A stretch of DNA of 64,000 bases from Blastococcus saxobsidens (GTDB taxonomy: Bacteria; Actinomycetota; Actinomycetes; Mycobacteriales; Geodermatophilaceae). The stretch spans positions 62,001-126,000 of the forward strand of contig NZ_POQT01000008.1 in NCBI RefSeq assembly GCF_002938435.1. Reading direction: 5' to 3'. Below are positions 1 through 64,000 of the stretch, piece after piece; the first letter of the stretch is position 1; every line of letters starts with the position of its first letter. A model generated the notes under the pieces. The model was not told the origin of the DNA and did no database searches. It worked only from the letters and a program-made list of their open reading frames with translations. The translations under genes and the position numbers were made by a program.

Positions 1-543
1 GACGCGGTCTACAACTCCGTCCAGCTCGTGGGTGCCGACGGGGCACCGCTGGCCGGGTACCGGAAGACGCACCTGTTCGGCGAGCTCGACCGGTCGCAGT
101 TCTCCCCGTCCGACGACGACTCCCCGGTGGTCGAGATCGCCGGCTGGAGGTGCGGGCTGCTGATCTGCTACGACGTGGAGTTCCCGGAGACCGCTCGTGC
201 GCTCGCGCTGGCGGGCGTCGACGTCGTCCTGGCGCCGACGGCGAACATGGTCGCCTACGACGTGGTGGCCACCACGCTGGTGCCGGCGCGGGCCTACGAG
301 AACCAGCTGTACGTCGCGTACGCCAACTACTCCGGCACGGAGGCGGGTCTGGAGTACGGCGGGCTCAGCTGCGTCGTGGGACCCGACGGCAGGGACCTGG
401 CGCGGGCCGGCCGCGGCGAGGAGCTGCTCGTGGCCGACCTCGACCGCGACGCCCTGGCGGCGTCCCGCCGGGACACCACCTACCTGCGGGACCGGCGGCC
501 CGGGCTGTACCGGTCGCTGGCCGAGGGCGCGCCGCCGCCCTGA
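1..543 (+). CDS. Carbon-nitrogen hydrolase (nitrilase superfamily), 3' part
   Basis: The gene enters the window already open; 180 residues up to the stop are visible. Nitrilase-superfamily enzymes hydrolyse C-N bonds of amides or nitriles with a Glu-Lys-Cys triad in the cytoplasm. The Lys of the triad lies in YRKTHLF (visible residue 22) and the nucleophilic Cys in LLICYDVEFPE (residue 56). The Glu is upstream of the window. The segment ARAYENQLYVAYANYSG after the Cys is typical of omega-amidase or N-carbamoyl-type members, but the substrate cannot be read from this fragment. No downstream partner: an empty stretch follows. Confidence 0.85.
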   Translation, partial: DAVYNSVQLVGADGAPLAGYRKTHLFGELDRSQFSPSDDDSPVVEIAGWRCGLLICYDVEFPETARALALAGVDVVLAPTANMVAYDVVATTLVPARAYENQLYVAYANYSGTEAGLEYGGLSCVVGPDGRDLARAGRGEELLVADLDRDALAASRRDTTYLRDRRPGLYRSLAEGAPPP

Positions 544-1550
544 GCCCCGCCCTGGCACGAAGGAGCCGACCCCGGCCGCCGTCGCCCCGAGGCGCGGACC
601 GATGTGCGCAACGGCTACCGGCACCGGGAGGTGGACCCCCGCGGCCCCCTGGAGGTGGCGATTCCCAAGCTTCGGTCGGGCAGCTGCTTCGCGACTGGCT
701 GTCTTAACGCCGCCGGCGGGCCGAACGCGCGCTGATCACCGTGGTCGCGACCTGCCGCCCATCCGATACGAGAGCATCGTGCCCACACTGGCCGCTCAGG
801 CTGCCTGCCCCGACCTGTCACCGACCCGTGCGGCAGTCCCCACCGGGCTTCCCGCCCCCACCGAGGTCGAGCTCCGTCCACTCGTCGCCATGCCGTCTCC
901 TCCGCCGGGGTTGATCGGTGGCGAACCTGCGCAGGCGTCCTCTACGCCCTCCTGCACGCCGACCTCCCGCCCAGCGCAGCCCTGTAGCCCCCGAGTGGAC
1001 TGGCAGCCCCGGGAAGAGTCCGTACGCGCCTGACCTCCGCCGCCTGTCGCGTTGCCCAGGAGGGACTGCGCCATCGGGTCCACGCATGACTCTTCGGGTA
1101 CCGCCGGCCCGCTGCGCCGCGCACTGGCGCGAGGGTCCGCAGTGGGTGCACCTGAGCAGGTCGTAGGGGAGGAGGTCATCGATCGAGGTCCAGGTGACCA
1201 CCGCAATCGCGGGCGGGCTGGACGTCGTCACGTCGTCGCCAGACGCGTGGCTTCAGGCGTCCTCACCGGCATCCTCTGCGGCTACGTGCACGTCGGCGGC
1301 CGCAGCGACCTGGCCTCCTGATGAACTCGAGGGTGGCGACGACGAGATCGACGACATGTCGATGCACGGCGCGAGAACCAGCTGCGGGGCGGCTCGCCGC
1401 GCCCCCTTCCGGCCCCCTGGAGCAGGTCGGCCGGCGGCTGCTCGGCCGGCTCCCCGAACCGGCGGGAAGTCACGGCTCGATCGGCCCGGGTGGGGCTCAG
1501 GGCGCCCGTCCGTCCCCGCGGATGGCGGTTCACCCGCGGGGACGGGTGGA
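544..1550. other. 1-kb stretch with no convincing gene
   Basis: Several frames are open for 60-140 codons here, but their translations are low-complexity Arg/Pro/Gly/Ser-rich, match no family I recognise, lack ribosome binding sites and overlap one another on both strands. I see no tRNA, repeat or transposase fragment. It may be a decayed gene or a spacer. Confidence 0.5.
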
Positions 1551-2627
1551 TCAGGCGGTCTGGTCCAACGTCGGGTAGTCGATGTACCCGGCGTCGGTGC
1601 CGCCGTAGAAGCTGGACGGATCGCCGACGTTGAGCTCTGCGCCGCGCTCCAGCCGGTGGACCAGATCGGGATTGGCCAGGAAGGCCCGGCCGACCGCGGC
1701 CAGGTCGGCCCGCCCGTCGGCGAGCAGGGCCTCGAGGTTCCCCGTCGTCGTCTCCAGGCTGAACGCCGGGTTGACGATCAGCGTCTGCGACCAGTTGCTG
1801 CGGATCTTCTCGGTCACCGACGGCGGTCCCTCGACGACGTGCAGGTAGGTCAGCCCCAGCGGCTCCAGGCCGGACACGACGGCGGCGTAGACCTCTTCGG
1901 TCTCGTGCTCGACGATGTCGTTGAAGGTGTTGGCAGGCGACACGCGGACGCCGACCCGCTCGGCGCCCACGGCCTCGGCCACCGCGGCCGTGGCCTCGAG
2001 CAGGAACCGTGCCCGGTTGTCTGCGGAGCCGCCGTAGCGGTCGGAGCGCTGGTTGGTGCCTTCGGCGAGGAACTGGTGGGGCAGGTAGCCGTTGGCGCCG
2101 TGCACCTCCACGCCGTCGAAACCGGCCTGCTCGATGGCGAGCCGGGCGGCCTCGGCGAACTCGCGGACGATCTGCTCGACCTCTGCGGTCTCCAGCGCGC
2201 GCGGCTCGACGAAGTCCTGCAGGCCCTCGGCGGTGAAGACCTGCCCGGCGGGGCGGACGGCGGACGGTGCGACCGGCAGACCGGCGCCGGGCTGCAGCGA
2301 CGGGTGGGAGATCCGCCCGGCGTGCATCAGCTGCAGGAAGATGCGGCCACCACGCTCGTGCACCGCGTCGGTGATCCGGCGCCACGCCGCAGCCTGTTCG
2401 GCGGTGTGGATGCCTGGGGTGTTCGGGTAGCCCTGCCCGACGGCGCTGGGCTGGGTCCCTTCGGTCACGATCAGTCCGGCCCCGGCGCGCTGGGCGTAGT
2501 AGGTGACCATCGAGTCGGTGGGGACGCCGTCGGCGCCGGCACGGTTGCGGGTCATCGGCGCCATCACGAGGCGGTTGGCCAGCTCGATGCGGCCGAGGCT
2601 GTACGGGGTGAAGAGGGTCGAAGTCAT
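1551..2627 (-). CDS. Old Yellow Enzyme / alkene reductase (NemA-like)
   Basis: A 358-residue FMN-dependent ene-reductase that reduces activated C=C bonds of enones, nitroalkenes or similar electrophiles with NAD(P)H. The single TIM-barrel domain is full length. Seen: N-terminal FTPYSLGRIELANRLVMAPM, the substrate-binding pair His176/Asn179 with the proton-donor Tyr181 in VHGANGYLPHQF, the RYGGSADNRARF signature just after, and the flavin-binding end VGRAFLANPDLVHRL. It is transcribed divergently from a TetR regulator across 195 bp that hold two matching operators, so induction by an electrophile through that regulator is likely. Confidence 0.93.
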   Translation of the reverse strand: MTSTLFTPYSLGRIELANRLVMAPMTRNRAGADGVPTDSMVTYYAQRAGAGLIVTEGTQPSAVGQGYPNTPGIHTAEQAAAWRRITDAVHERGGRIFLQLMHAGRISHPSLQPGAGLPVAPSAVRPAGQVFTAEGLQDFVEPRALETAEVEQIVREFAEAARLAIEQAGFDGVEVHGANGYLPHQFLAEGTNQRSDRYGGSADNRARFLLEATAAVAEAVGAERVGVRVSPANTFNDIVEHETEEVYAAVVSGLEPLGLTYLHVVEGPPSVTEKIRSNWSQTLIVNPAFSLETTTGNLEALLADGRADLAAVGRAFLANPDLVHRLERGAELNVGDPSSFYGGTDAGYIDYPTLDQTA

Positions 2628-2754
2628 GAAGGGCGGTCGTCTCCTTGGGTCGGTCGGTTGCGGTCGTCACAAGCTGGAGTGGCCGCTGACGGCCTTCTCC
2701 AGTGCGGTCTTCCCTGCGGCGATCTGGCGGTCCAGGGCGCCGGGGCCGGTGCGG

Positions 2755-2802
2755 TTGGACTGCGCGGTCCAGTAGCTGGCAACTGTGGACTGTTGGGTCC
2801 AA
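2755..2802. promoter_or_regulatory. Twin TetR operators between ene-reductase and regulator
   Basis: Two related inverted repeats: 2755-2772 (TTGGACTGCGCGGTCCAG) and 2785-2802 (GTGGACTGTTGGGTCCAA). Both have TGGAC and GTCCA arms six bases apart, agree at 13 of 18 positions and start 30 bp apart, about three helical turns. A further right half (GCGGTCCAG) ends at 2735. Their place between the divergent genes points to control by the adjacent TetR protein. Confidence 0.7.
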
Positions 2803-2822
2803 TTCCCCGTACGGTGATCACC

Positions 2823-3467
2823 ATGCGCGAGGAGGGATCCCCGGTTCCGAAGCCGGTGTTGACCGCGCGGGGGCGCGCCACCCGCGAGCGGATCGTGACG
2901 GCTGCCGCGGACCTCATGCACCGGCGCGGTGTGGCCGGAACCAGCCTGGACGACGTCCGCGCCGCCACCGGTACCAGCAAGTCGCAGCTGTACCACTACT
3001 TCACCGACAAGTCCGCGCTCGTCGGCGCGGTCGTCCAGTGGCAGGTCGGTCGGGTGCTGATGGCCCAGCAACCCGAATTGGACGGCATCGACTCGATGGC
3101 CGACCTGTGCCGATGGCGTGACCGGGTCGTCGAGCTCAACCGCGACGCCCATGCTCTCGGTGGGTGCCCGCTCGGCCGGCTGGCAGCCGAGCTCGCCGAG
3201 GCCGACCGGTGCGCGCCGATCGAGCTCGTCGACGGGTTCGCCGCCTGGCAGCGACACCTGGCCCTGGGACTGGGTCGGATGCGCGACCGTGGTGAGCTCG
3301 ATGCCGAACCGGACGTGCTGGCCGCCGGACTGCTCGCCGCCGTGCAGGGCGGGCTGCTGCTGGCTCAGGCGGCGCGCTCCGTCCAACCCCTGGAAGCGGC
3401 GCTCGATCTCGCGCTCAGCGGGGTTGCCGCGCAGCTCGCACCGTCGGCCGGCCCGGCACGCGTGTAG
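2823..3467 (+). CDS. TetR/AcrR family transcriptional regulator
   Basis: A 214-residue repressor-type regulator. The helix-turn-helix spans about residues 40-60 (SLDDVRAATGTSKSQLYHYF), followed by the usual start of helix 4 (TDKSALVGAV); the C-terminal ligand domain is helical. The open frame runs much further upstream, but that part is only the antisense of the reductase gene; the ATG at 2823 places the HTH where the family has it. GGCPLGRLAAELAE near residue 112 is common in the TetR group that controls ene- or nitroreductases. It most likely represses itself and the divergent reductase through the twin operators. Confidence 0.92.
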   Translation: MREEGSPVPKPVLTARGRATRERIVTAAADLMHRRGVAGTSLDDVRAATGTSKSQLYHYFTDKSALVGAVVQWQVGRVLMAQQPELDGIDSMADLCRWRDRVVELNRDAHALGGCPLGRLAAELAEADRCAPIELVDGFAAWQRHLALGLGRMRDRGELDAEPDVLAAGLLAAVQGGLLLAQAARSVQPLEAALDLALSGVAAQLAPSAGPARV

Positions 3468-3712
3468 GTCGGTCCCCGACCGGGCGCGGCGAGGTGGCCC
3501 TGCGCCGACTCCGGCGTTGCGCCGGGTGTCGCGCCGGTGCACCGGCATGCCCCGGCCCACCACGGCGGGCCCTGGACCGCTCCGTGACGGAGACAGCCAT
3601 GGTGCCGAACCGTGCACGTGCCGATCAGTCGAGAGCGCCGACGGGATCGTTTCCTCGCATGCCGCGAGGGACATCGTGCCTCTGACCGACGTGCCGACCG
3701 GGAGGAGGGTGC

Positions 3713-4998
3713 GTGCCTGCCGGACGAGCGGTGGTACCCGGGGACACCACGTCCGCCGCGCCCCGGAGCGGACGTGCTGACAGGCGCGACGGGCCGGCTG
3801 AGGTCGCAGGCCCTCGGCGGGTGCTCGAGGCGTTGGTCGGCGTCCCGTTCACCGAGGGCGACCGGGTCGAGGTGCTGAAGGACGGCGAGGAGACGTTCCA
3901 CGCCTTGCGCGCAGCCATCGCCGCGTCCGAGCGGACCGTGGACCTGCTGTGGTTCTCCTGGCGCGGAGGTGATGTCTCCCACGGCATGGCCGCCGCGCTC
4001 GCCGACCGGGCCCGCCAGGGGTGCGGGTGCGCATCATGCTGGACGGCTACGGCGGCAAGCACATCGACCGGCACGACCTCCGCCGGATGCGGGACGCGGG
4101 CTGCGCGGTCCACTTCCACCGGCCGCTGCACACCGCTCGGGTGAGCGTCTGGAACTTCCGCGACCACCGACGGGTGCTGGTGTGCGACGAGACGGTCGCC
4201 TTCACCGGCGGTGCCGGTGTCGACGAGGCCTGGACCGGCGACGGTCACCATCCGGGCAGCTGGCGCGACACCGCCTTCCGGGTGGAGGGGCCCGCGGTCG
4301 CCGGGCTGCGGTCGCCTTTCGTGCAGGCATGGATGCAGGCCCGGGTCTGCCTCCCCGGACGCCTCGTGTCGGGACTGGACCGGTTCCCCGAGCTGGGGCG
4401 CGCCGGGAACACAGCGGTGCAGGTGCTCCGCACCCCGTCCCAGCCGGGTTGGAACGAGGCCGCCATCGCGGTCTCCGCGCTGCTCCGGTCCGCGCGGGAC
4501 CACGTCGCGATCACCACCCCGTACATGCGCCTGCCCCGCTGGCTGCGGTTGCTCCTGCAGGACGCGGCCGGGCGGGGGGTGCGGATCCAGGTGCTGACCG
4601 GTGGCCCGCACGTCGAGCGGCGAGCGGTCCACCTGCAGGGCGAACTGGACTTCCAGCCCCTGCTGGACAGCGGGGTGGAGATCTGGCGCTACCAGCCGTC
4701 CCTGATGCACGCCAAGGTCATCACTGTCGACGGCGTCGTCGCGATGGTGGGCACGGCCAACGTCGACACCCGTTCGTTCGCACTGAACGACCAGGTGTGC
4801 CTGCTGCTCGACGATCCCGCCGTGACCGCCCTCCTGGACCAGCACTTCGCCGACGACCTGACGAGGAGCCGGCGCGTGGACCCGGAGGAGTGGCGGGGGA
4901 GAGGCCTCCGGCGCCGGGCCGTGGAGGTGGCCGCGGACGTCGTGGGCAGGCCGCTGCGGGGGTGGGGAGCCGTCGGGCTGGCCGGCCGCCGGCCCTGA
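3713..4998 (+). pseudogene. Phospholipase D / cardiolipin synthase-like gene with a frameshift
   Basis: Two overlapping frames form one protein. The first (from GTG 3713, after a GGAGGAGG ribosome site) reads VEVLKDGEETFHALRAAI and WFSWRGGDVSHGMAAALADR, the normal N-terminus of a PLD-type phosphatidyltransferase. It leaves the family at the GGGG run at 4018-4021, and the second frame continues immediately with VRVRIMLDGYGGK. One missing G would restore the frame. The second frame holds both HKD sites: HRRVLVCD (Arg in place of the usual Lys) and a canonical HAKVITVD followed by GTANVDTRSF. Either a real inactivating frameshift or a base-call error in the G run. Confidence 0.8.
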
Positions 4999-5022
4999 TG
5001 CCGGTACCGCGCTGCCCGTCCC

Positions 5023-6678
5023 ATGACGATCCGGGGACGAAGCGCCGCCGCTGGTGTGCCCGGCGGGCGCAGCGGACACCGTGCGGGGGTGCCTGAGACA
5101 GCTCGATCCACCGAGGACAGGCCGGCCGGCGTCCGCCCCCTGAGCCGTGGCCCGGCTGCGCTGGCCGGGATCGCGGCGGTGGCCGTCGCGCTCGGTGTCG
5201 CCGAGCTGACCGCCGGGCTCCTCGCGCGCGCCCCCTCGCTGGTCATCGCGGTGGGGGACACCGTCGTCGACAGCGTGCCCGGGTGGCTGGAGCGGTGGGC
5301 CATCGCGACTCTCGGCACGGCCGACAAGCCGGTGCTCCTGGGCGGCATCGTGCTCGTCTCGATCCTCCTGGGCGCCGCCCTCGGGGTGCTCGCCCGCCGG
5401 CGGTTCGTCCCGGCCGCGGCGGGCATCGCGCTGTTCGCCGGCCTCGGGACGGCGGCCGCGCTGGCCGACGCCCGCAATGCCCTCGGCCTGACCCTGCTGG
5501 TCGGCGTGCTCGGGGCCGCGGCGGGGACCGGGGTGCTGTACGTGCTGGCCGTGGCCATGCCCCGCCGCGCGGAACCGCCCGCGCCTGTGAGAGGGGAGAC
5601 ACCGCTGAGCGCCCTCGACCGCCGCCGGTTCCTGGCGGTGACCGCGGGCACCACCCTGCTCGGCGTCCTGGCCGGCGTGGGGGGCTACCTGCTCTCCGGC
5701 CGCGAGCGCCTGGACGACCTGCGCGCCGCCATCCGGCTGCCGGCCCCCGCGCGGCCGGCCGGCCCGGTCCCGCCCGGCGCCGAGCTCGACGTCCCGGGGC
5801 TCACGCCGCTGTTCACGCCCAACGAGGACTTCTACCGGATCGACACCGCGCTCCGGGTGCCGGTCGTCGACCCCGGCACGTGGCGGCTCGAGGTGCGGGG
5901 CATGGTCGACGAGCCGTTCACCCTCACCTACGCCGAGCTCATGGAGCTGCCGCAGATCGAGGCCGACGTGACCCTCGCCTGCGTCTCCAACGAGGTCGGC
6001 GGGGACCTCGTCGGCAACGCGCGCTGGCAGGGGGTGCCGCTGAAGGCGCTGCTGGACCGGGCCCGGGTGCAGCGCGGCGCCACCCAGCTCCTGGGCCGCT
6101 CCGTCGACGGCTTCACCGCCGGCTTCCCGGTGCTGACGGCGCTGGACGTCGAGGAGGCCATGGTCGCCGTCGCCATGAACGGCGAGCCGCTCCCGGCCGA
6201 CCACGGCTTCCCCGCCCGGCTCGTCGTGCCGGGCCTGTACGGCTACGTCTCGGCGACCAAGTGGCTCTCGGCCATCGAGCTCACCGGCTGGGACGTCGAC
6301 GGCTACTGGATCCCGCGCGGCTGGGCGAAGGAGGGTCCCATCAAGACGCAGGCGCGCATCGACGTCCCCCGCGCCGGCGGCACCGTCGCCCCGGGGAGGC
6401 GGCCGATCGCCGGCGTCGCGTGGGCGCCGACGCGCGGCATCGAGCGGGTGGAGGTCCGCATCGACGACGGGCCGTGGCGGGAGGCCGAGCTCGCCGAGTC
6501 CCTCGACGTCGACTGCTGGCGCCAGTGGTACCTCCCGTGGGAGGCGACCGCGGGCCGGCACCGGATCGCCGCCCGTGCCACCGACGGGCGCGGTGAGGTG
6601 CAGACCGACCAGCGGACTCCCGTCGCCCCCGACGGCGCCTCCGGCTATCCGGTGGTGGAGGTCGTCGTCGGCAGCTGA
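5023..6678 (+). CDS. Membrane-anchored molybdopterin-dependent oxidoreductase (sulfite-oxidase fold)
   Basis: A 551-residue protein with about five membrane helices in the first 225 residues (near 46-67, 106-124, 131-149, 154-179, 205-225) and an outside catalytic domain after it. That domain shows LRVPVVDPGTWRLEV, GMVDEPFTLTYAEL and the Mo-ligand cysteine in DVTLACVSNEVGG (Cys320), then GYVSATKWLSAIELT and a C-terminal dimerisation-type immunoglobulin fold, all as in the YedY/sulfite oxidase superfamily. An RRRF motif before the last helix may reflect Tat-type export. The substrate is unknown. Start ATG 5023 was taken for lack of a better ribosome site; GTG 5089 is possible. Its end overlaps the convergent hydrolase by 34 bp. 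Confidence 0.9.
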   Translation: MTIRGRSAAAGVPGGRSGHRAGVPETARSTEDRPAGVRPLSRGPAALAGIAAVAVALGVAELTAGLLARAPSLVIAVGDTVVDSVPGWLERWAIATLGTADKPVLLGGIVLVSILLGAALGVLARRRFVPAAAGIALFAGLGTAAALADARNALGLTLLVGVLGAAAGTGVLYVLAVAMPRRAEPPAPVRGETPLSALDRRRFLAVTAGTTLLGVLAGVGGYLLSGRERLDDLRAAIRLPAPARPAGPVPPGAELDVPGLTPLFTPNEDFYRIDTALRVPVVDPGTWRLEVRGMVDEPFTLTYAELMELPQIEADVTLACVSNEVGGDLVGNARWQGVPLKALLDRARVQRGATQLLGRSVDGFTAGFPVLTALDVEEAMVAVAMNGEPLPADHGFPARLVVPGLYGYVSATKWLSAIELTGWDVDGYWIPRGWAKEGPIKTQARIDVPRAGGTVAPGRRPIAGVAWAPTRGIERVEVRIDDGPWREAELAESLDVDCWRQWYLPWEATAGRHRIAARATDGRGEVQTDQRTPVAPDGASGYPVVEVVVGS

Positions 6679-7571
6679 CGCCCCGGAGCGGCGCCGTCCG
6701 CACGGGCGCCGGTGATGCGGTCGGCCCACCGGGTGACCTGCTCCACCACGGCGTCGGGCCGGGTCCAGGCGAGCATGTGACCCGCCCCGGGCACGGTGAC
6801 CAGCTCACCGTCGGGCAGCGCGGCCAGGAGCCGTTGCGCCTCCTCGACGGGAACCTCCGGGTCCCGGCTGCCGTGCACGACCAGCGTCGGGACGCGCAGG
6901 CCCGGGGCGAGGGCGACGCCGTCGTGGGCGAGGGCGGCCATGGTGGTGCCGGCGAGCGCCAGCGGCCGGGTGGTGAGGAAGGCGTCGCGCATCCGGCGGA
7001 CCATCTCCTCCGGCTCGTCGGGCGCGAACGCGAAGTGCCGGACAGCGCGATCGGACAGGGCGTGGAGCGGCCGGAGCCGCCGGCCCAGCCGGACGCCGGT
7101 GCGCAGGAGCGCGAACCAGGCGGACCGCAGCCGGGCCTGCGCCCAGGGCGGCAGAACGCGGGCGGGCAGTCCGGGGGCGGTCACGCCTGCGCCACCCGAT
7201 CCGGCGAGCACGGCGCCGGCGATGCGGTCGTCCCCCGAGCCGTGCACGTGCGCCAGCAGGATGCCGCCCCCGAGGCTGTGCGCCACGACCACGGCGGATC
7301 CGCCGTCCGGGACGACCGCGTCGAGCACAGCCGCCAGGTCCTGCGCGTGCGCGTCCAGGCCGTACCCGCCTGCGCGGGCGTCCCCGCTCTGCGCGTGGCC
7401 GCGGAGGTCGTAGCCGACGACCCGGAACCGGTCGCCGAGCCGCTCGGGGACCTCGCCCCACGACTCGGTGGACATGCCCAGCCCGTGCACCAGGACGAGG
7501 AGCGGTGCCTCCGGTGGCCCCCAGTCGTAGCGGGCCAGACGGGTGCCGTCGAAGGAGGTCACGTCGCTCAT
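6645..7571 (-). CDS. Alpha/beta-fold hydrolase
   Basis: A 308-residue cytoplasmic hydrolase. Seen: oxyanion-hole motif LVHGLGMSTESW (about residue 28), nucleophile elbow AHSLGGG with Ser99, acid in VVHGSRDPEVP and histidine in VPGAGHMLAW. The cap domain between residues 125 and 220 is variable and gives no substrate. The last 34 bp overlap the end of the convergent molybdoenzyme gene. Substrate unassigned: an esterase or lipase-like enzyme is as far as the sequence goes. Confidence 0.88.
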   Translation of the reverse strand: MSDVTSFDGTRLARYDWGPPEAPLLVLVHGLGMSTESWGEVPERLGDRFRVVGYDLRGHAQSGDARAGGYGLDAHAQDLAAVLDAVVPDGGSAVVVAHSLGGGILLAHVHGSGDDRIAGAVLAGSGGAGVTAPGLPARVLPPWAQARLRSAWFALLRTGVRLGRRLRPLHALSDRAVRHFAFAPDEPEEMVRRMRDAFLTTRPLALAGTTMAALAHDGVALAPGLRVPTLVVHGSRDPEVPVEEAQRLLAALPDGELVTVPGAGHMLAWTRPDAVVEQVTRWADRITGARADGAAPGRQLPTTTSTTG

Positions 7572-7673
7572 CGCGGGGGGCTACCCCGGGCCCGTTCGGC
7601 GATGTGTGTCGTTGCCGTGACACGGCGGGCCGGCGTGCGCTCGATCGCCGGCGGCCCGGGTAGGGAGCTCCTC

Positions 7674-8927
7674 GTGGCACTCCTGCTCGCCTTCGCCGTG
7701 CTGCTGTTCGTCGCCGTCCTGTTCTCCGGGCTGGCCCACCGCACCGTGCTCTCCACGGCCGTTCTCTTCCTGCTCGCCGGCTTCGTGCTCGGCGACGGTG
7801 TGACGGGGGTGCTGGACCTGCAGCCGGGCGACGAGATCGTCGTGGGCCTGGCCGAGCTGGCCCTGTTCTCGGTCCTCTACACCGATGGCATGCGCGTCGG
7901 CTTCTCCGACCTCCGCAACGCCTGGCGGTTGCCGGGCCGGGCCCTGGTCCTCGGCATGCCGCTCACCTTCGGCGTGACCGCACTCCTGGCCCACTACGTC
8001 GCCGGCCTGTCGTGGATCGAGGCGATGCTCGTCGGCGCGGTGCTCGCCCCCACGGACCCGGTGTTCGCCTCCGCGATCGTGGGCCGCCCGGAGGTCCCGG
8101 GGCGGCTGCGGTCGCTGCTGAACGTGGAGAGCGGCCTCAACGACGGTCTGGCGCTGCCCGTCGTCCTGGTGCTCCTCTCGGTGCTGTCCCGGGACGAGGC
8201 GGACTACGCGGCGCTGGCCGGCGAGCTCGCCCTCGGGGTCGCGTCGGGCTTCGTCGTCCCGGCGGTGGCGGTGCTGCTCATCCGCAGCCGCTTCACCTCG
8301 GCCACCCCGCTGTACGCCGCGCTCGGTGGCCTGGCGATCGGGCTGATGGTGCTGGCACTGGCCGACCTCACGCACGCCAACCTGTTCCTCGCCGCGTTCA
8401 CCGCCGGCATCACGATCGCCACCTTCGCGCCCGACGTCGAGAAGTCGTTCTCGGAGTTCGGCGAGCTGGTCACCGAGCTGCTCAAGCTCGCCGCCATCCT
8501 GGTGTTCGGCGCCCTGATCTCGCCGGCCTTCCTCGGCGAGATCCCGCTGAGCGGGTCCCTGTTCGGACTCCTCGCGCTGCTGCTGGCCCGGCCGCTGGCG
8601 ATCGTCGTGGCACTGGTGCGCAGCGGCCTGCCGGTCGCCGAGAAGGCTGTCGCGGCGTGGTTCGGGCCCAAGGGGTTCGCGTCGGTGGTCTACGGCCTGC
8701 TCATCCTCGATGCGGGGGTGCCCGGCGCGGATGCGATGTTCCACCTGGTGGCCCTGGTCATCGTCGCCTCGATCCTGGCGCACTCGTCGACCGACGTGCC
8801 GATCGCGCACGCCTTCGCCCGCGCCCGGGGGCGGCCGGAGCCGGACGCCCCCGGTCGGGCCGACGAGGAGGCGCCGGACGTGGCGACGGGAGCCGGGCCC
8901 GGCGGCCCCGCGACAGGTGCGCGGTGA
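7674..8927 (+). CDS. Cation:proton antiporter, CPA1 (NhaP-type)
   Basis: A 417-residue membrane protein of about 12 helices that exchanges Na+ or K+ for protons. The CPA1 signatures are clear: APTDPVFASAIVG in helix 5 and LLNVESGLNDGLALPVV in helix 6, where the Asp/Asn pair binds the cation, plus GPKGFASVVYGLLIL near the end. GTG 7674 was chosen because TAGGGAG lies at the right distance upstream; ATG 7602 would add 24 polar residues. The stop overlaps the next start (GTGA), so the antiporter and the two TIGR proteins behind it form one operon, probably for ion or pH homeostasis. Confidence 0.92.
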   Translation: MALLLAFAVLLFVAVLFSGLAHRTVLSTAVLFLLAGFVLGDGVTGVLDLQPGDEIVVGLAELALFSVLYTDGMRVGFSDLRNAWRLPGRALVLGMPLTFGVTALLAHYVAGLSWIEAMLVGAVLAPTDPVFASAIVGRPEVPGRLRSLLNVESGLNDGLALPVVLVLLSVLSRDEADYAALAGELALGVASGFVVPAVAVLLIRSRFTSATPLYAALGGLAIGLMVLALADLTHANLFLAAFTAGITIATFAPDVEKSFSEFGELVTELLKLAAILVFGALISPAFLGEIPLSGSLFGLLALLLARPLAIVVALVRSGLPVAEKAVAAWFGPKGFASVVYGLLILDAGVPGADAMFHLVALVIVASILAHSSTDVPIAHAFARARGRPEPDAPGRADEEAPDVATGAGPGGPATGAR

Positions 8928-9730
8928 CCCGGACCGGCAGCATCGAGCTGGCCAGAGGCATCGGCCGGGCAGTCGCGGGCTCGCTGCTGTTCGCGCTGCC
9001 GTTGCTGATGACGATGGAGTTCTGGCGGCTCGCGCACAGCGTGGAGCGGTACCGGCTGGCCCTGCTGGTCGTGGCGGCGGTGGCGCTGGTGATCGGTCTG
9101 TCCCGAGCCTTCGGCGCCGGGCCCGGCGGGGTCGGGGTGCGTGGCTACCTGGCCGATGCGGGGGTCGCCATCGTGACCGCCGCCGTTGCCGCGACGGTCG
9201 TACTGACGGCGCTCGGGGTGGTGGATCCGCTCATGGACTGGCGTGCCGCGGTCTCGGTGGTGGCGATCGAGACCCTGCCGGCGGCCGTGGGGGCCTCGTA
9301 CGCGCGCAGCCAACTGGGGGAGGGCAGCAGACGGCCCCGGATCACGGGGTACGGCCACGAGCTGTTCCTGATGACCGCCGGAGCCGTCGTCTTCGCGGCG
9401 AACATCGCGCCCACCGAAGAGGTCGTCCTGCTCGCCGCCGAGGCCGGCACGGTCAGCATCGCGGTGCTCGCCGTGCTCAGCCTCCTGCTGATGCACGGCT
9501 TCGTGTACGGAGTCGGCTTCGGAGGGCAGGAGAGGTCCACCAACGGGTTCGTGCGGTCGTTCCTGACCCTGACCGTGGTCGGGTACGCCATCGCGCTCAT
9601 CGTCTCGGCCTTCCTGCTCTGGACCTTCGGCCGGTTCGACGGGATCGGCCTGGCGACGGCGATCGACGAGACCGTCGTGCTCGCATTCCCGGGCAGCATC
9701 GGCGCTGCGGCAGCCCGGCTCATCCTGTGA
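8924..9730 (+). CDS. TIGR02587 family integral membrane protein
   Basis: A 268-residue protein with about seven or eight hydrophobic helices. It matches my recollection of the TIGR02587 family: an opening LARGIGRAVAGSLLFALPLLMTMEFW, and a central GYGHELFLMTAGAVVFAANIAPTEEV with two acidic residues next to a helix. That family is normally encoded beside TIGR02588, which follows here. The molecular function is not known. Translation is coupled to the antiporter by a GTGA overlap. Confidence 0.85.
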   Translation: MTRTGSIELARGIGRAVAGSLLFALPLLMTMEFWRLAHSVERYRLALLVVAAVALVIGLSRAFGAGPGGVGVRGYLADAGVAIVTAAVAATVVLTALGVVDPLMDWRAAVSVVAIETLPAAVGASYARSQLGEGSRRPRITGYGHELFLMTAGAVVFAANIAPTEEVVLLAAEAGTVSIAVLAVLSLLLMHGFVYGVGFGGQERSTNGFVRSFLTLTVVGYAIALIVSAFLLWTFGRFDGIGLATAIDETVVLAFPGSIGAAAARLIL

Positions 9731-9741
9731 CGGAGGACCAC

Positions 9742-10176
9742 GTGGACGAGGACCAGCACGCCGACACCTCGCAGGACGGACAGCAGCAGGACGACTCCGG
9801 GGAACGCACCACGCCCGGTGAGTACGTGCTCGGTGCGCTCGGGGGTCTGGTGGTCCTCCTGCTCCTCGGCTTCCTGACCTACCAGGCCGTGGCCGTACGG
9901 GAGTCGGATCCGGCGCTGTCGGTCAGCGTCACCTCGATCGAGGCGGCCGGGGACGGCTACGCGGTGCACTTCGAACTCAGGAACAGCGGCGGCCGGACGG
10001 CCGAACAGGTGCAGATCTCCGGCACCCTGACCCGGGACGGCGCCGAGGTCGGGCAGGCCTCGACGTCGATTCCCTACCTCCCGCCGAACAGCCGGCACAG
10101 CGGTGCCCTCCTGTTCTCCGAGGACCCGCGCGACGGCCGGCTGCAGGTTCGGCCGGCGGGCTTCGTCACGCCATGA
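9742..10176 (+). CDS. TIGR02588 family single-pass membrane protein
   Basis: A 144-residue protein with an acidic, Asp/Gln-rich N-terminus, one membrane helix (about residues 32-53, YVLGALGGLVVLLLLGFLTY) and an outside beta-rich domain (SVTSIEAAGDGYAVHFELRN, SGTLTRDG) that looks like a small immunoglobulin-type fold. GTG 9742 follows GGAGGA at five bases; GTG 9727, overlapping the previous stop, has no ribosome site and would put GGAGGA inside the gene. It is the constant partner of TIGR02587 proteins. Function unknown. Confidence 0.82.
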   Translation: MDEDQHADTSQDGQQQDDSGERTTPGEYVLGALGGLVVLLLLGFLTYQAVAVRESDPALSVSVTSIEAAGDGYAVHFELRNSGGRTAEQVQISGTLTRDGAEVGQASTSIPYLPPNSRHSGALLFSEDPRDGRLQVRPAGFVTP

Positions 10177-10277
10177 GCCGCCCGGCCGCGGGCGGGCTCG
10201 CCGACGTCGCCGAGGAGCTCTACGGACTGCCACCGGAGGAGTTCATCGGGGCCCGCGACGCCCGGGACACCTGGTGA
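10173..10277 (+). pseudogene. 34-codon remnant resembling the N-terminus of a small actinobacterial protein
   Basis: The ATG overlaps the stop of the TIGR02588 gene (ATGA). The peptide contains DVAEELYGLPPEEFIGARDA, which resembles the beginning of a widespread uncharacterised actinobacterial family (ELYALPLxEFTxARxA). After DTW a TGA ends it, where the family would continue with a basic helix. I read it as a truncated leftover; a genuine short peptide cannot be excluded. Confidence 0.5.
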
Positions 10278-10389
10278 GCCCGGTGGCCGGCACGACCGCG
10301 GTCTGCGTGCGCCGGCCGGGACACCACGTCGCCTCCCCGGGCCCCGGGCTCCCTGGAGCCGGCCGACCCGACCGGACTGCCGGCGGTCC

Positions 10390-10845
10390 TCAGCCCAGCT
10401 GCGTGGTGATCTCGATGGCACCCCTCAGGCTGCGGGCGACCGGGCATCCGTCGGCGTGCACGGCCAGCACCCGCTGCACCTTCTCGGCGTCCTGCGCGGC
10501 GACGTCCAGTCCGGCGTAGGTGACCTGGATCCGCTTGAGCACCAGCACCTTGCCCTCGAGCTCGACCTCTCCGCGTGCGTGCCCCACCAGACCGGTGGGG
10601 TCGATCCGCCGTGCCGCGAGGGCACCGGCGAACGTCCCGGTGAGCTAACCGAGGGCGGCACCCACCAGGTGGTCGATCGTGCTGGCATGGCTGGGGGCGG
10701 TGCCCGGTTCCATCCCGTAGTGCTCGGCGATCGCGCCGTGCATGCCGTAGACGGTCGGCTCCTCCTCCCCGGGCAGGTAGGCCGCGCGCAGCGGCCCGCC
10801 CAGTCGCTCGACCCGGACCTCGGACACGTACGCGATCTCGCTCAC
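10390..10845 (-). pseudogene. OsmC family peroxiredoxin interrupted by an in-frame amber codon
   Basis: From GTG 10845 (GAGGGAG upstream) one frame encodes a whole 151-codon OsmC-fold protein, except for a TAG at 10647-10645 inside it. Before the stop: SEIAYVSEVRVERLGG and STIDHLVGAALG. After it, in the same frame: LTGTFAGALAARRI and the second-cysteine motif HADGCPVARSL. By eye the TAG sits where OsmC proteins carry their first, peroxide-reducing cysteine (A-x-G-C-L/F). OsmC enzymes reduce organic hydroperoxides with two cysteines, so the broken gene should be inactive unless the stop is suppressed or is a base-call error. Confidence 0.8.
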
Positions 10846-10939
10846 CGTCTGCTCCCTCGCCGTCGGACGTCCGGCGGTACTTCCCAGCCGTCGCCTCGTC
10901 GACACCCTGCCGGCCGCTGAAGGACCTGGTGCACCATGG

Positions 10940-10958
10940 TTAGGTGTGCCTGGCCTGT
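10940..10958 (+). promoter_or_regulatory. DtxR/IdeR-type iron box before the ferric ABC operon
   Basis: The 19 bases starting TTAGGTGTGCCTGGCCT match the iron-box consensus TTAGGTTAGCCTAACCTAA at 13 of 19 positions (counted by eye). The box ends 30 bp before the GTG of the substrate-binding protein. Iron-loaded DtxR/IdeR binding here would repress the operon in iron-rich conditions. Confidence 0.6.
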
Positions 10959-10988
10959 GCCCGGGCCCCGTTCGACTGGAGGACCCCC

Positions 10989-11999
10989 GTGACCAGGCCC
11001 CGCCGGGTGATCGCCGCGCTCGTCTCGACCCTGGGGGCCGGCGTCGTCCTCGCCGGCTGCGGCTCCGACGACGACGTGCTCACCGTCTACAGCGCCCAGC
11101 ACGAGAGCCTGGTCCGCACGATGCTCGAGGGCTTCACCGAGGAGACCGGCATCGAGCTGGAGTTCCGCGACGCCAACGACTCCGAGCTGGCCAACCAGAT
11201 CGTGCAGGAGGGCGACGCCTCGCCGGCCGACGTCTTCCTCACCGAGAACAGCCCCGCCATCGACGTCGTCGACCAGGCCGGTCTGCTCGCGCCGCTGGAC
11301 CAGGCGACGCTCGACCAGGTGGGCGAGGCCTACCGCCCGTCGTCGGGCAACTGGGTCGGCTTCGCCGCCCGTTCCACCGCGCTGATCTACAACCCGTCGG
11401 AGATCGCGGAGGAGGAGCTGCCCGCCTCGATGCTCGACCTGGCCGACCCGGCGTGGCAGGGGCGGGTCGGCATCGCCGCCGGTGGCGCCGACTTCCAGGC
11501 GATCGTCAGCGCGGTCCTGGCGCTCGAGGGCGAGGACGCCACCCGCGAGTGGCTGACCGGCCTGCAGCGCAACGCCGAGATCTACGCGAGCAACACCGCG
11601 ATCATGAAGGCGGTCGACGAGGGGGAGGTGCCGGTCGGCATCACCTACCACTACTACTGGTTCCGCGACCAGGCGCAGAACGGACTCATCGGTGACGACG
11701 CCGCGCTGCACTACTTCCGCAACCAGGACCCGGGCGCGTTCGTGAGCGTCTCCGGTGCCGGGGTGCTCGCCTCCTCCGACCAGAAGGAGCAGGCGCAGCG
11801 GCTGGTCGAGTACCTGACCGGTGCCGCCGCGCAGGAGCGCCTGGCCGACAGCAGTGCGCTGGAGTACGCGGTCGGCACCGGGATCGCCTCCGCCGACGCG
11901 CTGCCCCCGCTGCAGGAGCTGCAGGCCCCCGAGGTCGACCCCGGCGACCTGGACGCGCCGCTGGTCACCGAGCTGATGCAGGAGGTCGGGCTGCTCTGA
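10989..11999 (+). CDS. Ferric iron ABC transporter, substrate-binding lipoprotein (FbpA-like)
   Basis: A 336-residue exported lipoprotein. The signal segment ends in a lipobox, VVLAGCGS. The mature part begins LTVYSAQHESLVRTMLEGF, typical of FbpA/AfuA proteins, and the paired tyrosines that bind Fe3+ are in ITYHYYWFRD. GTG 10989 follows GGAGG at six bases; the upstream frame (MCLACARAP) has no ribosome site. It delivers iron to the permease encoded next. An iron box lies just upstream. Confidence 0.92.
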   Translation: MTRPRRVIAALVSTLGAGVVLAGCGSDDDVLTVYSAQHESLVRTMLEGFTEETGIELEFRDANDSELANQIVQEGDASPADVFLTENSPAIDVVDQAGLLAPLDQATLDQVGEAYRPSSGNWVGFAARSTALIYNPSEIAEEELPASMLDLADPAWQGRVGIAAGGADFQAIVSAVLALEGEDATREWLTGLQRNAEIYASNTAIMKAVDEGEVPVGITYHYYWFRDQAQNGLIGDDAALHYFRNQDPGAFVSVSGAGVLASSDQKEQAQRLVEYLTGAAAQERLADSSALEYAVGTGIASADALPPLQELQAPEVDPGDLDAPLVTELMQEVGLL

Positions 12000-12100
12000 C
12001 CGTTCCCGCGCTGCAGGCCGACAGCCCCGGTGCGCCGAGCGAGCAGGCGGACCGGGGCTCCCGCGCGCCGTCGCGAGGGAGGCGGCTGCGCCGGACGCCG

Positions 12101-13603
12101 GTGACCCTGGCCCTGGCGGTCGCCGTCGCCGCGCTGGCGCTGCTGCCGCTGGGCTACATCGCCTGGTACACCGCCGACATCGGCTGGACCGGGGTTCGCG
12201 AGCTGGTCTTCCGGCCGCGCGTGGGCGAGCTGCTCTGGAACACCACCCGCCTGGTCGTGGGCACCGTCGCCTGCTGCGCCGTCCTCGGCCTGGCCGCCGC
12301 CTGGCTGGTGGCGCGCTCCTCGGTGCCGGGCCGCCGCGTCTGGCACGTGCTGCTCGTGGCGCCGCTGGCGGTGCCGGCGTTCGTCAACAGCTACGCCTGG
12401 ATCTCGCTGCTGCCGGGCCTGGACACCTACGCCGGCGCGCTGCTGGTCGTGACGCTGTCCTACTTCCCGTTCGTCTACCTCCCGCTGGCCGCCGCCTTCC
12501 GGGGGCTGGACCCGGCGCTGGAGGAGACCGCCCGCGGCCTGGGCCTCTCCGGCTGGGCGGTGTTCCTGCGCGTGCAGCTGCCGCAGCTGCGGGTGGCGCT
12601 GCTGGGCGGCAGCCTGCTGGTCGCGCTGCACCTGCTGGCCGAGTTCGGCGCGCTGCAGATGCTGCGGTACCCGACCTTCACCACGGCGATCTACGACCAG
12701 TACCGCGCCACGTTCAACGGCCCGGGCGCCACCATGCTGGCCGGTGTCCTCGTGCTGCTGTGCCTGGTGCTCCTGGTGGCGGAGCTGCGGCTGCGCGGTC
12801 GGCGCGGGTACGCGCGCACCGGTCGAGGCGCCGCCCGGCCGGTGCGGCCGGTGGCGCTGCGGGCGTTCACCGGGCCCGTGCTGCTGGGTCTCGCCGTGCT
12901 CGTCGCCCTCGCCCTGCTCGTGCCGCTGGGCAGCCTCGGCTACTGGATGGTCGCCGGCGCCGACGCCGCCCTCGACTGGGCGGCCCTGGCCGGGACCACC
13001 GGGACGACGCTGGCGCTGGCCGCGGCGGCCGCCGCGGCGACGACGGCCCTCGCCCTGCCCACCGGATGGCTCGCGGTGCGCGCCCGCGGCCGGCTGAGCA
13101 CCCTGCTCGAGCGCAGCACCTACCTGGGCAGCGCCGTGCCCGGCATCGTGGTCGCCCTCGCGCTGGTGACCCTGAGCGTCCGGGTCACCCCGTGGCTCTA
13201 CCAGACCATGCCGGTGCTGCTGGCGGCGTACGCGATCCTGTTCCTGCCGCGGGCCATCGTCACGGTCCGCGCCGCGGTGGAGCAGACGGCGCCGCTCTAC
13301 GACGACGTCGCCGCCTCCCTGGGGTCCTCGGCCGGCGACCGGCTACGCCGCGTCACGCTGCCGCTGCTGGCCCCGGGCATCGGTGCCGGGGCCGCGCTGG
13401 TCTTCCTCGCCGTCGTCACCGAGCTGACCGCCACCCTGCTGCTGGCCCCCACCGGGACGACGACGCTGGCGACGGCGTTCTGGTCGGCGAGCAGCGCGCT
13501 GGACTACGGCGCCGCCGCCCCCTACGCCGTCGTCATGGTGCTGCTGTCGGCACCCGCTACGGTCCTGCTGTCCTCCGACGCCCGACGAGGTCTGACCACA
13601 TGA
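12101..13603 (+). CDS. Ferric iron ABC transporter, fused double permease (FbpB-like)
   Basis: A 500-residue permease with about 12 helices in two homologous halves, the FbpB layout in which one chain supplies both membrane halves. Each half carries an EAA loop: EETARGLGLSGWAVFLRVQL (about residue 140) and YDDVAASLGSSAGDRLRRVT (about residue 405). The annotated GTG has no ribosome site. The frame stays open back to the previous stop and would add a basic stretch (RRLRRTP) that normally precedes helix 1; a CTG overlapping the previous stop at 11996, ten bases after GGAGG, is a possible true start. Confidence 0.88.
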   Translation: MTLALAVAVAALALLPLGYIAWYTADIGWTGVRELVFRPRVGELLWNTTRLVVGTVACCAVLGLAAAWLVARSSVPGRRVWHVLLVAPLAVPAFVNSYAWISLLPGLDTYAGALLVVTLSYFPFVYLPLAAAFRGLDPALEETARGLGLSGWAVFLRVQLPQLRVALLGGSLLVALHLLAEFGALQMLRYPTFTTAIYDQYRATFNGPGATMLAGVLVLLCLVLLVAELRLRGRRGYARTGRGAARPVRPVALRAFTGPVLLGLAVLVALALLVPLGSLGYWMVAGADAALDWAALAGTTGTTLALAAAAAAATTALALPTGWLAVRARGRLSTLLERSTYLGSAVPGIVVALALVTLSVRVTPWLYQTMPVLLAAYAILFLPRAIVTVRAAVEQTAPLYDDVAASLGSSAGDRLRRVTLPLLAPGIGAGAALVFLAVVTELTATLLLAPTGTTTLATAFWSASSALDYGAAAPYAVVMVLLSAPATVLLSSDARRGLTT

Positions 13604-14673
13604 GCTCCCTGACCGTGCGAGGCCTCACCAAGTCCTTCGCCGCCGCCATCCCGGTGCTGACCGGGGTGGACCTGCACGTGCCCGAGGGCAGCTTCACCGC
13701 GCTCCTCGGGCCCTCCGGCTGCGGCAAGACCACCCTGCTGCGCCTCATCGCCGGTTTCGAGGAGCCGGACTCCGGCACGGTGGCGCTGGGGGAGCGGGTG
13801 GTGACCGGTGCGGGGCGCAGCGTCCCCGCGCGGCGGCGCGGGATCGGGTTCGTGCCCCAGGAGGGCGGGCTGTTCCCGCACCTGACCGTGGCCGGCAACA
13901 TCAGCTTCGGGCTGCCCCGTCGCCAGCGCCGCGACGGTGCCCGGGTCGCCGAGCTGCTGCGCCTGGTCGGCCTCGACCCCGCCCTGGCCGACCGTTCCCC
14001 GCACCAGCTCTCCGGCGGGCAGCAGCAGCGGGTGGCGCTCGCCCGCGCCCTGGCGCCGGAGCCGTCCCTGGTGCTGCTCGACGAGCCCTTCTCCTCCCTC
14101 GACGCCGCCCTGCGGGAGGAGACCCGCGTCGCGGTGTCGGCGGCGCTGAGCGCTTCCGGGGCCACCGCCGTGCTGGTCACCCACGACCAGGCCGAGGCGC
14201 TGTCGATGGCCGACCAGGTGGCGGTGCTGCGCGGCGGCCGGCTCGTGCAGCTCACCGATCCCCGCACGCTCTACCGCCGTCCCGGGGACCTGGACGTGGC
14301 CACCTTCGTCGGCGAGGCGGTGGTGCTGGAGGCCGAGCTGCGCGGCGGCCTCGCGCTCTGCGCCCTCGGCGAGCTGCCCTACGAGCCGGCCGCGGACGGC
14401 GTCCTCGAGGGTGCGGCGCGCATCCTGCTCCGTCCCGAGCAGCTGCGGCTGTCCGCGCCCCGCCCGGCGGCGCCGACGGCCCGGGTGAGCAGCGTGGACT
14501 ACTACGGCCACGACTCGCGGGTGTGGCTGGACCTCCCCGACGGCCTGCGGGTGAGCGCCCGGCTGGACGGCGCGGACCTGCCGGTCGCCGGCACCGACGT
14601 GTCGATCACCGTGCGCGGCACCGCGCTGGCCTTCCCGGCCCGGGCGTCGCGCGACGCGGCAGCCGCGCTCTGA
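13600..14673 (+). CDS. Ferric iron ABC transporter, ATP-binding protein (FbpC-like)
   Basis: A 357-residue ATPase that powers the FbpA/FbpB system. Walker A is GPSGCGKTT, the signature LSGGQQQRVALARAL, Walker B LVLLDEPFSSLD, and the switch histidine lies in VLVTHDQAEALS. A C-terminal TOBE-type domain (about residues 290-350, RPEQLRLSAP, VDYYGHDSRVWLDL) is usual for FbpC and may sense substrate. The start overlaps the permease stop (ATGA), so the subunits are coupled. Confidence 0.92.
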   Translation: MSSLTVRGLTKSFAAAIPVLTGVDLHVPEGSFTALLGPSGCGKTTLLRLIAGFEEPDSGTVALGERVVTGAGRSVPARRRGIGFVPQEGGLFPHLTVAGNISFGLPRRQRRDGARVAELLRLVGLDPALADRSPHQLSGGQQQRVALARALAPEPSLVLLDEPFSSLDAALREETRVAVSAALSASGATAVLVTHDQAEALSMADQVAVLRGGRLVQLTDPRTLYRRPGDLDVATFVGEAVVLEAELRGGLALCALGELPYEPAADGVLEGAARILLRPEQLRLSAPRPAAPTARVSSVDYYGHDSRVWLDLPDGLRVSARLDGADLPVAGTDVSITVRGTALAFPARASRDAAAAL

Positions 14674-14682
14674 CGGTGTTCC

Positions 14683-14698
14683 TCCCCCTCCCGGGGGA
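14683..14698 (+). terminator. Weak hairpin after the ferric ABC operon
   Basis: TCCCCC and GGGGGA face each other across TCCC, ten bases after the ATPase stop. Only six pairs and no T-run, so termination here is uncertain. Confidence 0.3.
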
Positions 14699-14770
14699 AC
14701 GCAGGGCCTCGCAGCTCCGGGAACGGTTCCGATGTGGTGCCGGCGTCGGCGGGGGGTGCCGACCACCCGG

Positions 14771-14789
14771 TTAGGAAAGCCTAAGCTCC
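14771..14789 (+). promoter_or_regulatory. DtxR/IdeR-type iron box before the aldolase operon
   Basis: TTAGGAAAGCCTAAGCT matches the iron-box consensus at 14 of 19 positions and contains the inverted pair TTAGG/CCTAA. It ends five bases before the GTG of the aldolase gene, so the transcript must be leaderless or nearly so, and bound repressor would cover the start of transcription. The best of the three boxes. Confidence 0.7.
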
Positions 14790-14794
14790 GCGGC

Positions 14795-15610
14795 GTGGAC
14801 CTTCTCCTCTTCACCATCGACCCCCGCTGGGGCGCCGACGTCGTGAGCGCCGGTGCGGCCGGGATCGTCGTCGACTGGGAGCGCCGCGGGAAGGCGCGCC
14901 GGCAGGAGGGCGAGGGCACCCAGATCAACGCCGACACCCCGGACGACCTGAGCCGCATGCGGGCGGCCACCGACGGGCGGGTGGTGTGCCGGATCAACGG
15001 CTACGGCCCGTGGACCGCCGACGAGGTCGACGACGCGATCGCGCGCGGCGCGGACGAGCTCCTGCTGCCGATGGTCCGCACCCCGGAGGAGGTCGACCGC
15101 ACCCTCGACCTCGTCGCCGGACGCTGCGGGCTGGGCATCCTGATCGAGACCCAGGGCGCCGTCGACCAGGCCGCCGAGCTGGCGGCGCGGCCGCTGTCGC
15201 GGATCTACGTGGGCCTCAACGACCTGCGCATCGACCGCGGCTCCCGCGAGCTGTTCCGGCCGCTGGTCGACGGCACCGTCGACGAGGTGCGCAGCCACGT
15301 CCGCGGGCAGTTCGGCGTCGGCGGCCTGACGCTGCCGGGCCGGGGCTTCCCGGTCTCCAGCGATCTGCTGGCCGCCGAGCTGGTGCGCCTCGGCACGGAC
15401 TTCACCTTCCTGCGGCGGTCCTTCACCGCGGACATGGCCGGCCGGGACCCCTTCGTCGAGGTGCCGCTGCTACTGGCGAGCGTGGCCGGGCTGCGCCGGG
15501 CGCACCCGGGGGAGGCGGCCGGGCTGCGGCAGGAGTTCGTGGCCGCCGTGACGGAGGCGGGGGGGCAGGTCCCGGTGCGGGAGCCGGCGGTCGCCGCGCA
15601 GCCGGCGTGA
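14795..15610 (+). CDS. HpcH/HpaI-type aldolase/lyase
   Basis: A 271-residue TIM-barrel of the phosphoenolpyruvate/pyruvate class II aldolase group. Metal-binding acids are plausible in LGILIETQGAVDQA (Glu) and YVGLNDLRIDRG (Asp); ELLLPMVRTPEEVDR and VCRINGYGP are the other conserved strands. These enzymes make or break C-C bonds with pyruvate, acetyl-CoA or similar. This one has no aromatic-pathway neighbours: it heads a coupled trio with an epimerase and a glycosyltransferase, under an iron box. It may make or trim a sugar-like precursor; substrate unknown. Confidence 0.82.
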   Translation: MDLLLFTIDPRWGADVVSAGAAGIVVDWERRGKARRQEGEGTQINADTPDDLSRMRAATDGRVVCRINGYGPWTADEVDDAIARGADELLLPMVRTPEEVDRTLDLVAGRCGLGILIETQGAVDQAAELAARPLSRIYVGLNDLRIDRGSRELFRPLVDGTVDEVRSHVRGQFGVGGLTLPGRGFPVSSDLLAAELVRLGTDFTFLRRSFTADMAGRDPFVEVPLLLASVAGLRRAHPGEAAGLRQEFVAAVTEAGGQVPVREPAVAAQPA

Positions 15611-16458
15611 GAGCCGTCGTCACCGGCGCCGGCGGGTTCGTCGGCCGGCACCTGGTCGTCCGGCTGCTCGCCGACGGCTGGGACGTCGTCGGCCTGACGC
15701 GGGCCGACGTCGACCTGACCGACCCGGTGGCCGCCGCGGACGCGGTCCGGGCGGCCGACCCCGACGTCGTCTTCTCCCTCGCCGCGGGCCGGGCCAAGGC
15801 GACCGCGCGGGACCGGGCGGCCACGGTGCTGGTCAACACCAGCCCCTGGCTGGTCGACGCGCTGCCCGACCGCTGCCGCGCGGTGGTGCGGCTGGGCTCC
15901 TCGACCGAGTACGCGGCTGGACCGCACCCGCTGACCGAGGACGCCGCCCTGCACCCGCGCGGCTTCTTCGGCGCCACCAAGGCGGCCGGATCGATGCTGC
16001 TGCAGGCCGCGGCCGCAGAGCGCGGCGTGCGGTCCGCCGTGCTGCGCGCCTTCCAGGTGTACGGCCCCGGCGACCACCCGACCCGGCTGGTGCCGGTCGT
16101 CCTCGCCGCCGCCCGCACGGGCGCCACCGTGCCCCTGCCCGGGGCGGTCAGCCGGCGCGACTGGGTGTGGGTCGGGGACGTCGTCGACGCCTGCGTCCGC
16201 GCGGCCGCCGACGACTCGCTGCCGGCCGGCACGGTGCTCAACATCGGCACCGGCGTGCAGACGAGCACCGAGGAGCTGGTCGCCGTCGCCGAGCGGGTCA
16301 CCGGCCGGCGCATCGCGACGGCCCCGGGCGCGCACCCCGGGCGGGACTGGGACACCGCGGACTGGGTGGCCGACCCCTCCGCCGCGTGCCGGCTGCTCGG
16401 CTGGCAACCGACCGTCGACCTCGTGGCAGGCCTGGCCCGCACCTGGGAGCGGTCGTGA
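15607..16458 (+). CDS. NAD-dependent epimerase/dehydratase
   Basis: A 283-residue short-chain sugar-nucleotide enzyme. The Rossmann motif is GAGGFVGRHL at the N-terminus. The catalytic Ser/Thr and Tyr region is LGSSTEYAAGPHPLTE, followed by GFFGATKAAGSML in place of the usual YxxxK. No clear YxxxK is visible, so the active site departs from the textbook form. RAFQVYGPGD and WVWVGDVVDAC are standard epimerase strands. The start overlaps the aldolase stop (GTGA) and the end overlaps the next gene the same way. Probably modifies a nucleotide sugar for the adjoining glycosyltransferase. Confidence 0.85.
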   Translation: MRAVVTGAGGFVGRHLVVRLLADGWDVVGLTRADVDLTDPVAAADAVRAADPDVVFSLAAGRAKATARDRAATVLVNTSPWLVDALPDRCRAVVRLGSSTEYAAGPHPLTEDAALHPRGFFGATKAAGSMLLQAAAAERGVRSAVLRAFQVYGPGDHPTRLVPVVLAAARTGATVPLPGAVSRRDWVWVGDVVDACVRAAADDSLPAGTVLNIGTGVQTSTEELVAVAERVTGRRIATAPGAHPGRDWDTADWVADPSAACRLLGWQPTVDLVAGLARTWERS

Positions 16459-17135
16459 CCGCGCGGGTAGCGGTGGTCGTGCCCGTGTACCGGAACGCGG
16501 ACACCCTGCCGCTGCTGTCCGAGCGGCTGTCGGCCGCGCTGGACGGCCGCGACTGGCGGCTGCGCCTGGTCATCGACGCCTCGCCCGACGACAGCGCCGC
16601 CGTCGCCGGCGAGCTGGCTGCCGGCAACCCCCGGATCGCGGTCACCGAGCTTCCCGTCAACGGTGGTCAGCACGCGGCGATCGCCGAGGGGCTGGCCGCC
16701 GAACCCTCCGCCGAGGTCTGGGTGTGCCTGGACGCCGACCTGCAGGACCCGCCCGAGGCGGTGCCCCTCCTCGTCGACCGGTTGGCCCTGGGGGACGTCG
16801 GTGCGGTGTTCGCCGGCCGCCGGGGTGCCTACGAGTCGCTGTCCCGGCGGCTCACCGGCACCGTCCACCGGCGGCTGGCCGCCCGCCTCACCGGCCTGCC
16901 CCCGGACGCCGGCGCGTTCTTCGCCATGGACGCCGCCGTCCGGGCCGCGGTCCTCACCGCGGTCACCGACGAGGGCGCGCCCAGCGTGGTCCTCGGCGTG
17001 GCCCGGGCCGGCGTGCCCGTCGCCAGCCTTCCCGTGGTGCGGGACCAGCGGCCCACGGGGACGTCGGCGTGGAGCGGCCGGGCCCGGCTGAGCCAGTCGG
17101 CGCGCTCGCTGTACTGGGCCGTGCGCCGCCACTGA
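16455..17135 (+). CDS. Family 2 glycosyltransferase, polyprenol-phosphate sugar synthase-like
   Basis: A 226-residue cytoplasmic GT-A enzyme. VVVPVYRNADTLPLL opens the nucleotide-binding fold, and VWVCLDADLQDPPEAV holds the DxD site. The LDADLQDPPE form is characteristic of dolichol/polyprenol-phosphate mannose or glucose synthases, as is SRRLTGTVHRRLAA further on. There is no C-terminal membrane helix. With the neighbouring GT-C membrane transferase it suggests a two-step scheme: load a sugar onto a lipid, then transfer it outside the membrane. Confidence 0.85.
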   Translation: MTARVAVVVPVYRNADTLPLLSERLSAALDGRDWRLRLVIDASPDDSAAVAGELAAGNPRIAVTELPVNGGQHAAIAEGLAAEPSAEVWVCLDADLQDPPEAVPLLVDRLALGDVGAVFAGRRGAYESLSRRLTGTVHRRLAARLTGLPPDAGAFFAMDAAVRAAVLTAVTDEGAPSVVLGVARAGVPVASLPVVRDQRPTGTSAWSGRARLSQSARSLYWAVRRH

Positions 17136-17145
17136 TCCGGCGTGC

Positions 17146-18591
17146 TCAGCGCTCCCAGCGCTGGAGCGCCAGGTCGGTCTTGTCCCCGCCGAAGAAGTGC
17201 TCGGCGACCTGCCGGAAGCCGCCCTCGGCGAGGATCTGGTCGTCGTCGGTGGGCGTGGGCCTGCCGTCGATGATCCGGCGCACCAGCCACACCTCCTCGG
17301 CGTCGGCGGGTGCGTCCTCCGGCGGCAGGACGACGTCCGGTCGCAGCTCCGGTGCCAGCGTGCGGACGTAGTGGTCGAGGGCGAGCGCCGAGCGCATGTC
17401 CGCGGCCACGACCGGCTCGCCGGGGCGGTGCAGCTCGGCCAGGAGGCGCACCAGGTCATCGGCCCGCTCCCGCGGCTCGCGGTCGAACAGCGGCGTCGAC
17501 GCCAGCAGCGAGCACGCCACGAGCAGGGCGCCGAGGGGGGCGCGGGCGGCGCGCGGGGCGCTTCCGGCCCCGGCGGCGGCGAGGACGCCCAGCCCGAGCA
17601 GCCCGGCCAGCAGGTAGCGGGGGAGGAACACCGGGCGCACGAGCTCGGCGACGACGAGCAGCAGCAGCGGCACCACGACCCACGCCGCCGCGACGACCCG
17701 CAGCCCGGTGGCGCGGGCCGCGCCGAGCGCCGCGAAGCCGATCGTCAGGAGGAGCAGCGGGCCCGACGTGGCCGTCCACGCCTCCAGCGCCATGACGACC
17801 AGGCGCCCGCCCGTGTCGTTCAGGTGCTCGGCGTTGCGGCCGCCGGTGCCGTTGAGCAGGTTCACCGCGACGAGGCCGACGACGGGCAGCGCGGCCGCGG
17901 CGCCGGTGAGCAGCAGCGGCCACGCCCGCTGCCGGCGCAGCAGGATGCCCGCGGCGACGAACGCGGCAAGCACCGTGACGGCGTACCAGTGGGCCAGGCC
18001 CATACCGGCGCCGGCCAGGCCGAAGAGGAGGAGTCCGCGCGGGGGTTCCTGCAGCCACCGGGCCAGGCCCAGCACGGCGCCGCCAGTGGCGAGGACGGCC
18101 AGGCCGTAGCTGCGCGCCTCCACCGCCTGCTCCAGCAGCAGCGGGCTGCAGGCCAGGACGACGCCGGCCAGGACCCCCGTCGCGCGGTCGGTCAGCCGGC
18201 TCACGGCGCGGGTGACCAGTGCCAGCCCGCCGGCCGTGGCGAGCAGGGAGAGCACGCGCAGCGAGGTGTCGCCGCCGAGCCCCGGCAGCGACACCCAGGC
18301 GTGGGTCACGACGTAGTAGGGCGCGTTGTACGACGGCGGCACCCCGGCCAGGTAGCTCGTCGTGCCGGTGCCCTCGGAGATCGCCGTCAGGATGTCGGCC
18401 AGGGGCAGCCGCGCCACCTCGGCGGTGAACAGCTCGTCGAACCACAGCCCGTGCCCCGCCAGCAGGAGCCCGGTGCCCAGCAGCAGCACGAGCAGCGGCG
18501 GCATCAGCTCGGGCCACGCCCACCGGCGGTGGCGGGCGGCCTCCTCCGTCGTCGACGACGGCGGATCCTCGCGCAGCGCCGTCGTCGTCAC
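17146..18591 (-). CDS. GT-C family membrane glycosyltransferase (ArnT/PMT-like)
   Basis: A 481-residue membrane protein with about ten to twelve helices. GHGLWFDELFTAEVARLP in the first outside loop carries the catalytic Asp-Glu of GT39/PMT and ArnT-like enzymes, and EQAVEARSYGLAVLA is the conserved second loop. A C-terminal soluble part of about 120 residues ends ALQRW. Such enzymes take a sugar from a polyprenol phosphate donor and attach it to protein or envelope glycan. It converges on the GT2 gene with ten bases between the stops, and an iron box lies directly before its GTG. Confidence 0.85.
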   Translation of the reverse strand: MTTTALREDPPSSTTEEAARHRRWAWPELMPPLLVLLLGTGLLLAGHGLWFDELFTAEVARLPLADILTAISEGTGTTSYLAGVPPSYNAPYYVVTHAWVSLPGLGGDTSLRVLSLLATAGGLALVTRAVSRLTDRATGVLAGVVLACSPLLLEQAVEARSYGLAVLATGGAVLGLARWLQEPPRGLLLFGLAGAGMGLAHWYAVTVLAAFVAAGILLRRQRAWPLLLTGAAAALPVVGLVAVNLLNGTGGRNAEHLNDTGGRLVVMALEAWTATSGPLLLLTIGFAALGAARATGLRVVAAAWVVVPLLLLVVAELVRPVFLPRYLLAGLLGLGVLAAAGAGSAPRAARAPLGALLVACSLLASTPLFDREPRERADDLVRLLAELHRPGEPVVAADMRSALALDHYVRTLAPELRPDVVLPPEDAPADAEEVWLVRRIIDGRPTPTDDDQILAEGGFRQVAEHFFGGDKTDLALQRWER

Positions 18592-18595
18592 CCCG

Positions 18596-18614
18596 CCAGG
18601 TTAGGCGAGCCTTC
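18596..18614 (-). promoter_or_regulatory. DtxR/IdeR-type iron box before the GT-C gene
   Basis: Read on the minus strand, AGGCTCGCCTAACCT lies within a 19-base site that matches the iron-box consensus at 13 positions. It ends four bases before the GTG start, the same start-proximal placement as the box at 14771. Confidence 0.62.
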
Positions 18615-18657
18615 CTCCGCGGCCCCGCGCCGCACGGTGCGGGCCCCGGCGGGGCCC

Positions 18658-18704
18658 TTGCGGCGAGGTCGCGACTGCCGCTAACGTACAACCTTGTGGT
18701 TGTA
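18658..18704 (+). promoter_or_regulatory. Leaderless promoter and ArsR operator over the start codon
   Basis: A -35-like TTGCGG (18658-18663) and a -10 TAACGT (18682-18687) are 18 bp apart, and the GTG start follows the -10 by eight bases, which implies a leaderless transcript. A perfect 7-bp inverted repeat, TACAACC-TTGT-GGTTGTA (18687-18704), covers the transcription start and the start codon. It is the expected autoregulatory operator of the ArsR protein. Confidence 0.75.
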
Positions 18705-19043
18705 GATCAGCTGGATCAGCAGAGCGTCGATCGGGTCTTCGCCGCGCTCGCCGACGCCACCCGGCGCGACATCGTCACGCGGGTGATGGCCGGGGAGTCG
18801 TCGGTCTCGGCGCTCGCGCGGAACTACGAGATGAGCTTCGCCGCGGTCCAGAAGCACGTGGCCGTGCTCGAGCGGGCCCGGCTCGTCAGCAAGGAACGTC
18901 GCGGCCGCGAGCAGATCGTGCGCGGCGACGTCGGCACGGTCCGAGCGGCCGCCCGGCTGCTCGGTGGGTTCGAGGAGCTCTGGCGCGCCCGCATCGGCCG
19001 CATCGACGACCTCCTCGCCGCAGCCCCGGGAGATGCACGATGA
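18696..19043 (+). CDS. ArsR family regulator (SdpR-like, paired with an SRPBCC protein)
   Basis: A 115-residue winged-helix regulator: VDRVFAALADATRRDIVTRV at the N-terminus and the recognition helix region SVSALARNYEMSFAAVQKHV (about 35-55). It lacks the CxC metal site of arsenic sensors and belongs to the group that sits in front of AHSA1/SRPBCC genes. The ATGA overlap with the SRPBCC gene makes a two-gene operon. It probably represses its own promoter through the palindrome at 18687-18704. Confidence 0.9.
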   Translation: MVVDQLDQQSVDRVFAALADATRRDIVTRVMAGESSVSALARNYEMSFAAVQKHVAVLERARLVSKERRGREQIVRGDVGTVRAAARLLGGFEELWRARIGRIDDLLAAAPGDAR

Positions 19044-19531
19044 CCGTCGTCAGCACGCAGTCCGACCAGGAGAACCTCACCTTCACGATCGTCGCCGAGT
19101 TCCCGGCCCCGCCGTCCAGGGTGTGGCAGGTCTGGGCCGACCCGCGGCAGCTCGAGCGCTGGTGGGGGCCGCCGACCTGGCCGGCCACCTTCACCGACCA
19201 CGATCTGTCCGTGGGCGGCGGAGCTGCCTACTTCATGACCGGCCCCGAGGGGGAGAAGGCGCACGGCTGGTGGCGGATCACCGCGGTCGAGGAGCCGACC
19301 CGGCTGGAGTTCGAGGACGGGTTCGCCGACGAGCACGGCACGCCCGCGGCCGACATGCCGGTGACGACCGCGCGCGTCGACCTCCAGGAGACCGACGGCG
19401 GCACGCGCATGACCGTGCAGTCCCGGTTCCCGTCCACCGAGGCGATGGAGCAGATGGTGGCCATGGGCATGGCCGAGGGCATGCAGCAGGCCATGGGTCA
19501 GATCGACCAGCTCCTGCTCACCAGCGTCTGA
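19040..19531 (+). CDS. SRPBCC (AHSA1-like) domain protein
   Basis: A 163-residue single-domain protein. TIVAEFPAPPSRVWQVWADP, LERWWGPPTWPATF and the hydrophobic GGGAAYFMTGPEGEKAHGWW strands are typical of the AHSA1/CalC helix-grip fold, which binds a hydrophobic ligand. In this regulator-plus-SRPBCC arrangement the biological ligand is generally unknown. A Met/Gln-rich helix closes the protein. Its stop is followed by a strong hairpin. Confidence 0.88.
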   Translation: MTVVSTQSDQENLTFTIVAEFPAPPSRVWQVWADPRQLERWWGPPTWPATFTDHDLSVGGGAAYFMTGPEGEKAHGWWRITAVEEPTRLEFEDGFADEHGTPAADMPVTTARVDLQETDGGTRMTVQSRFPSTEAMEQMVAMGMAEGMQQAMGQIDQLLLTSV

Positions 19532-19536
19532 GGTTC

Positions 19537-19570
19537 CCGGCGGGCCCGTGGGTCGAGCCGGGCCCGCCGG
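19537..19570. terminator. Bidirectional terminator hairpin
   Basis: A perfect 12-bp stem, CCGGCGGGCCCG (19537-19548) with CGGGCCCGCCGG (19559-19570), closes a ten-base loop. It fills the gap between two convergent genes and can end transcription from both sides. Confidence 0.85.
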
Positions 19571-19577
19571 TCACGGA

Positions 19578-20225
19578 TCACCCGGCGATCAACCGCCGGA
19601 CCTCCGCCTCCACCGCATCGGCCCGGCCGGCCAGCTCGTCGACCACCGTGACCGCCTTCGTCAGCTCGTCCCGCGCCCCGTCGTCGTCGATGCCGGCCAG
19701 GTTGGTCTCGACGGCGAGCCGCGCGGTGGACGCCGCGGCGCGGGCGGCGGCGGTCGCCGCCGCGACGTCGCTGATCAGATTGCGGTTGGCGAGCGGGAGG
19801 ATCCGCTCCGCGAGCGAGGTGAGCACCACCGCGATGTCGATGATGGTCCGCGGCGGTCGGGCGGCGTCCAGCTGGGCGGCGCCGAGCGCCTGCCGCCGCG
19901 CCTCCTTCTCCTCGTCGGAGCCGCGCGGCAACTTCATGGCCGCGGCGACCGCGGAGAAGGCCGCCTCGTCGTCGGCCGCGGCGGCCAGGCAGGCGTCGCG
20001 CTGGCGATCGGCCTCGGCGACGATCTCGCCCACGACGCCGGCGTGCTCCTCGTCGGTGGTGAACCGGCCGACCATCGCGACGAGCGAGGCCGCGAGCGCC
20101 GCCTCGATGCCGGCGGTCGCACCGGCGCCCGGTGCGGCCAGGCGGGCGGCGAGCTGGCCGAGGAACCCGCCGAGGGACTGGCGGTCGACGTCGTCGGGGG
20201 AGGGCGCTCCGGTCGGGGGTGTCAC
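19578..20225 (-). CDS. fchA: Cyclodeaminase/cyclohydrolase family protein (FchA-like)
   Basis: A 215-residue all-helical protein of the formiminotransferase-cyclodeaminase family; the bacterial FchA type converts 5,10-methenyl-THF and 10-formyl-THF into one another. Seen: SLGGFLGQLAARLAAPGAGATAG, the glycine/proline-rich folate pocket, and VETNLAGIDDDGARDEL near the end. GTG 20225 was taken over longer forms since GAGG lies eight bases upstream and the extra N-terminus is low-complexity proline. Last gene of the folate string behind pabBC. It overlaps in role with FolD, giving a second way from methenyl- to formyl-THF. Confidence 0.82.
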   Translation of the reverse strand: MTPPTGAPSPDDVDRQSLGGFLGQLAARLAAPGAGATAGIEAALAASLVAMVGRFTTDEEHAGVVGEIVAEADRQRDACLAAAADDEAAFSAVAAAMKLPRGSDEEKEARRQALGAAQLDAARPPRTIIDIAVVLTSLAERILPLANRNLISDVAAATAAARAAASTARLAVETNLAGIDDDGARDELTKAVTVVDELAGRADAVEAEVRRLIAG

Positions 20226-20238
20226 GGTGGTGGCCTCG

Positions 20239-22170
20239 CTAGGGGGTGGGGGAGGGGGCTGACCCCCCTGTGCCCGCGGAGCTGCGGTGTCGAACCGGGG
20301 CGCCTGCATCCGGGGGCCGGGCGAGCGGGCGGTCGGCGTCCGCGCCCGGGCCGGCCGGCAGCAGCCGGGCGCTCCGCCAGCCGCGCAGCGAGCTCACCAC
20401 GGCCAGCTCCTCGGCGGCCCGCAGGTCCGCCACGGTCAGCACCCGCTCGTGCAGCCGGCCGAGCTCCAGCAGCCGGCCCCGCTCCACGCCCGGCAGGCAG
20501 CCCACGTCGGTGGGCGGCGTCCACCAGCGCCCGCCCAACCGCACGGCCAGCGACGCGATGGTGGTCTCGGTCAGCTCACCGCGCTGGTTGACCAGCACGA
20601 CGTCGTCGGCCTCCGGGTGCCGGAGCGCACGGGACCGGTAGACGTCGCGCCGGGTGGTCTTGTGCTGCAGCCAGGGGCTGGTCGCGTCCACCGGCTCGTC
20701 GTCGACGGCCAGCCGGACCGGCCGGTCGAGCGGCTCGGGCAGCGGGCCGGTCCCGACCTCCACCCGGCCGTCGCGGAACAGCAGCGCGCGCACCCGGGCC
20801 GGCTCCCCGAGCCCCGCGACGGCGCTGCGCAGGGACCCGAGGACGGCGTCCCGCTCGAACCGGAACCCGGACCAGTCGGCCGAGTCGGCCATCCGGGTGA
20901 GGTGGCGGTCCAGGTTGCGCAACCCCTCGCCGGGCACGAACGCCAGCGTCTCCAGCAGCTGGTGGTCGGTGGCCGGATGGCCGAGGACCGCCGCCTTGGC
21001 GTGCAGCTCCGCGCGCTCGCGGGCGGGGTCGGAGCCCCAGGTGATCCCGCCGCCGGCGCCGTAGACGCCCGCCCCGGTCGAGCGGTCGACGACGGCGGTG
21101 CGGATGGCGACGCTGAACCGCGCCCGGAACGGGGCGGTCGGCGGGGCGACCAGGCCGATGGCGCCGCAGTAGAGGCCGCGCGGGGTGGGTTCGAGCTCGT
21201 CGATCAGCTGCATGGTCCGCTGCTTGGGGGCACCGGTCACCGAACCGCAGGGGAACAGCGCCCGGAAGATCTCGGCCAGCCCGGTCCCGGGCCGCAGCCG
21301 GGCGCTCACCTGCGAGGTCATCTGCCACACCGTCGGGTACCGCTCGAGGGCGAACAGCTCGTCGACGGTCACGCTGCCCACTTCGGCGATGCGACCGAGG
21401 TCGTTGCGCAGCAGGTCGACGATCATCAGGTTCTCCGCCTGCTCCTTGCTGCTGGCGCGCAGCCGGCGGCTCTGCTCCCGGTCCTCGGCCGTCGTCCGCC
21501 CCCGCGCGGCGGTGCCCTTCATGGGGCGGGTGCGCACCCGGGAGCCCACCCACTCGAAGAACAGCTCCGGGCTGGCGCTGGCGACGGCGAACCGGCCGAG
21601 GTCCAGGTAGGCGTTGTGGGCCCCGCGCTGCGCCAGCGCCAGGCGGGCGTAGAGCTCCTCGGGGTCCCCGGCGTCCGGGCACCGCAGCCGGTCGGTGAGG
21701 TTGCACTGGTAGGTCTCGCCGGCGGCGATGTGCTCGCGGACGGTGGTGACCGCGCGGGCGTGCTGGTCGTCGGACCAGTCGGGTCGCCAGGCGGCCGCCG
21801 GCACCGGGGGACCGGCGGGCGGGCCCACCGGCGGCACCGGCGCGGGTTCGGCGCACAGCCCGAACCAGATCAGCGGCGGCTCGCCCGCCCGGTGCCCGCC
21901 GGGCAGGCCGGCGTCCAGCCCCGACGCCGCCTCGTAGGACACGTAGCCGAACGCCCAGGCCCCGGCCTCGGTGGCGTCGTGCAGCTCGCGCAGCACGTCG
22001 GCCACCTCGTCGGACCGGGTCGTGGTGAGCACCCGGTCCGGCGGAGGGCACAGCAGCGCCGACCCGGTGCGCAGGTCGTCGAAGCGCGCCCACGGACCTC
22101 CCGCAGGCGGCTCCGCGGCCCCGGGCACCCGTGGGGAGGCCGGCCCCGGCGCGGCCGGGGACGGGTCCAT
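20239..22170 (-). CDS. pabB: Fused aminodeoxychorismate synthase component I and aminodeoxychorismate lyase (PabB-PabC)
   Basis: A 643-residue fusion. Residues about 100-400 are a chorismate-binding domain with GETYQCNLTDRL, RTRPMKGTAARG and FPCGSVTGAPKQRTMQLID. The Lys in PMKGT is the covalent-intermediate lysine of aminodeoxychorismate synthases; anthranilate synthases have Ala there. The remaining 240 residues are a class IV PLP fold with the Schiff-base lysine in LQHKTTRRDVY and VNQRGELTETTIASL. Together they make p-aminobenzoate, the folate precursor, from chorismate. ATG overlaps the folD stop, so it is co-translated with the C1-folate genes. Confidence 0.92.
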   Translation of the reverse strand: MDPSPAAPGPASPRVPGAAEPPAGGPWARFDDLRTGSALLCPPPDRVLTTTRSDEVADVLRELHDATEAGAWAFGYVSYEAASGLDAGLPGGHRAGEPPLIWFGLCAEPAPVPPVGPPAGPPVPAAAWRPDWSDDQHARAVTTVREHIAAGETYQCNLTDRLRCPDAGDPEELYARLALAQRGAHNAYLDLGRFAVASASPELFFEWVGSRVRTRPMKGTAARGRTTAEDREQSRRLRASSKEQAENLMIVDLLRNDLGRIAEVGSVTVDELFALERYPTVWQMTSQVSARLRPGTGLAEIFRALFPCGSVTGAPKQRTMQLIDELEPTPRGLYCGAIGLVAPPTAPFRARFSVAIRTAVVDRSTGAGVYGAGGGITWGSDPARERAELHAKAAVLGHPATDHQLLETLAFVPGEGLRNLDRHLTRMADSADWSGFRFERDAVLGSLRSAVAGLGEPARVRALLFRDGRVEVGTGPLPEPLDRPVRLAVDDEPVDATSPWLQHKTTRRDVYRSRALRHPEADDVVLVNQRGELTETTIASLAVRLGGRWWTPPTDVGCLPGVERGRLLELGRLHERVLTVADLRAAEELAVVSSLRGWRSARLLPAGPGADADRPLARPPDAGAPVRHRSSAGTGGSAPSPTP

Positions 22171-23030
22171 CAGTCGCCGCGCCCCTGCTGCACCTTGGCC
22201 GCCTCCAGCGTGTTGGCCAGCAGCATGGCGATCGTCATCGGACCGACCCCGCCCGGCACGGGCGTGATGCTGCCGGCCACCTCGGCCACCGCCGCGGTGT
22301 CGACGTCGCCGTGCAGCCCGTTCTCGCCCCGGTGGATGCCGACGTCGATCACGGTGGCGCCCGGCTTCACCGCGTCGGCACCGACCAGCCCGGGGATGCC
22401 GGCGGCGACGACGAGCACGTCGGCGCGGCGGCACACCTCGGCGAGGTCCCGGGTCCGGGAGTGGCAGATGGTCACGGTGGCGTTCCGCTCGAGCAGCAGC
22501 TGCGCCATCGGCTTGCCGACCAGCACCGACCGGCCGACGACGACCGCCTCGGCGCCCTGCAGGGACACCCCGGCCTCGTCGAGCAGCACCATGACGCCCG
22601 ACGGCGTGCACGGCCGCAGCCCCGGCCGGCCCTGCGCCAGCAGGCCCGCGTTGGCGGCCGTCAGCCCGTCGACGTCCTTCTCGGCCGGGATCCGGGCCAG
22701 CAGCGCCTCGGAGTCCAGATGCTTCGGCACCGGCAGCTGCAGCAGGATGCCGGAGACGGCGGGGTCGGCGGCGAGCTCGTCGATCAGCGCGGCCGCCTCC
22801 TCCTGGCCGACGTCGCCGGGCAGGTGCCGGTGCAGGTCCTGCATGCCGGCGGCCACGCACAGCTTGCGCTTGTTGCGGACGTAGACCTCCGACGCCGGGT
22901 CGTCCCCGATGAGCACCGTGGCCAGCCCCGGCGCGGTGCCGCCCGCGGCCAGCAGCTCCTGGACGCCCTTGGCCACGTCCTCGCGGACCTGGCGCGCCAC
23001 CGCCGTCCCGTCGATCACCTGTGCTGTCAC
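22170..23030 (-). CDS. folD: Methylenetetrahydrofolate dehydrogenase / methenyltetrahydrofolate cyclohydrolase
   Basis: A 286-residue bifunctional FolD of normal length that oxidises 5,10-methylene-THF to methenyl-THF and hydrolyses that to 10-formyl-THF. Seen: YVRNKRKLCVAAGM with the catalytic lysine, GILLQLPVPKHLD, VVVGRSVLVGKPMAQLLLER for NADP and PVPGGVGPMTIAMLLANTL at the end. GTG 23030 follows GAGGAG. Eleven bases separate it from purU. In this string FolD takes the product of MetF and feeds PurU. Confidence 0.96.
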   Translation of the reverse strand: MTAQVIDGTAVARQVREDVAKGVQELLAAGGTAPGLATVLIGDDPASEVYVRNKRKLCVAAGMQDLHRHLPGDVGQEEAAALIDELAADPAVSGILLQLPVPKHLDSEALLARIPAEKDVDGLTAANAGLLAQGRPGLRPCTPSGVMVLLDEAGVSLQGAEAVVVGRSVLVGKPMAQLLLERNATVTICHSRTRDLAEVCRRADVLVVAAGIPGLVGADAVKPGATVIDVGIHRGENGLHGDVDTAAVAEVAGSITPVPGGVGPMTIAMLLANTLEAAKVQQGRGD

Positions 23031-23041
23031 TGCGGCGCTCC

Positions 23042-23953
23042 TCAGAAGACGATCGTCGTGTTGTCGTGGCGGGCGACCCGGTCCTCGAGGTGCCACCGCA
23101 CCGCCCGCGACAGCACCGCCCGCTCGACGTCGGCGCCGAGGCGGACCAGGTCCGCGGTCTCGTGCCGGTGGTCCACCCGCACGACGTCCTGCTCGATGAT
23201 CGGCCCCTCGTCCAGGTCCTGGGTCACGTAGTGCGCGGTGGCCCCGATCAGCTTCACCCCCCGGTCCTTGGCCTTCTGGTACGGGCCGGCGCCGATGAAG
23301 GCGGGCAGGAACGAGTGGTGGATGTTGATCAGCGGGCAGCCGACGCCCTCGAGGAAGTCGCCGCTGATGATCTGCATGTAGCGGGCGAGGACCACCAGGT
23401 CCACGTTGCCGCGCAGCAGCTCCAGCATCCGCTGCTCGGCCTCCGGCCGGTTGTCCCGCGTGGCCGGGATGTGGAAGTACGGCACCCCGAACGGGCGGAC
23501 CTGGTCGGCGAGGTCGGGGTGGTTGGAGATCACCATCGCCACGTTCATGTCCAGCTCGCCGCGGCGGTTGCGCCACAGCAGGTCCAGCACGCAGTGGTCG
23601 GTCTTGGACACCATGATCGCGACCCGCTTCGGCCTGGCCGCCTCGCTGAGCCGGAACTGCATCCCGAACTTCTCCGCGACCTCGGCGGCGAACGCCCGCT
23701 CCAGGTCCTCGCGGGCGGCGGCCAGCCCGGGCAGGTGGAACTCGGTGCGCTGGAAGAAGGCGCCCCCCTCCGCGGCGGTGGAGTGCTGGTCGAGCGTGAC
23801 GATGTTCGCGCCCGCGTCGGTGAGGAACGTGCTCACCGCGGAGACGATCCCCGGCTGGTCGGAGCACTGGACGAGCAGCCGGCCGTGGTCGGCGTCCTCC
23901 CGTCCGTGGTGCGTCGAGCGGGGGAGGGCGGGAGCGTTCGGCACTGCGGTCAT
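23042..23953 (-). CDS. purU: Formyltetrahydrofolate deformylase
   Basis: A 303-residue PurU with an N-terminal ACT domain ([20 protein letters not shown]) and a formyltransferase-like catalytic domain. The active site is [12 protein letters not shown] (Asn, two His) plus the Asp in [16 protein letters not shown]. It hydrolyses 10-formyl-THF to formate and free THF. Next to MetF and FolD it completes a route that strips the one-carbon unit from folate and returns THF, the acceptor needed by the LigM demethylase upstream. In Sphingobium the comparable position is held by the formyl-THF synthetase LigH. Confidence 0.95.
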
Positions 23954-24020
23954 GGCTTCTCCGGGTTCGGGCCGGCCACCGGGCCGGGCAGGTGTGGATG
24001 TGGAGCGGCGACCGCGGGCC

Positions 24021-24884
24021 TCAGGCGAGGGCCTGGATCGTCTGCTTCCGCCACTCCTCGGTGGGCTCGAGGTCGTTGAAGGTGAACACGTGGAAGCCGG
24101 TGATGGTGTTGTCCGGCTTCCCCATGTGCGGGGCGAGCCCCTTGATGATCTTGGCCGGGTTGTAGCCGCCGGGCACGAAGAACCGCCAGAGCAGGGTCTG
24201 CTGCTTCTTCAGGAACTTCGCCGACTCCCCGATGCCCAGACCGCCGGAGACCCGCAGCAGCTTCTGCCGGTGGACCGCACCGGGGACGCCGACGTGCACC
24301 GGCAGGTCGATGCCGCGGCGCTTCAGCTCCCGCGCCCAGCGCAGGATGACGGCCGGGTCGAACACGATCTGGGTCTTGATGTGGTGGGCCAGGGCCGCCT
24401 TGTCCTTGAGCGCCTGGAACAGCACGTCCTCGCTGACCGACGGGTGCCCCTCCGGGTGGCCGCCGATGCCGATGTCGGTGAAGCCGTGGTCCAGCTCGTG
24501 CAGCGCGACCAGGAGGGCGTGGGCGTCCTTGAACTCCGTGGGCGTCTCCGTCGGGTCCCCGCCGACGACGAACACGTCGGTGATCCCCGCCTCGCGGCAC
24601 CGCGCCACGATGTCGGCGAGGTGCGCGCGGTCCTGGACCTGCTGGGCCGAGAGGTGCGGGGCCACCTCGTACCCGTGGCCGGCCAGGGCGACGGTCAGGT
24701 CGATCGTCGCGTCCTGGCCCTTCGCCGGGGAGGCGGTGACGGTCAGCCGCACGTCCTTGGGCACGTGCCGGAGCACCTGCTCCTGGGTCTTCTTGAACGG
24801 GATGACCTCGTAGCCGAGCGTCTCGAAGCTGCGCCGCAGGGTGGCGCGGGTGTTCGGGTCCCGGACGGTGAGAACTCGGTTCAC
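24021..24884 (-). CDS. metF: Methylenetetrahydrofolate reductase (MetF-type)
   Basis: A 287-residue FAD enzyme that interconverts 5-methyl-THF and 5,10-methylene-THF. Seen: [14 protein letters not shown] at the start, [14 protein letters not shown] and [16 protein letters not shown] for folate, and [20 protein letters not shown] with [20 protein letters not shown]. It is somewhat divergent from the methionine-pathway MetF. It lies 36 bases after ligB. In syringate/vanillate degraders a dedicated MetF oxidises the methyl-THF produced by LigM/DesA, and the location argues for that role. Confidence 0.92.
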
Positions 24885-24920
24885 GGTGGCCTTTCCTCGG
24901 GCAGCTCGTGGGGGCGGTGC

Positions 24921-25787
24921 TCAGGCGGGCTGGGGAGCCCGGTTGTCGAAGAGTGCGATGCCGGCCGCGGTGTTCGACGCCGGCAGGAAGTAGTGCGAGT
25001 GGACCTTGGTGACCTCGTCGGCCATGGCCCCGCGCATGATCAGCCACATGATCAGCTCGATCCCCTCGGAGCCCGCCTCGCGGATGAGCTCCTCGCGGCT
25101 GAGCGCGGCCAGCGCCGCCGGATCGGTGTGGATCTTCTCCAGCCACATCGCGTCGAACTCGGGGTTGATGAAGCCGGCGCGGGCGCCGGCGAGCTGGTGG
25201 GACATGCCGCCGGTCCCGAGGATGCCGACGGTCACGTCCTCGCCGTAGGAGCGGATCGCCCGGCCCAGCGCCTGCCCCAGGGCGTAGCACCGGGCCGCGG
25301 TGGGCTGCGGGTACTGGATGACGTTGACCAGGATCGGCACCACCGGGCAGGGCCAGGCGTCGCCGGGGTCCGGGGTCCAGACCGACAGCGGCACGGTGAG
25401 CCCGTGGTCGACCTCCAGCTCCTGGAACACGGTGAGGTCGAAGTTCTCGTCGACCAGGCTCTCGAGCAGGTGCAGCGACAGGTCCGGGTCGCCGATCACG
25501 TCCGGGACCTGGCGGGGGCCGTAGCCCTCGTCGGCCACCCGGTAGTGGTCGGCCGTGCCGATCCCGAACGTCGGGACGATGTCCAGGTCGAGGCCGTTGG
25601 CGTGGTCGTTGTAGACGACGATCGCCACGTCCGGCTCGTGCTGCGCCAGCCACTGGCGGGCCGGCGCGTAGCCGTCGAAGAGGTCCTTCCAGTTCGGGTC
25701 CTCGGTCTTGCCGCGGTCCATCGCCGCGCCGATGGACGGCACGTGCGAGGTCGCCAGACCCCAGATCACCTCAGCCACGCCGGCCAC
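24921..25787 (-). CDS. ligB: LigB-type extradiol dioxygenase, catalytic beta subunit
   Basis: A 288-residue class III extradiol dioxygenase that opens protocatechuate, gallate or 3-O-methylgallate rings next to a hydroxyl. Iron ligands are visible as His15 (ATSHVPSIG), His62 (YNDHANGLD) and a Glu near 241, and the acid-base His197 in GTGGMSHQLAGARAG. It overlaps the alpha-subunit gene by 17 bp, as in ligAB. No LigC or LigI is encoded in the window, while LigU-J-K are, so gallate or methylgallate is the more likely substrate. Confidence 0.93.
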   Translation of the reverse strand: MAGVAEVIWGLATSHVPSIGAAMDRGKTEDPNWKDLFDGYAPARQWLAQHEPDVAIVVYNDHANGLDLDIVPTFGIGTADHYRVADEGYGPRQVPDVIGDPDLSLHLLESLVDENFDLTVFQELEVDHGLTVPLSVWTPDPGDAWPCPVVPILVNVIQYPQPTAARCYALGQALGRAIRSYGEDVTVGILGTGGMSHQLAGARAGFINPEFDAMWLEKIHTDPAALAALSREELIREAGSEGIELIMWLIMRGAMADEVTKVHSHYFLPASNTAAGIALFDNRAPQPA

Positions 25788-26136
25788 CCGCCCGCAGCTC
25801 CGCGAGGAACTCCTCCTCGGTCATGCCGGTGAACACGCCACCGAGGTACTGCATCGAGCGGCCGTCCATCATGGCCAGCTTGTAGACGTAGAAGATGCTC
25901 CCGCCGAGGTCGATCATCGCCGTCCAGTCGCGGTCGAGGACGGCCTGCGTCTGCTCGGGCGCGAGCTGGAACTCCGCACAGTAGGCGGCCTCGTCGGCGG
26001 AGAAGCGCTCGCGGTTCTCCGCCGAGCGGAAGCTCATCAGCATCTTGTTCAGCCGCAGACCGCGCCGGCTGGTCTGCCCGTCGAAGATCGGCGTCCCCGG
26101 CACGTTCAGCCGGCCGCCCGTCTCGTTCGTGCTCAT
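25771..26136 (-). CDS. ligA: LigA-type extradiol dioxygenase alpha subunit
   Basis: A 121-residue all-helical small subunit. RLNKMLMSFRSAENRERFSA and AYCAEFQLAPEQTQAVLDRD, then DLGGSIFYVYKLAMMDGRSM and GMTEEEFLAELR match protocatechuate 4,5-dioxygenase alpha chains, which cover the LigB active site. ATG 26136 follows AAGGGA; upstream in-frame starts would add a Pro/Ala-rich tail of no known role. Co-transcribed with ligB. Confidence 0.92.
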   Translation of the reverse strand: MSTNETGGRLNVPGTPIFDGQTSRRGLRLNKMLMSFRSAENRERFSADEAAYCAEFQLAPEQTQAVLDRDWTAMIDLGGSIFYVYKLAMMDGRSMQYLGGVFTGMTEEEFLAELRAGGRRG

Positions 26137-26186
26137 CGGGGATCCCTTGATCGGAGGGGAGGGCGGGGCGACCGCCACGGCCGTCG

Positions 26187-26468
26187 TCACGACGTCCGCT
26201 CCTGCGGGTGGGTGGCCAGCGCCTCGACGTGGACGTCCAGCCACGGTGCCATGGGCAGCGACATGAGGGCGTCGTGCAGCGCGGCCGGGTCCTCGGCCTC
26301 GTAGAGGCCGACCGTCGCATTGCGGCCGGGCACCCGCCAGAGGCGCTTGAGCACACCCTCGGCGCGCAGCTCCATGGCCCGCGTCCGCTCCCCGGCGCGC
26401 AGCTCCTCGCGGCGCTCCGCGGGGGTGTCGGCCGGCAGCCGGTTCTCCGACCGGACCAGGAACTCCAC
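26187..26468 (-). CDS. Muconolactone isomerase-like protein (CatC fold)
   Basis: A 93-residue protein of the usual CatC length. VEFLVRSENRLPADTP at the start, the MELRAEGVLKRLWRVPGRN strand and LHDALMSLPMAPWLDVHVEAL give the ferredoxin-like fold of muconolactone delta-isomerase. No catechol ortho-cleavage gene is nearby, so an isomerase on another ring-fission product is more plausible. GTG 26468 begins one base after the preceding stop. Confidence 0.82.
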   Translation of the reverse strand: MEFLVRSENRLPADTPAERREELRAGERTRAMELRAEGVLKRLWRVPGRNATVGLYEAEDPAALHDALMSLPMAPWLDVHVEALATHPQERTS

Positions 26469-26469
26469 G

Positions 26470-27207
26470 TCAGACCCCCGTCTCACGCCGCGTGGCCGAC
26501 GATCGGCCGGCGATGTCGAGCAGTGCGGCGGCCAGCTCCGCCGGCGCGGTGACCATCGCCTCGTGCCCGGTGTCCAGCTCGTGCACCGGCCAGCCCCTCT
26601 CCCGGGCGCGGTCGGCCTGCGCGGCGAACACCCGCATCCAGCTCACGCACTCGATGAACGCCGCGGGCACCTGGTCGACGGCGCCGGTGAGGCGCAGGGC
26701 GTCGGTGTAGGTCTTCCACGGGTGTGCGGTGAGCTTCGGCGTGAGCCAGTCGACGTCGGCCTGCTCGGTCACCCCGAGCACCGACAGCTTCCGCACCGCC
26801 ACCAGCCAGCCGAAGCCCTGCTCGGCGGCGGACCCGGCCCAGTGGTGCTCCACGGTCTCGGGCAGCAGGTCGCGCGCCGCCTCGCCGTCGGCACCGACGA
26901 AGGCGTCCAGGTAGACGCGCTGCGCCACGGCCGCCGGGCGGCGATCGGCCACGGCGGTGACGACCTGGCCGGCGTAGGAGTGCCCGACCAGGACGACGTC
27001 CTCCAGACCCAGGACGTCGATCAGCCGGACGACGTCCTCGACGTGGGTCTCCAGGCCGACCGTCGGCGACAGCAGGTGCGCCCGCTCGGACAGGCCGGTG
27101 AGCGTCGGGGCGTGCACGGCGTGCCCGGCCTCGCGGAGGAGGGGGGTCACGCGGTCCCAGCACCAGCCGCCGTGCCAGGCCCCGTGGACCAGGACGAAGG
27201 TGCTCAT
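26470..27207 (-). CDS. Alpha/beta hydrolase, salicylate-esterase/hydroxynitrile-lyase-like
   Basis: A 245-residue compact alpha/beta hydrolase. FVLVHGAWHGGWCWDRVTPL is the oxyanion loop, GHSYAGQVVTAVADR the nucleophile elbow (Ser near 77) and LDTGHEAMVTAP the catalytic histidine. The lack of a large cap domain and the GAWHGGWCW start are typical of the MES/hydroxynitrile-lyase group that acts on aromatic methyl esters or similar small esters. Inside the ligM-ligAB string it could release an aromatic acid from an ester or act on a ring-fission lactone. Confidence 0.82.
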   Translation of the reverse strand: MSTFVLVHGAWHGGWCWDRVTPLLREAGHAVHAPTLTGLSERAHLLSPTVGLETHVEDVVRLIDVLGLEDVVLVGHSYAGQVVTAVADRRPAAVAQRVYLDAFVGADGEAARDLLPETVEHHWAGSAAEQGFGWLVAVRKLSVLGVTEQADVDWLTPKLTAHPWKTYTDALRLTGAVDQVPAAFIECVSWMRVFAAQADRARERGWPVHELDTGHEAMVTAPAELAAALLDIAGRSSATRRETGV

Positions 27208-27383
27208 GCGGCTGCGCCCTCCAGGGGGTCGGTCATCGCGGACGTGGGGTGGCTCACGTCCACGCTACGGACGGCGGCCTGACGGCGGATCGGCGCGATG
27301 TCAGGGCCACCGCCGCCGTTGCCGCCCGGCCCGCGTACGTCATCTGTCGTGGATGCGGACGCGGGACCGGGCGGGCCGCCGGC

Positions 27384-28745
27384 TCAGCGTGCCCGGTAGT
27401 TCTCCCGGGCGAAGTCCACGAACGGCACGGGTGCCACCGTGGCCCGGATCTCCACCTGGCGGTGATCCTCGACGGCCGGCTTGGCCGACACCGGGTGCTC
27501 GCCCCACAGCACGGTCACCTCGGTGCCGGGCTCGGCGAGCTCCGCCTCGACGACGGCCAGGGAGACCAGCGCGCGCTCGTTGGCCAGGTAGCCGCAGTCC
27601 AGCGACAGACCCACCCGCCGGCCGTCCACGAGCACCTTGTCCTCGTGGTGGGTGGCGTACCGGATCTTCGGCAGGTCCATGAACTTCGCGCCCGGACCCG
27701 GGAGGAACAGCGAACCGAGCGCCTCGGCGACGTCGTCGGCGTTCCACACGAGGGTCACCTTCGTGCGCGACGGCGCCTGCGCCAGCTGCTCGAGGGCCTC
27801 CCGGCCGACGAACTCGTGGTCGAAGCGGACGGTCTTGCCGTACCCGACCTCGTACGGGGTGAGGCAGTAGTCGCGGATGTCGGCGGAGTCCATGCTGCCG
27901 CCGATGGAACCGACCTTCGCGGCCGGCAGCCACTCCCGGTACTCCTTCATGAGCGGGTCGTCGGAGAAGAGCGCCGCCATGGGTGCGGGCACCCACCCGG
28001 ACTCCAGGTTGGCCGTGGAGTAGGCCTTGGCGCCGACGCGCACCAGGCCGTGCGCCTTCCCGGCCTCCAGCAGCGCCGAGAGGACGGCGTCCCCGTCCTC
28101 CCAGGGGCCGAAGAGCTCGAAGCCGGGCTGCCCGGCCATGCCGTGCCGCAGCGCGCGCACGCGGCGACCCGCGATCGTGAACTCGGCCATGTGGAAGAAC
28201 TTCACGTCGGGGAGGGGGGCGCCGGTCACCTGCTCGACCAGCGCGGCGGCGGTCGGCCCCTGCAGCTCGTAGCGGTAGAGCCTCGGCGGCCCCGACCTGC
28301 GGACCGCGGAGTTGTCGTCGCGCTCCGCGGTGGCGTCGTAGTCCCCGCGCGCCAGGTGGAAGGTCACCCAGTCGATGACCATCGGGTGCCCGACGAGGTC
28401 GAAGAGCTCGTCCTCGAGGTGGAAGAGGATGGCGTCCCCGATGAGGTGCCCCTCCGGGTTCACCGCGACGAACTGCTTGGCCTTCCCGACGCCGAAGTTC
28501 GCGAAGGAGTTGACGCCGACGTCGCTGAGCAGGCGCAGTGCGTCGGGGCCGGAGATGAACAGGTCGGTCATGTGGTGGGACTGGTCGAGCAGGGCGCAGC
28601 TCTCCACCCAGGAGCGCTGCTCGGAGCGCCAGTTGGTGAACTCCGGCTGCACCGGGAAGGTGCTCGGCGGGAAGCTCAGGTTGCGGAGCAGCTCGACCGG
28701 GCTCCCGGCACGGGCGAGGGCGGCGGCAAGACAATCGGGCGACAT
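27384..28745 (-). CDS. ligM: Tetrahydrofolate-dependent aromatic O-demethylase (LigM/DesA type)
   Basis: A 453-residue protein of the GcvT aminomethyltransferase fold that moves an aryl O-methyl group to THF. LigM/DesA signatures: EFTNWRSEQRSWVESCALLD, QSHHMTDLF, FHMAEFTIAGRRVRALRHGM, YSTANLESGWVPAPM and YCLTPYEVGYGKTVRFDHEF. Length fits LigM (about 470). Glycine-cleavage T proteins are shorter and no gcvH or gcvP is near. It is followed by ligAB, metF, purU and folD, exactly what is needed to use the demethylated ring and to recycle methyl-THF. Substrate (vanillate, syringate or 3-O-methylgallate) cannot be told apart by eye. A second paralogue lies at 46248-47648. Confidence 0.9.
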   Translation of the reverse strand: MSPDCLAAALARAGSPVELLRNLSFPPSTFPVQPEFTNWRSEQRSWVESCALLDQSHHMTDLFISGPDALRLLSDVGVNSFANFGVGKAKQFVAVNPEGHLIGDAILFHLEDELFDLVGHPMVIDWVTFHLARGDYDATAERDDNSAVRRSGPPRLYRYELQGPTAAALVEQVTGAPLPDVKFFHMAEFTIAGRRVRALRHGMAGQPGFELFGPWEDGDAVLSALLEAGKAHGLVRVGAKAYSTANLESGWVPAPMAALFSDDPLMKEYREWLPAAKVGSIGGSMDSADIRDYCLTPYEVGYGKTVRFDHEFVGREALEQLAQAPSRTKVTLVWNADDVAEALGSLFLPGPGAKFMDLPKIRYATHHEDKVLVDGRRVGLSLDCGYLANERALVSLAVVEAELAEPGTEVTVLWGEHPVSAKPAVEDHRQVEIRATVAPVPFVDFARENYRAR

Positions 28746-28833
28746 GGGCGGGACCTTCCGTCGGACGGGGACCGGACGACGCCGGCCGCGGATGCGCCGG
28801 GGCCTGTGCCGCGCCCGGCCTTGCTGATCGACA

Positions 28834-28867
28834 AGCTAGGGAGTCCCGCCGGCCGCGGGATCCCGCG
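28834..28867 (-). promoter_or_regulatory. Candidate ligM promoter with a perfect 14-bp palindrome
   Basis: CGCGGGATCCCGCG (28854-28867) is a perfect palindrome. On the minus strand TAGCTT (28839-28834) fits a -10 box, and the palindrome would lie over the -35 position. It is in the 227-bp gap between the P450 and ligM genes, the only sizeable break in the string. No matching copy was noticed elsewhere in the window. Confidence 0.4.
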
Positions 28868-28972
28868 AATGACGCATCCGGGGAGCGACGAGTCGTGATC
28901 TCCGTGCGACATCCGACGTAGCGGGGGGCGCACTCCCGGAGCGGACCGGCCGGGCGGGACGCGCTCGCGCGA

Positions 28973-30184
28973 TCAGTCGAGGGCCACCCGCACCGGCAGG
29001 CGCTCGAACGCGCGCAGCGTGTTGTTGTGGTGCCGCACGGGAGGCCCGTCGAGCTCGATGGTGGAGACCCGTCGGGCCAGCGCCGTCAGGATCGACTCGG
29101 CCTCCAGGCGGGCGACGTGCTGGCCGACGCACTGGTGGATGCCCATGCCGAAGCCGACGTGGCCCGAGGGGTCGCGCGACAGGTCGAAGCGGTCCGGGTC
29201 CGCCCACCGGCGCGGATCGCGGTTCGCCGCGGCCAGGAACATGAGGATCTTGCGGCCCTCGGGGATGACGACGTCGCCGATCCGCACCTCGGTGGTCGCC
29301 GTCCGGAAGAAGGTCTGGACCGGCGACTCCAGGCGCACCGCCTCGTCGAACGCGACGCGGGCGAGCGACGGCTCCTCGCGCAGCCGCCGCCACTGGTCCG
29401 GGTGGGTGGCGAAGGAGTGCAGGATCGCGGAGATGCCGTGCACGGTCGTGTCGACGCCGGCCGTCAGCAGCGACCGGACCACGAGCGGAGCCTGCTCGGG
29501 GGTGATGTCGCCGCGGTCGCTGGCGGCCCAGATGTCCGCGCCGAAGCCCGTCGGTGCCAGCACGTCCCGCTGGCACTGGGCGTTCACCCAGGCCGACAGC
29601 TCGGCCACCCGGGGCGCTCCCCTGGCGACCAGGTCGTTGGCCGGGCCGAACGCGTTGAACGCGTGGTCGCCGTAGGGGAGCAGCTTCTCCCGCCCGTCCT
29701 GCGGGATGCCGACGGCGTCGGGGAACACCCGCAGCGGGAAGGTGGCGGCCAGGTCCGCGACGGCGTCGAAGGAGGTCCCACGGGAGAGGACCTCGTCGAC
29801 GAGCGCGTCGGCGTCGGCCGCCCAGCCGTCGCGCAGCCGGCGCAGCGCCCGGGGACCGAGCACCTTCTGCAGCACCCGGCGAGGGGCGTCGTGCCGCGGC
29901 GGGTCGGCCTCCAGCAGCAGGCTCGGCGGCCGCCACGGCTCCTCGTACCGGAAGTTCGACAACCCCACGCCGGCCGAGGACTGGAAGTCCTGCCAGTTCA
30001 CCAGGGCGGCGTGCACGTCGTCGTAGCGGGCCAGCGCGAAGACGTCGTACCTGCTGAGGAAGACCACCGGCCCGGCCTCGCGCAGGGCCGCGTGCATCGG
30101 CAGCGGGTCCTCCAGCACGTCGTGGGAGAACGGGTCGACGTCGCTGGTCGGTGCGGTGGTGCCGGTGGGGACGGTGGCGGTCAC
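28973..30184 (-). CDS. Cytochrome P450
   Basis: A 403-residue soluble bacterial P450. I-helix oxygen-activation motif SLLTAGVDTTVHGI, ExxR in FDEAVRLESP, and heme loop HVGFGMGIHQCVGQHVARLE with the cysteine ligand. QTFFRTATTEVRIGDVVIPEG precedes it. GTG 30184 has GAGGAG upstream; the longer frame adds only Ser/Thr-rich residues. The reductase gene lies 26 bp upstream in the same direction. Next to LigM an aromatic substrate is likely, for instance oxidative O-demethylation like CYP199 or GcoA enzymes, but that is inference. Confidence 0.92.
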   Translation of the reverse strand: MTATVPTGTTAPTSDVDPFSHDVLEDPLPMHAALREAGPVVFLSRYDVFALARYDDVHAALVNWQDFQSSAGVGLSNFRYEEPWRPPSLLLEADPPRHDAPRRVLQKVLGPRALRRLRDGWAADADALVDEVLSRGTSFDAVADLAATFPLRVFPDAVGIPQDGREKLLPYGDHAFNAFGPANDLVARGAPRVAELSAWVNAQCQRDVLAPTGFGADIWAASDRGDITPEQAPLVVRSLLTAGVDTTVHGISAILHSFATHPDQWRRLREEPSLARVAFDEAVRLESPVQTFFRTATTEVRIGDVVIPEGRKILMFLAAANRDPRRWADPDRFDLSRDPSGHVGFGMGIHQCVGQHVARLEAESILTALARRVSTIELDGPPVRHHNNTLRAFERLPVRVALD

Positions 30185-30209
30185 GGGGAGCTCCTCGGGT
30201 GCCGGGGGG

Positions 30210-31187
30210 TCAGAGGTCGAGGACGAGGCGGTCGTCCCGGGAGCGGGAGACGCAGACGTACATGCAGTCGTCGGCCGCGCGCTCGTCGTCGTCGAGCAGG
30301 GCGTCACGGTGGTCGGGCCGGCCGGCCAGCACCGTGACCTCGCAGGTGCCGCACACCCCGCGCCGACAGGAGGACAGCACCTCGACGCCGACCCGGCCGA
30401 GCGCCTCGAGCACCGTCACGTCCGGTGTCACGGTCACCGTCGTGCCGGTGCGGGCGAGCTCCACCTCGAACGGCGCGACGCGCGCCGGCGCGCCCGCGTC
30501 GTCGGCGACGAACCGCTCGACCCGCAGGCTGTGCGGCGGCCAGTAGGCGCAGGTCCGCTCCATGGCTGCGAGCAGGGGGGCCGGTCCGCAGGAGTAGATC
30601 CGGACGCCCGCGCGCGGCTCGTCCAGGAAGCCGGGGAGGTCGAGCAGGCCGTACTCGTCCTGGGGCCGGACCAGGACCTTGTCGCCGTAGGGGGCCAGCT
30701 CGTCGAGGAAGGCCATCGAGCTGCGGTGCCGGCCCCCGTAGAGCAGTCGCCAGCCGGCGCCGAGCAGCTCGGCCTGGTGCACCATCGGCAGGATCGGGGT
30801 GATCCCGATGCCGCCCGCGACGAAGAGGTACTCCTCCGACGGCACGAGCGGGAAGTTGTTGCGCGGGCCGCCCACCCCCACCAGGTCGCCCACCCGCAGC
30901 TGGTCGTGCACGTAGGCGGAGCCGCCCCGGCTCTCCGGCTCGAGCAGCACGCCCACCCGATAGCTGCCGGCGTCCCACCGGTCACCGCAGAGCGAGTACT
31001 GCCGGGTCAGCCCGTTCGGCAGGATCAGGTCGATGTGCGAGCCGGGCGTCCAGTCGCGCAGCCGGTCGCCGGACGGCGAGGCGAGCTCCAGGGTCAGGAC
31101 GCCGTCGGCCTGCAGCTGCTTGCCGGTCACCCGCAGGCTGGCCACGGCATCGGCCACGGCCGCGGGAGCCGGGGAGGTGGCGGTCAT
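30210..31187 (-). CDS. Phthalate-dioxygenase-reductase-type oxidoreductase (VanB-like)
   Basis: A 325-residue electron carrier in the order flavin domain, NAD domain, C-terminal plant-type [2Fe-2S] domain. Flavin site LTRQYSLCGDR; NAD site LFVAGGIGITPILPM; cluster CRRGVCGTC with the fourth Cys in MYVCVSRS. Such proteins normally serve Rieske oxygenases such as VanA, but none is encoded nearby, so the adjacent P450 is the obvious partner. ATG 31187 faces the divergent IclR gene across 77 bp. Confidence 0.92.
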   Translation of the reverse strand: MTATSPAPAAVADAVASLRVTGKQLQADGVLTLELASPSGDRLRDWTPGSHIDLILPNGLTRQYSLCGDRWDAGSYRVGVLLEPESRGGSAYVHDQLRVGDLVGVGGPRNNFPLVPSEEYLFVAGGIGITPILPMVHQAELLGAGWRLLYGGRHRSSMAFLDELAPYGDKVLVRPQDEYGLLDLPGFLDEPRAGVRIYSCGPAPLLAAMERTCAYWPPHSLRVERFVADDAGAPARVAPFEVELARTGTTVTVTPDVTVLEALGRVGVEVLSSCRRGVCGTCEVTVLAGRPDHRDALLDDDERAADDCMYVCVSRSRDDRLVLDL

Positions 31188-31226
31188 GGGGGCAGCGTGC
31201 TCCGGAAGGGTGTGACGTGCGAAACA

Positions 31227-31258
31227 GTCTCTCAATGGTCGAGACGCTGTGCCACGAT
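31227..31258. promoter_or_regulatory. Inverted repeat and TGTGCCACGA element between reductase and IclR genes
   Basis: GTCTC (31227-31231) and GAGAC (31241-31245) form an inverted repeat. Next to it TGTGCCACGA (31248-31257) equals the left ten bases of the palindrome at 43383-43396. The block lies in the 77-bp divergent region, six to forty bases before the IclR start. It is a likely IclR binding region controlling both directions. Confidence 0.5.
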
Positions 31259-31264
31259 GCGCCC

Positions 31265-32035
31265 ATGCCGCGCACGCCGACCGGTGAGTCCTCCCTGGCG
31301 CGGGCGGTCCGGGTGCTCGACGCCTTCACCGCCGACCAGCCGGCGCTCCGGGTCTCCGAGATCGCCCGGCGGTCGGGGCTGCACATCGCCACCGCATCAC
31401 GGATCGTCGGCCACCTCGTGGCGGAGGGGCTGCTCGCGCGGGGCTCGGACGGCAGCGTGCGGGTGGGCATGCGGCTGTGGGAGCTGGCCTCGCGCGCTGC
31501 CCCTGCCCGCTCGTTCCGGGACGCCGCGATGCCGTTCCTCGAGGACCTGCACGCCGTCGTCGGCCACCACGCGCAGCTGGCCGTCCGGAACGGCGAGGAG
31601 GTCCTCTTCGTCGAGCGGCTCTCCGCGCGCGACGCCGTCGTCAACTTCTCCCGCATCGCCGGCCGGCTCCCGCTGCACCTCTCCTCCTCCGGCGTGGTGC
31701 TCCTCGCCTACGGCCCGCCCGACGTGCGGGAGCGCGTGCTGAGCCGGCCGCTGGAGGCGGCCACCCCGGCGACCATCACCTCGCCCGAGCGGCTGCGGGC
31801 GGTGCTGGCGCAGGTGCGCCAGCAGGGCTACGCGCTCCTCCCGGGGCACGTCCACGAGGATGCGACGGGGATCGCCGTGCCGGTGCGCAACGGGATGGGC
31901 GAGGTGGTGGCGGCCCTGTCGGTCATCGTCCCGAACGACGACCGGGCCGCCTCGGCGGTCCCCGTCCTGCTGGCCACCGCCCGGGGGATCAGCCGGGTCC
32001 TGGGCGAGGCGCCGGAACCGTTCGAGGCCTCCTGA
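31265..32035 (+). CDS. IclR family transcriptional regulator
   Basis: A 256-residue regulator: winged HTH in residues 8-70 (LARAVRVLDAFTADQPALRV, SGLHIATASRIVGHLVAEG) and an effector domain with HLSSSGVVLLAYGPPD and GYALLPGHVHEDATGIAVPV, typical of PcaR/PobR-like IclR proteins that sense aromatic acids. ATG 31265 is preferred; the earlier in-frame start would run through the operator. Divergent from the P450/LigM string, which it probably controls. Confidence 0.9.
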   Translation: MPRTPTGESSLARAVRVLDAFTADQPALRVSEIARRSGLHIATASRIVGHLVAEGLLARGSDGSVRVGMRLWELASRAAPARSFRDAAMPFLEDLHAVVGHHAQLAVRNGEEVLFVERLSARDAVVNFSRIAGRLPLHLSSSGVVLLAYGPPDVRERVLSRPLEAATPATITSPERLRAVLAQVRQQGYALLPGHVHEDATGIAVPVRNGMGEVVAALSVIVPNDDRAASAVPVLLATARGISRVLGEAPEPFEAS

Positions 32036-32084
32036 CGCCGCGAGCGCTCCTGCTGCGGCACCCGGTGGATGGCACGATGCGGCC

Positions 32085-32954
32085 ATGGCCGTGCCAGAGG
32101 GAACTGCCCGGCGGGGCGGCACGGCCTTCGTCCTCGGTGGCGGCGGCGTCCTCGGCGCGGCCGAGGTCGGGATGCTGCAGGCGCTGGCCGAGCGCGGGAT
32201 CCGCCCCGACCTGGTCGTCGGCACGTCCGTGGGGGCGATCAACGGCGCACTCGTCGCCGCCGATCCCGGCCCGGACGCGGTGCGGCGGCTGCGCGCCGTG
32301 TGGGCGGAGCTGACCTCGCAGAACATCTTCGCCGGATCGCTGCTCGGCCGGGTGGGCACCCTGGTCCGGACCCGCACGCACGTGCACCCCTCCGGGCCGC
32401 TGCGGGACCTGCTCGACGCGCACCTGCCGGCGCGGACCTTCGCCGACCTGGCCGTTCCGTTCCAGTGCGTCGCGGCGAGCGTCGAGCGGGCCGCCGAGCA
32501 CTGGTTCACCGACGGTGCGCTGGTCGACGCCGTCCTCGCTTCCTGCGCGGTGCCCGGCCTGCTGCCGCCGGTGCGGCTCGGGGGCGAGCACTTCCTCGAC
32601 GGCGGGCTGGTCCACAGCATCCCGGTCGGCCGGGCCGTCGCCCTCGGGGCCGGCACCGTCTACGTGCTGCACGTCGGCCGGATCGATCGTCCGCTCCGGG
32701 CACCGACCCGGCCCTGGGAGGTGGCGACGGTCGCCTTCGAGATCGCCCGCCGCCACCGCTACGCCGCCGACCTGGCCGCGCTGCCGCCGGGTGTCACGGT
32801 GCACGTCCTGCCCGCGGGGGACGCGGCACCGCCCGGCACCGCCAACCTGCGGTACCGCGACTTCTCCGGCGTCGCCGACCGCATCGACCGGGCCCACGCC
32901 GCGGCCGCCGGCTACCTGGAGCAGGTGGCCACGGCGACGGACGGGGAGGCCTGA
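32085..32954 (+). CDS. Patatin-like phospholipase
   Basis: A 289-residue acyl hydrolase with the patatin Ser-Asp dyad. Glycine loop FVLGGGGVLGAAEVGML, nucleophile GTSVGAING (Ser near residue 48), and the aspartate in FLDGGLVHSIPVG. Short bacterial forms act on phospholipid or other acyl esters. An acyltransferase gene starts two bases after its stop, so the pair may remodel lipids. No sign of export. Confidence 0.88.
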   Translation: MAVPEGTARRGGTAFVLGGGGVLGAAEVGMLQALAERGIRPDLVVGTSVGAINGALVAADPGPDAVRRLRAVWAELTSQNIFAGSLLGRVGTLVRTRTHVHPSGPLRDLLDAHLPARTFADLAVPFQCVAASVERAAEHWFTDGALVDAVLASCAVPGLLPPVRLGGEHFLDGGLVHSIPVGRAVALGAGTVYVLHVGRIDRPLRAPTRPWEVATVAFEIARRHRYAADLAALPPGVTVHVLPAGDAAPPGTANLRYRDFSGVADRIDRAHAAAAGYLEQVATATDGEA

Positions 32955-32955
32955 G

Positions 32956-34008
32956 GTGCTCCCCCCGCGCCCGGTGCGCCGGCTCGGCGGACTGCTCCTG
33001 CTCGGCACCCTCGTGGCCGCGGTGCTCGCCCTGCCCGTCCTCGTCGTCGGAGCGGCGATCTCCTCGGCGTTCCTGCCCGGCCGGTGGCGGGCGCTGCGGC
33101 TGCTGTGCTTCGCGCTGGTGTACCTCGCGGTGGAGGTCCTCGCGCTCGTGGCGGCGGGGGTGCTGTGGGTGCTCGCCGGCTTCGGCCGCCGGCTGGGCAC
33201 GGCGCGGTCCCGGCGGGCGCACTACACCGTGCTGCGACTCGTCCTCGACGCGGTCATGGCTGCGGCGCAGCGGCTGTTCGCGCTCCGGATCGTGACCGAC
33301 GGGACGTCCTGGTCACCGCTCGACGACGGGGTGCCCGGCTCGACGAACGCCATGGTGGTGCTGTCCCGGCACGCCGGCCCGGGCGACTCGCTGCTGCTGG
33401 TGCACACCCTGATGAACCGCGACCACCTGCGGCAGCCGCGGATCGTGCTCAAGGACGTCCTGCAGCTGGACCCGCTGATCGACGTCTACCTCAACCGGCT
33501 GCCGAACTCCTTCGTCGCGTCCGACCCCGCCGGACGAGCGCGGGCCGCGGAGGCGGTCGCGGACCTCGCCCGCGACCTGGGCGAGGAGGACGCGCTGCTG
33601 ATCTTCCCAGAGGGTGCGAACTTCACCCCGCAGCGCCGGTTCCGGGCCATCCAGCGGCTGCGGGACCGGTCCCTCGCATCGGCGGTGCGCCGGGCGGAGG
33701 CCCTGCAGCACCTGCTGCCACCGCGGCCGGCGGGCGTCACCGCGGCCCTGCGGGCGGCTCCGCACGCCGACGTCGTGTTCGTCGCGCACACCGGGCTGGA
33801 GCACCTGAGCACGGCACGGGACCTGTGGCGGGGCCTGCCCATGGACAAGACCCTGCACCTGCGGTGGTGGTTCGTGCCGGCCGCGGACGTGCCCGCGGAC
33901 GACGCCGAGCTCCGGGAGTGGCTGTACTCCTGGTGGGACACCGTCGACTGCTGGATCCGGACCACGCAGCAGCAGCGAGCGGAGGACCCGCCGGTCAGCC
34001 TCCGCTGA
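32956..34008 (+). CDS. PlsC-like membrane acyltransferase
   Basis: A 350-residue protein with two N-terminal helices (about 13-35 and 48-75) and an acyltransferase domain. The HX4D box appears as SRHAGPGDSLLL, and the FPEG box as LLIFPEGANFTPQR. This is the 1-acylglycerol-3-phosphate acyltransferase superfamily, longer than PlsC itself. GTG 32956 starts directly after the patatin stop. The 3' end overlaps the convergent hydrolase by 14 bp. Confidence 0.85.
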   Translation: MLPPRPVRRLGGLLLLGTLVAAVLALPVLVVGAAISSAFLPGRWRALRLLCFALVYLAVEVLALVAAGVLWVLAGFGRRLGTARSRRAHYTVLRLVLDAVMAAAQRLFALRIVTDGTSWSPLDDGVPGSTNAMVVLSRHAGPGDSLLLVHTLMNRDHLRQPRIVLKDVLQLDPLIDVYLNRLPNSFVASDPAGRARAAEAVADLARDLGEEDALLIFPEGANFTPQRRFRAIQRLRDRSLASAVRRAEALQHLLPPRPAGVTAALRAAPHADVVFVAHTGLEHLSTARDLWRGLPMDKTLHLRWWFVPAADVPADDAELREWLYSWWDTVDCWIRTTQQQRAEDPPVSLR

Positions 34009-34861
34009 CGGCGGCGCGGATGGCGGCGGCGTACGGCTCGGGTGCCTCCAGCGGGAGGAAGTGCCCGGAGTCGGGCACGGCCGTCAGCGTGACGTCGGCG
34101 AAGAACTCGTCGAGCCGGTCACCCCACGCCGCCGGGAACAGCGGGTCGTGCGCCGGCCAGAGGGCGTGGACCGGTGTGGCGAGGCGATCGGCGCGGTCGG
34201 GCGCCTGCTCGGCGAGACCGCGGGTCAGGATGCCCGGCCCGACCCGGTACCAGCCGATCGAGGCCGTGAACGCCCCGGGCCGGCCGTAGCCGTCGGCGAG
34301 CCGGTCGAGGTCGGCCGGGGCCGGGGTGAACCCGGGCCCGGACCAGTGCGTCCAGAAGTGCTCGAGGTAGGTGCGGACGGCACCGCGGTCGCCGTCCAGC
34401 AGCCGCTCGGCCAGTTCCAGCCGGTGGAAGGACTGGTACCAGAACTCCCGCACGACGTCCGCGGAGAGCAGGCGCTGCCCGGCGCCGGGCAGCGGGGGAG
34501 CGACGACCAGCGCGCGGACGCGCTCGGGGTGCAGCCGGGCGAAGGTCTGCGCGATGCGGCTGCCGATGTCGTACCCGGCCAGGACGACCGGCCCGAGCCC
34601 GAGCTCGTCCAGGAGCCCGGCCAGGCTGCGTGCCTGGGCATCGGCGGTGTAGGCCACCTCGGGGTCGGCCACGTGCGCGTCCGACTCGCCGAAGCCGCGC
34701 AGGTCGGGCACCACGACGTCGGCGACGTCGGTCAGCAGCGGCACGACCAGCCGGTGGTCGGTCCGGTCGCCGGGCCAGCCGTGGAGGAGCAGGACGGGGG
34801 CTCCGCTCCCGGAGCGGTCGTAGGCCAGGGAGAACCCGTCGACGGGGTGGCTGCGGGGCAC
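33995..34861 (-). CDS. Epoxide hydrolase / dehalogenase-like alpha/beta hydrolase
   Basis: A 288-residue alpha/beta hydrolase whose nucleophile elbow is AGYDIGSRIA: an Asp replaces the usual Ser, as in epoxide hydrolases and haloalkane/haloacetate dehalogenases. LLLHGWPGDRTDHRLV gives the HGxP oxyanion motif, and VPDSGHFLPLEAPE the catalytic His. The cap region holds FWYQSFHRLELAERLL. Substrate unknown. It follows the lone ferredoxin gene by 38 bp in the same direction. Confidence 0.87.
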   Translation of the reverse strand: MPRSHPVDGFSLAYDRSGSGAPVLLLHGWPGDRTDHRLVVPLLTDVADVVVPDLRGFGESDAHVADPEVAYTADAQARSLAGLLDELGLGPVVLAGYDIGSRIAQTFARLHPERVRALVVAPPLPGAGQRLLSADVVREFWYQSFHRLELAERLLDGDRGAVRTYLEHFWTHWSGPGFTPAPADLDRLADGYGRPGAFTASIGWYRVGPGILTRGLAEQAPDRADRLATPVHALWPAHDPLFPAAWGDRLDEFFADVTLTAVPDSGHFLPLEAPEPYAAAIRAAVSGG

Positions 34862-34899
34862 CGGCCCAACCTAGCGAAGCCGACGGCGCGGCCGCGCGG

Positions 34900-35187
34900 T
34901 CAGAGGTCCAGCACCAGCCGGGTCGAGGCCCGCGAGACGCAGATGAGCATGGTGTCGCCGAAGGTCCGGTCCTCCGGGCCGAGGAGCGTGTCGCGGTGGT
35001 CCGGCCGGCCCTCGAGCACCCAGGTCTCGCACGCCCCGCACAGCCCGTCCGCGCACTGGGCCGTCACCTCCAGGCCGGCCTGCCGTGCCGCCTCCAGGAT
35101 CGACGTGCCCGGTGGGACCTCCAGCACGGTCCCGGTGGTCTCGCAGACCACCTCCAGGTGGTCGCGCTGCTCGGCCGGGTCGGTCAC
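34900..35187 (-). CDS. Stand-alone [2Fe-2S] ferredoxin resembling the PDR/VanB C-terminal domain
   Basis: A 95-residue protein that is only a plant-type ferredoxin domain: cluster loop CADGLCGAC and fourth Cys in MLICVSRAS. GRPDHRDTLL and the end RLVLDL closely follow the last domain of the reductase at 30210-31187 (GRPDHRDALL, RLVLDL), so the two share an origin. It may carry electrons to the P450 or another oxygenase. Encoded between a hydrolase and the two-component system, with no oxygenase beside it. Confidence 0.88.
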   Translation of the reverse strand: MTDPAEQRDHLEVVCETTGTVLEVPPGTSILEAARQAGLEVTAQCADGLCGACETWVLEGRPDHRDTLLGPEDRTFGDTMLICVSRASTRLVLDL

Positions 35188-35343
35188 GCGGTCCTCCCTG
35201 CGTGCGGGCAGGAGGCGCGGGCGGGAAGTGACGGCCTCCTGGCCGAGACGCTACGAGCGCCGCACGAGGTGCGGATCGCGCAGGTGACGCGGCTTCCCGG
35301 TCGCCAGACGTCGCGCCGACGGTAGGACATCTGACGCGGTGCG

Positions 35344-36006
35344 TCACCGGGGCTGGACGAGTCCCTCCTTGACGGCGAGGAGCGCTGCCTGGGTCCGCGA
35401 GGTGAGCCCCATCTTGGTGAGCAGGTGGCTCACGTGGGTCCGGGCGGTGCGCTCGCTGATGACCAGGTGCCGGGCGATGTCCTTGTTCGACCTGCCTTCG
35501 GCGATCAGCACCAGGACCTCCTTCTCCCGTGCCGTCAGCACGCCGAGCCCGGTGCGGGGCGACCGGATCTCCTGCGTCAACCGACGGGTCACGGCCGCGT
35601 CGAGGAAGACCTCGTCGCGGACGGCAGCGCGCAGGGCCGCGTGCACCTCGGCCGGGCCGGCGTCCTTGAGCAGGTAGCCCGACGCGCCCCGCTCGAGCGC
35701 CGCGTGCACCCGCTCGACCTCGCCGAAGCTGGTCAGGATCACCACCCGCACGCCGGGGAACCGGCGGAGGACCTCCTGGGTCGCCGTGACGCCGTCCATC
35801 CCCGGCATCTGCAGGTCCATGAGGGCGACGTCCGGCAGTTCACCGTGCGAGGCGGCCCGCCCCAGGAAGTCCAGGGCCTCCTGGCCGTTGCCCGCCTCGC
35901 CGGCCACCTCCACGTCCTCGAGCGCCTCGAGGTAGGCGACCACGCCGCGGCGCACGACCGCGTGGTCGTCCACCACGAGCACCCGGATCGGCTGCGGTCC
36001 GGTCAT
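35344..36006 (-). CDS. NarL/LuxR-type response regulator
   Basis: A 220-residue regulator: receiver domain with acidic pair and phospho-Asp in VLVVDDHAVVRRG and VALMDLQMPGMDGV, Lys in YLLKDAGPAEV, then a LuxR HTH (LTAREKEVLVLIAEGRSNKD, ISERTARTHVSHLLTKMGL). ATG overlaps the kinase stop (ATGA), so the pair is co-translated. Its targets are not evident. Confidence 0.93.
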   Translation of the reverse strand: MTGPQPIRVLVVDDHAVVRRGVVAYLEALEDVEVAGEAGNGQEALDFLGRAASHGELPDVALMDLQMPGMDGVTATQEVLRRFPGVRVVILTSFGEVERVHAALERGASGYLLKDAGPAEVHAALRAAVRDEVFLDAAVTRRLTQEIRSPRTGLGVLTAREKEVLVLIAEGRSNKDIARHLVISERTARTHVSHLLTKMGLTSRTQAALLAVKEGLVQPR

Positions 36007-37604
36007 GGGGTGGGCTCCTCGTCGTCGGGGGTGTTCGTGGGCAGGGAGGCGAGCAGCGGGAGGGTCAGGTGGACCCGTGTCCCGCCGGAGGGCAGCTCGC
36101 GCACCCGCACCACGCCGCCCCAGCGGGCGGCCCGCTCGCGCATCGCGGTCATGCCGAAGCCGCCCGCCGGCGAGCTGCCGTCGCGGGCGCCCGCCTGCTC
36201 GCCGATCCCGCAGCCGTCGTCGCGCACCTCGGCGACCAGGCGCCGCCGGCTGCCGTGCGTTGTCACCGCCACCCGGACGCGCATCGTGCTCGCGGAAGCG
36301 TGCTTGACGCTGTTGTGCACGGCCTCGGCGACGATCCGGTAGACGTCCTCCAGCAGGTCGGCGTCCAGCCCGGTCAGCTCCCCGGCGGGGTCCTCGACCT
36401 CGAGGGAGGCCGCCACGCCGGTCCGGGCGCCGGTGGTCTCGACCAGGCTGCGCAGGGCGGAGGTGAGCCCGCGCCCGGTGCCGGTCGCCGGGCGCAGCTC
36501 GACCACCATGCCGCGGAGGTCGGCCAGCACGTCCTCGGCGCTGCTGCTCAGGTCGTCGGCCACCTGGGCGATCCTCTCCGGCGCCGGTGGCAGCCCGCGT
36601 TCCACCAGCACACCCAGCGATCGCGCCTGCATCATCATCGAGAAGACCTGCTGGACGACCGAGTCGTGCAGGTCGCGGGCGAGCTGCTGGCGGGCCTCTC
36701 GACTGGCGACGTCCCGTTCGCGCTCCAGCAGCGCGGCGTGGTCGACGGCCATCGCGGCCTGCTCGGCCATGGCGAGCAGGAACTCCAGCTCGCTGTCGCC
36801 GACCGTCTGCCCCGGGGCGAAGAAGGCGTTCAGGATGCCGACCGGCTCGCCGCGGGCCAGCAGCGGGACGCTGGCGAACCAGTCCCACTTGGGATTGCCC
36901 ATCATCTCGTGCAGCGGGGCCCAGGCCGGGTCCTGCATCACCGCGTCGTACCGGTCGGCCAGCACCAGCGGCTTGCGGCTCTGCAGCGCGTCCAGCATCA
37001 CCAGCCGGGCACCGCGGGCGCGGCACGCCACGAGCTTGTCGAAGAAGTCCGGCGTCCGGACGAACCCGGCCGCGCCCATGACGTGCAGCCGGTCGCCCGT
37101 CGAGTTCACCGTGAGCACCTGGACCCCGGCGAGCGAGTCGGTCCGCGCCACCTCGCGGGCCAGGGCCTCGAGCGTGCCGACGAGGGAGCGCTTGGTCGCC
37201 ACGCTGGACGCCGCTTTGGCGATCGCGGTCAGGCGCCGCTGGCGCTGCCGGCTGAGCGTGACGTCCCGGAAGGACACCACCCACTCGTCCCGGCCGGGGA
37301 TCCGGTTGACCAGGTAGGCGAACTCGCGACGGACGCCCGGTCCGGCCGGCCACTCGACGGTGGCCTCGCCGAGGCCGGAGGAACCCGCCGGGGGAGTGGA
37401 GGCAGGCGCCGGGAACGGCGAGCGGATCCCGGCGACGGTGCCGGCCGGCAACCCGCACAGCGCGCGGGCGGCGGGGTTCGCCTCGACGAACCGGGCCTCG
37501 GCGTCGATGACCGCCAGCCCCTCCAGCACGTGCTCGAACACGTCGCCGGGAGCGGCGCCCGCGGACGTGGCCCCGGGGGTGGACCGCACGTCGAGCTGCA
37601 TCAT
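36003..37604 (-). CDS. NarL-partner sensor histidine kinase with PAS and GAF domains
   Basis: A 533-residue soluble kinase with no membrane helix. A PAS region comes first (about 15-120, FEHVLEGLAVIDAEARFVEA), then GAF (about 140-300), a HisKA_3 helix with the phospho-His in ARDLHDSVVQQVFSMM, and an ATPase domain (VAEAVHNSVKHASAS, DDGCGIG, GGFGMTAMRERAA). The cytoplasmic GAF suggests a small intracellular ligand; near so many aromatic genes an aromatic effector is possible but unproved. AGGAGG lies just before two tandem ATG codons. Confidence 0.9.
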   Translation of the reverse strand: MMQLDVRSTPGATSAGAAPGDVFEHVLEGLAVIDAEARFVEANPAARALCGLPAGTVAGIRSPFPAPASTPPAGSSGLGEATVEWPAGPGVRREFAYLVNRIPGRDEWVVSFRDVTLSRQRQRRLTAIAKAASSVATKRSLVGTLEALAREVARTDSLAGVQVLTVNSTGDRLHVMGAAGFVRTPDFFDKLVACRARGARLVMLDALQSRKPLVLADRYDAVMQDPAWAPLHEMMGNPKWDWFASVPLLARGEPVGILNAFFAPGQTVGDSELEFLLAMAEQAAMAVDHAALLERERDVASREARQQLARDLHDSVVQQVFSMMMQARSLGVLVERGLPPAPERIAQVADDLSSSAEDVLADLRGMVVELRPATGTGRGLTSALRSLVETTGARTGVAASLEVEDPAGELTGLDADLLEDVYRIVAEAVHNSVKHASASTMRVRVAVTTHGSRRRLVAEVRDDGCGIGEQAGARDGSSPAGGFGMTAMRERAARWGGVVRVRELPSGGTRVHLTLPLLASLPTNTPDDEEPTP

Positions 37605-37743
37605 CGCCTCCTCTCCGCCGCGGATCACACGGTGATCGGCGCCGTCATTGTGACCCACGGCCCGGGGACTCCGGCCCGATCAGGGGGGACGCATCCCTCG
37701 CACGGGCCGGAGGACGCGACGAAGGACGGCGTCACGACCGCGG

Positions 37744-37778
37744 GATGTGTCGTGGTCGGCCCGGGCCGGTGCCACATC
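37744..37778. terminator. Stem-loop in the 329-bp gap before the kinase gene
   Basis: GATGTG (37744-37749) and CACATC (37773-37778) flank the perfect palindrome CGGCCCGGGCCG (37757-37768). It lies downstream of the TPP-enzyme operon and could end it. The left side also reads TGTGTCGTGG, one half of the palindrome at 43383 in reverse, so it may double as a regulator site. No gene is seen in 37605-37933. Confidence 0.4.
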
Positions 37779-37933
37779 GTGCCGCGAGGCTCGGCTCGAC
37801 GGTGGCGCGGACATGGAGCTGCTCGTTCGGCTCGGGCTCCCACCACACCACGCAGACGCCGGCGCAGTGCGGCACGCCGGGCTGCTGGTGGCCAGGGACG
37901 GGCGTTCGTCGGATCCCGTCGGTGGTGCCGAGG

Positions 37934-39622
37934 TCAGTGCGCCGGGTCGTCGTCGCGGCCGGTGTCCTCCGCGCTCTCGCCGGCGAACGAGTGCGCGATC
38001 ATCCACGAGGCGAAGTCGGTGATCCGGGCGTCGATCACCAGCGGTCGCCGGCGGGAGCCCTCCACCCAGTCGCGCACCGCCTTGAGGTCGTCGACGGTCC
38101 GCACCGTGACCGCCTCGCAGCCGTAACCGCGCGCGATCGCGGCGATGTCGGTCTCGGGGAACTCGACGAGGTGGAGCGGGTGACCCTCCGGGCCGAAGTG
38201 GTGGACCTCCGCGCCGTAGGCGTGGTCGTTGTAGACGAGCACCACCAGGGGCACCTCGGTGCGGACGGCGGTGTCCAGCTCGACGTGGCTCATCATGAAG
38301 CCCCCGTCGCCGACGCCGGCGACGGCGACCCGGCCCGGGGACGCCAACCCTCCGCCGATCGCGGTGGAGATGCCCAGTCCGATGGACTGGAACGCCAGCG
38401 TCAGGAGGTATCCGCGCTCGTCCGGCACATCGAGGAACATCGCCGGGTAGCCGTTGAAGTTGCCGCCGTCGATGGCGACCACCCGCTCCCGGGGCAGGAT
38501 CTCGTTCAGCGCGGTGGTGAGCGTCCGCGGGTCGATGAGCTCGTCGGTGCTGGTGTCCGTGTAGGGCTCGTCGCGCCAGCGGTACCCGGCGCGGATCCGC
38601 TCCTGCACCTCCGTCGTCCGCCACCCCGGGGACGTACGGGGCCGGGCACGCAGGCTCTCGACGGTTGCCGCGGCGGTGGTCCGGACGTCGCCGACGATCC
38701 CGAGGTCGACCCGCACGTGCGTGCCGATCGCGGCCGGGTCCTCGTCGATCTGGACCACCGTGGCGTCGGGGTTCAGCAGCTCGCCTGCCCGCAGCGTCCA
38801 GACGTTGAGCGAGGCGCCCCAGGCGACGACGAGATCCGCGGAGCTGATCAGGTCGGCGGCCATCGGCGTGGAGAACCCGCCGGAGACGTCGACGGACCAC
38901 TCGAGACCCTCGAACAGTCCCCGAGCGACGCCCGAGGTCGCGAGGAGGGCCCCGCTGACGTCGCCCAGCTCGGCGAGCACCTCCCGGGCACCCGACAACC
39001 GGGCGCCCCGGCCGGCGATGAGCACCGGCCGCGACGCGGTGCGCAGCAGGTCGGCCAGGGCCTCGATCGAGCGCGGGCCGGCGACGGCCGGCTCCAGCAC
39101 CGGGGGCGTCAGCGGCGGGAGCGCGTCGGTGGGCACCTCGGCGTCCTGGATGTCCAGGGGCAGGTTGAGCACGACGGTCCGGCGGTCCACCGCAGCACGC
39201 CGGAAGGCCCGCACGGCCTCCTGCACGGCGGTGCGCGGAGAGGTGATCGTCTCGGAATGGACGCCCAGCCCGCGCAGCACGGCCGGCTGGTCGATGTTGA
39301 AGTTCGAGAGCGTGTTCCAGCCGGCGGTGTCCGCGGCCAGCACCAGCAGCGGGGTGCGGCTCTTGGCCGCCTCGGTGATGCCGGTCAGCGCGTTGGTCAG
39401 GCCGCACCCCTGGTGGACGGTCACGGCCGCCACGCGCTGGGTGGTGCGGGCGTACGCGTCGGCCATGATCGCGGCGCCGGCCTCGTGACGCGTGGCCACG
39501 AACCGGGCCCCGGAGCTGACGAGGGCGTTGGTCACGTGGAAGTTGCCGCTACCGACCACGCCGAACACCTGGTCCAGGCCCAGACGTCCCAGTTCTCGGC
39601 CGATCGCTTCGGCTACGCGCAC
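37934..39622 (-). CDS. Thiamine-diphosphate-dependent decarboxylase (benzoylformate decarboxylase/acetolactate synthase family)
   Basis: A 562-residue TPP enzyme with the three-domain layout. Catalytic Glu47 is in TRHEAGAAIMADAYART, the TPP/Mg site in GVGDGGFMMSHVELD with NDHAYGAEVHHFGPEG, and VTVHQGCGLTNALTGI places a histidine at residue 70. Benzoylformate decarboxylases have an active-site His there (His70), while acetolactate synthases do not. It may therefore split an aryl 2-oxo acid into aldehyde and CO2. It is the last gene of an ABC-importer operon and close to two 2-hydroxyacid dehydrogenases. Confidence 0.85.
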   Translation of the reverse strand: MRVAEAIGRELGRLGLDQVFGVVGSGNFHVTNALVSSGARFVATRHEAGAAIMADAYARTTQRVAAVTVHQGCGLTNALTGITEAAKSRTPLLVLAADTAGWNTLSNFNIDQPAVLRGLGVHSETITSPRTAVQEAVRAFRRAAVDRRTVVLNLPLDIQDAEVPTDALPPLTPPVLEPAVAGPRSIEALADLLRTASRPVLIAGRGARLSGAREVLAELGDVSGALLATSGVARGLFEGLEWSVDVSGGFSTPMAADLISSADLVVAWGASLNVWTLRAGELLNPDATVVQIDEDPAAIGTHVRVDLGIVGDVRTTAAATVESLRARPRTSPGWRTTEVQERIRAGYRWRDEPYTDTSTDELIDPRTLTTALNEILPRERVVAIDGGNFNGYPAMFLDVPDERGYLLTLAFQSIGLGISTAIGGGLASPGRVAVAGVGDGGFMMSHVELDTAVRTEVPLVVLVYNDHAYGAEVHHFGPEGHPLHLVEFPETDIAAIARGYGCEAVTVRTVDDLKAVRDWVEGSRRRPLVIDARITDFASWMIAHSFAGESAEDTGRDDDPAH

Positions 39623-39700
39623 GGTGGAGGTCCTCTCGATGGGGTGGGTGGTGCGGTCGGCCCGCCGCGCCCGGGCCGGGCCCGGGTGCGGCGGAACCGG

Positions 39701-40693
39701 TCAGTCGCCGCAGATGAGCTCGTCGGCGGAGGGCGCCTCGTCGACGATCTCGTACTCCTCAAGGAAGCCCATCTGCTCGTCGATCTCGTCGACCTTCAGC
39801 TCCGACTGGTACACCGGCAGGCGCATCCGGTCGGCGACGTCAGCGGGGATCTTCGTGTAGGTCGGGATGATCTCCCGGATCGCGTCCGGGTTCTCCCGCG
39901 CGAAGTCGAGCGACCGCGTCATGGCCGCCTCGAACCGCTCCATCAGCTCCGGGTCCTCCTGGAAGGCCTGCTGACTGGTCGCGTAGGACCCGTTCGGGTA
40001 TTCTGGAGCAATGGCCGACTGCGGGGCGAAGGCCACCTTGCCCCCCTGGTCCAGCACGGTCGTCACGAACGGCTCGGAGGTGTAGCCGGCGTCGATCCGC
40101 CCGGCCTGGACGGCTGCGGGCACCTCCGGGAACGGCACCTCGATGAGCTCGACGGTCCGCCAGTCGGCGCCCTCCTGGTCCATGGCGGCCTTGAGCATCA
40201 CCTCGGCGACACCGCCCAGGCCGTTGACGCTGATGGTCTTGCCCTCCAGGTCCGCGGCGCTCTGGATGGGGCTGTCGCCGGCGGCGACCAGGACCTGCCA
40301 GTCGTCCTCGGGCGTGGTGCCCGTGGCGTCGCTCGCGGTGGCCACGCAGACCGGCACGCCGCGGGCCGCGGCGATGCCGGCGGAGATGTAGCCGACGAAG
40401 CCGAAGTCGTAGTCGCCGGCCACCATCCCGGTGATGATCTCGTTGCCGCTCTGCAGGACGGTCTGCTCGACCTCGAGGCCCTCCTCCTCGAAGAAGCCCT
40501 CCTGGATGCCCAGGTACATGGCGGCGGCGTTGGCGATGGGGAGAGTGCCGACCCGGATCGTCGCCGTCTCGGCTGCGCCGCCCCCTCCTCCGGTGTCGGC
40601 GTCGTCGCCGCCGCAGCCGGTGGCCGCGAGGGCGACCACGGCCAGACCGGCGACCGCGGAGGTGGTGCGGCGGGTGAACGGACGGTGGCTCAT
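39701..40693 (-). CDS. ABC transporter substrate-binding lipoprotein, NMT1/SsuA-like
   Basis: A 330-residue exported lipoprotein with lipobox LAATGCGG and a glycine linker. RVGTLPIANAAAMYLGIQEG, YDFGFVGYISAGIAAARGVP and GKTISVNGLGGVAEVMLKAA are typical of the SsuA/NMT1 family, which binds sulfonates, taurine, pyrimidines or aromatic acids. Encoded with two permeases, an ATPase and a TPP decarboxylase, which suggests that the imported solute is the decarboxylase substrate or its precursor. Confidence 0.9.
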   Translation of the reverse strand: MSHRPFTRRTTSAVAGLAVVALAATGCGGDDADTGGGGGAAETATIRVGTLPIANAAAMYLGIQEGFFEEEGLEVEQTVLQSGNEIITGMVAGDYDFGFVGYISAGIAAARGVPVCVATASDATGTTPEDDWQVLVAAGDSPIQSAADLEGKTISVNGLGGVAEVMLKAAMDQEGADWRTVELIEVPFPEVPAAVQAGRIDAGYTSEPFVTTVLDQGGKVAFAPQSAIAPEYPNGSYATSQQAFQEDPELMERFEAAMTRSLDFARENPDAIREIIPTYTKIPADVADRMRLPVYQSELKVDEIDEQMGFLEEYEIVDEAPSADELICGD

Positions 40694-40775
40694 CGGCTCT
40701 CCTTCTCAGAGGGGTGGTGCGGCAGGTGTGGCACCGGATCGGCGCGTTCGGCGGACCGACGAGCCGTACGGCGGT

Positions 40776-41558
40776 CTATGCGGGGACGTCGGCGGTCTCG
40801 GGGCGCTTGATGGAACGCCAGACGTAGGCCCGCAGGTGGGAGAACTCGGCCAGCTCCTTGGTCTCCACCTGGTCGCGCGGCCGGGGGAGCGGGACGTCCA
40901 CGATCTCCTGGACGCGCGTGGGGGAGGGCGTCAGGACGATCACCCGGTCGCTGAGGTACACCGACTCGTCGATGTCGTGGGTGACGAAGACCACCGTGAC
41001 GCCGTACCGGGCCCGCAGCTCCAGCACCAGGTCCTCGAGATCCGCGCGGGTCTGCGCGTCGACGGAGGCGAACGGCTCGTCCATCAGCAGGATCTCGGGC
41101 TGGTAGGCGAGCGCGCGGGCAATGGCCACGCGCTGCTGCATGCCGCCCGACAGCTGCCAGGGGTACTTCTTGCCCGCACCGGCCAGGCCCACCGACTGCA
41201 GCGTGTCCCGGATCAGCTCGGAGGTCTCGGCCTTGCCGAGCTTGCGGTGCTTGAGCGGGAAGGCGACGTTCTCCTCGACGGTCATCCAGGGGTACAGCGA
41301 CCGCGAGTAGTCCTGGAAGACCAGGGCCATCTTCTCCGGGGGACCGGTCACCTTCTCGTCGTCGAGGTAGACAACGCCCGACGTGGGCGTCAGCAGCCCG
41401 GCGATCATCTTGAGCAGAGTCGTCTTGCCGGCACCCGACGGGCCGACGATGCAGACGAGCTCACGCTCCTTGACCTCGAAGGTCAGGTCGGCGCACGCCT
41501 CGAAGGCCCGCTTGGTGCCCTCCTGGTAGACCTTCCGGAGGTTCTCGACACGCAGCAT
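40776..41558 (-). CDS. ABC transporter ATP-binding protein, SsuB/TauB-like
   Basis: A 260-residue ATPase: Walker A VGPSGAGKTTLL, signature LSGGMQQRVAIARAL, Walker B ILLMDEPFASVD, switch His in VFVTHDIDESVY. VALVFQDYSRSLYPWMTVEE is the Q-loop. It powers the two permeases encoded before it. Confidence 0.93.
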   Translation of the reverse strand: MLRVENLRKVYQEGTKRAFEACADLTFEVKERELVCIVGPSGAGKTTLLKMIAGLLTPTSGVVYLDDEKVTGPPEKMALVFQDYSRSLYPWMTVEENVAFPLKHRKLGKAETSELIRDTLQSVGLAGAGKKYPWQLSGGMQQRVAIARALAYQPEILLMDEPFASVDAQTRADLEDLVLELRARYGVTVVFVTHDIDESVYLSDRVIVLTPSPTRVQEIVDVPLPRPRDQVETKELAEFSHLRAYVWRSIKRPETADVPA

Positions 41559-41579
41559 TTCTGGACTACCTCCGCGGGG

Positions 41580-42365
41580 TCAGCCGGCGCCCGCGCGGGC
41601 ACCGCGGTGCCAGCGGAGGACTCGACGCTCGACGAGCAGGAACAGGACGTTGAGCACGTAGCCGAGGATGGCCAGCAGGAAGATCCCGGCCCACATCTCG
41701 GTGATGGCGTAGGTGCGCTGGGACTGCAGCACGAAGTAGCCGATGCCGTTGGTGCTGCCCACCATCTCGGAGACGACCATCATGATCACGGCCAGGGAGA
41801 GGCTGATCCGCGCGCCGGCGAAGATCTGCGGCGATGCCGAGGGCAGCACGACGCGGAACAGCCGCTCGCGCCAGGGGATCTGGAAGCTGCGGGCCGTCTC
41901 CCGGAGGGACGGGTCGACGCCCGCCACGCCGTCGATCGTGTTGAGCAGGACGGGGAACACGCAGACGAAGGCGATCAGCGCCACCTTCATCCCCGAGCCG
42001 ACCCCCAGGAGCAGGATGCCGGCCGGGATGAGGACCGGGGCCGGGATCGCCCGCAGGAACTGCACGACCGGGTCGACCATCCGGCCGAGCGTCCGGGACG
42101 AGCCGAGCGCCACCCCGATCACCACTGCGGACACCACGGCGATCGCGTAGCCGGTGAAGAGCCGGCCCAGGCTGGGCAGCACGTCGGTGCCGACCCGCTC
42201 GAAGAGCCACGTGTCGCCGAACGCGCGGAAGATGTCGACGAGCGGAGGGAAGTAGAAGTTCGTGCTCTCGGCCGACAACAGCGCCCACACCGCCAGGACG
42301 GCGATCGGCACGGCGATTTCGAGGCCGACTCCGAGCACGCGGATCGGCCGGCTGGTCTCGTTCAT
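41580..42365 (-). CDS. ABC transporter permease, SsuC/TauC-like (second subunit)
   Basis: A 261-residue permease of about six helices with the EAA loop LRETARSFQIPWRERLFRVV. ATG overlaps the stop of the first permease gene. The two permeases differ clearly (for example ESTNFYFPPLVDIFRAF versus FVDQRFLPPASEMFTAL), so the importer uses a heterodimer rather than the homodimer usual for SsuC. Confidence 0.9.
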   Translation of the reverse strand: MNETSRPIRVLGVGLEIAVPIAVLAVWALLSAESTNFYFPPLVDIFRAFGDTWLFERVGTDVLPSLGRLFTGYAIAVVSAVVIGVALGSSRTLGRMVDPVVQFLRAIPAPVLIPAGILLLGVGSGMKVALIAFVCVFPVLLNTIDGVAGVDPSLRETARSFQIPWRERLFRVVLPSASPQIFAGARISLSLAVIMMVVSEMVGSTNGIGYFVLQSQRTYAITEMWAGIFLLAILGYVLNVLFLLVERRVLRWHRGARAGAG

Positions 42366-43303
42366 CGGTTGCGCTCCCGCTGGGACGCGTGCCAGTGCAG
42401 CAGCCGTCGCTCGACGGCGGACAGGGCGATGTTGAGGACCCAGCCGATGAGGCCGGTCACGATGATCAGCGCGTACATGCTGGCCACGGCACCGCTCTGC
42501 CGGGCGATGTTGATCTCCTGGCCGAGGCCGGGTGCGCCCAGGACCAGCTCGACGGTCACCGCCAGGATCAGAGCGACCGCCGAGGAGATGCGGATCCCGG
42601 TGACGACGTACGGGAGGGCGCTGGGCAGTACCACCCGCCACAGCCGCTCGGGCGTCCTGATGCCGAAGGAGCGGGCCGTCTCCATGGCGACCGGGTCGAC
42701 GTCCCGGACGCCGTAGAGGGTCTGCAGCAGGATCGGCCAGGTAGCGGCGAAGGCGGCGAGGAACCACTTGCCCTCGAGGCCGGCGCCGAAGACCAGAGCG
42801 GTGAGCGGGATCAGCGCCACGGACGGGATCGGCCGGAGGAACTCCACGATCGTCCGGGTGGACATGAACAGCAGGAACACCGACCCGATGAGGATGCCCA
42901 GCGGCAGCGCTATCAGCATCGCGGTGCCCAGGCCGAGGCTCCAGCCCTGGAGGGTCTGGCCGATCGGCTGCCACAGGCTGCCGTCGGCGACCCGCGCCCA
43001 GAGGGCGGTGAACATCTCCGACGCGGGTGGCAGGAAGCGCTGGTCGACGAACCCCGTCCGGGGCGCGAGCTCGAAGATCAGGATGGCGACCGCGACTCCG
43101 GTCAGCGGCAGCAGCCAGTCCGATGGGCGTCGGCGTCCCTGGTTCGCACCGGCGCGCCGGGTGTCGGCGGGCCCCGGCGCCGCCGCATCCGCCGTCGCCT
43201 GCCCGACGGCCGCTCCCGGCGGACCGTCGTCAGCGGTCGCGGACCTGGCCGCACCGCGGCCTGACGACTGTGCTGGGTCGACTTCCCGGCTGGACCTGGT
43301 CAC
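42362..43303 (-). CDS. ABC transporter permease, SsuC/TauC-like (first subunit)
   Basis: A 313-residue permease: a polar N-terminal stretch of about 60 residues, then about six helices. EAA loop METARSFGIRTPERLWRVVL. GTG 43303 follows GGGAGG at three bases. First gene of the five-gene operon (permease, permease, ATPase, binding protein, TPP enzyme) read from the promoter module at 43366-43474. Confidence 0.88.
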   Translation of the reverse strand: MTRSSREVDPAQSSGRGAARSATADDGPPGAAVGQATADAAAPGPADTRRAGANQGRRRPSDWLLPLTGVAVAILIFELAPRTGFVDQRFLPPASEMFTALWARVADGSLWQPIGQTLQGWSLGLGTAMLIALPLGILIGSVFLLFMSTRTIVEFLRPIPSVALIPLTALVFGAGLEGKWFLAAFAATWPILLQTLYGVRDVDPVAMETARSFGIRTPERLWRVVLPSALPYVVTGIRISSAVALILAVTVELVLGAPGLGQEINIARQSGAVASMYALIIVTGLIGWVLNIALSAVERRLLHWHASQRERNR

Positions 43304-43365
43304 AAGCCTCCCGTCGCGAGCCCTCAGACGCTCCCACGGTGGTGAACGGCGTCACTGTCGGGCCC

Positions 43366-43474
43366 AGCGTAGGGGCGGGGAGTGTGCCACGACACAGTCT
43401 TCCGACGGCCTTTCGTGGTCGGTCCGGTGCTACGGAGTGCGTCTCCTGGGGCGGGGCGTCCGGGTCATTTGACG
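43366..43474 (-). promoter_or_regulatory. Promoter module A: TGTG-CACA palindrome, -10 box and distal element
   Basis: Three elements in transcription order (minus strand): a 22-base distal block at 43474-43453 containing CGTCAAATGACCC, 56 bases later TGTGTCGTGGCACA (43396-43383), and 11 bases later TACGCT (43371-43366) as a -10 box. The same three elements in the same order and spacing precede the second LigM gene at 47841-47948. The TGTG..CACA palindrome covers the -35 position, as expected of an activator site. Confidence 0.65.
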
Positions 43475-43585
43475 CACGTGCCCCCGGCGAGGCGCGTCTC
43501 ACGGGTTCGTGCCGGGTGGAGCGGTGGCATTCTGGGGATGCGTCGTACGGTGCCCCGGACCGACCCGCCGGGCGCGGGAGGGCGG

Positions 43586-44722
43586 TCAGCCCCGAGCGCG
43601 TGTCACCAGGCGCCGGTCGATGTCCTCCACGGTGGCACACCCGGCGAGAGCCATGGCGCGATCCAGCTCGAGATGCAGCAGGTCGAGCACCTTCTCGACG
43701 CCGGCCTGCCCTCCGGCGGCGAGCCCGAAGAGGTAGGGACGGCCGACCAGTACCGCCCTGGCGCCCAGGGCCAGTGCCTTCAGGACGTCGGTGCCGCGGC
43801 GCACGCCACCGTCGAGGAGCACCTCGGCGCGCCCGGCCACGGCGTCGACGACGGCCGGCAGCGCCTCGATCGTCGCCGGCACGCCGTCCAGCTGGCGGCC
43901 GCCGTGGTTGGAGACGATCACGGCGTCGACGCCCTCGTCCATCATCCTGCCGCACGATTCCGGGCCGAGGACGCCCTTGACCACCAGCGGGCCGTGCCAC
44001 AGCGCGCGCACCTGCCGGAGATCGGCCCACGTGACGGGGGAGGGGGAGGCCAGGATCTGCTCCTGGGTGGCCCGCACCGGCAGTCCGCGGATCTGCTGCC
44101 ACGGTCCGGGCACCGCGCCCCGGATGAAGTCCAGCGCCCACCCCGGCCGGGCAGCGCCCTCCAGCGCGAGTCGTGGACGGATGCGGACGGGGAGCGCCGT
44201 GCCGTTGCGCCGGTCCCGCTCCCGACCTCCGAAGACGGCGGTGTCGACGGTGAGCACCAGGGCCTGGTAGCCGGCGGCGGCGACGCGGTCGATCATGGCG
44301 GCCGTCTGCGCCCTGTGCTCGGGAAGGTAGAGCTGATACCAGGCCCGGCCGTCCGCGACCGAGGCGACGTCCTCCAGGGCGTAGCTGGTCACCGTGCTCT
44401 GCACGTAGACCGTGTCCCGGGTGGCGGCTGCGGCGGCCACCGCCAGCTCGGCATGCCGGTGAGCCACCCGGGCGCCCCCGGTCGGGGCGAGCAGCACGGG
44501 GGTCGACACCGACCGGCCCAGGACGGTCGTGGCCGTGCTCCGGGTGGCGACGTCGGCGAACGGTCGCGGACTGATCAGCAGGTCCTCGAAGGCGGCCTCG
44601 TTCCGCCGCATGGTCCTCTCGTCGTCCGCGCCCCCGTCGATCGTGTCGAACACGGGACGGGGCAGCCGCCGGCGCGCGGCCTCGCGGACGTCCGCCAGGT
44701 TCACCGCTCGGTTCAGACCCAC
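43586..44722 (-). CDS. FMN-dependent alpha-hydroxyacid dehydrogenase/oxidase (L- or S-specific)
   Basis: A 378-residue TIM-barrel flavoprotein of the lactate/mandelate/glycolate oxidase family. FMN contacts in APTGGARVAHRHAELAVA and YVQSTVTSYALEDV; active-site Tyr in WYQLYLPEHR; Lys in LVVKGVLGPES; catalytic His and Arg in VSNHGGRQLDGVPAT. The first conserved Tyr is Thr here (FDTIDGGADDE). GTG 44722 follows an AGGA site; longer starts would overlap the divergent gene. It oxidises an S-2-hydroxyacid to the 2-oxo acid, a possible substrate of the TPP decarboxylase nearby. Confidence 0.9.
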   Translation of the reverse strand: MGLNRAVNLADVREAARRRLPRPVFDTIDGGADDERTMRRNEAAFEDLLISPRPFADVATRSTATTVLGRSVSTPVLLAPTGGARVAHRHAELAVAAAAATRDTVYVQSTVTSYALEDVASVADGRAWYQLYLPEHRAQTAAMIDRVAAAGYQALVLTVDTAVFGGRERDRRNGTALPVRIRPRLALEGAARPGWALDFIRGAVPGPWQQIRGLPVRATQEQILASPSPVTWADLRQVRALWHGPLVVKGVLGPESCGRMMDEGVDAVIVSNHGGRQLDGVPATIEALPAVVDAVAGRAEVLLDGGVRRGTDVLKALALGARAVLVGRPYLFGLAAGGQAGVEKVLDLLHLELDRAMALAGCATVEDIDRRLVTRARG

Positions 44723-44786
44723 GCGAGCATCCTGCCCCGGCGCACCGTCGCTTGCGCCAGGCGGGCCGGGGCTGGTTCCGTGAGGC

Positions 44787-46169
44787 ATGAGCTCCCCGGT
44801 GACCGGCGGTCCTGGCATCGAGTCGTTGGGGACGATGCTCACGGCGGGAGCGCTGCTGTCCGATCCGGCGTCGACGGAGGCCTATCGGCACGACTGGACC
44901 CGGTTGCCGGACGCGGGGACCCCGCTGGCCGTCGTGCGGGCCGGCTCGGCCGCGGACGTGCAGGCCACGATCCGCTGGGCCGCGGAGCACCGGGTGCCGG
45001 TCGTGCCGCGCGGGGCGGGGACCAGCCTGGCCGGGGGGGCGACGGCGGTGGACGGCTGCCTGGTGCTGAGCACCGAGCGGATGACCGGGATCGAGATCGA
45101 CCCGACGACCCGCACCGCCGTCGTCGAGCCGGGAGCCTTCAACGCTGCCGTCAAGGATGCCGCCGCCCCACACGGGCTCTGGTACCCCCCGGACCCGGGT
45201 TCGTTCCGGATCTCCTCGATCGGGGGCAACGTGGCCACCGATGCCGGGGGCATCTGCTGTGTGAAGTACGGGGTGACGAGCGACTACGTGCTGGGTCTCG
45301 ACGTCGTGCTGGCCGACGGACGCCTGGTCACGCTCGGCGGCCGCACCGTCAAGGACGTCGCCGGACTGCCGCTGCTGAAGCTCTTCGTCGGCAGCGAAGG
45401 CACCCTCGGCGTGATCACCCGGGTGGTCCTGCGGCTGCTCCCGTCACCGAGCCCGGCGGCGACCCTGGTGGCCTACTTCGACGACCTCCGGGACGCGGCG
45501 TGGGCCGTGGTCGCCATGGGAGCGCGCGTACGCCCGGCGATGCTGGAGCTCATGGACGCCGCCTCGATCGGTGCGGTGGAGGACTTCCAGCCCATGGGCC
45601 TGGACCGCGAGGCCGGCGCACTCCTGGTGGCGCAGTCCGATGCGCCCGGCGCGGCGCGGACGGACGAGATCACCGTCATGGCGGGGTGCTGCGAGGAGGC
45701 CGGGGCGCGCAGCGTGTTCGCCACCGACGACCCGGCCGAGGGGGACATGTTCCTGGAGGCGCGCCGCGCCGCGGGGCCGGCGATCGACGCCCGCGGCTCG
45801 GTCCTGGCCGAGGACATCTGCGTGCCGGTGGACCGGCTGCCCACCGCGATGGAGCGGATCGGGGCCATCGCGCGCGAGCACCAGGTGGAGATCCCGGTCT
45901 TCGCGCATGCAGGGGACGGCAACCTGCACCCGGCCATCGTCCACGTGCCGGGCGACCAGGAGGGCCGCCGACGTGCGGAGGCGGCGTTCGCCGCGATCCT
46001 GCAGGTGGCGCTCGACTGCGGCGGCACCATCACCGGGGAGCACGGGGTCGGGCGGACCAAGCGCTCGGCGCTGCCCGCCCAGCTGGGACCGGACGTCATG
46101 GAGCTCGGGCAGCGGGTCCGCAACGCCCTGGACCCGCTGGGCATCCTCAACCCCGGCGTGCTCTGGTAG
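44787..46169 (+). CDS. FAD-linked 2-hydroxyacid dehydrogenase (GlcD/D-lactate dehydrogenase type)
   Basis: A 460-residue FAD_binding_4 protein. FAD motif VVPRGAGTSLAGGATAVDGC, then SSIGGNVATDAGGICCVKYG and GSEGTLGVITRVVLRL; the C-terminal domain has the metal/substrate histidines in VFAHAGDGNLHPAIVH and GGTITGEHGVGRTKRSAL. These enzymes oxidise D(R)-2-hydroxyacids. It is divergent from the FMN enzyme with 64 bp between starts, so both enantiomers of one hydroxyacid could be handled. Confidence 0.92.
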   Translation: MSSPVTGGPGIESLGTMLTAGALLSDPASTEAYRHDWTRLPDAGTPLAVVRAGSAADVQATIRWAAEHRVPVVPRGAGTSLAGGATAVDGCLVLSTERMTGIEIDPTTRTAVVEPGAFNAAVKDAAAPHGLWYPPDPGSFRISSIGGNVATDAGGICCVKYGVTSDYVLGLDVVLADGRLVTLGGRTVKDVAGLPLLKLFVGSEGTLGVITRVVLRLLPSPSPAATLVAYFDDLRDAAWAVVAMGARVRPAMLELMDAASIGAVEDFQPMGLDREAGALLVAQSDAPGAARTDEITVMAGCCEEAGARSVFATDDPAEGDMFLEARRAAGPAIDARGSVLAEDICVPVDRLPTAMERIGAIAREHQVEIPVFAHAGDGNLHPAIVHVPGDQEGRRRAEAAFAAILQVALDCGGTITGEHGVGRTKRSALPAQLGPDVMELGQRVRNALDPLGILNPGVLW

Positions 46170-46188
46170 CCCGTCGGAGGTGCAAGGA

Positions 46189-46234
46189 GGGCCGGGCCCC
46201 GACCGCAGGACGTCCTGCGGTCGGGACCCGGCCC
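46189..46234. terminator. Strong bidirectional terminator
   Basis: A 22-bp stem with a single mismatch (C46197 against A46226) and only CG between the arms: arms 46189-46210 and 46213-46234, core CCGACCGCAGGA/TCCTGCGGTCGG. It fills the 78-bp gap between convergent genes. The longest hairpin I found in the window. Confidence 0.9.
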
Positions 46235-46247
46235 GAAGCCTGAGGGA

Positions 46248-47954
<1,707 letters not shown>

Positions 47955-48037
47955 TCAGGCCCTCCGCGGTTCCCGCAGCGACGACGGCGCTCGGATCGGC
48001 GACATTGGCCGCGTCCGGACCACGGAGGAGGTAGGCG

Positions 48038-49258
48038 ATGACGCGACGGCCGGTCGGCCCGGGGGGTCGGCTCGCGGCCGGGACGGACCCTGCGCCGACG
48101 TCGTGGAGCGCCGTGGCCGGCCTCATGGGCGCCGGGGTGGTCGCCGCCGCGCAGATCGGTGGCGCCGCGGCGGCGCTCCCGGTGCTCCAGGACGAGTTCG
48201 GGCTCAGCTCGACCACCGCGGCCTGGTACCTCTCCACGGTGAGCCTGCTGAGCGCGGCCGCCGGTGTCCTCCTGGGTTGGCTGGGGCAGACGGTGGGGTT
48301 CGGCCGGCAGGTACGGCTGGGCCTGCTCGCGATCGTCGTCGCCGACCTGGGCGGTGCTGCGGTCGACTCGCTGGCGGGCCTGCTGGTGGCCCGGGTGGGG
48401 GAGGGTCTCGGGCTCGTGATGGTGATCCTCGCGGCGCCGCCCCTCCTCGCGGAGGTGTCCGGCCCGGCGCACCGGCGGCTCGTCGCCGGCGGGTGGGGTG
48501 CCTACATGCCGGTGGGTTCAGGACTGGCCGCGCTCCTCATCCCTCCCGCGATCGGCCTGGTGGGCTGGCGGGGGGCGTCGGTCGCCGACGCCTGCCTGGC
48601 GGCGGTCGTGCTGCTGGCCGTGGTGCGCTGGGTGCCGTCCTCCGCGGAGCGCCGGCGGCCGTCGCTGGGCGGGCTGCTGGGGGCGATCCGCTCGCCGTCG
48701 GTCGTGATCATCACCGTCGCCTTCGGCCTCTACGCCGCGCAGTACCTGGCCGTGGTCGGGCTGCTGCCGAGCGCGCTCGTCGCCGACGAGGGGCTCTCCG
48801 TGGCCGCCGCGGGTGTGCTGGGGGCCGTCGTCTTCCTGGTGAACGCACCCGCCAACCTCCTCGGCGCGTACCTGCTGCACCGGGGAGCCCCGCTGCGATG
48901 GGTCATTCTCACCGGGTGCGTCGGCATGGCCGTGACCGTGTGGGGGGCGCTCGACCCGGCGCTGCCGCCGGCCCTGCGGGTCGCCTCGGCGATGGCGTTC
49001 TCGTTCGTCGCGGGCCTGGTGCCCTCGGCCCTCTTCGCCGGCCTGGCCGCCGTCTCCGCGGGTACCGGCTCGGCCGGTGCGGCCATCGGCCTGGTGACCC
49101 AGGGGTCGGGCGTGGGGCAGCTGCTCGGTCCGCCGCTGGTCGTGGCGGTGGGAACGGCCCTCGGTCAGGGGGCTGCCCAGTCCGCCGTCCTGGTCGGCCT
49201 GGCGGGTCTCGTGGCGGTGGGAGCCCTGGGGCTGCCACGGGGCGAGCGGACCCCGTGA
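48038..49258 (+). CDS. MFS transporter
   Basis: A 406-residue carrier with about 12 helices. LPVLQDEFGLSSTTAAWYLS and LVARVGEGLGLVMVILAAPP are the helix 1-2 and helix 4-5 regions of the CynX/NimT-like drug and anion MFS group. It is divergent from the second LigM gene, so an aromatic acid or its product is a reasonable cargo, but the sequence does not show it. Confidence 0.86.
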   Translation: MTRRPVGPGGRLAAGTDPAPTSWSAVAGLMGAGVVAAAQIGGAAAALPVLQDEFGLSSTTAAWYLSTVSLLSAAAGVLLGWLGQTVGFGRQVRLGLLAIVVADLGGAAVDSLAGLLVARVGEGLGLVMVILAAPPLLAEVSGPAHRRLVAGGWGAYMPVGSGLAALLIPPAIGLVGWRGASVADACLAAVVLLAVVRWVPSSAERRRPSLGGLLGAIRSPSVVIITVAFGLYAAQYLAVVGLLPSALVADEGLSVAAAGVLGAVVFLVNAPANLLGAYLLHRGAPLRWVILTGCVGMAVTVWGALDPALPPALRVASAMAFSFVAGLVPSALFAGLAAVSAGTGSAGAAIGLVTQGSGVGQLLGPPLVVAVGTALGQGAAQSAVLVGLAGLVAVGALGLPRGERTP

Positions 49259-49357
49259 CGAGCGTGGCGACGGTGTACCGGGAGCTCGGTGCTGCACCGT
49301 CGTGCGGAGCCGGCGTCCGGACATCCGTTGGTGACGGCCCTGCAACTTTCCCGCCAA

Positions 49358-49391
49358 AATCGTTGTCAATCTCACGTCGGGTCCGTAGGTT
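49358..49391 (+). promoter_or_regulatory. Liv operon promoter with a GntR-type operator over the -35 box
   Basis: TTGTCA (49363-49368) and TAGGTT (49386-49391) are 17 bp apart, a standard promoter. The -35 lies inside AATCGTTGTCAATC (49358-49371), whose core TTG-n-CAA is symmetrical. The same 14-mer with one change occupies the -35 of the second GntR gene at 55101-55114. Confidence 0.75.
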
Positions 49392-49446
49392 CCCCGGCGG
49401 GCTGGGACCCACCCGGAACATCGCGGCGACGGCGGGAGAGACGTCA

Positions 49447-50229
49447 ATGGCGGCTGAGCTGACCCTGCAGGACGTGAGCCTGCAATTCGGCGGCATCAAA
49501 GTGCTGCAGGAGGTGAGCTTCACCGTCGAGCCGGGCCAGATCTTCGGGCTGGTCGGCCCCAACGGGGCGGGGAAGACGTCGCTGTTCAACTGCATCAGCG
49601 GGCACTACAAGCCGACCTCGGGCGTCGTGCGGATCGACGGCGCGGAGGTGCAGGGCGCGCGCCCGGCCACCCTCGCCGGCCACGGCCTGGCCCGCACGTT
49701 CCAGCACCCTGCGCTGCAGCTGCACGAGACGGTGCTGGAGAACGTGCTGCTCGGTGCGCACTCCCGGCTGCCCGGCGGAGCGCTGGAGTGGGCGGTGCGG
49801 ACGCCGCGCACCCGGCGTGCGGAGAAGGAGCTGCGCGCCGAGGCGCTCGAGCTCCTGGAACGCAACGACCTGGGATGGGCCGCCCACCTGCCGGCCGACG
49901 AGCTGTCCCACGGCCTCCACAAGGGCGTCGAGCTGTGCCGCGCGCTGCTCATGAAGCCGAAGCTGCTCCTCCTCGACGAGCCCGCCGCCGGCCTCCCGCA
50001 CACCGAGGTGGAGACGCTGATCGCGACGGTCCGGCGGCTGCGCGCGGAGGACGACATCACCGTCGTCATCGTCGAGCACCACATGGGCCTGATCGCCGCC
50101 CTCACCGACCGCGTCGTCGTGCTCGACCACGGCGCGAAGCTCATGGAGGGGTCGGCCGCCGAGGCGCAGTCCGACCCCCGGGTCATCGAGGCCTACATCG
50201 GAAAGGACGCCGCGGATGACGCTGCTTGA
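49447..50229 (+). CDS. livG: Branched-chain-type ABC transporter ATPase (LivG-like)
   Basis: A 260-residue ATPase of the hydrophobic amino acid/aromatic acid uptake class. Walker A GPNGAGKTSLF, Walker B LLLLDEPAAGLPHTE, switch His in VIVEHHMGLIAALTDRV. The signature loop reads DELSHGLHKGVELCRALL, where LivG proteins normally have LSYGxQR or LSGGQ, an unusual form. First gene of the LivG-F-H-M-K operon behind the GntR-regulated promoter. Confidence 0.9.
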   Translation: MAAELTLQDVSLQFGGIKVLQEVSFTVEPGQIFGLVGPNGAGKTSLFNCISGHYKPTSGVVRIDGAEVQGARPATLAGHGLARTFQHPALQLHETVLENVLLGAHSRLPGGALEWAVRTPRTRRAEKELRAEALELLERNDLGWAAHLPADELSHGLHKGVELCRALLMKPKLLLLDEPAAGLPHTEVETLIATVRRLRAEDDITVVIVEHHMGLIAALTDRVVVLDHGAKLMEGSAAEAQSDPRVIEAYIGKDAADDAA

Positions 50230-50926
50230 GCTGGAGGACGTGACCGCGTCCTACGGCCCCGTCCAGGTGCTGGAGGGGGTATCGCTGAGCGTTCCGGAGA
50301 ACGGCGCGTTCGGGATCCTCGGCGCGAACGGCGCCGGCAAGACCACGACCCTCCGCGCGATCAGTGCCACCGTCCGCACCGGCGGCCGCATCACCTTCGA
50401 CGGCAAGGACATCCGCGGTCTGCGGCCCGACCAGGTCGCTGCCCTCGGCATCGCGCACGTGCCCGAGGGGCGCGGCACGTTCGGTGACCTGTCCGTCCGG
50501 GAGAACCTGCGGGTCGGCGCGTACCTGCGCAACGACCGCAAGGGCATCGACGAGGACATCGACTACTGCCTCGACCTGTTCCCCAACCTGCAGGAACGCA
50601 TCGGGTCGAACGCGTCGGCGCTGTCCGGCGGCGAGCAGCAGATGCTCGCGGTGGCCCGGGCCATCATGTCCAAGCCCCGGTTGCTGCTGCTCGACGAGGC
50701 CTCGCTCGGCCTCGCGCCGAGCACGGCGAAGAACGTCTACGACGCCATCCGGCGCCTGCGCAGCGAGTCCGGCATCGCGATGCTCGTGGTCGAGCAGAAC
50801 GCCAATCTCGCCTTCACCCTCGTCGACGGCGCCACGGTCCTGGAGACCGGGCGGAACGTGCTCACCGGCACGACTGCCGAGCTCAAGGGCATGGACGAGA
50901 TCCGTCGCGCCTACCTGGGAGGGTGA
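50216..50926 (+). CDS. livF: Branched-chain-type ABC transporter ATPase (LivF-like)
   Basis: A 236-residue ATPase: Walker A GANGAGKTTTL, LivF-specific IAHVPEGRGTFGDLSVRENL, signature LSGGEQQMLAVARAI, Walker B LLLLDEASLGLAP, and VVEQNANLAFTLVDGATVLE. It overlaps livG by 14 bp. Pairs with LivG. Confidence 0.94.
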   Translation: MTLLELEDVTASYGPVQVLEGVSLSVPENGAFGILGANGAGKTTTLRAISATVRTGGRITFDGKDIRGLRPDQVAALGIAHVPEGRGTFGDLSVRENLRVGAYLRNDRKGIDEDIDYCLDLFPNLQERIGSNASALSGGEQQMLAVARAIMSKPRLLLLDEASLGLAPSTAKNVYDAIRRLRSESGIAMLVVEQNANLAFTLVDGATVLETGRNVLTGTTAELKGMDEIRRAYLGG

Positions 50927-50927
50927 C

Positions 50928-51809
50928 ATGGGGACCTTCATCCAACTCGTCATCGACGGCCTGTCCACCGGCTCCGTCTACGCGGCCCTCGCCCTCGCGA
51001 TCGTGCTCGTCCACTCGGCGACGGGGCTGATCAACTTCGCGCAGGGCGGCATGGCGGTCCTCGCGGCGTACTTCGCGTGGTACCTGACGAACCAGGGCGT
51101 GCCGCTGATCGTCGCGATCCTGCTGTCGATCGTCTTCTCCTTCGCCCTCGGTGCGGTCGTCGAGCGCTGGCTGATGCGGCGCTTCGAGCGTGGCGACCCC
51201 GACACCGCCGTCGTGGTCACGATCGGCCTGCTCACGCTGATCACCGGTATCGCCGGGTGGCTCTGGACGTACAACAACCAGCAGTTCCCGTCGCTGTTCC
51301 CCCTCGACACCGTGTCGTTCCTGGGGGTCTCGGTCAGCATCCGGTCGATCGGGACGACGGTCGTCATCGTCGTGGCCATGGTCCTGCTGCAGGCGCTCTT
51401 CGTGGGCACCAAGCTCGGCCTGGCGCTGCGGGCGGTCGCGATCAACCCGCAGTCCGCGGCCTTCTCCGGACTGCCCGTCGGCCGTCTCCTGATGGTCGGC
51501 TGGGGCCTGGCGGCGGTGCTGGGGGCCGTGGCCGGGGCGCTCGTCGCACCGCAGCTCACGCTGACGCCGGGCATGCTCGACAACGCCCTCGTGTACGCGC
51601 TGGCCGCCGTCATCCTGGGCGGCCTCACCAGCCCCGTCGGCGTCGTCGTCGCGGCCTGGATCATCGGCATCCTGGAGAACCTGGCCGCGGTGTACGTGCC
51701 GTTCATCGGGCACGACCTGAAGATCGCCGTGCCGTTCATCCTCCTCTTCGTCGTGCTCATCGTCCGACCTCAGGGCCTGTTCGGCCGGAAAACCGTGGTG
51801 CGCGTGTGA
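50928..51809 (+). CDS. livH: Branched-chain-type ABC transporter permease (LivH-like)
   Basis: A 293-residue permease of about eight helices. FIQLVIDGLSTGSVYAALAL and INFAQGGMAVLAAYFAW open the fold; GLALRAVAINPQSAAFSGLP and AVILGGLTSPVGVVVAAWII are the coupling and final helices. ATG 50928 lies two bases after the livF stop. Confidence 0.93.
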   Translation: MGTFIQLVIDGLSTGSVYAALALAIVLVHSATGLINFAQGGMAVLAAYFAWYLTNQGVPLIVAILLSIVFSFALGAVVERWLMRRFERGDPDTAVVVTIGLLTLITGIAGWLWTYNNQQFPSLFPLDTVSFLGVSVSIRSIGTTVVIVVAMVLLQALFVGTKLGLALRAVAINPQSAAFSGLPVGRLLMVGWGLAAVLGAVAGALVAPQLTLTPGMLDNALVYALAAVILGGLTSPVGVVVAAWIIGILENLAAVYVPFIGHDLKIAVPFILLFVVLIVRPQGLFGRKTVVRV

Positions 51810-52927
51810 TGGCCTCCGCCTCGTCCCTCTCCACCTCGTCCCGGTCCGCGGCCGCCCCCGCCGCGGCGGCTCCGTCCTTCCGGCAGCGTCGGTGGGTGCG
51901 CATGGCGGCCCCGCTGGTGCTCGCCCTCGTGCTCGCCGTGCTGCCCCTGGTGCTGCCGGAGTTCGCCAACGAGACGATCGCCCGCATCGGCGTCTTCGCC
52001 GTCGCGGTGCTCGGTCTCAACGTCGTGATGGGTTACACGGGGCAGGTGTCGCTGGGGCAGATCTTCTTCCTCGGCGTCGGCGCGTACGTCACGGCGTACG
52101 GCGTCCAGAACGACTGGAACATCGTCCTGGTCTTCGTGCTCGCCTGCCTGATCCCCGCCGTCGCGGGGCTGATCGTGGCGCTCGCCGCGGCACGCCTGGG
52201 CGGGCTGGCGATCGCGATGGTCACCGTCGCGCTGCCCATCGTCGGCGTCCCGCTCGCCAAGCGGCTGAGCGAGTTCACCGGCGGTTCCCAGGGTCTGTCG
52301 GCGCGCTTCGCCGACAACCCGGAGTGGACCGGGCTCTACGACGACCAGTGGCAGCTGTACATCGTGCTGGTCATCGGCGGCATCGTCTTCCTGCTGACCC
52401 GCTACCTCGTGCGCGGCAAGTACGGCCGGGCCTTCGCCATCGTGAAGGGCAACGAGAACGTCGCGTCCTCCATGGGCATCTCGCCGTACCGGTACAAGGT
52501 GCTGGCGTTCACGATCGCCTCCCTCATCGGCGGCGTGAGCGGCTTCCTGTACATGCTCGTCGTCCAGTACACCTCGCCGGAGACCATGAGCTTCGGGCAC
52601 TCGATCGAGCTGCTCGCCGCGATGGTGATCGGCGGCGCCGGGAGCATCGTGGGCTCGATCCTCGGTGGCGCCTGGTACGTGCTCGTCCCCCAGCTGACGA
52701 ACGCGGTCGACGCCAGCCTCACGGCGTTGCTGCAGGGCGCCGTCCTGCTGCTCGTCCTGTTCGTCCTCCCCGGCGGCCTCGCGTCGCTTCCCCGCGCCCT
52801 CACCCGCGGCCGCCGGCGCTCCGGCGCCGACCGCGGAGTCGGCGCGCCACCAACCACTCCGTCGTCGACCGCAGGGTCGGGCACCGCGGCGGAGGGATCT
52901 GAGAGAGAGAGGCAAGGTCCCGCATGA
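51809..52927 (+). CDS. livM: Branched-chain-type ABC transporter permease (LivM-like)
   Basis: A 372-residue permease: a polar Ser/Ala-rich N-terminus of about 30 residues, then about ten helices. LNVVMGYTGQVSLGQIFFLG, TGGSQGLSARFADN and GRAFAIVKGNENVASSMGIS are LivM hallmarks; AAMVIGGAGSIVGSILGGAW ends the core. The tail beyond residue 330 is disordered and charged. Start overlaps the livH stop (TGATG). Confidence 0.93.
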   Translation: MASASSLSTSSRSAAAPAAAAPSFRQRRWVRMAAPLVLALVLAVLPLVLPEFANETIARIGVFAVAVLGLNVVMGYTGQVSLGQIFFLGVGAYVTAYGVQNDWNIVLVFVLACLIPAVAGLIVALAAARLGGLAIAMVTVALPIVGVPLAKRLSEFTGGSQGLSARFADNPEWTGLYDDQWQLYIVLVIGGIVFLLTRYLVRGKYGRAFAIVKGNENVASSMGISPYRYKVLAFTIASLIGGVSGFLYMLVVQYTSPETMSFGHSIELLAAMVIGGAGSIVGSILGGAWYVLVPQLTNAVDASLTALLQGAVLLLVLFVLPGGLASLPRALTRGRRRSGADRGVGAPPTTPSSTAGSGTAAEGSERERQGPA

Positions 52928-54180
52928 ACACGCACTTTCGATCGCGGACTGCCCGCGGTGTCGCTGTCGTCTCGGCGCTCGCGCTGACCCTCACGGCCTG
53001 CGGTCGTGAAGGCGGCGGTGGCGGCGGTGGCGGCGGTGGCTCGGCCAGCCCCGGCATCACCGACGACTCGGTCACGCTCGGCGTCACCACGCCGCTCAGC
53101 GGCGCCACCGCCGGGCCGGGCACCTGCACCGTCGCCGGCGTCAAGGCCTACTTCGGCGCGAAGAACGCCGAGGGCGGCGTCGAGTTCGGCGACGGGAAGA
53201 CCCGCACCGTCGACATCCGGGCGCTGGACGACACCTACGACCCGCAGCAGGCGAAGGCCAACTACGACCAGCTCAAGAACGACGTCTTCGCGATGACCGC
53301 GGGCCTCGGGACGCCGACCAACCGTGCGTGGCGTGACGCGGCGATCGCCGACGAGGTGCCGCAGGTCCTGATCATGACCGGCGACCCGCTGTTCAGCGAC
53401 ACCGAGGAGAGCCCCTGGCAGCTCGGCTTCGTGCCGATCTACCAGAACGAGGGCGAGGCCTTCGGCGAGCTGCTCGCCACCTCGAGCGAGGAGCACAAGG
53501 TCGCGATCCTGTCGCAGAACGACGACTACGGCGAGGGCTACGTCGAGGGCTTCAAGTCGGCCATCGAGGGCGCGGACAACATCGAGATCGTCGACGAGCT
53601 GACCTACGAGGCGACCGACACCTCCGTCGACGCGCAGATCACCGAGCTCGCCAGCAGCGGCGCCGACATCTTCTTCAACGCGATGTCGGTGACCCCGCTG
53701 ATGATCGCCTCGCTGCAGAAGGCGCAGCAGCTCAACTGGAAGCCCAGCTGGTTCCTGCCCTCGAACACCTCGAGCCCCGGGGCGATCCTGGAGCCCGGCG
53801 GCGCGGCGGCCTACCCCGGCATCTACTCCGTCTCCTTCGCGAAGGCGCCGCAGAGCCCGGCCTTCGCCCAGGACGAGGACGTCGTGGAGTACCTGGCGGC
53901 GCTCAAGGAGCACGGCGACTACCCGGACCCGCCGGCCTTCCCGCACTGCCAGTGGAGCTGGATGATCGGCGCGACGCTGGAGCAGGCGTTCGGCGAGATG
54001 ACCGAGCCGACCCGGGAGAACTTCATGGAGGCGCTGCGCTCCATCGAGGACTTCCAGGCCCCGCTCATGCTGGAGGGCACCGCTGTGAACACCAGCGAGG
54101 AGGGCCAGCCGGCCGTCTCGACGCTGAACGTGCAGAAGTTCAACGGCAAGGGCTACGACACGGTCGAGTCCTTCGGGTGA
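52924..54180 (+). CDS. Branched-chain-type ABC transporter substrate-binding lipoprotein (LivK-like)
   Basis: A 418-residue exported lipoprotein. Lipobox LTLTACGR, then a run of ten glycines, then DDSVTLGVTTPLSG, the usual start of type I periplasmic binding folds. ILSQNDDYGEGYVEGFKSAI and AQITELASSGADIFFNAMSV belong to the Leu/Ile/Val-binding family, whose relatives also bind benzoates and other aromatic acids. Inferred cargo: an aromatic acid such as gallate, since operator and neighbours link it to the LigK-U-J operon. ATG overlaps the livM stop. Confidence 0.92.
   Translation: MNTHFRSRTARGVAVVSALALTLTACGREGGGGGGGGGGSASPGITDDSVTLGVTTPLSGATAGPGTCTVAGVKAYFGAKNAEGGVEFGDGKTRTVDIRALDDTYDPQQAKANYDQLKNDVFAMTAGLGTPTNRAWRDAAIADEVPQVLIMTGDPLFSDTEESPWQLGFVPIYQNEGEAFGELLATSSEEHKVAILSQNDDYGEGYVEGFKSAIEGADNIEIVDELTYEATDTSVDAQITELASSGADIFFNAMSVTPLMIASLQKAQQLNWKPSWFLPSNTSSPGAILEPGGAAAYPGIYSVSFAKAPQSPAFAQDEDVVEYLAALKEHGDYPDPPAFPHCQWSWMIGATLEQAFGEMTEPTRENFMEALRSIEDFQAPLMLEGTAVNTSEEGQPAVSTLNVQKFNGKGYDTVESFG
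53011..53040 (+). repeat. 9-bp tandem repeat encoding a polyglycine linker
   Basis: GGCGGCGGT occurs three times head to tail plus GGC, coding for the glycine run after the lipobox of the LivK-like protein. Copy-number change by one unit would keep the frame and only alter tether length. Confidence 0.85.
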
Positions 54181-54192
54181 CCTCGTCGTGAC

Positions 54193-54242
54193 GCGGAGGG
54201 GCGGCTAGTCCAAGGACGGGTCGCCCCTCCGTCCCGGCGCCC
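54193..54242 (+). terminator. Terminator after the Liv operon
   Basis: CGGAGGGGCG (54194-54203) pairs with CGCCCCTCCG (54232-54241), ten perfect pairs around a 28-base loop that contains GTCC-AA-GGAC. It begins 14 bases after the stop of the binding protein. Confidence 0.7.
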
Positions 54243-54296
54243 CGCCGGTGCGTCGGGGCACCCGGCAGGGGGACGTCGGCGTACCGGAAGGGTCGC

Positions 54297-54331
54297 ATCT
54301 GTTGAGATCCCCGGCCCGCGGTCCCTACGGT
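54297..54331 (+). promoter_or_regulatory. Leaderless promoter and operator of the first GntR gene
   Basis: TACGGT (54326-54331) lies six bases before the GTG, a leaderless arrangement. ATCT-GTTG-AGAT (54297-54308) is a perfect inverted repeat over the -35 position (TTGAGA at 54302). It differs from the 14-mer of the second GntR gene, so the paralogues probably have distinct sites. Confidence 0.6.
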
Positions 54332-54337
54332 GGGCCG

Positions 54338-55015
54338 GTGGCGCACACGACGGGGGAGAGCGCACACCTGCTCCGCGGCGCGCACGCCAAGCGCCTCGCC
54401 GAGCAGCGGCTGCGCGAGGAGATCGTGCGCGGGGTCGTCGTCCCGGGGCAGTGGCTGGTCGAGCCCGAGCTGGGGGAGCGGTACGGCGTGACCCGCAACA
54501 GCGCCCGGCTCGCCCTGGACGTGCTGATCACCGAGGGCCTGGTCGAGCGGATCCCGAACCGCGGGGCGCGGGTCCGGGTCGTCTCCACCGCCGAGGCGGT
54601 GGCCGTCCTGGAGTGCCGGCAGGTCCTCGACGGGCTGCTCGCCCGCAAGGCGGCGCAGCACGCGACCGCCGGCCGGACCGACTCCCTGCGCGACAACCTC
54701 CGGCGGATGCGTCGGGCCGGGGCCGAGCAGGAGCTGCTCGAGTACTCGGCGCTGGTGCGGGAGCACCACCGGCTCCTGCGGGAGCTGGCGTCCCAGCCCA
54801 GGGCGTCGGCGCTGGTCGAGCAGTTGGAAGGGCGGATGGTGCGGCACGAGTTCCAGCTGCTGCTGCGTCCGGGGCAGGCCCGGCAGTCGCTCGCCGGGCT
54901 GACGCGCGTCGTCGACGCCGTCGTGGAGCGCGCGGCCGACCGAGCCGAGTCCGCCGCCCGGGCGCACCTGCAGGACGTCATCGACGCACTGCTCCTTGAG
55001 CCGGCCGCGGCCTGA
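54338..55015 (+). CDS. GntR family regulator with FCD domain (first of two)
   Basis: A 225-residue regulator: winged HTH (VEPELGERYGVTRNSARLAL, EGLVERIPNRGARVRVVS) and an FCD effector domain. The metal-site region SALVREHHRLLRELA keeps its histidines, as does ARAHLQDV near the end, so it can bind a metal and a carboxylic acid. It is a tandem paralogue of the next regulator. Targets not obvious beyond its own promoter. Confidence 0.9.
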   Translation: MAHTTGESAHLLRGAHAKRLAEQRLREEIVRGVVVPGQWLVEPELGERYGVTRNSARLALDVLITEGLVERIPNRGARVRVVSTAEAVAVLECRQVLDGLLARKAAQHATAGRTDSLRDNLRRMRRAGAEQELLEYSALVREHHRLLRELASQPRASALVEQLEGRMVRHEFQLLLRPGQARQSLAGLTRVVDAVVERAADRAESAARAHLQDVIDALLLEPAAA

Positions 55016-55100
55016 TCCGGCCCCGCGTCGGAACGCCGGCGGTGGCGGTGCCCGCGGCGCCTCGCCCGTGCCGGCCGAGGGGCGCGACGATTGCATGCAG

Positions 55101-55134
55101 AATCGTTGGCAATCCCGCCCGGGTGGATTAACGT
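55101..55134 (+). promoter_or_regulatory. Leaderless promoter of the gallate operon with operator over the -35 box
   Basis: TTGGCA (55106-55111) and TAACGT (55129-55134) are 17 bp apart, and ATG 55141 follows the -10 by six bases: a textbook leaderless promoter. The -35 lies in AATCGTTGGCAATC (55101-55114), which matches the Liv promoter site at 13 of 14 bases. Confidence 0.78.
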
Positions 55135-55140
55135 GCGCCC

Positions 55141-55791
55141 ATGGCGTCCGCGGCTCAGGAAATGGCGGAGCGCGCCCTCCGGGTCGCGATCTCCCGCGGT
55201 GACATGCCGCCCGGATACCGGCTGGTCGAGGCCGAGCTCGTCACCCTGACCGGCGTCAGCCGCAGTGCCGTGCGGCAGGCGATCGACGTGCTGGCCGCGG
55301 AGGGTCTCGTCGAGCGGATCCCGAACAAGGGGGCGCGGGTACGGATCGTCTCCGCCGAGGAGGCCATCGAGATCACCGAGTGCCGGCTCCCGCTCGAGGG
55401 CCTGCTGGCCCGCAAGGCGGCCGAGCGGATCACCGACGCCGAGGTCGACCGGCTCCGCGCCCACCTGCACACGATGACGGCGGCGGTCGACTCCGGCGAC
55501 GTCCAGAAGTACTCGCAGCTCATCCAGCAGCTGTACGGCATGGTCGCCGAGGCTGCCCGCCACCCGATCGCGGCGGACATGGTCGGCCGGCTGCAGGCGC
55601 AGCTGGTCCGCCACCAGTTCCGGCTCTCGCTGCGGCCCGGCCGTCCCCGGGTGAGCCTCGGCGGGCTCACCGCCCTGGTCGACGCGATCTCCGCCCGCGA
55701 TCCCGAGCGGGCCGAGGCCGCGGTAGCCGCCCACCTCGGCAGCGTCATCGCCGCGCTGTCCGAGCCCCACCCGTCCGGAGGAGCAGCATGA
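55141..55791 (+). CDS. GntR family regulator with FCD domain (second of two), first gene of the gallate operon
   Basis: A 216-residue regulator close to its upstream neighbour (GLVERIPNKGARVRIVSAEE versus GLVERIPNRGARVRVVSTAE). HTH about residues 28-60. In the FCD domain the segment matching the metal-site histidines reads SQLIQQLYGMVAEAA, with Leu-Tyr in place of His-His, so metal binding may be lost. Its ATG begins a leaderless transcript and its stop overlaps ligK, so it is the first cistron of the operon it most likely controls. Confidence 0.9.
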   Translation: MASAAQEMAERALRVAISRGDMPPGYRLVEAELVTLTGVSRSAVRQAIDVLAAEGLVERIPNKGARVRIVSAEEAIEITECRLPLEGLLARKAAERITDAEVDRLRAHLHTMTAAVDSGDVQKYSQLIQQLYGMVAEAARHPIAADMVGRLQAQLVRHQFRLSLRPGRPRVSLGGLTALVDAISARDPERAEAAVAAHLGSVIAALSEPHPSGGAA

Positions 55792-56492
55792 GGAACGTCG
55801 TCGTCACCGATCCGCCGCGTGCGGACGTCGGAGATGCCCAGCAGCTCGGCGAGTACGGCGTCGCCACCGTCCACGAGGCGCTGGGCCGGGTCGGCTACCT
55901 GGGGCCCGAGTTCCGCCCGGCATGGTCCGGTGCGCGGATCGGCGGCACCGCGGTCACCGTCCTCTGCTGGCCCGGCGACAACCTCATGATCCACGTGGCG
56001 GTGGAGCAGTGCCGGCCGGGCGACGTGCTCGTCGTCGCCACCAACTCCCCGTCCAGCGACGGGTTGTTCGGCGAGCTGTTCGCCACCGCCCTGGCCCAGC
56101 GCGGGGTGCGCGGCGTGGTGCTGGCCAGCGGCGTGCGCGACGTCGCCGAGCTGCGCGAGATGGGCTTCCCGGCCTGGTCGCGGGCGGTGAGCGCCCAGGG
56201 CTCGGTGAAGGCCACGGCCGGCGCGGTGAACGTGCCGGTGGTCGTCGGCGGCCAGACGGTCCACCCGGGCGACGTCGTGGTCGCCGACGACGACGGCGTG
56301 ATGGTGGTGCCCCGCGCCGACGTGCCGCGCGCGCTCACCTCGTCGCAGGCTCGGCTGGACAAGGAGGCCGCCAGCCGCGCCGCCTTCCAGGCGGGCGAGC
56401 TCGGGCTGGACCGCTACGGCCTGCGCGACCGCCTCGCGGACTTCGGCATCGAGTACGTGCCGTACGAGAAGTACGCGGAGGGAGAGAGGTGA
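55788..56492 (+). CDS. ligK: 4-carboxy-4-hydroxy-2-oxoadipate aldolase, RraA fold (LigK/GalC-like)
   Basis: A 234-residue RraA-like protein. LGEYGVATVHEALGRVGYLG at the start, PGDNLMIHVAVEQCRPGDVL, then GVRGVVLASGVRDVAELREM with the Arg-Asp that bind metal and substrate, and VHPGDVVVADDDGVMVVPRA. LigK/ProA/GalC members split carboxy-hydroxy-oxoadipate into pyruvate and oxaloacetate, the last step of gallate and protocatechuate 4,5-cleavage. The C-terminal extension IEYVPYEKYAEGE is usual for this group. GGAGGAGC precedes the ATG. Confidence 0.9.
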   Translation: MRNVVVTDPPRADVGDAQQLGEYGVATVHEALGRVGYLGPEFRPAWSGARIGGTAVTVLCWPGDNLMIHVAVEQCRPGDVLVVATNSPSSDGLFGELFATALAQRGVRGVVLASGVRDVAELREMGFPAWSRAVSAQGSVKATAGAVNVPVVVGGQTVHPGDVVVADDDGVMVVPRADVPRALTSSQARLDKEAASRAAFQAGELGLDRYGLRDRLADFGIEYVPYEKYAEGER

Positions 56493-57565
56493 GCTACGAC
56501 GACGGCGGCGTCCGCTGCACGATGCTGCGCGCCGGTACCTCCCGCGGCCTGTACTTCGAGGCGGAGCACCTGCCGGCCGACCCGGCCGAGCGCGACGACC
56601 TGCTGCTGCGGCTCATGGGCACGCCCGACCCGCGGCAGATCGACGGCCTCGGCGGCGGCACCACGCTCACCAGCAAGGTCGCGGTGGTCTCCCGGTCCGA
56701 GGACCCGGAGGTCGACGTCGACTACCTGTTCCTCCAGCTCGGCGTCGACGAGGCGACGGTCAGCGACCGGCAGAACTGCGGCAACATCCTGGCCGGGGTG
56801 GGGCCCTTCGCCGTCGAGCGCGGCCTGGTCCCGGCCGCCGGCGACGAGACCAGCGTGCGCATCCGGATGGTCAACTCCGGGAGCGTCGCCGTCGCCACCT
56901 TCCCGACGCCGGAGGGCCGGGTCGAGTACCGCGGCGACGTGGCGATCGCCGGGGTGCCCGGCACGGCGGCGCCGGTGGTGCTGGGCTTCACCGACACGGA
57001 GGGTTCGGCGACCGGGGCGCTGCTGCCCACCGGGCACGTCCGCGACACCGTCGAGGGCATCGAGGTCACCTGCGTCGACAACGGCATGCCCGTCGTCCTC
57101 GCCCTCGCCGAGGCGTTCGGGCTGACCGGCTACGAGTCGCACGAGGAGCTGGCCGCCGACGCGGCCCTGCTCGAGCGGGTCGACACCTTCCGCCGCAAGG
57201 CCGCCCAGCTGATGGGCATGGGCGACGTCGCCACCGCGTCGGTGCCCAAGACCGTGCTGCTGGCCGCGCCCCGCGACGGCGGGCAGGTGTGCACCCGCTC
57301 CTTCATCCCGGTCCAGCCGCACTCCTCGATCGGCGTGCTCGGCGCGGTCAGCGTGGTCACCGGGATGCGCCTGCCCGGCGCGGTCGGCCACGAGCTGACC
57401 AGCGCCTGGCCGACGGACACCTCGCAGGTCGACGTCGAGCACCCGACGGGGCACCTGCTCGTCGACGTCGTCGTCGACGCCTCGACCACACCGCCGCGCG
57501 CCGTCCGGTCCGCGGTCGTGCGCACCGCCCGCAAGCTCTTCGACGGGACAGCGTTCCCGCGCTGA
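56489..57565 (+). CDS. ligU: 4-oxalomesaconate tautomerase, PrpF family (LigU/GalD-like)
   Basis: A 358-residue PrpF-fold isomerase. CTMLRAGTSRGLYFEAEHLP opens the protein, IDGLGGGTTLTSKVAVVSRS and DRQNCGNILAGVGPFAVERG carry the first catalytic Cys-Gly-Asn, and SFIPVQPHSSIGVLGAVSVV is the second half site. GalD/LigU convert the keto/enol or allylic forms of 4-oxalomesaconate made from gallate. GTG overlaps the ligK stop. Confidence 0.9.
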   Translation: MSYDDGGVRCTMLRAGTSRGLYFEAEHLPADPAERDDLLLRLMGTPDPRQIDGLGGGTTLTSKVAVVSRSEDPEVDVDYLFLQLGVDEATVSDRQNCGNILAGVGPFAVERGLVPAAGDETSVRIRMVNSGSVAVATFPTPEGRVEYRGDVAIAGVPGTAAPVVLGFTDTEGSATGALLPTGHVRDTVEGIEVTCVDNGMPVVLALAEAFGLTGYESHEELAADAALLERVDTFRRKAAQLMGMGDVATASVPKTVLLAAPRDGGQVCTRSFIPVQPHSSIGVLGAVSVVTGMRLPGAVGHELTSAWPTDTSQVDVEHPTGHLLVDVVVDASTTPPRAVRSAVVRTARKLFDGTAFPR

Positions 57566-57572
57566 GGAGACA

Positions 57573-57598
57573 CCCCGTCCCCTCGCGGGGCCGGGACG
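57573..57598 (+). other. Intercistronic hairpin
   Basis: CGTCCC (57576-57581) pairs with GGGACG (57593-57598), with a competing CCCC/GGGG stem inside. It lies in the only real gap of the operon (85 bp) between ligU and the dioxygenase gene. It may attenuate transcription or protect the upstream message. Confidence 0.4.
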
Positions 57599-57650
57599 AG
57601 CCTCCGGACGACGCCACCGAACCTTCCGCCCCCGACTCCTAGGAGTGCCC

Positions 57651-58607
57651 GTGCCACCCCTGCACGACATCGCGCACCTCGCCCACATCGAGCTGCTCAC
57701 GCACAAGCCGGAGGAGAGCCTCGACTTCTTCGTGCGGTACCTGGGGATGACCGAGAACGGCTCCTCCGGCGACTCGGTGTTCCTGCGCGCCTGGGACGAC
57801 TACGAGAACACCACCATCAAGCTCACCGCCGCCCCGCAGCCGGGCGTGGGTCGCACGAACTTCCGGGCCAGCACGCCCGAGGCCCTCCAGCGCCGGGTGG
57901 CGGCCATCGAAGCGACCGGCCTCGGCAGGGGCTGGCAGGACGGCGACCCCGGCTACGGGCCGGTCTACGTCTTCACCGACCCCGACGGCCACGAGATGGG
58001 CGTCTACTACGAGACCGAGTGGTACCGGCCGGAGGGTGACCTCAAGCCGGCGCTGAAGAACCAGGCGCAGGCCTACCCCGGCCGCGGGGTCGGCGTCCGC
58101 CGGATCGACCACATCAACTACCTCGGTGTGAACCCGAAGGAGAACCGCGACTTCTTCGTCGACACCCTCGGCGCGATGACCACCGAGCAGATCGTGCTCG
58201 ACAGCGGTGAGATCGCCGGCACCTGGACCACGTTCACCAACCAGGGCTACAACGCGGTCTGGACCAAGGACCGGACCGGTACCTCGGGCCGGCTGCACCA
58301 CATCTCCTTCGCAGTCGACAGCCGGGACGACATCATCCGGGCCGCCGACCTGGCCCTGGAGCACGGCGTCCACATCGAGACCGGACCGCACAAGCACACC
58401 ATCCAGCAGAGCTTCTTCCTCTACGTCTGGGAGCCGGCCGGCAACCGGATCGAGCTGGACAACCCCGCCGCCCGGCTGGTGCTCGCGCCGGACTGGCAGC
58501 CGGTCGACTGGTCGGAGGCCGAGCGGGCCAAGGGCCAGGCCTGGGGCCTGCAGACCATCTCCACGTTCCACACCCACGGCACGCCGCCGGTCGAGGGCCA
58601 GGAGTGA
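57651..58607 (+). CDS. VOC-fold extradiol dioxygenase (catechol 2,3-dioxygenase-like)
   Basis: A 318-residue two-domain type I extradiol enzyme. The second domain has the iron ligands: His in RRIDHINYLGVN, His in GRLHHISFAVDS and Glu in EPAGNRIELDNPAA. The N-terminal domain starts AHLAHIELLTHKPEESLDFF. GTG 57651 follows AGGAG at five bases. It belongs to a different superfamily from LigAB, so the region has two unrelated ring-cleaving enzymes. Its placement among LigU-K-J suggests a related trihydroxybenzoate or methylgallate as substrate. Confidence 0.9.
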   Translation: MPPLHDIAHLAHIELLTHKPEESLDFFVRYLGMTENGSSGDSVFLRAWDDYENTTIKLTAAPQPGVGRTNFRASTPEALQRRVAAIEATGLGRGWQDGDPGYGPVYVFTDPDGHEMGVYYETEWYRPEGDLKPALKNQAQAYPGRGVGVRRIDHINYLGVNPKENRDFFVDTLGAMTTEQIVLDSGEIAGTWTTFTNQGYNAVWTKDRTGTSGRLHHISFAVDSRDDIIRAADLALEHGVHIETGPHKHTIQQSFFLYVWEPAGNRIELDNPAARLVLAPDWQPVDWSEAERAKGQAWGLQTISTFHTHGTPPVEGQE

Positions 58608-59389
58608 CCCCGGTCGTCGCCGTCCTCGGGCTGGGCGAGGCCGGGTCGGAGATCGCCCGCGACCTGGTCGCCGTGGGCGCGGACGTCCGGGGGTACGACC
58701 CGCTGGGCCTGACCGTGGACGGCGTCGCCCGCTGCGGTTCCGAGGCGGAGGCGGTGGCCGGCGCCGACGTCGTCCTCAGCGTCAACAGCTCGCACGACGC
58801 CATGACGGCGCTGGAGAACGCACTGACCGGGCTGCGCCCGGACACCCTGTGGGCCGACCTGAACACCGCGAGCCCCGGGGCCAAGGTCGCCCTGGCGGAG
58901 CGGGCCGCGGCGCACGACGTGCGGGTGGTCGACGTCGCCCTCATGTCGCCGGTGCCGGACAAGGGCCTGCGCACGCCGATGCTCGTCTGCGGCGACGGCG
59001 CCGGCCGGTTCCTCGAGCTGCTCTCCGGGCTGGGCGCCGAGGTGACCCTGCAGGACGGTCCGGTCGGGACGGCGATCTCCCGCAAGCTGCTGCGCAGCGT
59101 CTTCTACAAGGGCCTGGCCGCAGCCGTGGTCGAGGCGCTGCGCGGCGCCGAGGCGGCCGGCTGCGCCGACTGGCTGCGCGGCAACATCGCCGCCGAGCTG
59201 GCCGGGTTCGACGAGCGCACGCTGGACCGGCTCGTCGACGGCACCTACACGCACGCCGGGCGACGGGCCGACGAGATGGCCGCGGCCACCGAGCAGCTGC
59301 AGGAGCTGGGGGTGCCCGCCCGCGTCGCCCCCGCCGCCCGCGACCTCCTGGTCGAGCTCCGGGACGCCGCCGACAAGGGGACGACGTGA
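58604..59389 (+). CDS. NAD(P)-binding dehydrogenase, 6-phosphogluconate/hydroxyisobutyrate type with DUF1932
   Basis: A 261-residue protein: Rossmann motif AVLGLGEAGSEIARDLVAVG, then DVVLSVNSSHDAM and LWADLNTASPGAKVALAERA, and a helical C-terminal domain with RKLLRSVFYKGLAAAVVEAL holding the catalytic Lys region. This class reduces or oxidises beta-hydroxy acids. In gallate-type clusters its role is not established; it could oxidise a ring-fission or aldolase intermediate. GTGA overlaps on both sides. Confidence 0.83.
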   Translation: MTPVVAVLGLGEAGSEIARDLVAVGADVRGYDPLGLTVDGVARCGSEAEAVAGADVVLSVNSSHDAMTALENALTGLRPDTLWADLNTASPGAKVALAERAAAHDVRVVDVALMSPVPDKGLRTPMLVCGDGAGRFLELLSGLGAEVTLQDGPVGTAISRKLLRSVFYKGLAAAVVEALRGAEAAGCADWLRGNIAAELAGFDERTLDRLVDGTYTHAGRRADEMAAATEQLQELGVPARVAPAARDLLVELRDAADKGTT

Positions 59390-60405
59390 TCATCGACTGC
59401 CACGGGCACTACACGACCGCCCCCGCCGCGCACACCGCGTGGCGCGAGGAGCAGGTGTCGGCGTGGAAGGCGGGGACCACGCCGCCGGCGTACCCGTCGA
59501 TCAGCGACGACGAGATCCGGGAGACGATCGAGACCAGTCAGCTGCGGCTGATGGACGAGCGCGGCATCGACGTCACGCTCTTCTCGCCCCGCGCCTCGGC
59601 GATGGCCCACCACGTCGGCGACGCGGCGGTCAGCCTGGAGTGGGCCCGCCGGTGCAACGACCTCGTCCACCGGGTCACCACGCTGTTCCCCGACCGCTTC
59701 GTCGGCGTCGCGCAGCTGCCCCAGTCCCCGGGCACGGGCATCACCGGGTCGATCGACGAGCTGCGCCGCTGCGTGGAGCAGCTCGGCTTCGTCGGCTGCA
59801 ACCTCAACCCCGACCCCAGCGGTGGCCACTGGACGTCGCCGGCGCTGACCGACCGGAGCTGGTACCCGTTCTACGAGGCCATGGTCGAGCTCGACGTGCC
59901 GGCGATGGTGCACGTCTCGGCGTCGGCCACCCCGGTCTTCCACGCGACCGGTGCGTACTACATCAACGCCGACACCACCGCGTTCATGCAGCTGCTCCAG
60001 GGCGACCTGTTCACCGATCTCCCGGACCTGCGCCTGGTGATCCCGCACGGTGGGGGAGCGGTGCCCTACCACTGGGGCCGGTACCGGGGGCTGGCCGACA
60101 TGCTCGGGCGGCCGCCGGTGGAGACCAACGTCATGGGCAACGTCTTCTTCGACACCTGCGTCTACCACCAGCCGGGCCTGGACCTGCTGCTGGACGTGGT
60201 CGACACCCGCAACGTCCTGTTCGGGTCGGAGATGGTCGGGGCCGTGCGCGGCGTCGACGAGCGCACCGGGCACCACTACGACGACACCCGCCGGTACGTG
60301 GAGGCCGCGTTCGAGAGGGGGGCGCTGGACGAGGAGTCCCGCGCCGCCGTCTTCGAGCACAACGTCAGGCGGGTCTACCCCCGGCTCGCCGCCGCGCTCG
60401 ACTGA
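59386..60405 (+). CDS. ligJ: 4-oxalomesaconate hydratase, amidohydrolase family (LigJ)
   Basis: A 339-residue amidohydrolase-fold hydratase that closely follows Sphingobium LigJ as I remember it: IIDCHGHYTTAP with metal His6 and His8, FSPRASAMAHHVGD, GCNLNPDPSGGHWTSPALTD, IPHGGGAVPYHWGRYRGLAD, NVFFDTCVYHQPGLDLL and LFGSEMVGAVRGVDERTGHH. LigJ hydrates 4-oxalomesaconate to carboxy-hydroxy-oxoadipate, the substrate of LigK. Last gene of the operon; a hairpin follows. Confidence 0.95.
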   Translation: MIIDCHGHYTTAPAAHTAWREEQVSAWKAGTTPPAYPSISDDEIRETIETSQLRLMDERGIDVTLFSPRASAMAHHVGDAAVSLEWARRCNDLVHRVTTLFPDRFVGVAQLPQSPGTGITGSIDELRRCVEQLGFVGCNLNPDPSGGHWTSPALTDRSWYPFYEAMVELDVPAMVHVSASATPVFHATGAYYINADTTAFMQLLQGDLFTDLPDLRLVIPHGGGAVPYHWGRYRGLADMLGRPPVETNVMGNVFFDTCVYHQPGLDLLLDVVDTRNVLFGSEMVGAVRGVDERTGHHYDDTRRYVEAAFERGALDEESRAAVFEHNVRRVYPRLAAALD

Positions 60406-60406
60406 C

Positions 60407-60427
60407 GCCGGCCCCCAGGGGTCCGGC
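60407..60427 (+). terminator. Terminator after ligJ
   Basis: GCCGG-C-CCC and GGG-T-CCGGC face each other around a three-base loop, two bases after the stop of ligJ. The stem is about eight pairs with one mismatch. Confidence 0.6.
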
Positions 60428-60724
60428 AGCTCGTCGTGACGGTCGTCGAGCGGGCCCGTATCGCGGGCAGCTGCCCGGTGCGGTTCGGTGGCGGCCCGGC
60501 TGCCGGTCCGGCACAGAATGGCTCCCCGTCGGCGTCCGACAGGACGGTGGGGAGTTGGCCACCCGTCCGAGACAGATGTCGCAGGCGGCATGGGCTATCA
60601 CGCCCTGTGACCTGGAACACCCCCGTATGAGGATGGCGTCGCCGGTGGCGAAGCGCCGGCATCGCACAGTCGTTCGGCCGGATGCCGGGCGGCCGGCTGC
60701 ACCGAACCTGAGGAGACAACGCCC
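60428..60724. other. Upstream region of the tannase gene, no gene seen
   Basis: About 300 bases of non-coding sequence. I found neither the AATCGTTGnCAATC operator nor the TGTG..CACA palindrome here, so the secreted esterase is probably controlled separately. GAGGAG near its end is the ribosome site of the esterase. Confidence 0.5.
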
Positions 60725-62326
60725 ATGCGGTCACGTCCACGTCCGGGACATGCGCGCGCGACGCTCACCGTCCTTGCCACCACTGCGTCGAGTCTCGTGC
60801 TCCTCGCCCCGACCGCGCAGGCGGCACCCGGGGGGAAGAGCCCCCAGGCGCCCCACCCGGATCGGCCGGCGATCGCCTGCGAGGCGCTCAAGGCACGGGC
60901 CTTCGCGCCGGCGAACGCGACGGTCACGGAGGCGACGTCGGTCCCGGCGAGCAGCACGGCGCCGGCGACGTGCCAGGTCACCCTGACCGTCTCCGACCCG
61001 GAGGACGGCGGGAAGGTGACCGTCTGGGTGCACATGCCCGAGCGCACGTGGAACGGGCGGTACCAGGCCGTCGGGGGCGGCGGCTTCTCCGGCGGCGACC
61101 CCGGCCGCCTCGCCGGGGCGGTCCAGCAGGGCTACGCGGCCTCGGCCACCGACGCCGGGCACGTGGGCAGCTCCGGCACCTTCGGGCTGAACCCCGACGG
61201 CACCCCCAACCACACCGGCCGTGAGGACTTCGGCCACGAGGGCGTCCACGACATGGCCGTCGCCGCGAAGTCCGTCGTCACCACCTTCTACGGCCGGGCG
61301 CCGGAGTACTCGTACTGGAACGGCTGCTCCACCGGTGGCCGGCAGGGCCTCATGGAGGCCCAGAATTACCCGGACGACTTCGACGGCATCTTCGCGGGCG
61401 CGCCGGTCATCAACTTCCCGGAGATGCAGACCGGCCAGATCTGGGGCCAGATCGTCATGCTCCAGGAGAACAACCCGGTCCCCGCCTGCAAGTTCGAGAC
61501 CGCGCTGAAGGCCGCGGTCGCGGCCTGCGACACCGTCGGTGACGGCGTGGTGGACGGAGTCATCGGCGACCCCTTCGCCTGCGACTTCGACCTGACCACG
61601 CTCATCGGAACCGAGACGGCGTGCGGCACCATCACGGCGAAGGACGTCGCGGTCATGCAGCGCATCCACGAGGGGCCACGCGGCACCGACGGCCGCTTCC
61701 TCTGGTACGGCCTGCCCTACGGCGCCCCCTACGCGGGCCTGCACAACACCAAGCTGGACGACCAGGGCCAGCTCGTCGGGGACCCGTTCATCTACGACAT
61801 CTGGTGGATCAGGTACTTCCTGACCGACGACCCGTCGTTCGACTGGCGGACCCTGGACTACGCGTCGTTCGAGGGGCTGTTCGACCTGGCCGTCGAGCGG
61901 TACGGCGACATGATGGGCGCCAGCGACACGGACCTCTCGGCGTTCCGCGACAGCGGCGGCAAGCTGCTCATGTGGCACGGCGCAGCCGACTTCGGCGTCA
62001 CCGTCAAGGGCACGGTCGACTACTACGAGCGCCTGGAGGAGCGGTTCGGCGAGGGGACGGACGACTTCGCCCGGCTGTTCCTGGCGCCGGGCGTCGGCCA
62101 CTGCAGCGGCGGGGCCGGACCTGAGCTGACCAACGGCTTCGGCGCCCTGGTCGAGTGGGTGGAGAACGGCACGGCACCGGCGACCCTCGACGCCGCCAAG
62201 GCCGGGGTGACCCGCCCGGTCTGCGCCTACCCGCTGGTGGCCGAGTGGACGGGTTTCGGCGACTGGAGGGACGGCAGCAACTTCGAGTGCGTCGCCGGCA
62301 CCAGGATGGAGCTCCGCCAGCCCTGA
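60725..62326 (+). CDS. Secreted tannase/feruloyl esterase family hydrolase
   Basis: A 533-residue protein with a Sec signal peptide (basic MRSRPRPGHAR, hydrophobic to about residue 30, AxA site at TAQAA). It shows the CS-D-HC motif of the tannase/feruloyl esterase family: Cys201-Ser202 in NGCSTGGRQG, Asp422 in WHGAADFGV, His459-Cys460 in PGVGHCSGG; a disulfide joins the two cysteines in this family. It would cut gallate from tannins or ferulate-type acids from plant polymers outside the cell, upstream of the gallate operon that ends just before it. Confidence 0.93.
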   Translation: MRSRPRPGHARATLTVLATTASSLVLLAPTAQAAPGGKSPQAPHPDRPAIACEALKARAFAPANATVTEATSVPASSTAPATCQVTLTVSDPEDGGKVTVWVHMPERTWNGRYQAVGGGGFSGGDPGRLAGAVQQGYAASATDAGHVGSSGTFGLNPDGTPNHTGREDFGHEGVHDMAVAAKSVVTTFYGRAPEYSYWNGCSTGGRQGLMEAQNYPDDFDGIFAGAPVINFPEMQTGQIWGQIVMLQENNPVPACKFETALKAAVAACDTVGDGVVDGVIGDPFACDFDLTTLIGTETACGTITAKDVAVMQRIHEGPRGTDGRFLWYGLPYGAPYAGLHNTKLDDQGQLVGDPFIYDIWWIRYFLTDDPSFDWRTLDYASFEGLFDLAVERYGDMMGASDTDLSAFRDSGGKLLMWHGAADFGVTVKGTVDYYERLEERFGEGTDDFARLFLAPGVGHCSGGAGPELTNGFGALVEWVENGTAPATLDAAKAGVTRPVCAYPLVAEWTGFGDWRDGSNFECVAGTRMELRQP

Positions 62327-62450
62327 CGGTCCGAAGGTGAGACCGGGCCCGGCCACGGCAGCCACCGCTGCCGTGGCCGGGTACCGGCGCGCCGGGCAGC
62401 ATGTCCGCATGCCGCTGCGGGCGCGGCTGCCGATACCGAAGGAGGATGCG

Positions 62451-63164
62451 GTGCCCGACCTCACTGACAGCTCCGCCCCCGGCCCACCGCGGGCGGAGGC
62501 GTCCGGTCCGCCGTTCCCCGCCGACCACGTCGGCAGCCTGCCGCGCCGCGGCGCGGGGCCGGGAGCCTGGGAGCCGGTGACCGACGACCCGGCCGCCGCG
62601 AAGGCGACCCTGCGCGCGGGGTTCCTGGCGCGCCGGGTGGCCCGGCCGGAGAACGAGCGGGCGGCGGCCGCCGACGCGATCGCCGACGTGCTCGTCGCCC
62701 GGCTCACCGGGGTCCGCACGCTCGCGGCGTTCGTGCCCGACCCCACCGAGCCCGGGCACGGCCGGATCCCCGCGGCGTTCGCCGGCCTCGGCGCGCGGGT
62801 GCTGCTCCCGGTCGTCCCGGCGCAGGGGCGGCAGCTGGACTGGGCGGTCGACACCGGCCGGCACGAGCCCGGCCGCTTCGGCCTGATGGAGCCCGGAGGG
62901 CCCCGCCTCGACGCCACGGCGATCGGTGCCGCCGACGTCGTCGTCGTGCCGGCCCTGGTCGTCGACCGGGCCGGCATCCGGCTCGGCCGCGGGGGCGGCT
63001 ACTACGACCGGGCGCTGGTGCACGCCCGCCCCGACGCGCTCCTGGTCACGCTCGCGTTCGACGACGAGGTCGTCGACGAACTGCCCGCGGAGGAGCACGA
63101 TCGGCCCGTGGACGCCGTCGTCACGCCGTCCGGCTGGCTGGACCTCCCTGGACGGTCCCGGTGA
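62451..63164 (+). CDS. 5-formyltetrahydrofolate cyclo-ligase family protein
   Basis: A 237-residue protein. KATLRAGFLARRVARPENER begins the 5-FCL fold; FVPDPTEPGHGRIPAAF and the ATP/folate signature LGRGGGYYDRAL are present. GTG 62451 was chosen for the GGAGG five bases before it, which gives a Pro/Gly-rich N-terminal extension of about 50 residues not usual in the family. It returns 5-formyl-THF to methenyl-THF at the cost of ATP, so it is the sixth folate-linked enzyme in the window. Confidence 0.85.
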   Translation: MPDLTDSSAPGPPRAEASGPPFPADHVGSLPRRGAGPGAWEPVTDDPAAAKATLRAGFLARRVARPENERAAAADAIADVLVARLTGVRTLAAFVPDPTEPGHGRIPAAFAGLGARVLLPVVPAQGRQLDWAVDTGRHEPGRFGLMEPGGPRLDATAIGAADVVVVPALVVDRAGIRLGRGGGYYDRALVHARPDALLVTLAFDDEVVDELPAEEHDRPVDAVVTPSGWLDLPGRSR

Positions 63165-63257
63165 GCGCGCGCTCGCGGGCCGTCGCCGCGTCCCTCCGGG
63201 GCGCCCCCACCCGTGGCCTGCGGACGCAGGTTCCGATCCCTATCCGAGGAGAGAACG

Positions 63258-64000
63258 ATGGTGTCTCTGGATCAGCTACCGGAGATCAGGACCGAGCTGT
63301 TCATCGCCGGCGAGGTGCGCAGCACGGATGACCACCTGCAGGTGATCGACCCGTCCGACGGCCGGTCGGTCGTGGGTTATGCGGGCGCGGCCAGTGCCAA
63401 GCAGGCCGAGGAGGCCGTCGCCGCGGCGCACCGCGCCTTCCCGGCGTGGTCCGCCCGGACGCCGCAGGAGCGGGCGGAGATGATCGTCGCCGCGCTGGCC
63501 CCGCTCGAGGCCGACCGCGACGCGACGGCGGAGATCCTGACCCGCGAGAACGGGAAGATCCGGATGGAGTCGTTCATCGACTCCATCGTCTTCGCCCACC
63601 GCTGCCAGCTCGCCGCCGGGCTGGCGGACCGGGTGGGGGAGACGGTCACGCTGCCGGCGCCGCCGTGGCGGACCGAGGTCTCCTACCTGCCGCTGGGTGT
63701 CGTGACGATCATCGTGCCGTTCAACTGGCCGATGGCGATCCTGGGCGCGTCGCTGCCGTACGCCCTCGTGGCCGGGAACACCGTGGTGGTCAAGCCGCCG
63801 CCGACCACCCCGCTGGCCACGACCCGCACGGTGCAGAAGATGGCCGAGCTGCTGCCGCCGGGCGTGCTCAACGTGGTGACCGGGCACGACGCCGAGATCG
63901 GCTCCGCGCTGATCCAGGACGACCGGGTGAAGAAGGTCTGCTTCACCGGCAGCCCCGGCGGCGGCAAGCGGATCATGGCCATGGCGTCGGAGTCGCTGAC
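63258..64000 (+). CDS. Aldehyde dehydrogenase, N-terminal part (runs off the window)
   Basis: ATG 63258 follows a GAGGAGAG site; 247 codons are visible with no stop before the window edge. FIAGEVRSTDDHLQVIDPSD, then PFNWPMAILGASLPYALVAG with the oxyanion Asn near 156, VVVKPPPTTPLATT with the NAD-binding Lys, and VCFTGSPGGGKRIMA for the dinucleotide site. The catalytic Glu and Cys lie beyond the end. NAD(P)-dependent oxidation of an aldehyde; in this setting an aromatic aldehyde such as vanillin, or the product of the TPP decarboxylase, is a fair guess. Confidence 0.9.
   Translation, partial: MVSLDQLPEIRTELFIAGEVRSTDDHLQVIDPSDGRSVVGYAGAASAKQAEEAVAAAHRAFPAWSARTPQERAEMIVAALAPLEADRDATAEILTRENGKIRMESFIDSIVFAHRCQLAAGLADRVGETVTLPAPPWRTEVSYLPLGVVTIIVPFNWPMAILGASLPYALVAGNTVVVKPPPTTPLATTRTVQKMAELLPPGVLNVVTGHDAEIGSALIQDDRVKKVCFTGSPGGGKRIMAMASESL

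Follow-up and report, generated by a model that had tools for sequence, protein, structure and literature searches.

Introduction

O-demethylation is named as a bottleneck or rate-determining step of lignin conversion in the parts of the literature drawn on here (PMC6021390, PMC11530827). Among the described systems, the ligM-metF-ligH set of Sphingobium sp. SYK-6 resembles the cluster reported below in its LigM-type demethylase, in a MetF of the same kind and in LigAB ring cleavage; folate biosynthesis genes go unmentioned in the sections of these papers that deal with the set (PMC6888825, PMC12585457). The MetF linked to LigM in SYK-6 oxidises 5-methyl-THF (PMC12585457). The chloromethane genes on plasmid pCMU01 of Methylobacterium extorquens CM4 are similar in that methyl-THF is oxidised by the dedicated metF2, folD and purU products, but the methyl donor is chloromethane, acting via the methyltransferase CmuA, and not an aryl ether. 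According to the part of that report used here, the plasmid carries one copy of a folate biosynthesis gene, folC2, whereas pabA, pabB, pabC and folP are core genes without plasmid copies (PMC3621897). Here we describe an actinobacterial cluster with LigM-type demethylase, methyl recycling and folate supply genes. Our literature search, which was incomplete for one key survey, found no prior report of folate biosynthesis genes accompanying LigM.

Results

The window, a 64-kb stretch of contig NZ_POQT01000008.1, comes from a Blastococcus-like soil actinobacterium (Geodermatophilaceae). ORF calls and profile families confirmed the original prediction of twelve co-directional genes, which occupy positions 31187 to 19578, all on the minus strand, in the predicted order from a P450 reductase to a cyclodeaminase-type gene. 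An IclR-type regulator gene (31235..32035, plus strand; PF01614, PF09339) is divergent from the reductase gene.

The reductase (30210..31187; FAD, NAD and C-terminal 2Fe-2S domains, Fer2 47 bits) is the presumed partner of the P450; its best PDB sequences were the P450-fused domains 6kbh (264 bits) and 6laa (239 bits), followed by the phthalate dioxygenase reductase 2pia (182 bits). The P450 itself (28973..30184) matched the CYP199 sequence 9g9q with 666 bits and CYP199A4 with 511 bits, compared with 192 bits for the next other P450. What had been called simply a P450 with its reductase can thus be refined to a predicted para-methoxybenzoate demethylase of the CYP199A/PbdAB type, for 4-methoxybenzoate or veratrate-like acids.

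The third gene, here LigMa (27384..28745), had been named LigM. It encodes a member of the THF-dependent aryl O-demethylase family LigM/DesA (GCV_T domain PF01571, 138 bits; LigM structure 5tl4, 439 bits over residues 3-451), but it stays below both NCBI equivalog cut-offs, that for the syringate demethylase DesA (NF047633, 572 bits against 800) and that for LigM (NF047885, 503 against 580); therefore we call it a family member nearer to DesA, and neither LigM nor DesA. GcvT models scored at most 80 bits, which places the protein by score apart from the glycine-cleavage and dimethylglycine enzymes. A second paralogue, LigMb (46248..47648, minus strand), exceeds the LigM cut-off (892 against 580 bits; 5tl4, 711 bits) and is a predicted vanillate/3-O-methylgallate demethylase. 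We take the catalytic tyrosine of LigM to be residue 247 and its carboxylate-binding arginine to be residue 122 (LigM numbering). On this assumption LigMa Y242 aligns with the catalytic tyrosine, which is conserved, and at the arginine position LigMa has His and LigMb Arg, as judged by eye.

LigMa is followed by an alpha/beta hydrolase (26470..27207; PF12697, 72.6 bits), which may hydrolyse the ester of a methoxylated ring-cleavage product, and a muconolactone-isomerase-family CatC-like protein (26187..26468; PF02426, 107.9 bits; TIGR03221, 81.9 bits, below the cut-off of 130.6), a candidate isomerase in the ring-cleavage route. In relatives the hydrolase gene stays beside the CatC-like gene, and in most of them also beside LigA-LigB. 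Here these are the protocatechuate 4,5-dioxygenase small subunit LigA (25771..26190; TIGR02792, 119.1 over 108.6) and the class III extradiol dioxygenase large subunit LigB (24921..25787; NF009903, 379 over 317). Genes on the plus strand encode a LigK-type 4-carboxy-4-hydroxy-2-oxoadipate aldolase (55788..56492; NF006731, 319.5 over 179), a 4-oxalomesaconate tautomerase (56489..57565; NF033377, 499 over 440) and an amidohydrolase that may take the LigJ role as oxalomesaconate hydratase (59386..60405; PF04909, 190.8 bits), with a tannase/feruloyl esterase family protein behind them (60797..62326; PF07519, 318 bits).

The intergenic distances in gene order are 25, 227, 176, 1, -4, -17, 36, 76 and 11 bp, an overlap between FolD and PabBC, and 13 bp. 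The description of the genes as mostly overlapping or closely spaced therefore applies from the hydrolase onward, while gaps of 227 and 176 bp flank LigMa, so there may be separate transcripts for the reductase-P450 pair, for LigMa and for the nine genes that start with the hydrolase, and a single transcript over all twelve genes is doubtful. No promoter-like matches and no minus-strand terminator-like matches were found by a search that is weak at the G+C content of this DNA. An apparent 137-bp gap between FolD and PabBC proved to be a wrong start call: PabBC starts at an in-frame ATG at 22170 that shares one base with the FolD stop, and the N-terminus of its relatives matches this start.

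The one-carbon genes begin with a MetF-like protein of the kind that accompanies LigM in SYK-6 (24021..24884; PF02219, 50.7 bits), whose best PDB sequence was 7xg9 of the S6MTHFR type (116 bits; other MTHFR chains at most 50) and which is present in all 19 family LigM loci. It is followed by the 10-formyl-THF deformylase PurU (23042..23944; TIGR00655, 404.5 over 285.95) and by the methylene-THF dehydrogenase/cyclohydrolase FolD (22170..23030; NF010783, 347.9 over 333), one of three in the genome. The last gene of the cluster (19578..20225), predicted as a cyclodeaminase, is FTCD_C by Pfam (PF04961, 131 bits for the longer ORF 19578-20309) but scores below the NCBI FchA cut-off (NF045657, 89 against 275); with the cyclohydrolase 7vg4 (63 bits) as best PDB sequence, it is an FchA-like methenyl-THF cyclohydrolase or cyclodeaminase. 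No formate-THF ligase (ligH/FTHFS) exceeded its cut-off in the genome, where one weak partial match reached 22.5 bits, and PurU is thus the visible exit. Since PurU discards the formyl group as formate, methyl oxidation is indicated. The module could instead mainly feed one-carbon units to biosynthesis, as the LigM-MetF pair does in SYK-6, which is without glycine cleavage (PMC12585457); the MetF type and the presence of PurU in only 5 of the 19 family loci would fit this. However, a whole-domain GcvT match (301 bits, contig C5; GcvT alone was looked at) is present in the same genome and PurU would waste the formyl group, and we regard this alternative as improbable.

PabBC (20239..22170), the only PabB of the genome, is a fusion of aminodeoxychorismate synthase and lyase, an assignment supported by its equivalog score (TIGR00553, 341 over 328.4), by a PabB-type lysine motif (PMKGT, versus PPAGT in TrpE and VLAGT in MenF) and by the fused lyase domain (Aminotran_4, 119.6 bits). 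Being the sole copy, it may double as a housekeeping gene and, unless PABA is imported, must also serve the everyday folate requirement. The pabBC of the ancestral PAC2-pabBC locus is absent from this genome. At the other end of the window the plus strand carries a 5-formyl-THF cyclo-ligase (62451..63164; TIGR02727, 124 over 84.9) and an aldehyde dehydrogenase that continues beyond the window end (63258..64000; PF00171, 428 bits; L172:3259-4722). About 1 kb outside comes an extra dihydropteroate synthase (DHPS) gene, folP (window coordinate 64967-65845, L172:4967-5845; TIGR01496, 290.6 over 162.6). The genome also keeps a folE-folP-folB-folK run (FolB and FolK named by eye).

The genes recur together beyond chance. 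Seven relatives have the order metF-folD-pabBC-fchA-folP, with 4-bp overlaps in G033; the aldehyde dehydrogenase gene adjoins folP in relatives, and the cyclo-ligase lies near the cassette in eight (G002, G003, G007, G011, G012, G013, G033 and G064). Many relatives do not have the cassette on the same strand as ligM or as the ring-cleavage genes. Twenty family genomes have LigM; in one of them (G006) the sequence stops at the edge of a contig. Of 19 family loci, 16 have a de novo folate gene at most about 10 kb away from LigM, which are not 16 events because the loci largely share one cassette origin; two genomes (G053 and G062) have none in reach, and FolE, FolB and FolK occur in 0 of the 19. 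Outside the family, 6 of 71 named LigM loci have such a gene, against 0 of 40 loci around Rieske VanA-type enzymes (Fisher 0.063 for this comparison alone).

The gene next to LigM varies by lineage, being pabBC, folP, folC or folE, with pabBC and folP the commonest. A pabBC gene lies beside LigM in Klenkia terrae and follows LigM in the Terriglobia MAG L140. The cassette PabBC clade has support of 100/99. The K. terrae copy groups (100/99) with that of G025, a genome of the same genus without a LigM match, and is by this phylogeny a separate recruitment. Klenkia genomes differ in what they have between ligB and ligMa: folP and folC in G054, folP in G061 and pabBC in G065. FolP lies 1.6 kb from LigM on the opposite strand in three Amycolatopsis loci (L098, L100 and L101), and folE follows LigM at a distance of 105 bp in Agromyces (L115) and is part of the operon in MAG L151.

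PabBC might be a housekeeping enzyme whose gene was moved here by chance, its neighbours being irrelevant to its function. That it is the sole copy, that the ancestral locus is empty and that none of the 23 g1 genomes has both copies are in line with this. On the other hand, a chance move does not explain an extra folP in a genome that keeps its own, the folate genes beside LigM in other lineages or their absence from 40 VanA loci; moreover, a PabBC-like match is missing from 31 of 69 family genomes, so the gene is dispensable in the family. Taken together, we consider a chance move unlikely.

The folate genes could also protect against aromatic acids, since PABA look-alikes could compete at DHPS and extra PABA and DHPS would restore folate synthesis. 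The two commonest genes stand directly before and after PABA in the pathway and the presumed substrates are para-substituted benzoates, but VanA-type loci, presumably facing the same kind of acids, are devoid of such genes (0 of 40), and folE and folC are recruited too. In addition, motifs conserved in the housekeeping DHPS are intact in the cassette copy (alignment by eye), and a dimethylglycine/sarcosine oxidase cluster (L191 in genome G029) has FchA-, FolD-, FolP-, PurU- and FolC-like genes and PabBC although its substrates are methylated glycines and not aromatics. This explanation is very unlikely.

Discussion

The locus is probably a catabolic island for methoxylated benzoates in which methyl groups are passed onto THF and the recycling and folate supply genes are gathered in one cluster. 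The substrates would be of the p-methoxybenzoate, vanillate, syringate and gallate type. LigMa and LigMb would transfer ring methyls stoichiometrically onto THF, MetF would convert the resulting 5-methyl-THF to methylene-THF, which FolD would turn into 10-formyl-THF with the help of the FchA-like protein, and PurU would release formate and THF; para-methyl groups removed by the P450 pair as formaldehyde could enter at methylene-THF. PabBC would make p-aminobenzoate, the extra DHPS would couple it to the pterin and the cyclo-ligase would rescue folate; these genes, presumably co-expressed with the demethylases, would raise the THF pool. The original prediction of methyl recycling with PabBC as folate supply is supported by the longer, DHPS-containing cassette of relatives, by other folate biosynthesis genes in some unrelated LigM clusters and by the VanA control. 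Less favourable to this reading are the sole-copy status of PabBC, the strand of the cassette in many relatives, the family LigM genomes with no de novo folate gene in reach, the small share of LigM loci outside the family that have one, the largely common origin of the family cassettes, the scarcity of PurU in family loci and the absence of FolE, FolB and FolK from them. The complete LigM genome G007, with folP and no PabB, and the cluster PabBC of G059, which is without its lyase half, also speak against it.

Under our proposal the cluster carries folate supply genes because THF is a bulk co-substrate. More tentatively, and with less than even confidence, we suggest that this use of THF selects for folate gene capture, with different lineages taking pabBC, folP, folC or folE. 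The Blastococcus-like genome would have gone furthest: as it has lost the ancestral pabBC and its sole gene for making PABA lies in a demethylation cluster, PABA prototrophy may be conditional on methoxylated aromatics, and PabB-less members of the genus would scavenge PABA or folate.

It is plausible that the THF pool limits LigM-type demethylation, and the clusters suggest that some bacteria meet this limit by added folate supply genes, which provide a parts list of pabBC, folP, folC, folE and 5-formyl-THF cyclo-ligase. They would be a case in which genes of cofactor biosynthesis were captured repeatedly by a catabolic cluster, VanA-type loci being a natural control, and they link catabolism with vitamin prototrophy in a testable way.

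The arrangement had been presented as possibly new. In the literature covered we found no other description of pabBC beside LigM, but purU in a THF-dependent methyl pathway is already known from the chloromethane cluster (PMC3621897), and LigM-type enzymes have been described from actinobacteria before. Several actinobacterial genomes are among MAGs from thermophilic settings with DesA-like and LigM-like genes, one of which (MB2.64) has metF and ligH; in the part of that survey concerned, folate biosynthesis genes are not mentioned (PMC9296663). A P450 with cognate reductase similar to the pair that opens the Blastococcus cluster is PbdA/PbdB of Rhodococcus jostii RHA1, which acts on para-methoxylated benzoates and for which the relevant sections mention no link to THF-dependent demethylation (PMC11530827). 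The G029 cluster shares THF-dependent demethylation with folate genes alongside but differs in its N-methylated glycine substrates and its separate PabBC branch. In SYK-6 the LigM-MetF pair replaces glycine cleavage, and the set, as described in the sections drawn on here, has ligH, encoding 10-formyl-THF synthetase, where the Blastococcus cluster has PurU (PMC6888825, PMC12585457).

Gene content and arrangement of the O-demethylation cluster

The twelve minus-strand genes of the original prediction, and their order from 31187 down to 19578, were borne out by open reading frames and family profiles in the window genome (4.52 Mb, 86 contigs), and an IclR regulator gene (31235-32035, plus strand) diverges from them. 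In PDB sequence comparisons the P450 was nearest to CYP199 structures (9g9q, 666 bits; CYP199A4, 511 bits); for the reductase the closest sequences were those of P450-fused and phthalate-type enzymes. The pair thus resembles PbdAB, to which PMC11530827 attributes demethylation of para-methoxybenzoates and veratrate. The LigM/DesA-family protein LigMa (27384-28745, minus strand) scored nearer to DesA than to LigM, yet under both curated cut-offs. The profile scores ruled out a glycine-cleavage or dimethylglycine enzyme, the identity that the original prediction had raised against itself. A second, clear LigM (LigMb) is encoded at 46248-47648 on the minus strand.

The genes at 55788-62326, for LigK, 4-oxalomesaconate tautomerase, an amidohydrolase and a protein of the tannase family, point to an island for 4,5-cleavage of gallate/protocatechuate. 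The genes for the alpha/beta hydrolase and the CatC-like protein (26187-27207) stay together in relatives, mostly adjoining LigA-LigB, and their products may do the job of DesC and DesD by means of a different kind of isomerase; according to PMC6888825 and PMC8091115, DesC and DesD are responsible for demethylation and isomerisation of the 3-O-methylgallate ring-cleavage product. LigMb is flanked by an LldD/MftD-type FMN-dependent enzyme and a GlcD-like oxidase (43586-46169), and an SsuA/NitT-type ABC transporter set (39701-43015) adjoins a thiamine-diphosphate enzyme (37934-39568). Two more THF-linked clusters of this genome (L210, G000:C8:44000-62500; L211, G000:C33:1-18000) combine dimethylglycine dehydrogenase-like genes with PurU, one of them also with FolD; one lies just left of the window.

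The nine genes from the hydrolase to the cyclodeaminase are tightly packed (gaps of 1, -4, -17, 36, 76 and 11 bp, an overlap, and 13 bp), but gaps of 227 and 176 bp flank LigMa, which makes a single transcript doubtful. The start codon of PabBC is the ATG at 22170, overlapping the stop codon of FolD, and close relatives show a matching N-terminus; this start ruled out an untranslated 137-bp gap before PabBC. The blocks IclR-RED-P450, LigMa, hydrolase-CatC-LigA-LigB and the metF cassette vary in order and strand among relatives. A scan for promoters and terminators, of little power at this G+C content, showed nothing promoter-like and no terminator-like match on the minus strand.

Extent and predicted role of the folate cassette

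The folate cassette is larger than first recognised. Seven relatives (G002, G003, G011, G013, G024, G033 and G064) share the order metF-folD-pabBC-fchA-folP, with genes overlapping by 4 bp in G033 (L090), and in six of them (not G024) an aldehyde dehydrogenase gene follows and then, on the opposite strand, one for 5-formyl-THF cyclo-ligase. Partial cassettes lack pabBC (G007) or folP (G012) or comprise only metF-folD-pabBC (G058), while G053 has metF-purU-folD-fchA and G062 metF-folD plus aldehyde dehydrogenase. In the window genome the cassette is split, with the cyclo-ligase at 62451-63164, the aldehyde dehydrogenase from 63258 and, just beyond the window end, an extra DHPS at window coordinates 64967-65845. 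Since a housekeeping folE-folP-folB-folK run (FolE, FolB and FolK named by eye) lies on another contig, this DHPS is an additional copy. The genome also has three FolD copies, two of MetF and four PurU-like matches (one weak); no formate-THF ligase exceeded the cut-off there. PurU occurred in 5 of 19 LigM loci of the Geodermatophilaceae and is therefore not a constant cassette part. As a novel part it was rejected, since purU is already an essential chloromethane gene according to PMC3621897.

We propose that the LigM-type enzymes would generate 5-methyl-THF. MetF was nearest in PDB sequence comparison to the SYK-6 enzyme 7xg9, for which PMC12585457 describes oxidation of 5-methyl-THF to methylene-THF. 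FolD and the FchA-like protein would then yield 10-formyl-THF, from which PurU would release formate and THF, and PabBC together with DHPS would enlarge the THF pool. That the module rather serves one-carbon supply appears improbable to us.

PabBC and its distribution in the family

The window genome encodes three chorismate-binding proteins, of which two resemble TrpE and MenF in their context and motif. The PabB lysine (PMKGT) is present only in the cluster copy, which is thus the genome's only PabB. Within a 23-genome group that includes this genome, seven members without LigM carry pabBC at a conserved site, with a PAC2-family gene on one side and a catalase or PurU region on the other. 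In an eighth (G004) it lies at the edge of its contig, upstream of that PurU. The 15 others (L192-L206, window genome included) retain the PAC2 gene and are missing pabBC there. These observations bear on whether PabBC is merely a relocated housekeeping gene, a reading that we consider unlikely but would still take into account.

An aromatic-acid/H+ symporter-like gene stands in place of pabBC in five of the seven intervals read among these 15 (L193:7460-8806, L201:7310-8551 and the same interval in L194, L197 and L206); the two scored reached 283 and 282 bits against TIGR00895, below its cut-off of 418.55. It could encode a PABA importer. It is also present in G017, which is without PabB. The corresponding region of the window genome (L192:4775-7215) encodes a 488-aa protein that on visual inspection resembles one from contig C44 and may belong to a repeated family, with no catalase, Fur or PurU in the stretch fetched.

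A PabBC-like match was found in 38 of 69 family genomes and none in 31, of which 18 were searched at E <= 1e-10 and 13 at E <= 1e-60 only, some genomes being incomplete. Complete genomes among the 31 include G007 and G017. In 13 of those 18 the motif of the best hit left was checked and was TrpE-like every time. Within a 70-genome set, each of the 65 genomes with a completeness of 90% or more had DHPS. Widespread PABA auxotrophy or another PABA route in the family is possible. PabBC occurred in 16/20 genomes with LigM versus 22/49 others (Fisher 0.009, kinship ignored). It lay inside the LigM cluster in 14 of the 20 (in G059 the PabB half only), and in 13 of those 14 it was the genome's only PabBC.

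Folate genes beside LigM and beside VanA

FolE, FolP, FolB, FolK, FolC and PabBC were counted as de novo folate genes, using the same queries throughout (E <= 1e-10) in loci outside the window genome. Such a gene was found in 16/19 family LigM loci of about 20 kb and 0/2 from another family of the same order, versus 0/40 VanA_C Rieske loci of that order (40 of 46 matches; PF19112 is a VanA-type family whose members are not all proven vanillate demethylases), a difference between family LigM and VanA loci of Fisher 9e-12. Among the 80 named LigM loci most similar of at least 572 confirmed, several of them cut by contig ends, 14 had one, including 6/71 outside Geodermatophilaceae; seven loci are shared with the family set (L042-L060), so the counts are not additive. 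The outside-family loci of these best 80 of at least 572 gave Fisher 0.063 against VanA alone and 0.029 against all 55 controls. The PAC2 loci (the ancestral pabBC site) had none in 15, a set chosen for absence of pabBC and hence circular for that gene. Kinship inflates the family figure, and a stronger case comes from the trees and from how varied the genes are.

Proximity of folP to LigM through a nearby housekeeping folate operon was ruled out, as 124 loci gave no hits for FolB, FolK or FtsH and two for FolE (queries for FolB and FolK identified by eye). Protection against PABA-like aromatic acids, another role the folate genes might have, is very improbable in our judgement, because the VanA loci are without such genes and the G029 cluster is non-aromatic. 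The latter, a sarcosine/dimethylglycine cluster, is also THF-dependent and carries FchA-, FolD-, FolP-, PurU- and FolC-like genes together with PabBC.

Recurrence of the association

In a 30-row tree of PabBC, a single branch (100/99) held every one of the 15 cassette copies, which come from several genera. The copy next to LigM in Klenkia terrae (G065) grouped with that of another Klenkia genome, G025, which has no LigM match (100/99); the copy of G035, also Klenkia, fell next to the cassette clade and that of G029 apart. The tree was built without Terriglobia L140, G004, G047, G048, G054, G056, G057, G061, G063, G066, G068 and the second G059 copy.

The slot between ligB and ligMa in Klenkia holds folP and folC in G054 (FolC scoring 317.6 over the TIGR01499 cut-off of 162.65), folP in G061 and pabBC in G065. 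Outside the family, three Amycolatopsis loci have folP on the opposite strand at a distance of 1.6 kb from LigM, and Agromyces (L115) has folE beside LigM. A metagenome-assembled genome (MAG; L151) has folE inside the operon (LigMa-MetF-LigMb-FolE-PurU-FolD), and in a Terriglobia MAG (L140) pabBC, read as an ORF, follows LigM. In the FolP tree (22 rows) 9 of 19 forks were open, cassette copies were not resolved as one clade and the Amycolatopsis rows were cut short (192-252 aa), so that for the Klenkia and Amycolatopsis copies it forces no more than a minimum of two changes.

Comparison with known systems

LigM/DesA relatives in Actinobacteria have already been described (PMC9296663). Similar gene sets were surveyed by Yu et al. 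2025 (Commun Biol 8:323), according to PMC12585457. Our literature search, with most subscription journals outside its scope, found no report joining pabB or folP with O-demethylation, and we regard the novelty of this combination as provisional. A dicamba cluster may also contain metF, folD and purU, but PMC9404685 mentions none of the three, and no paper on this cluster was among those listed by the literature search. As far as the available parts of the sources go, the two nearest kinds of known system are LigM-metF-ligH of SYK-6 (PMC6888825) and the chloromethane genes metF2, folD, purU and folC2 on pCMU01 (PMC3621897).
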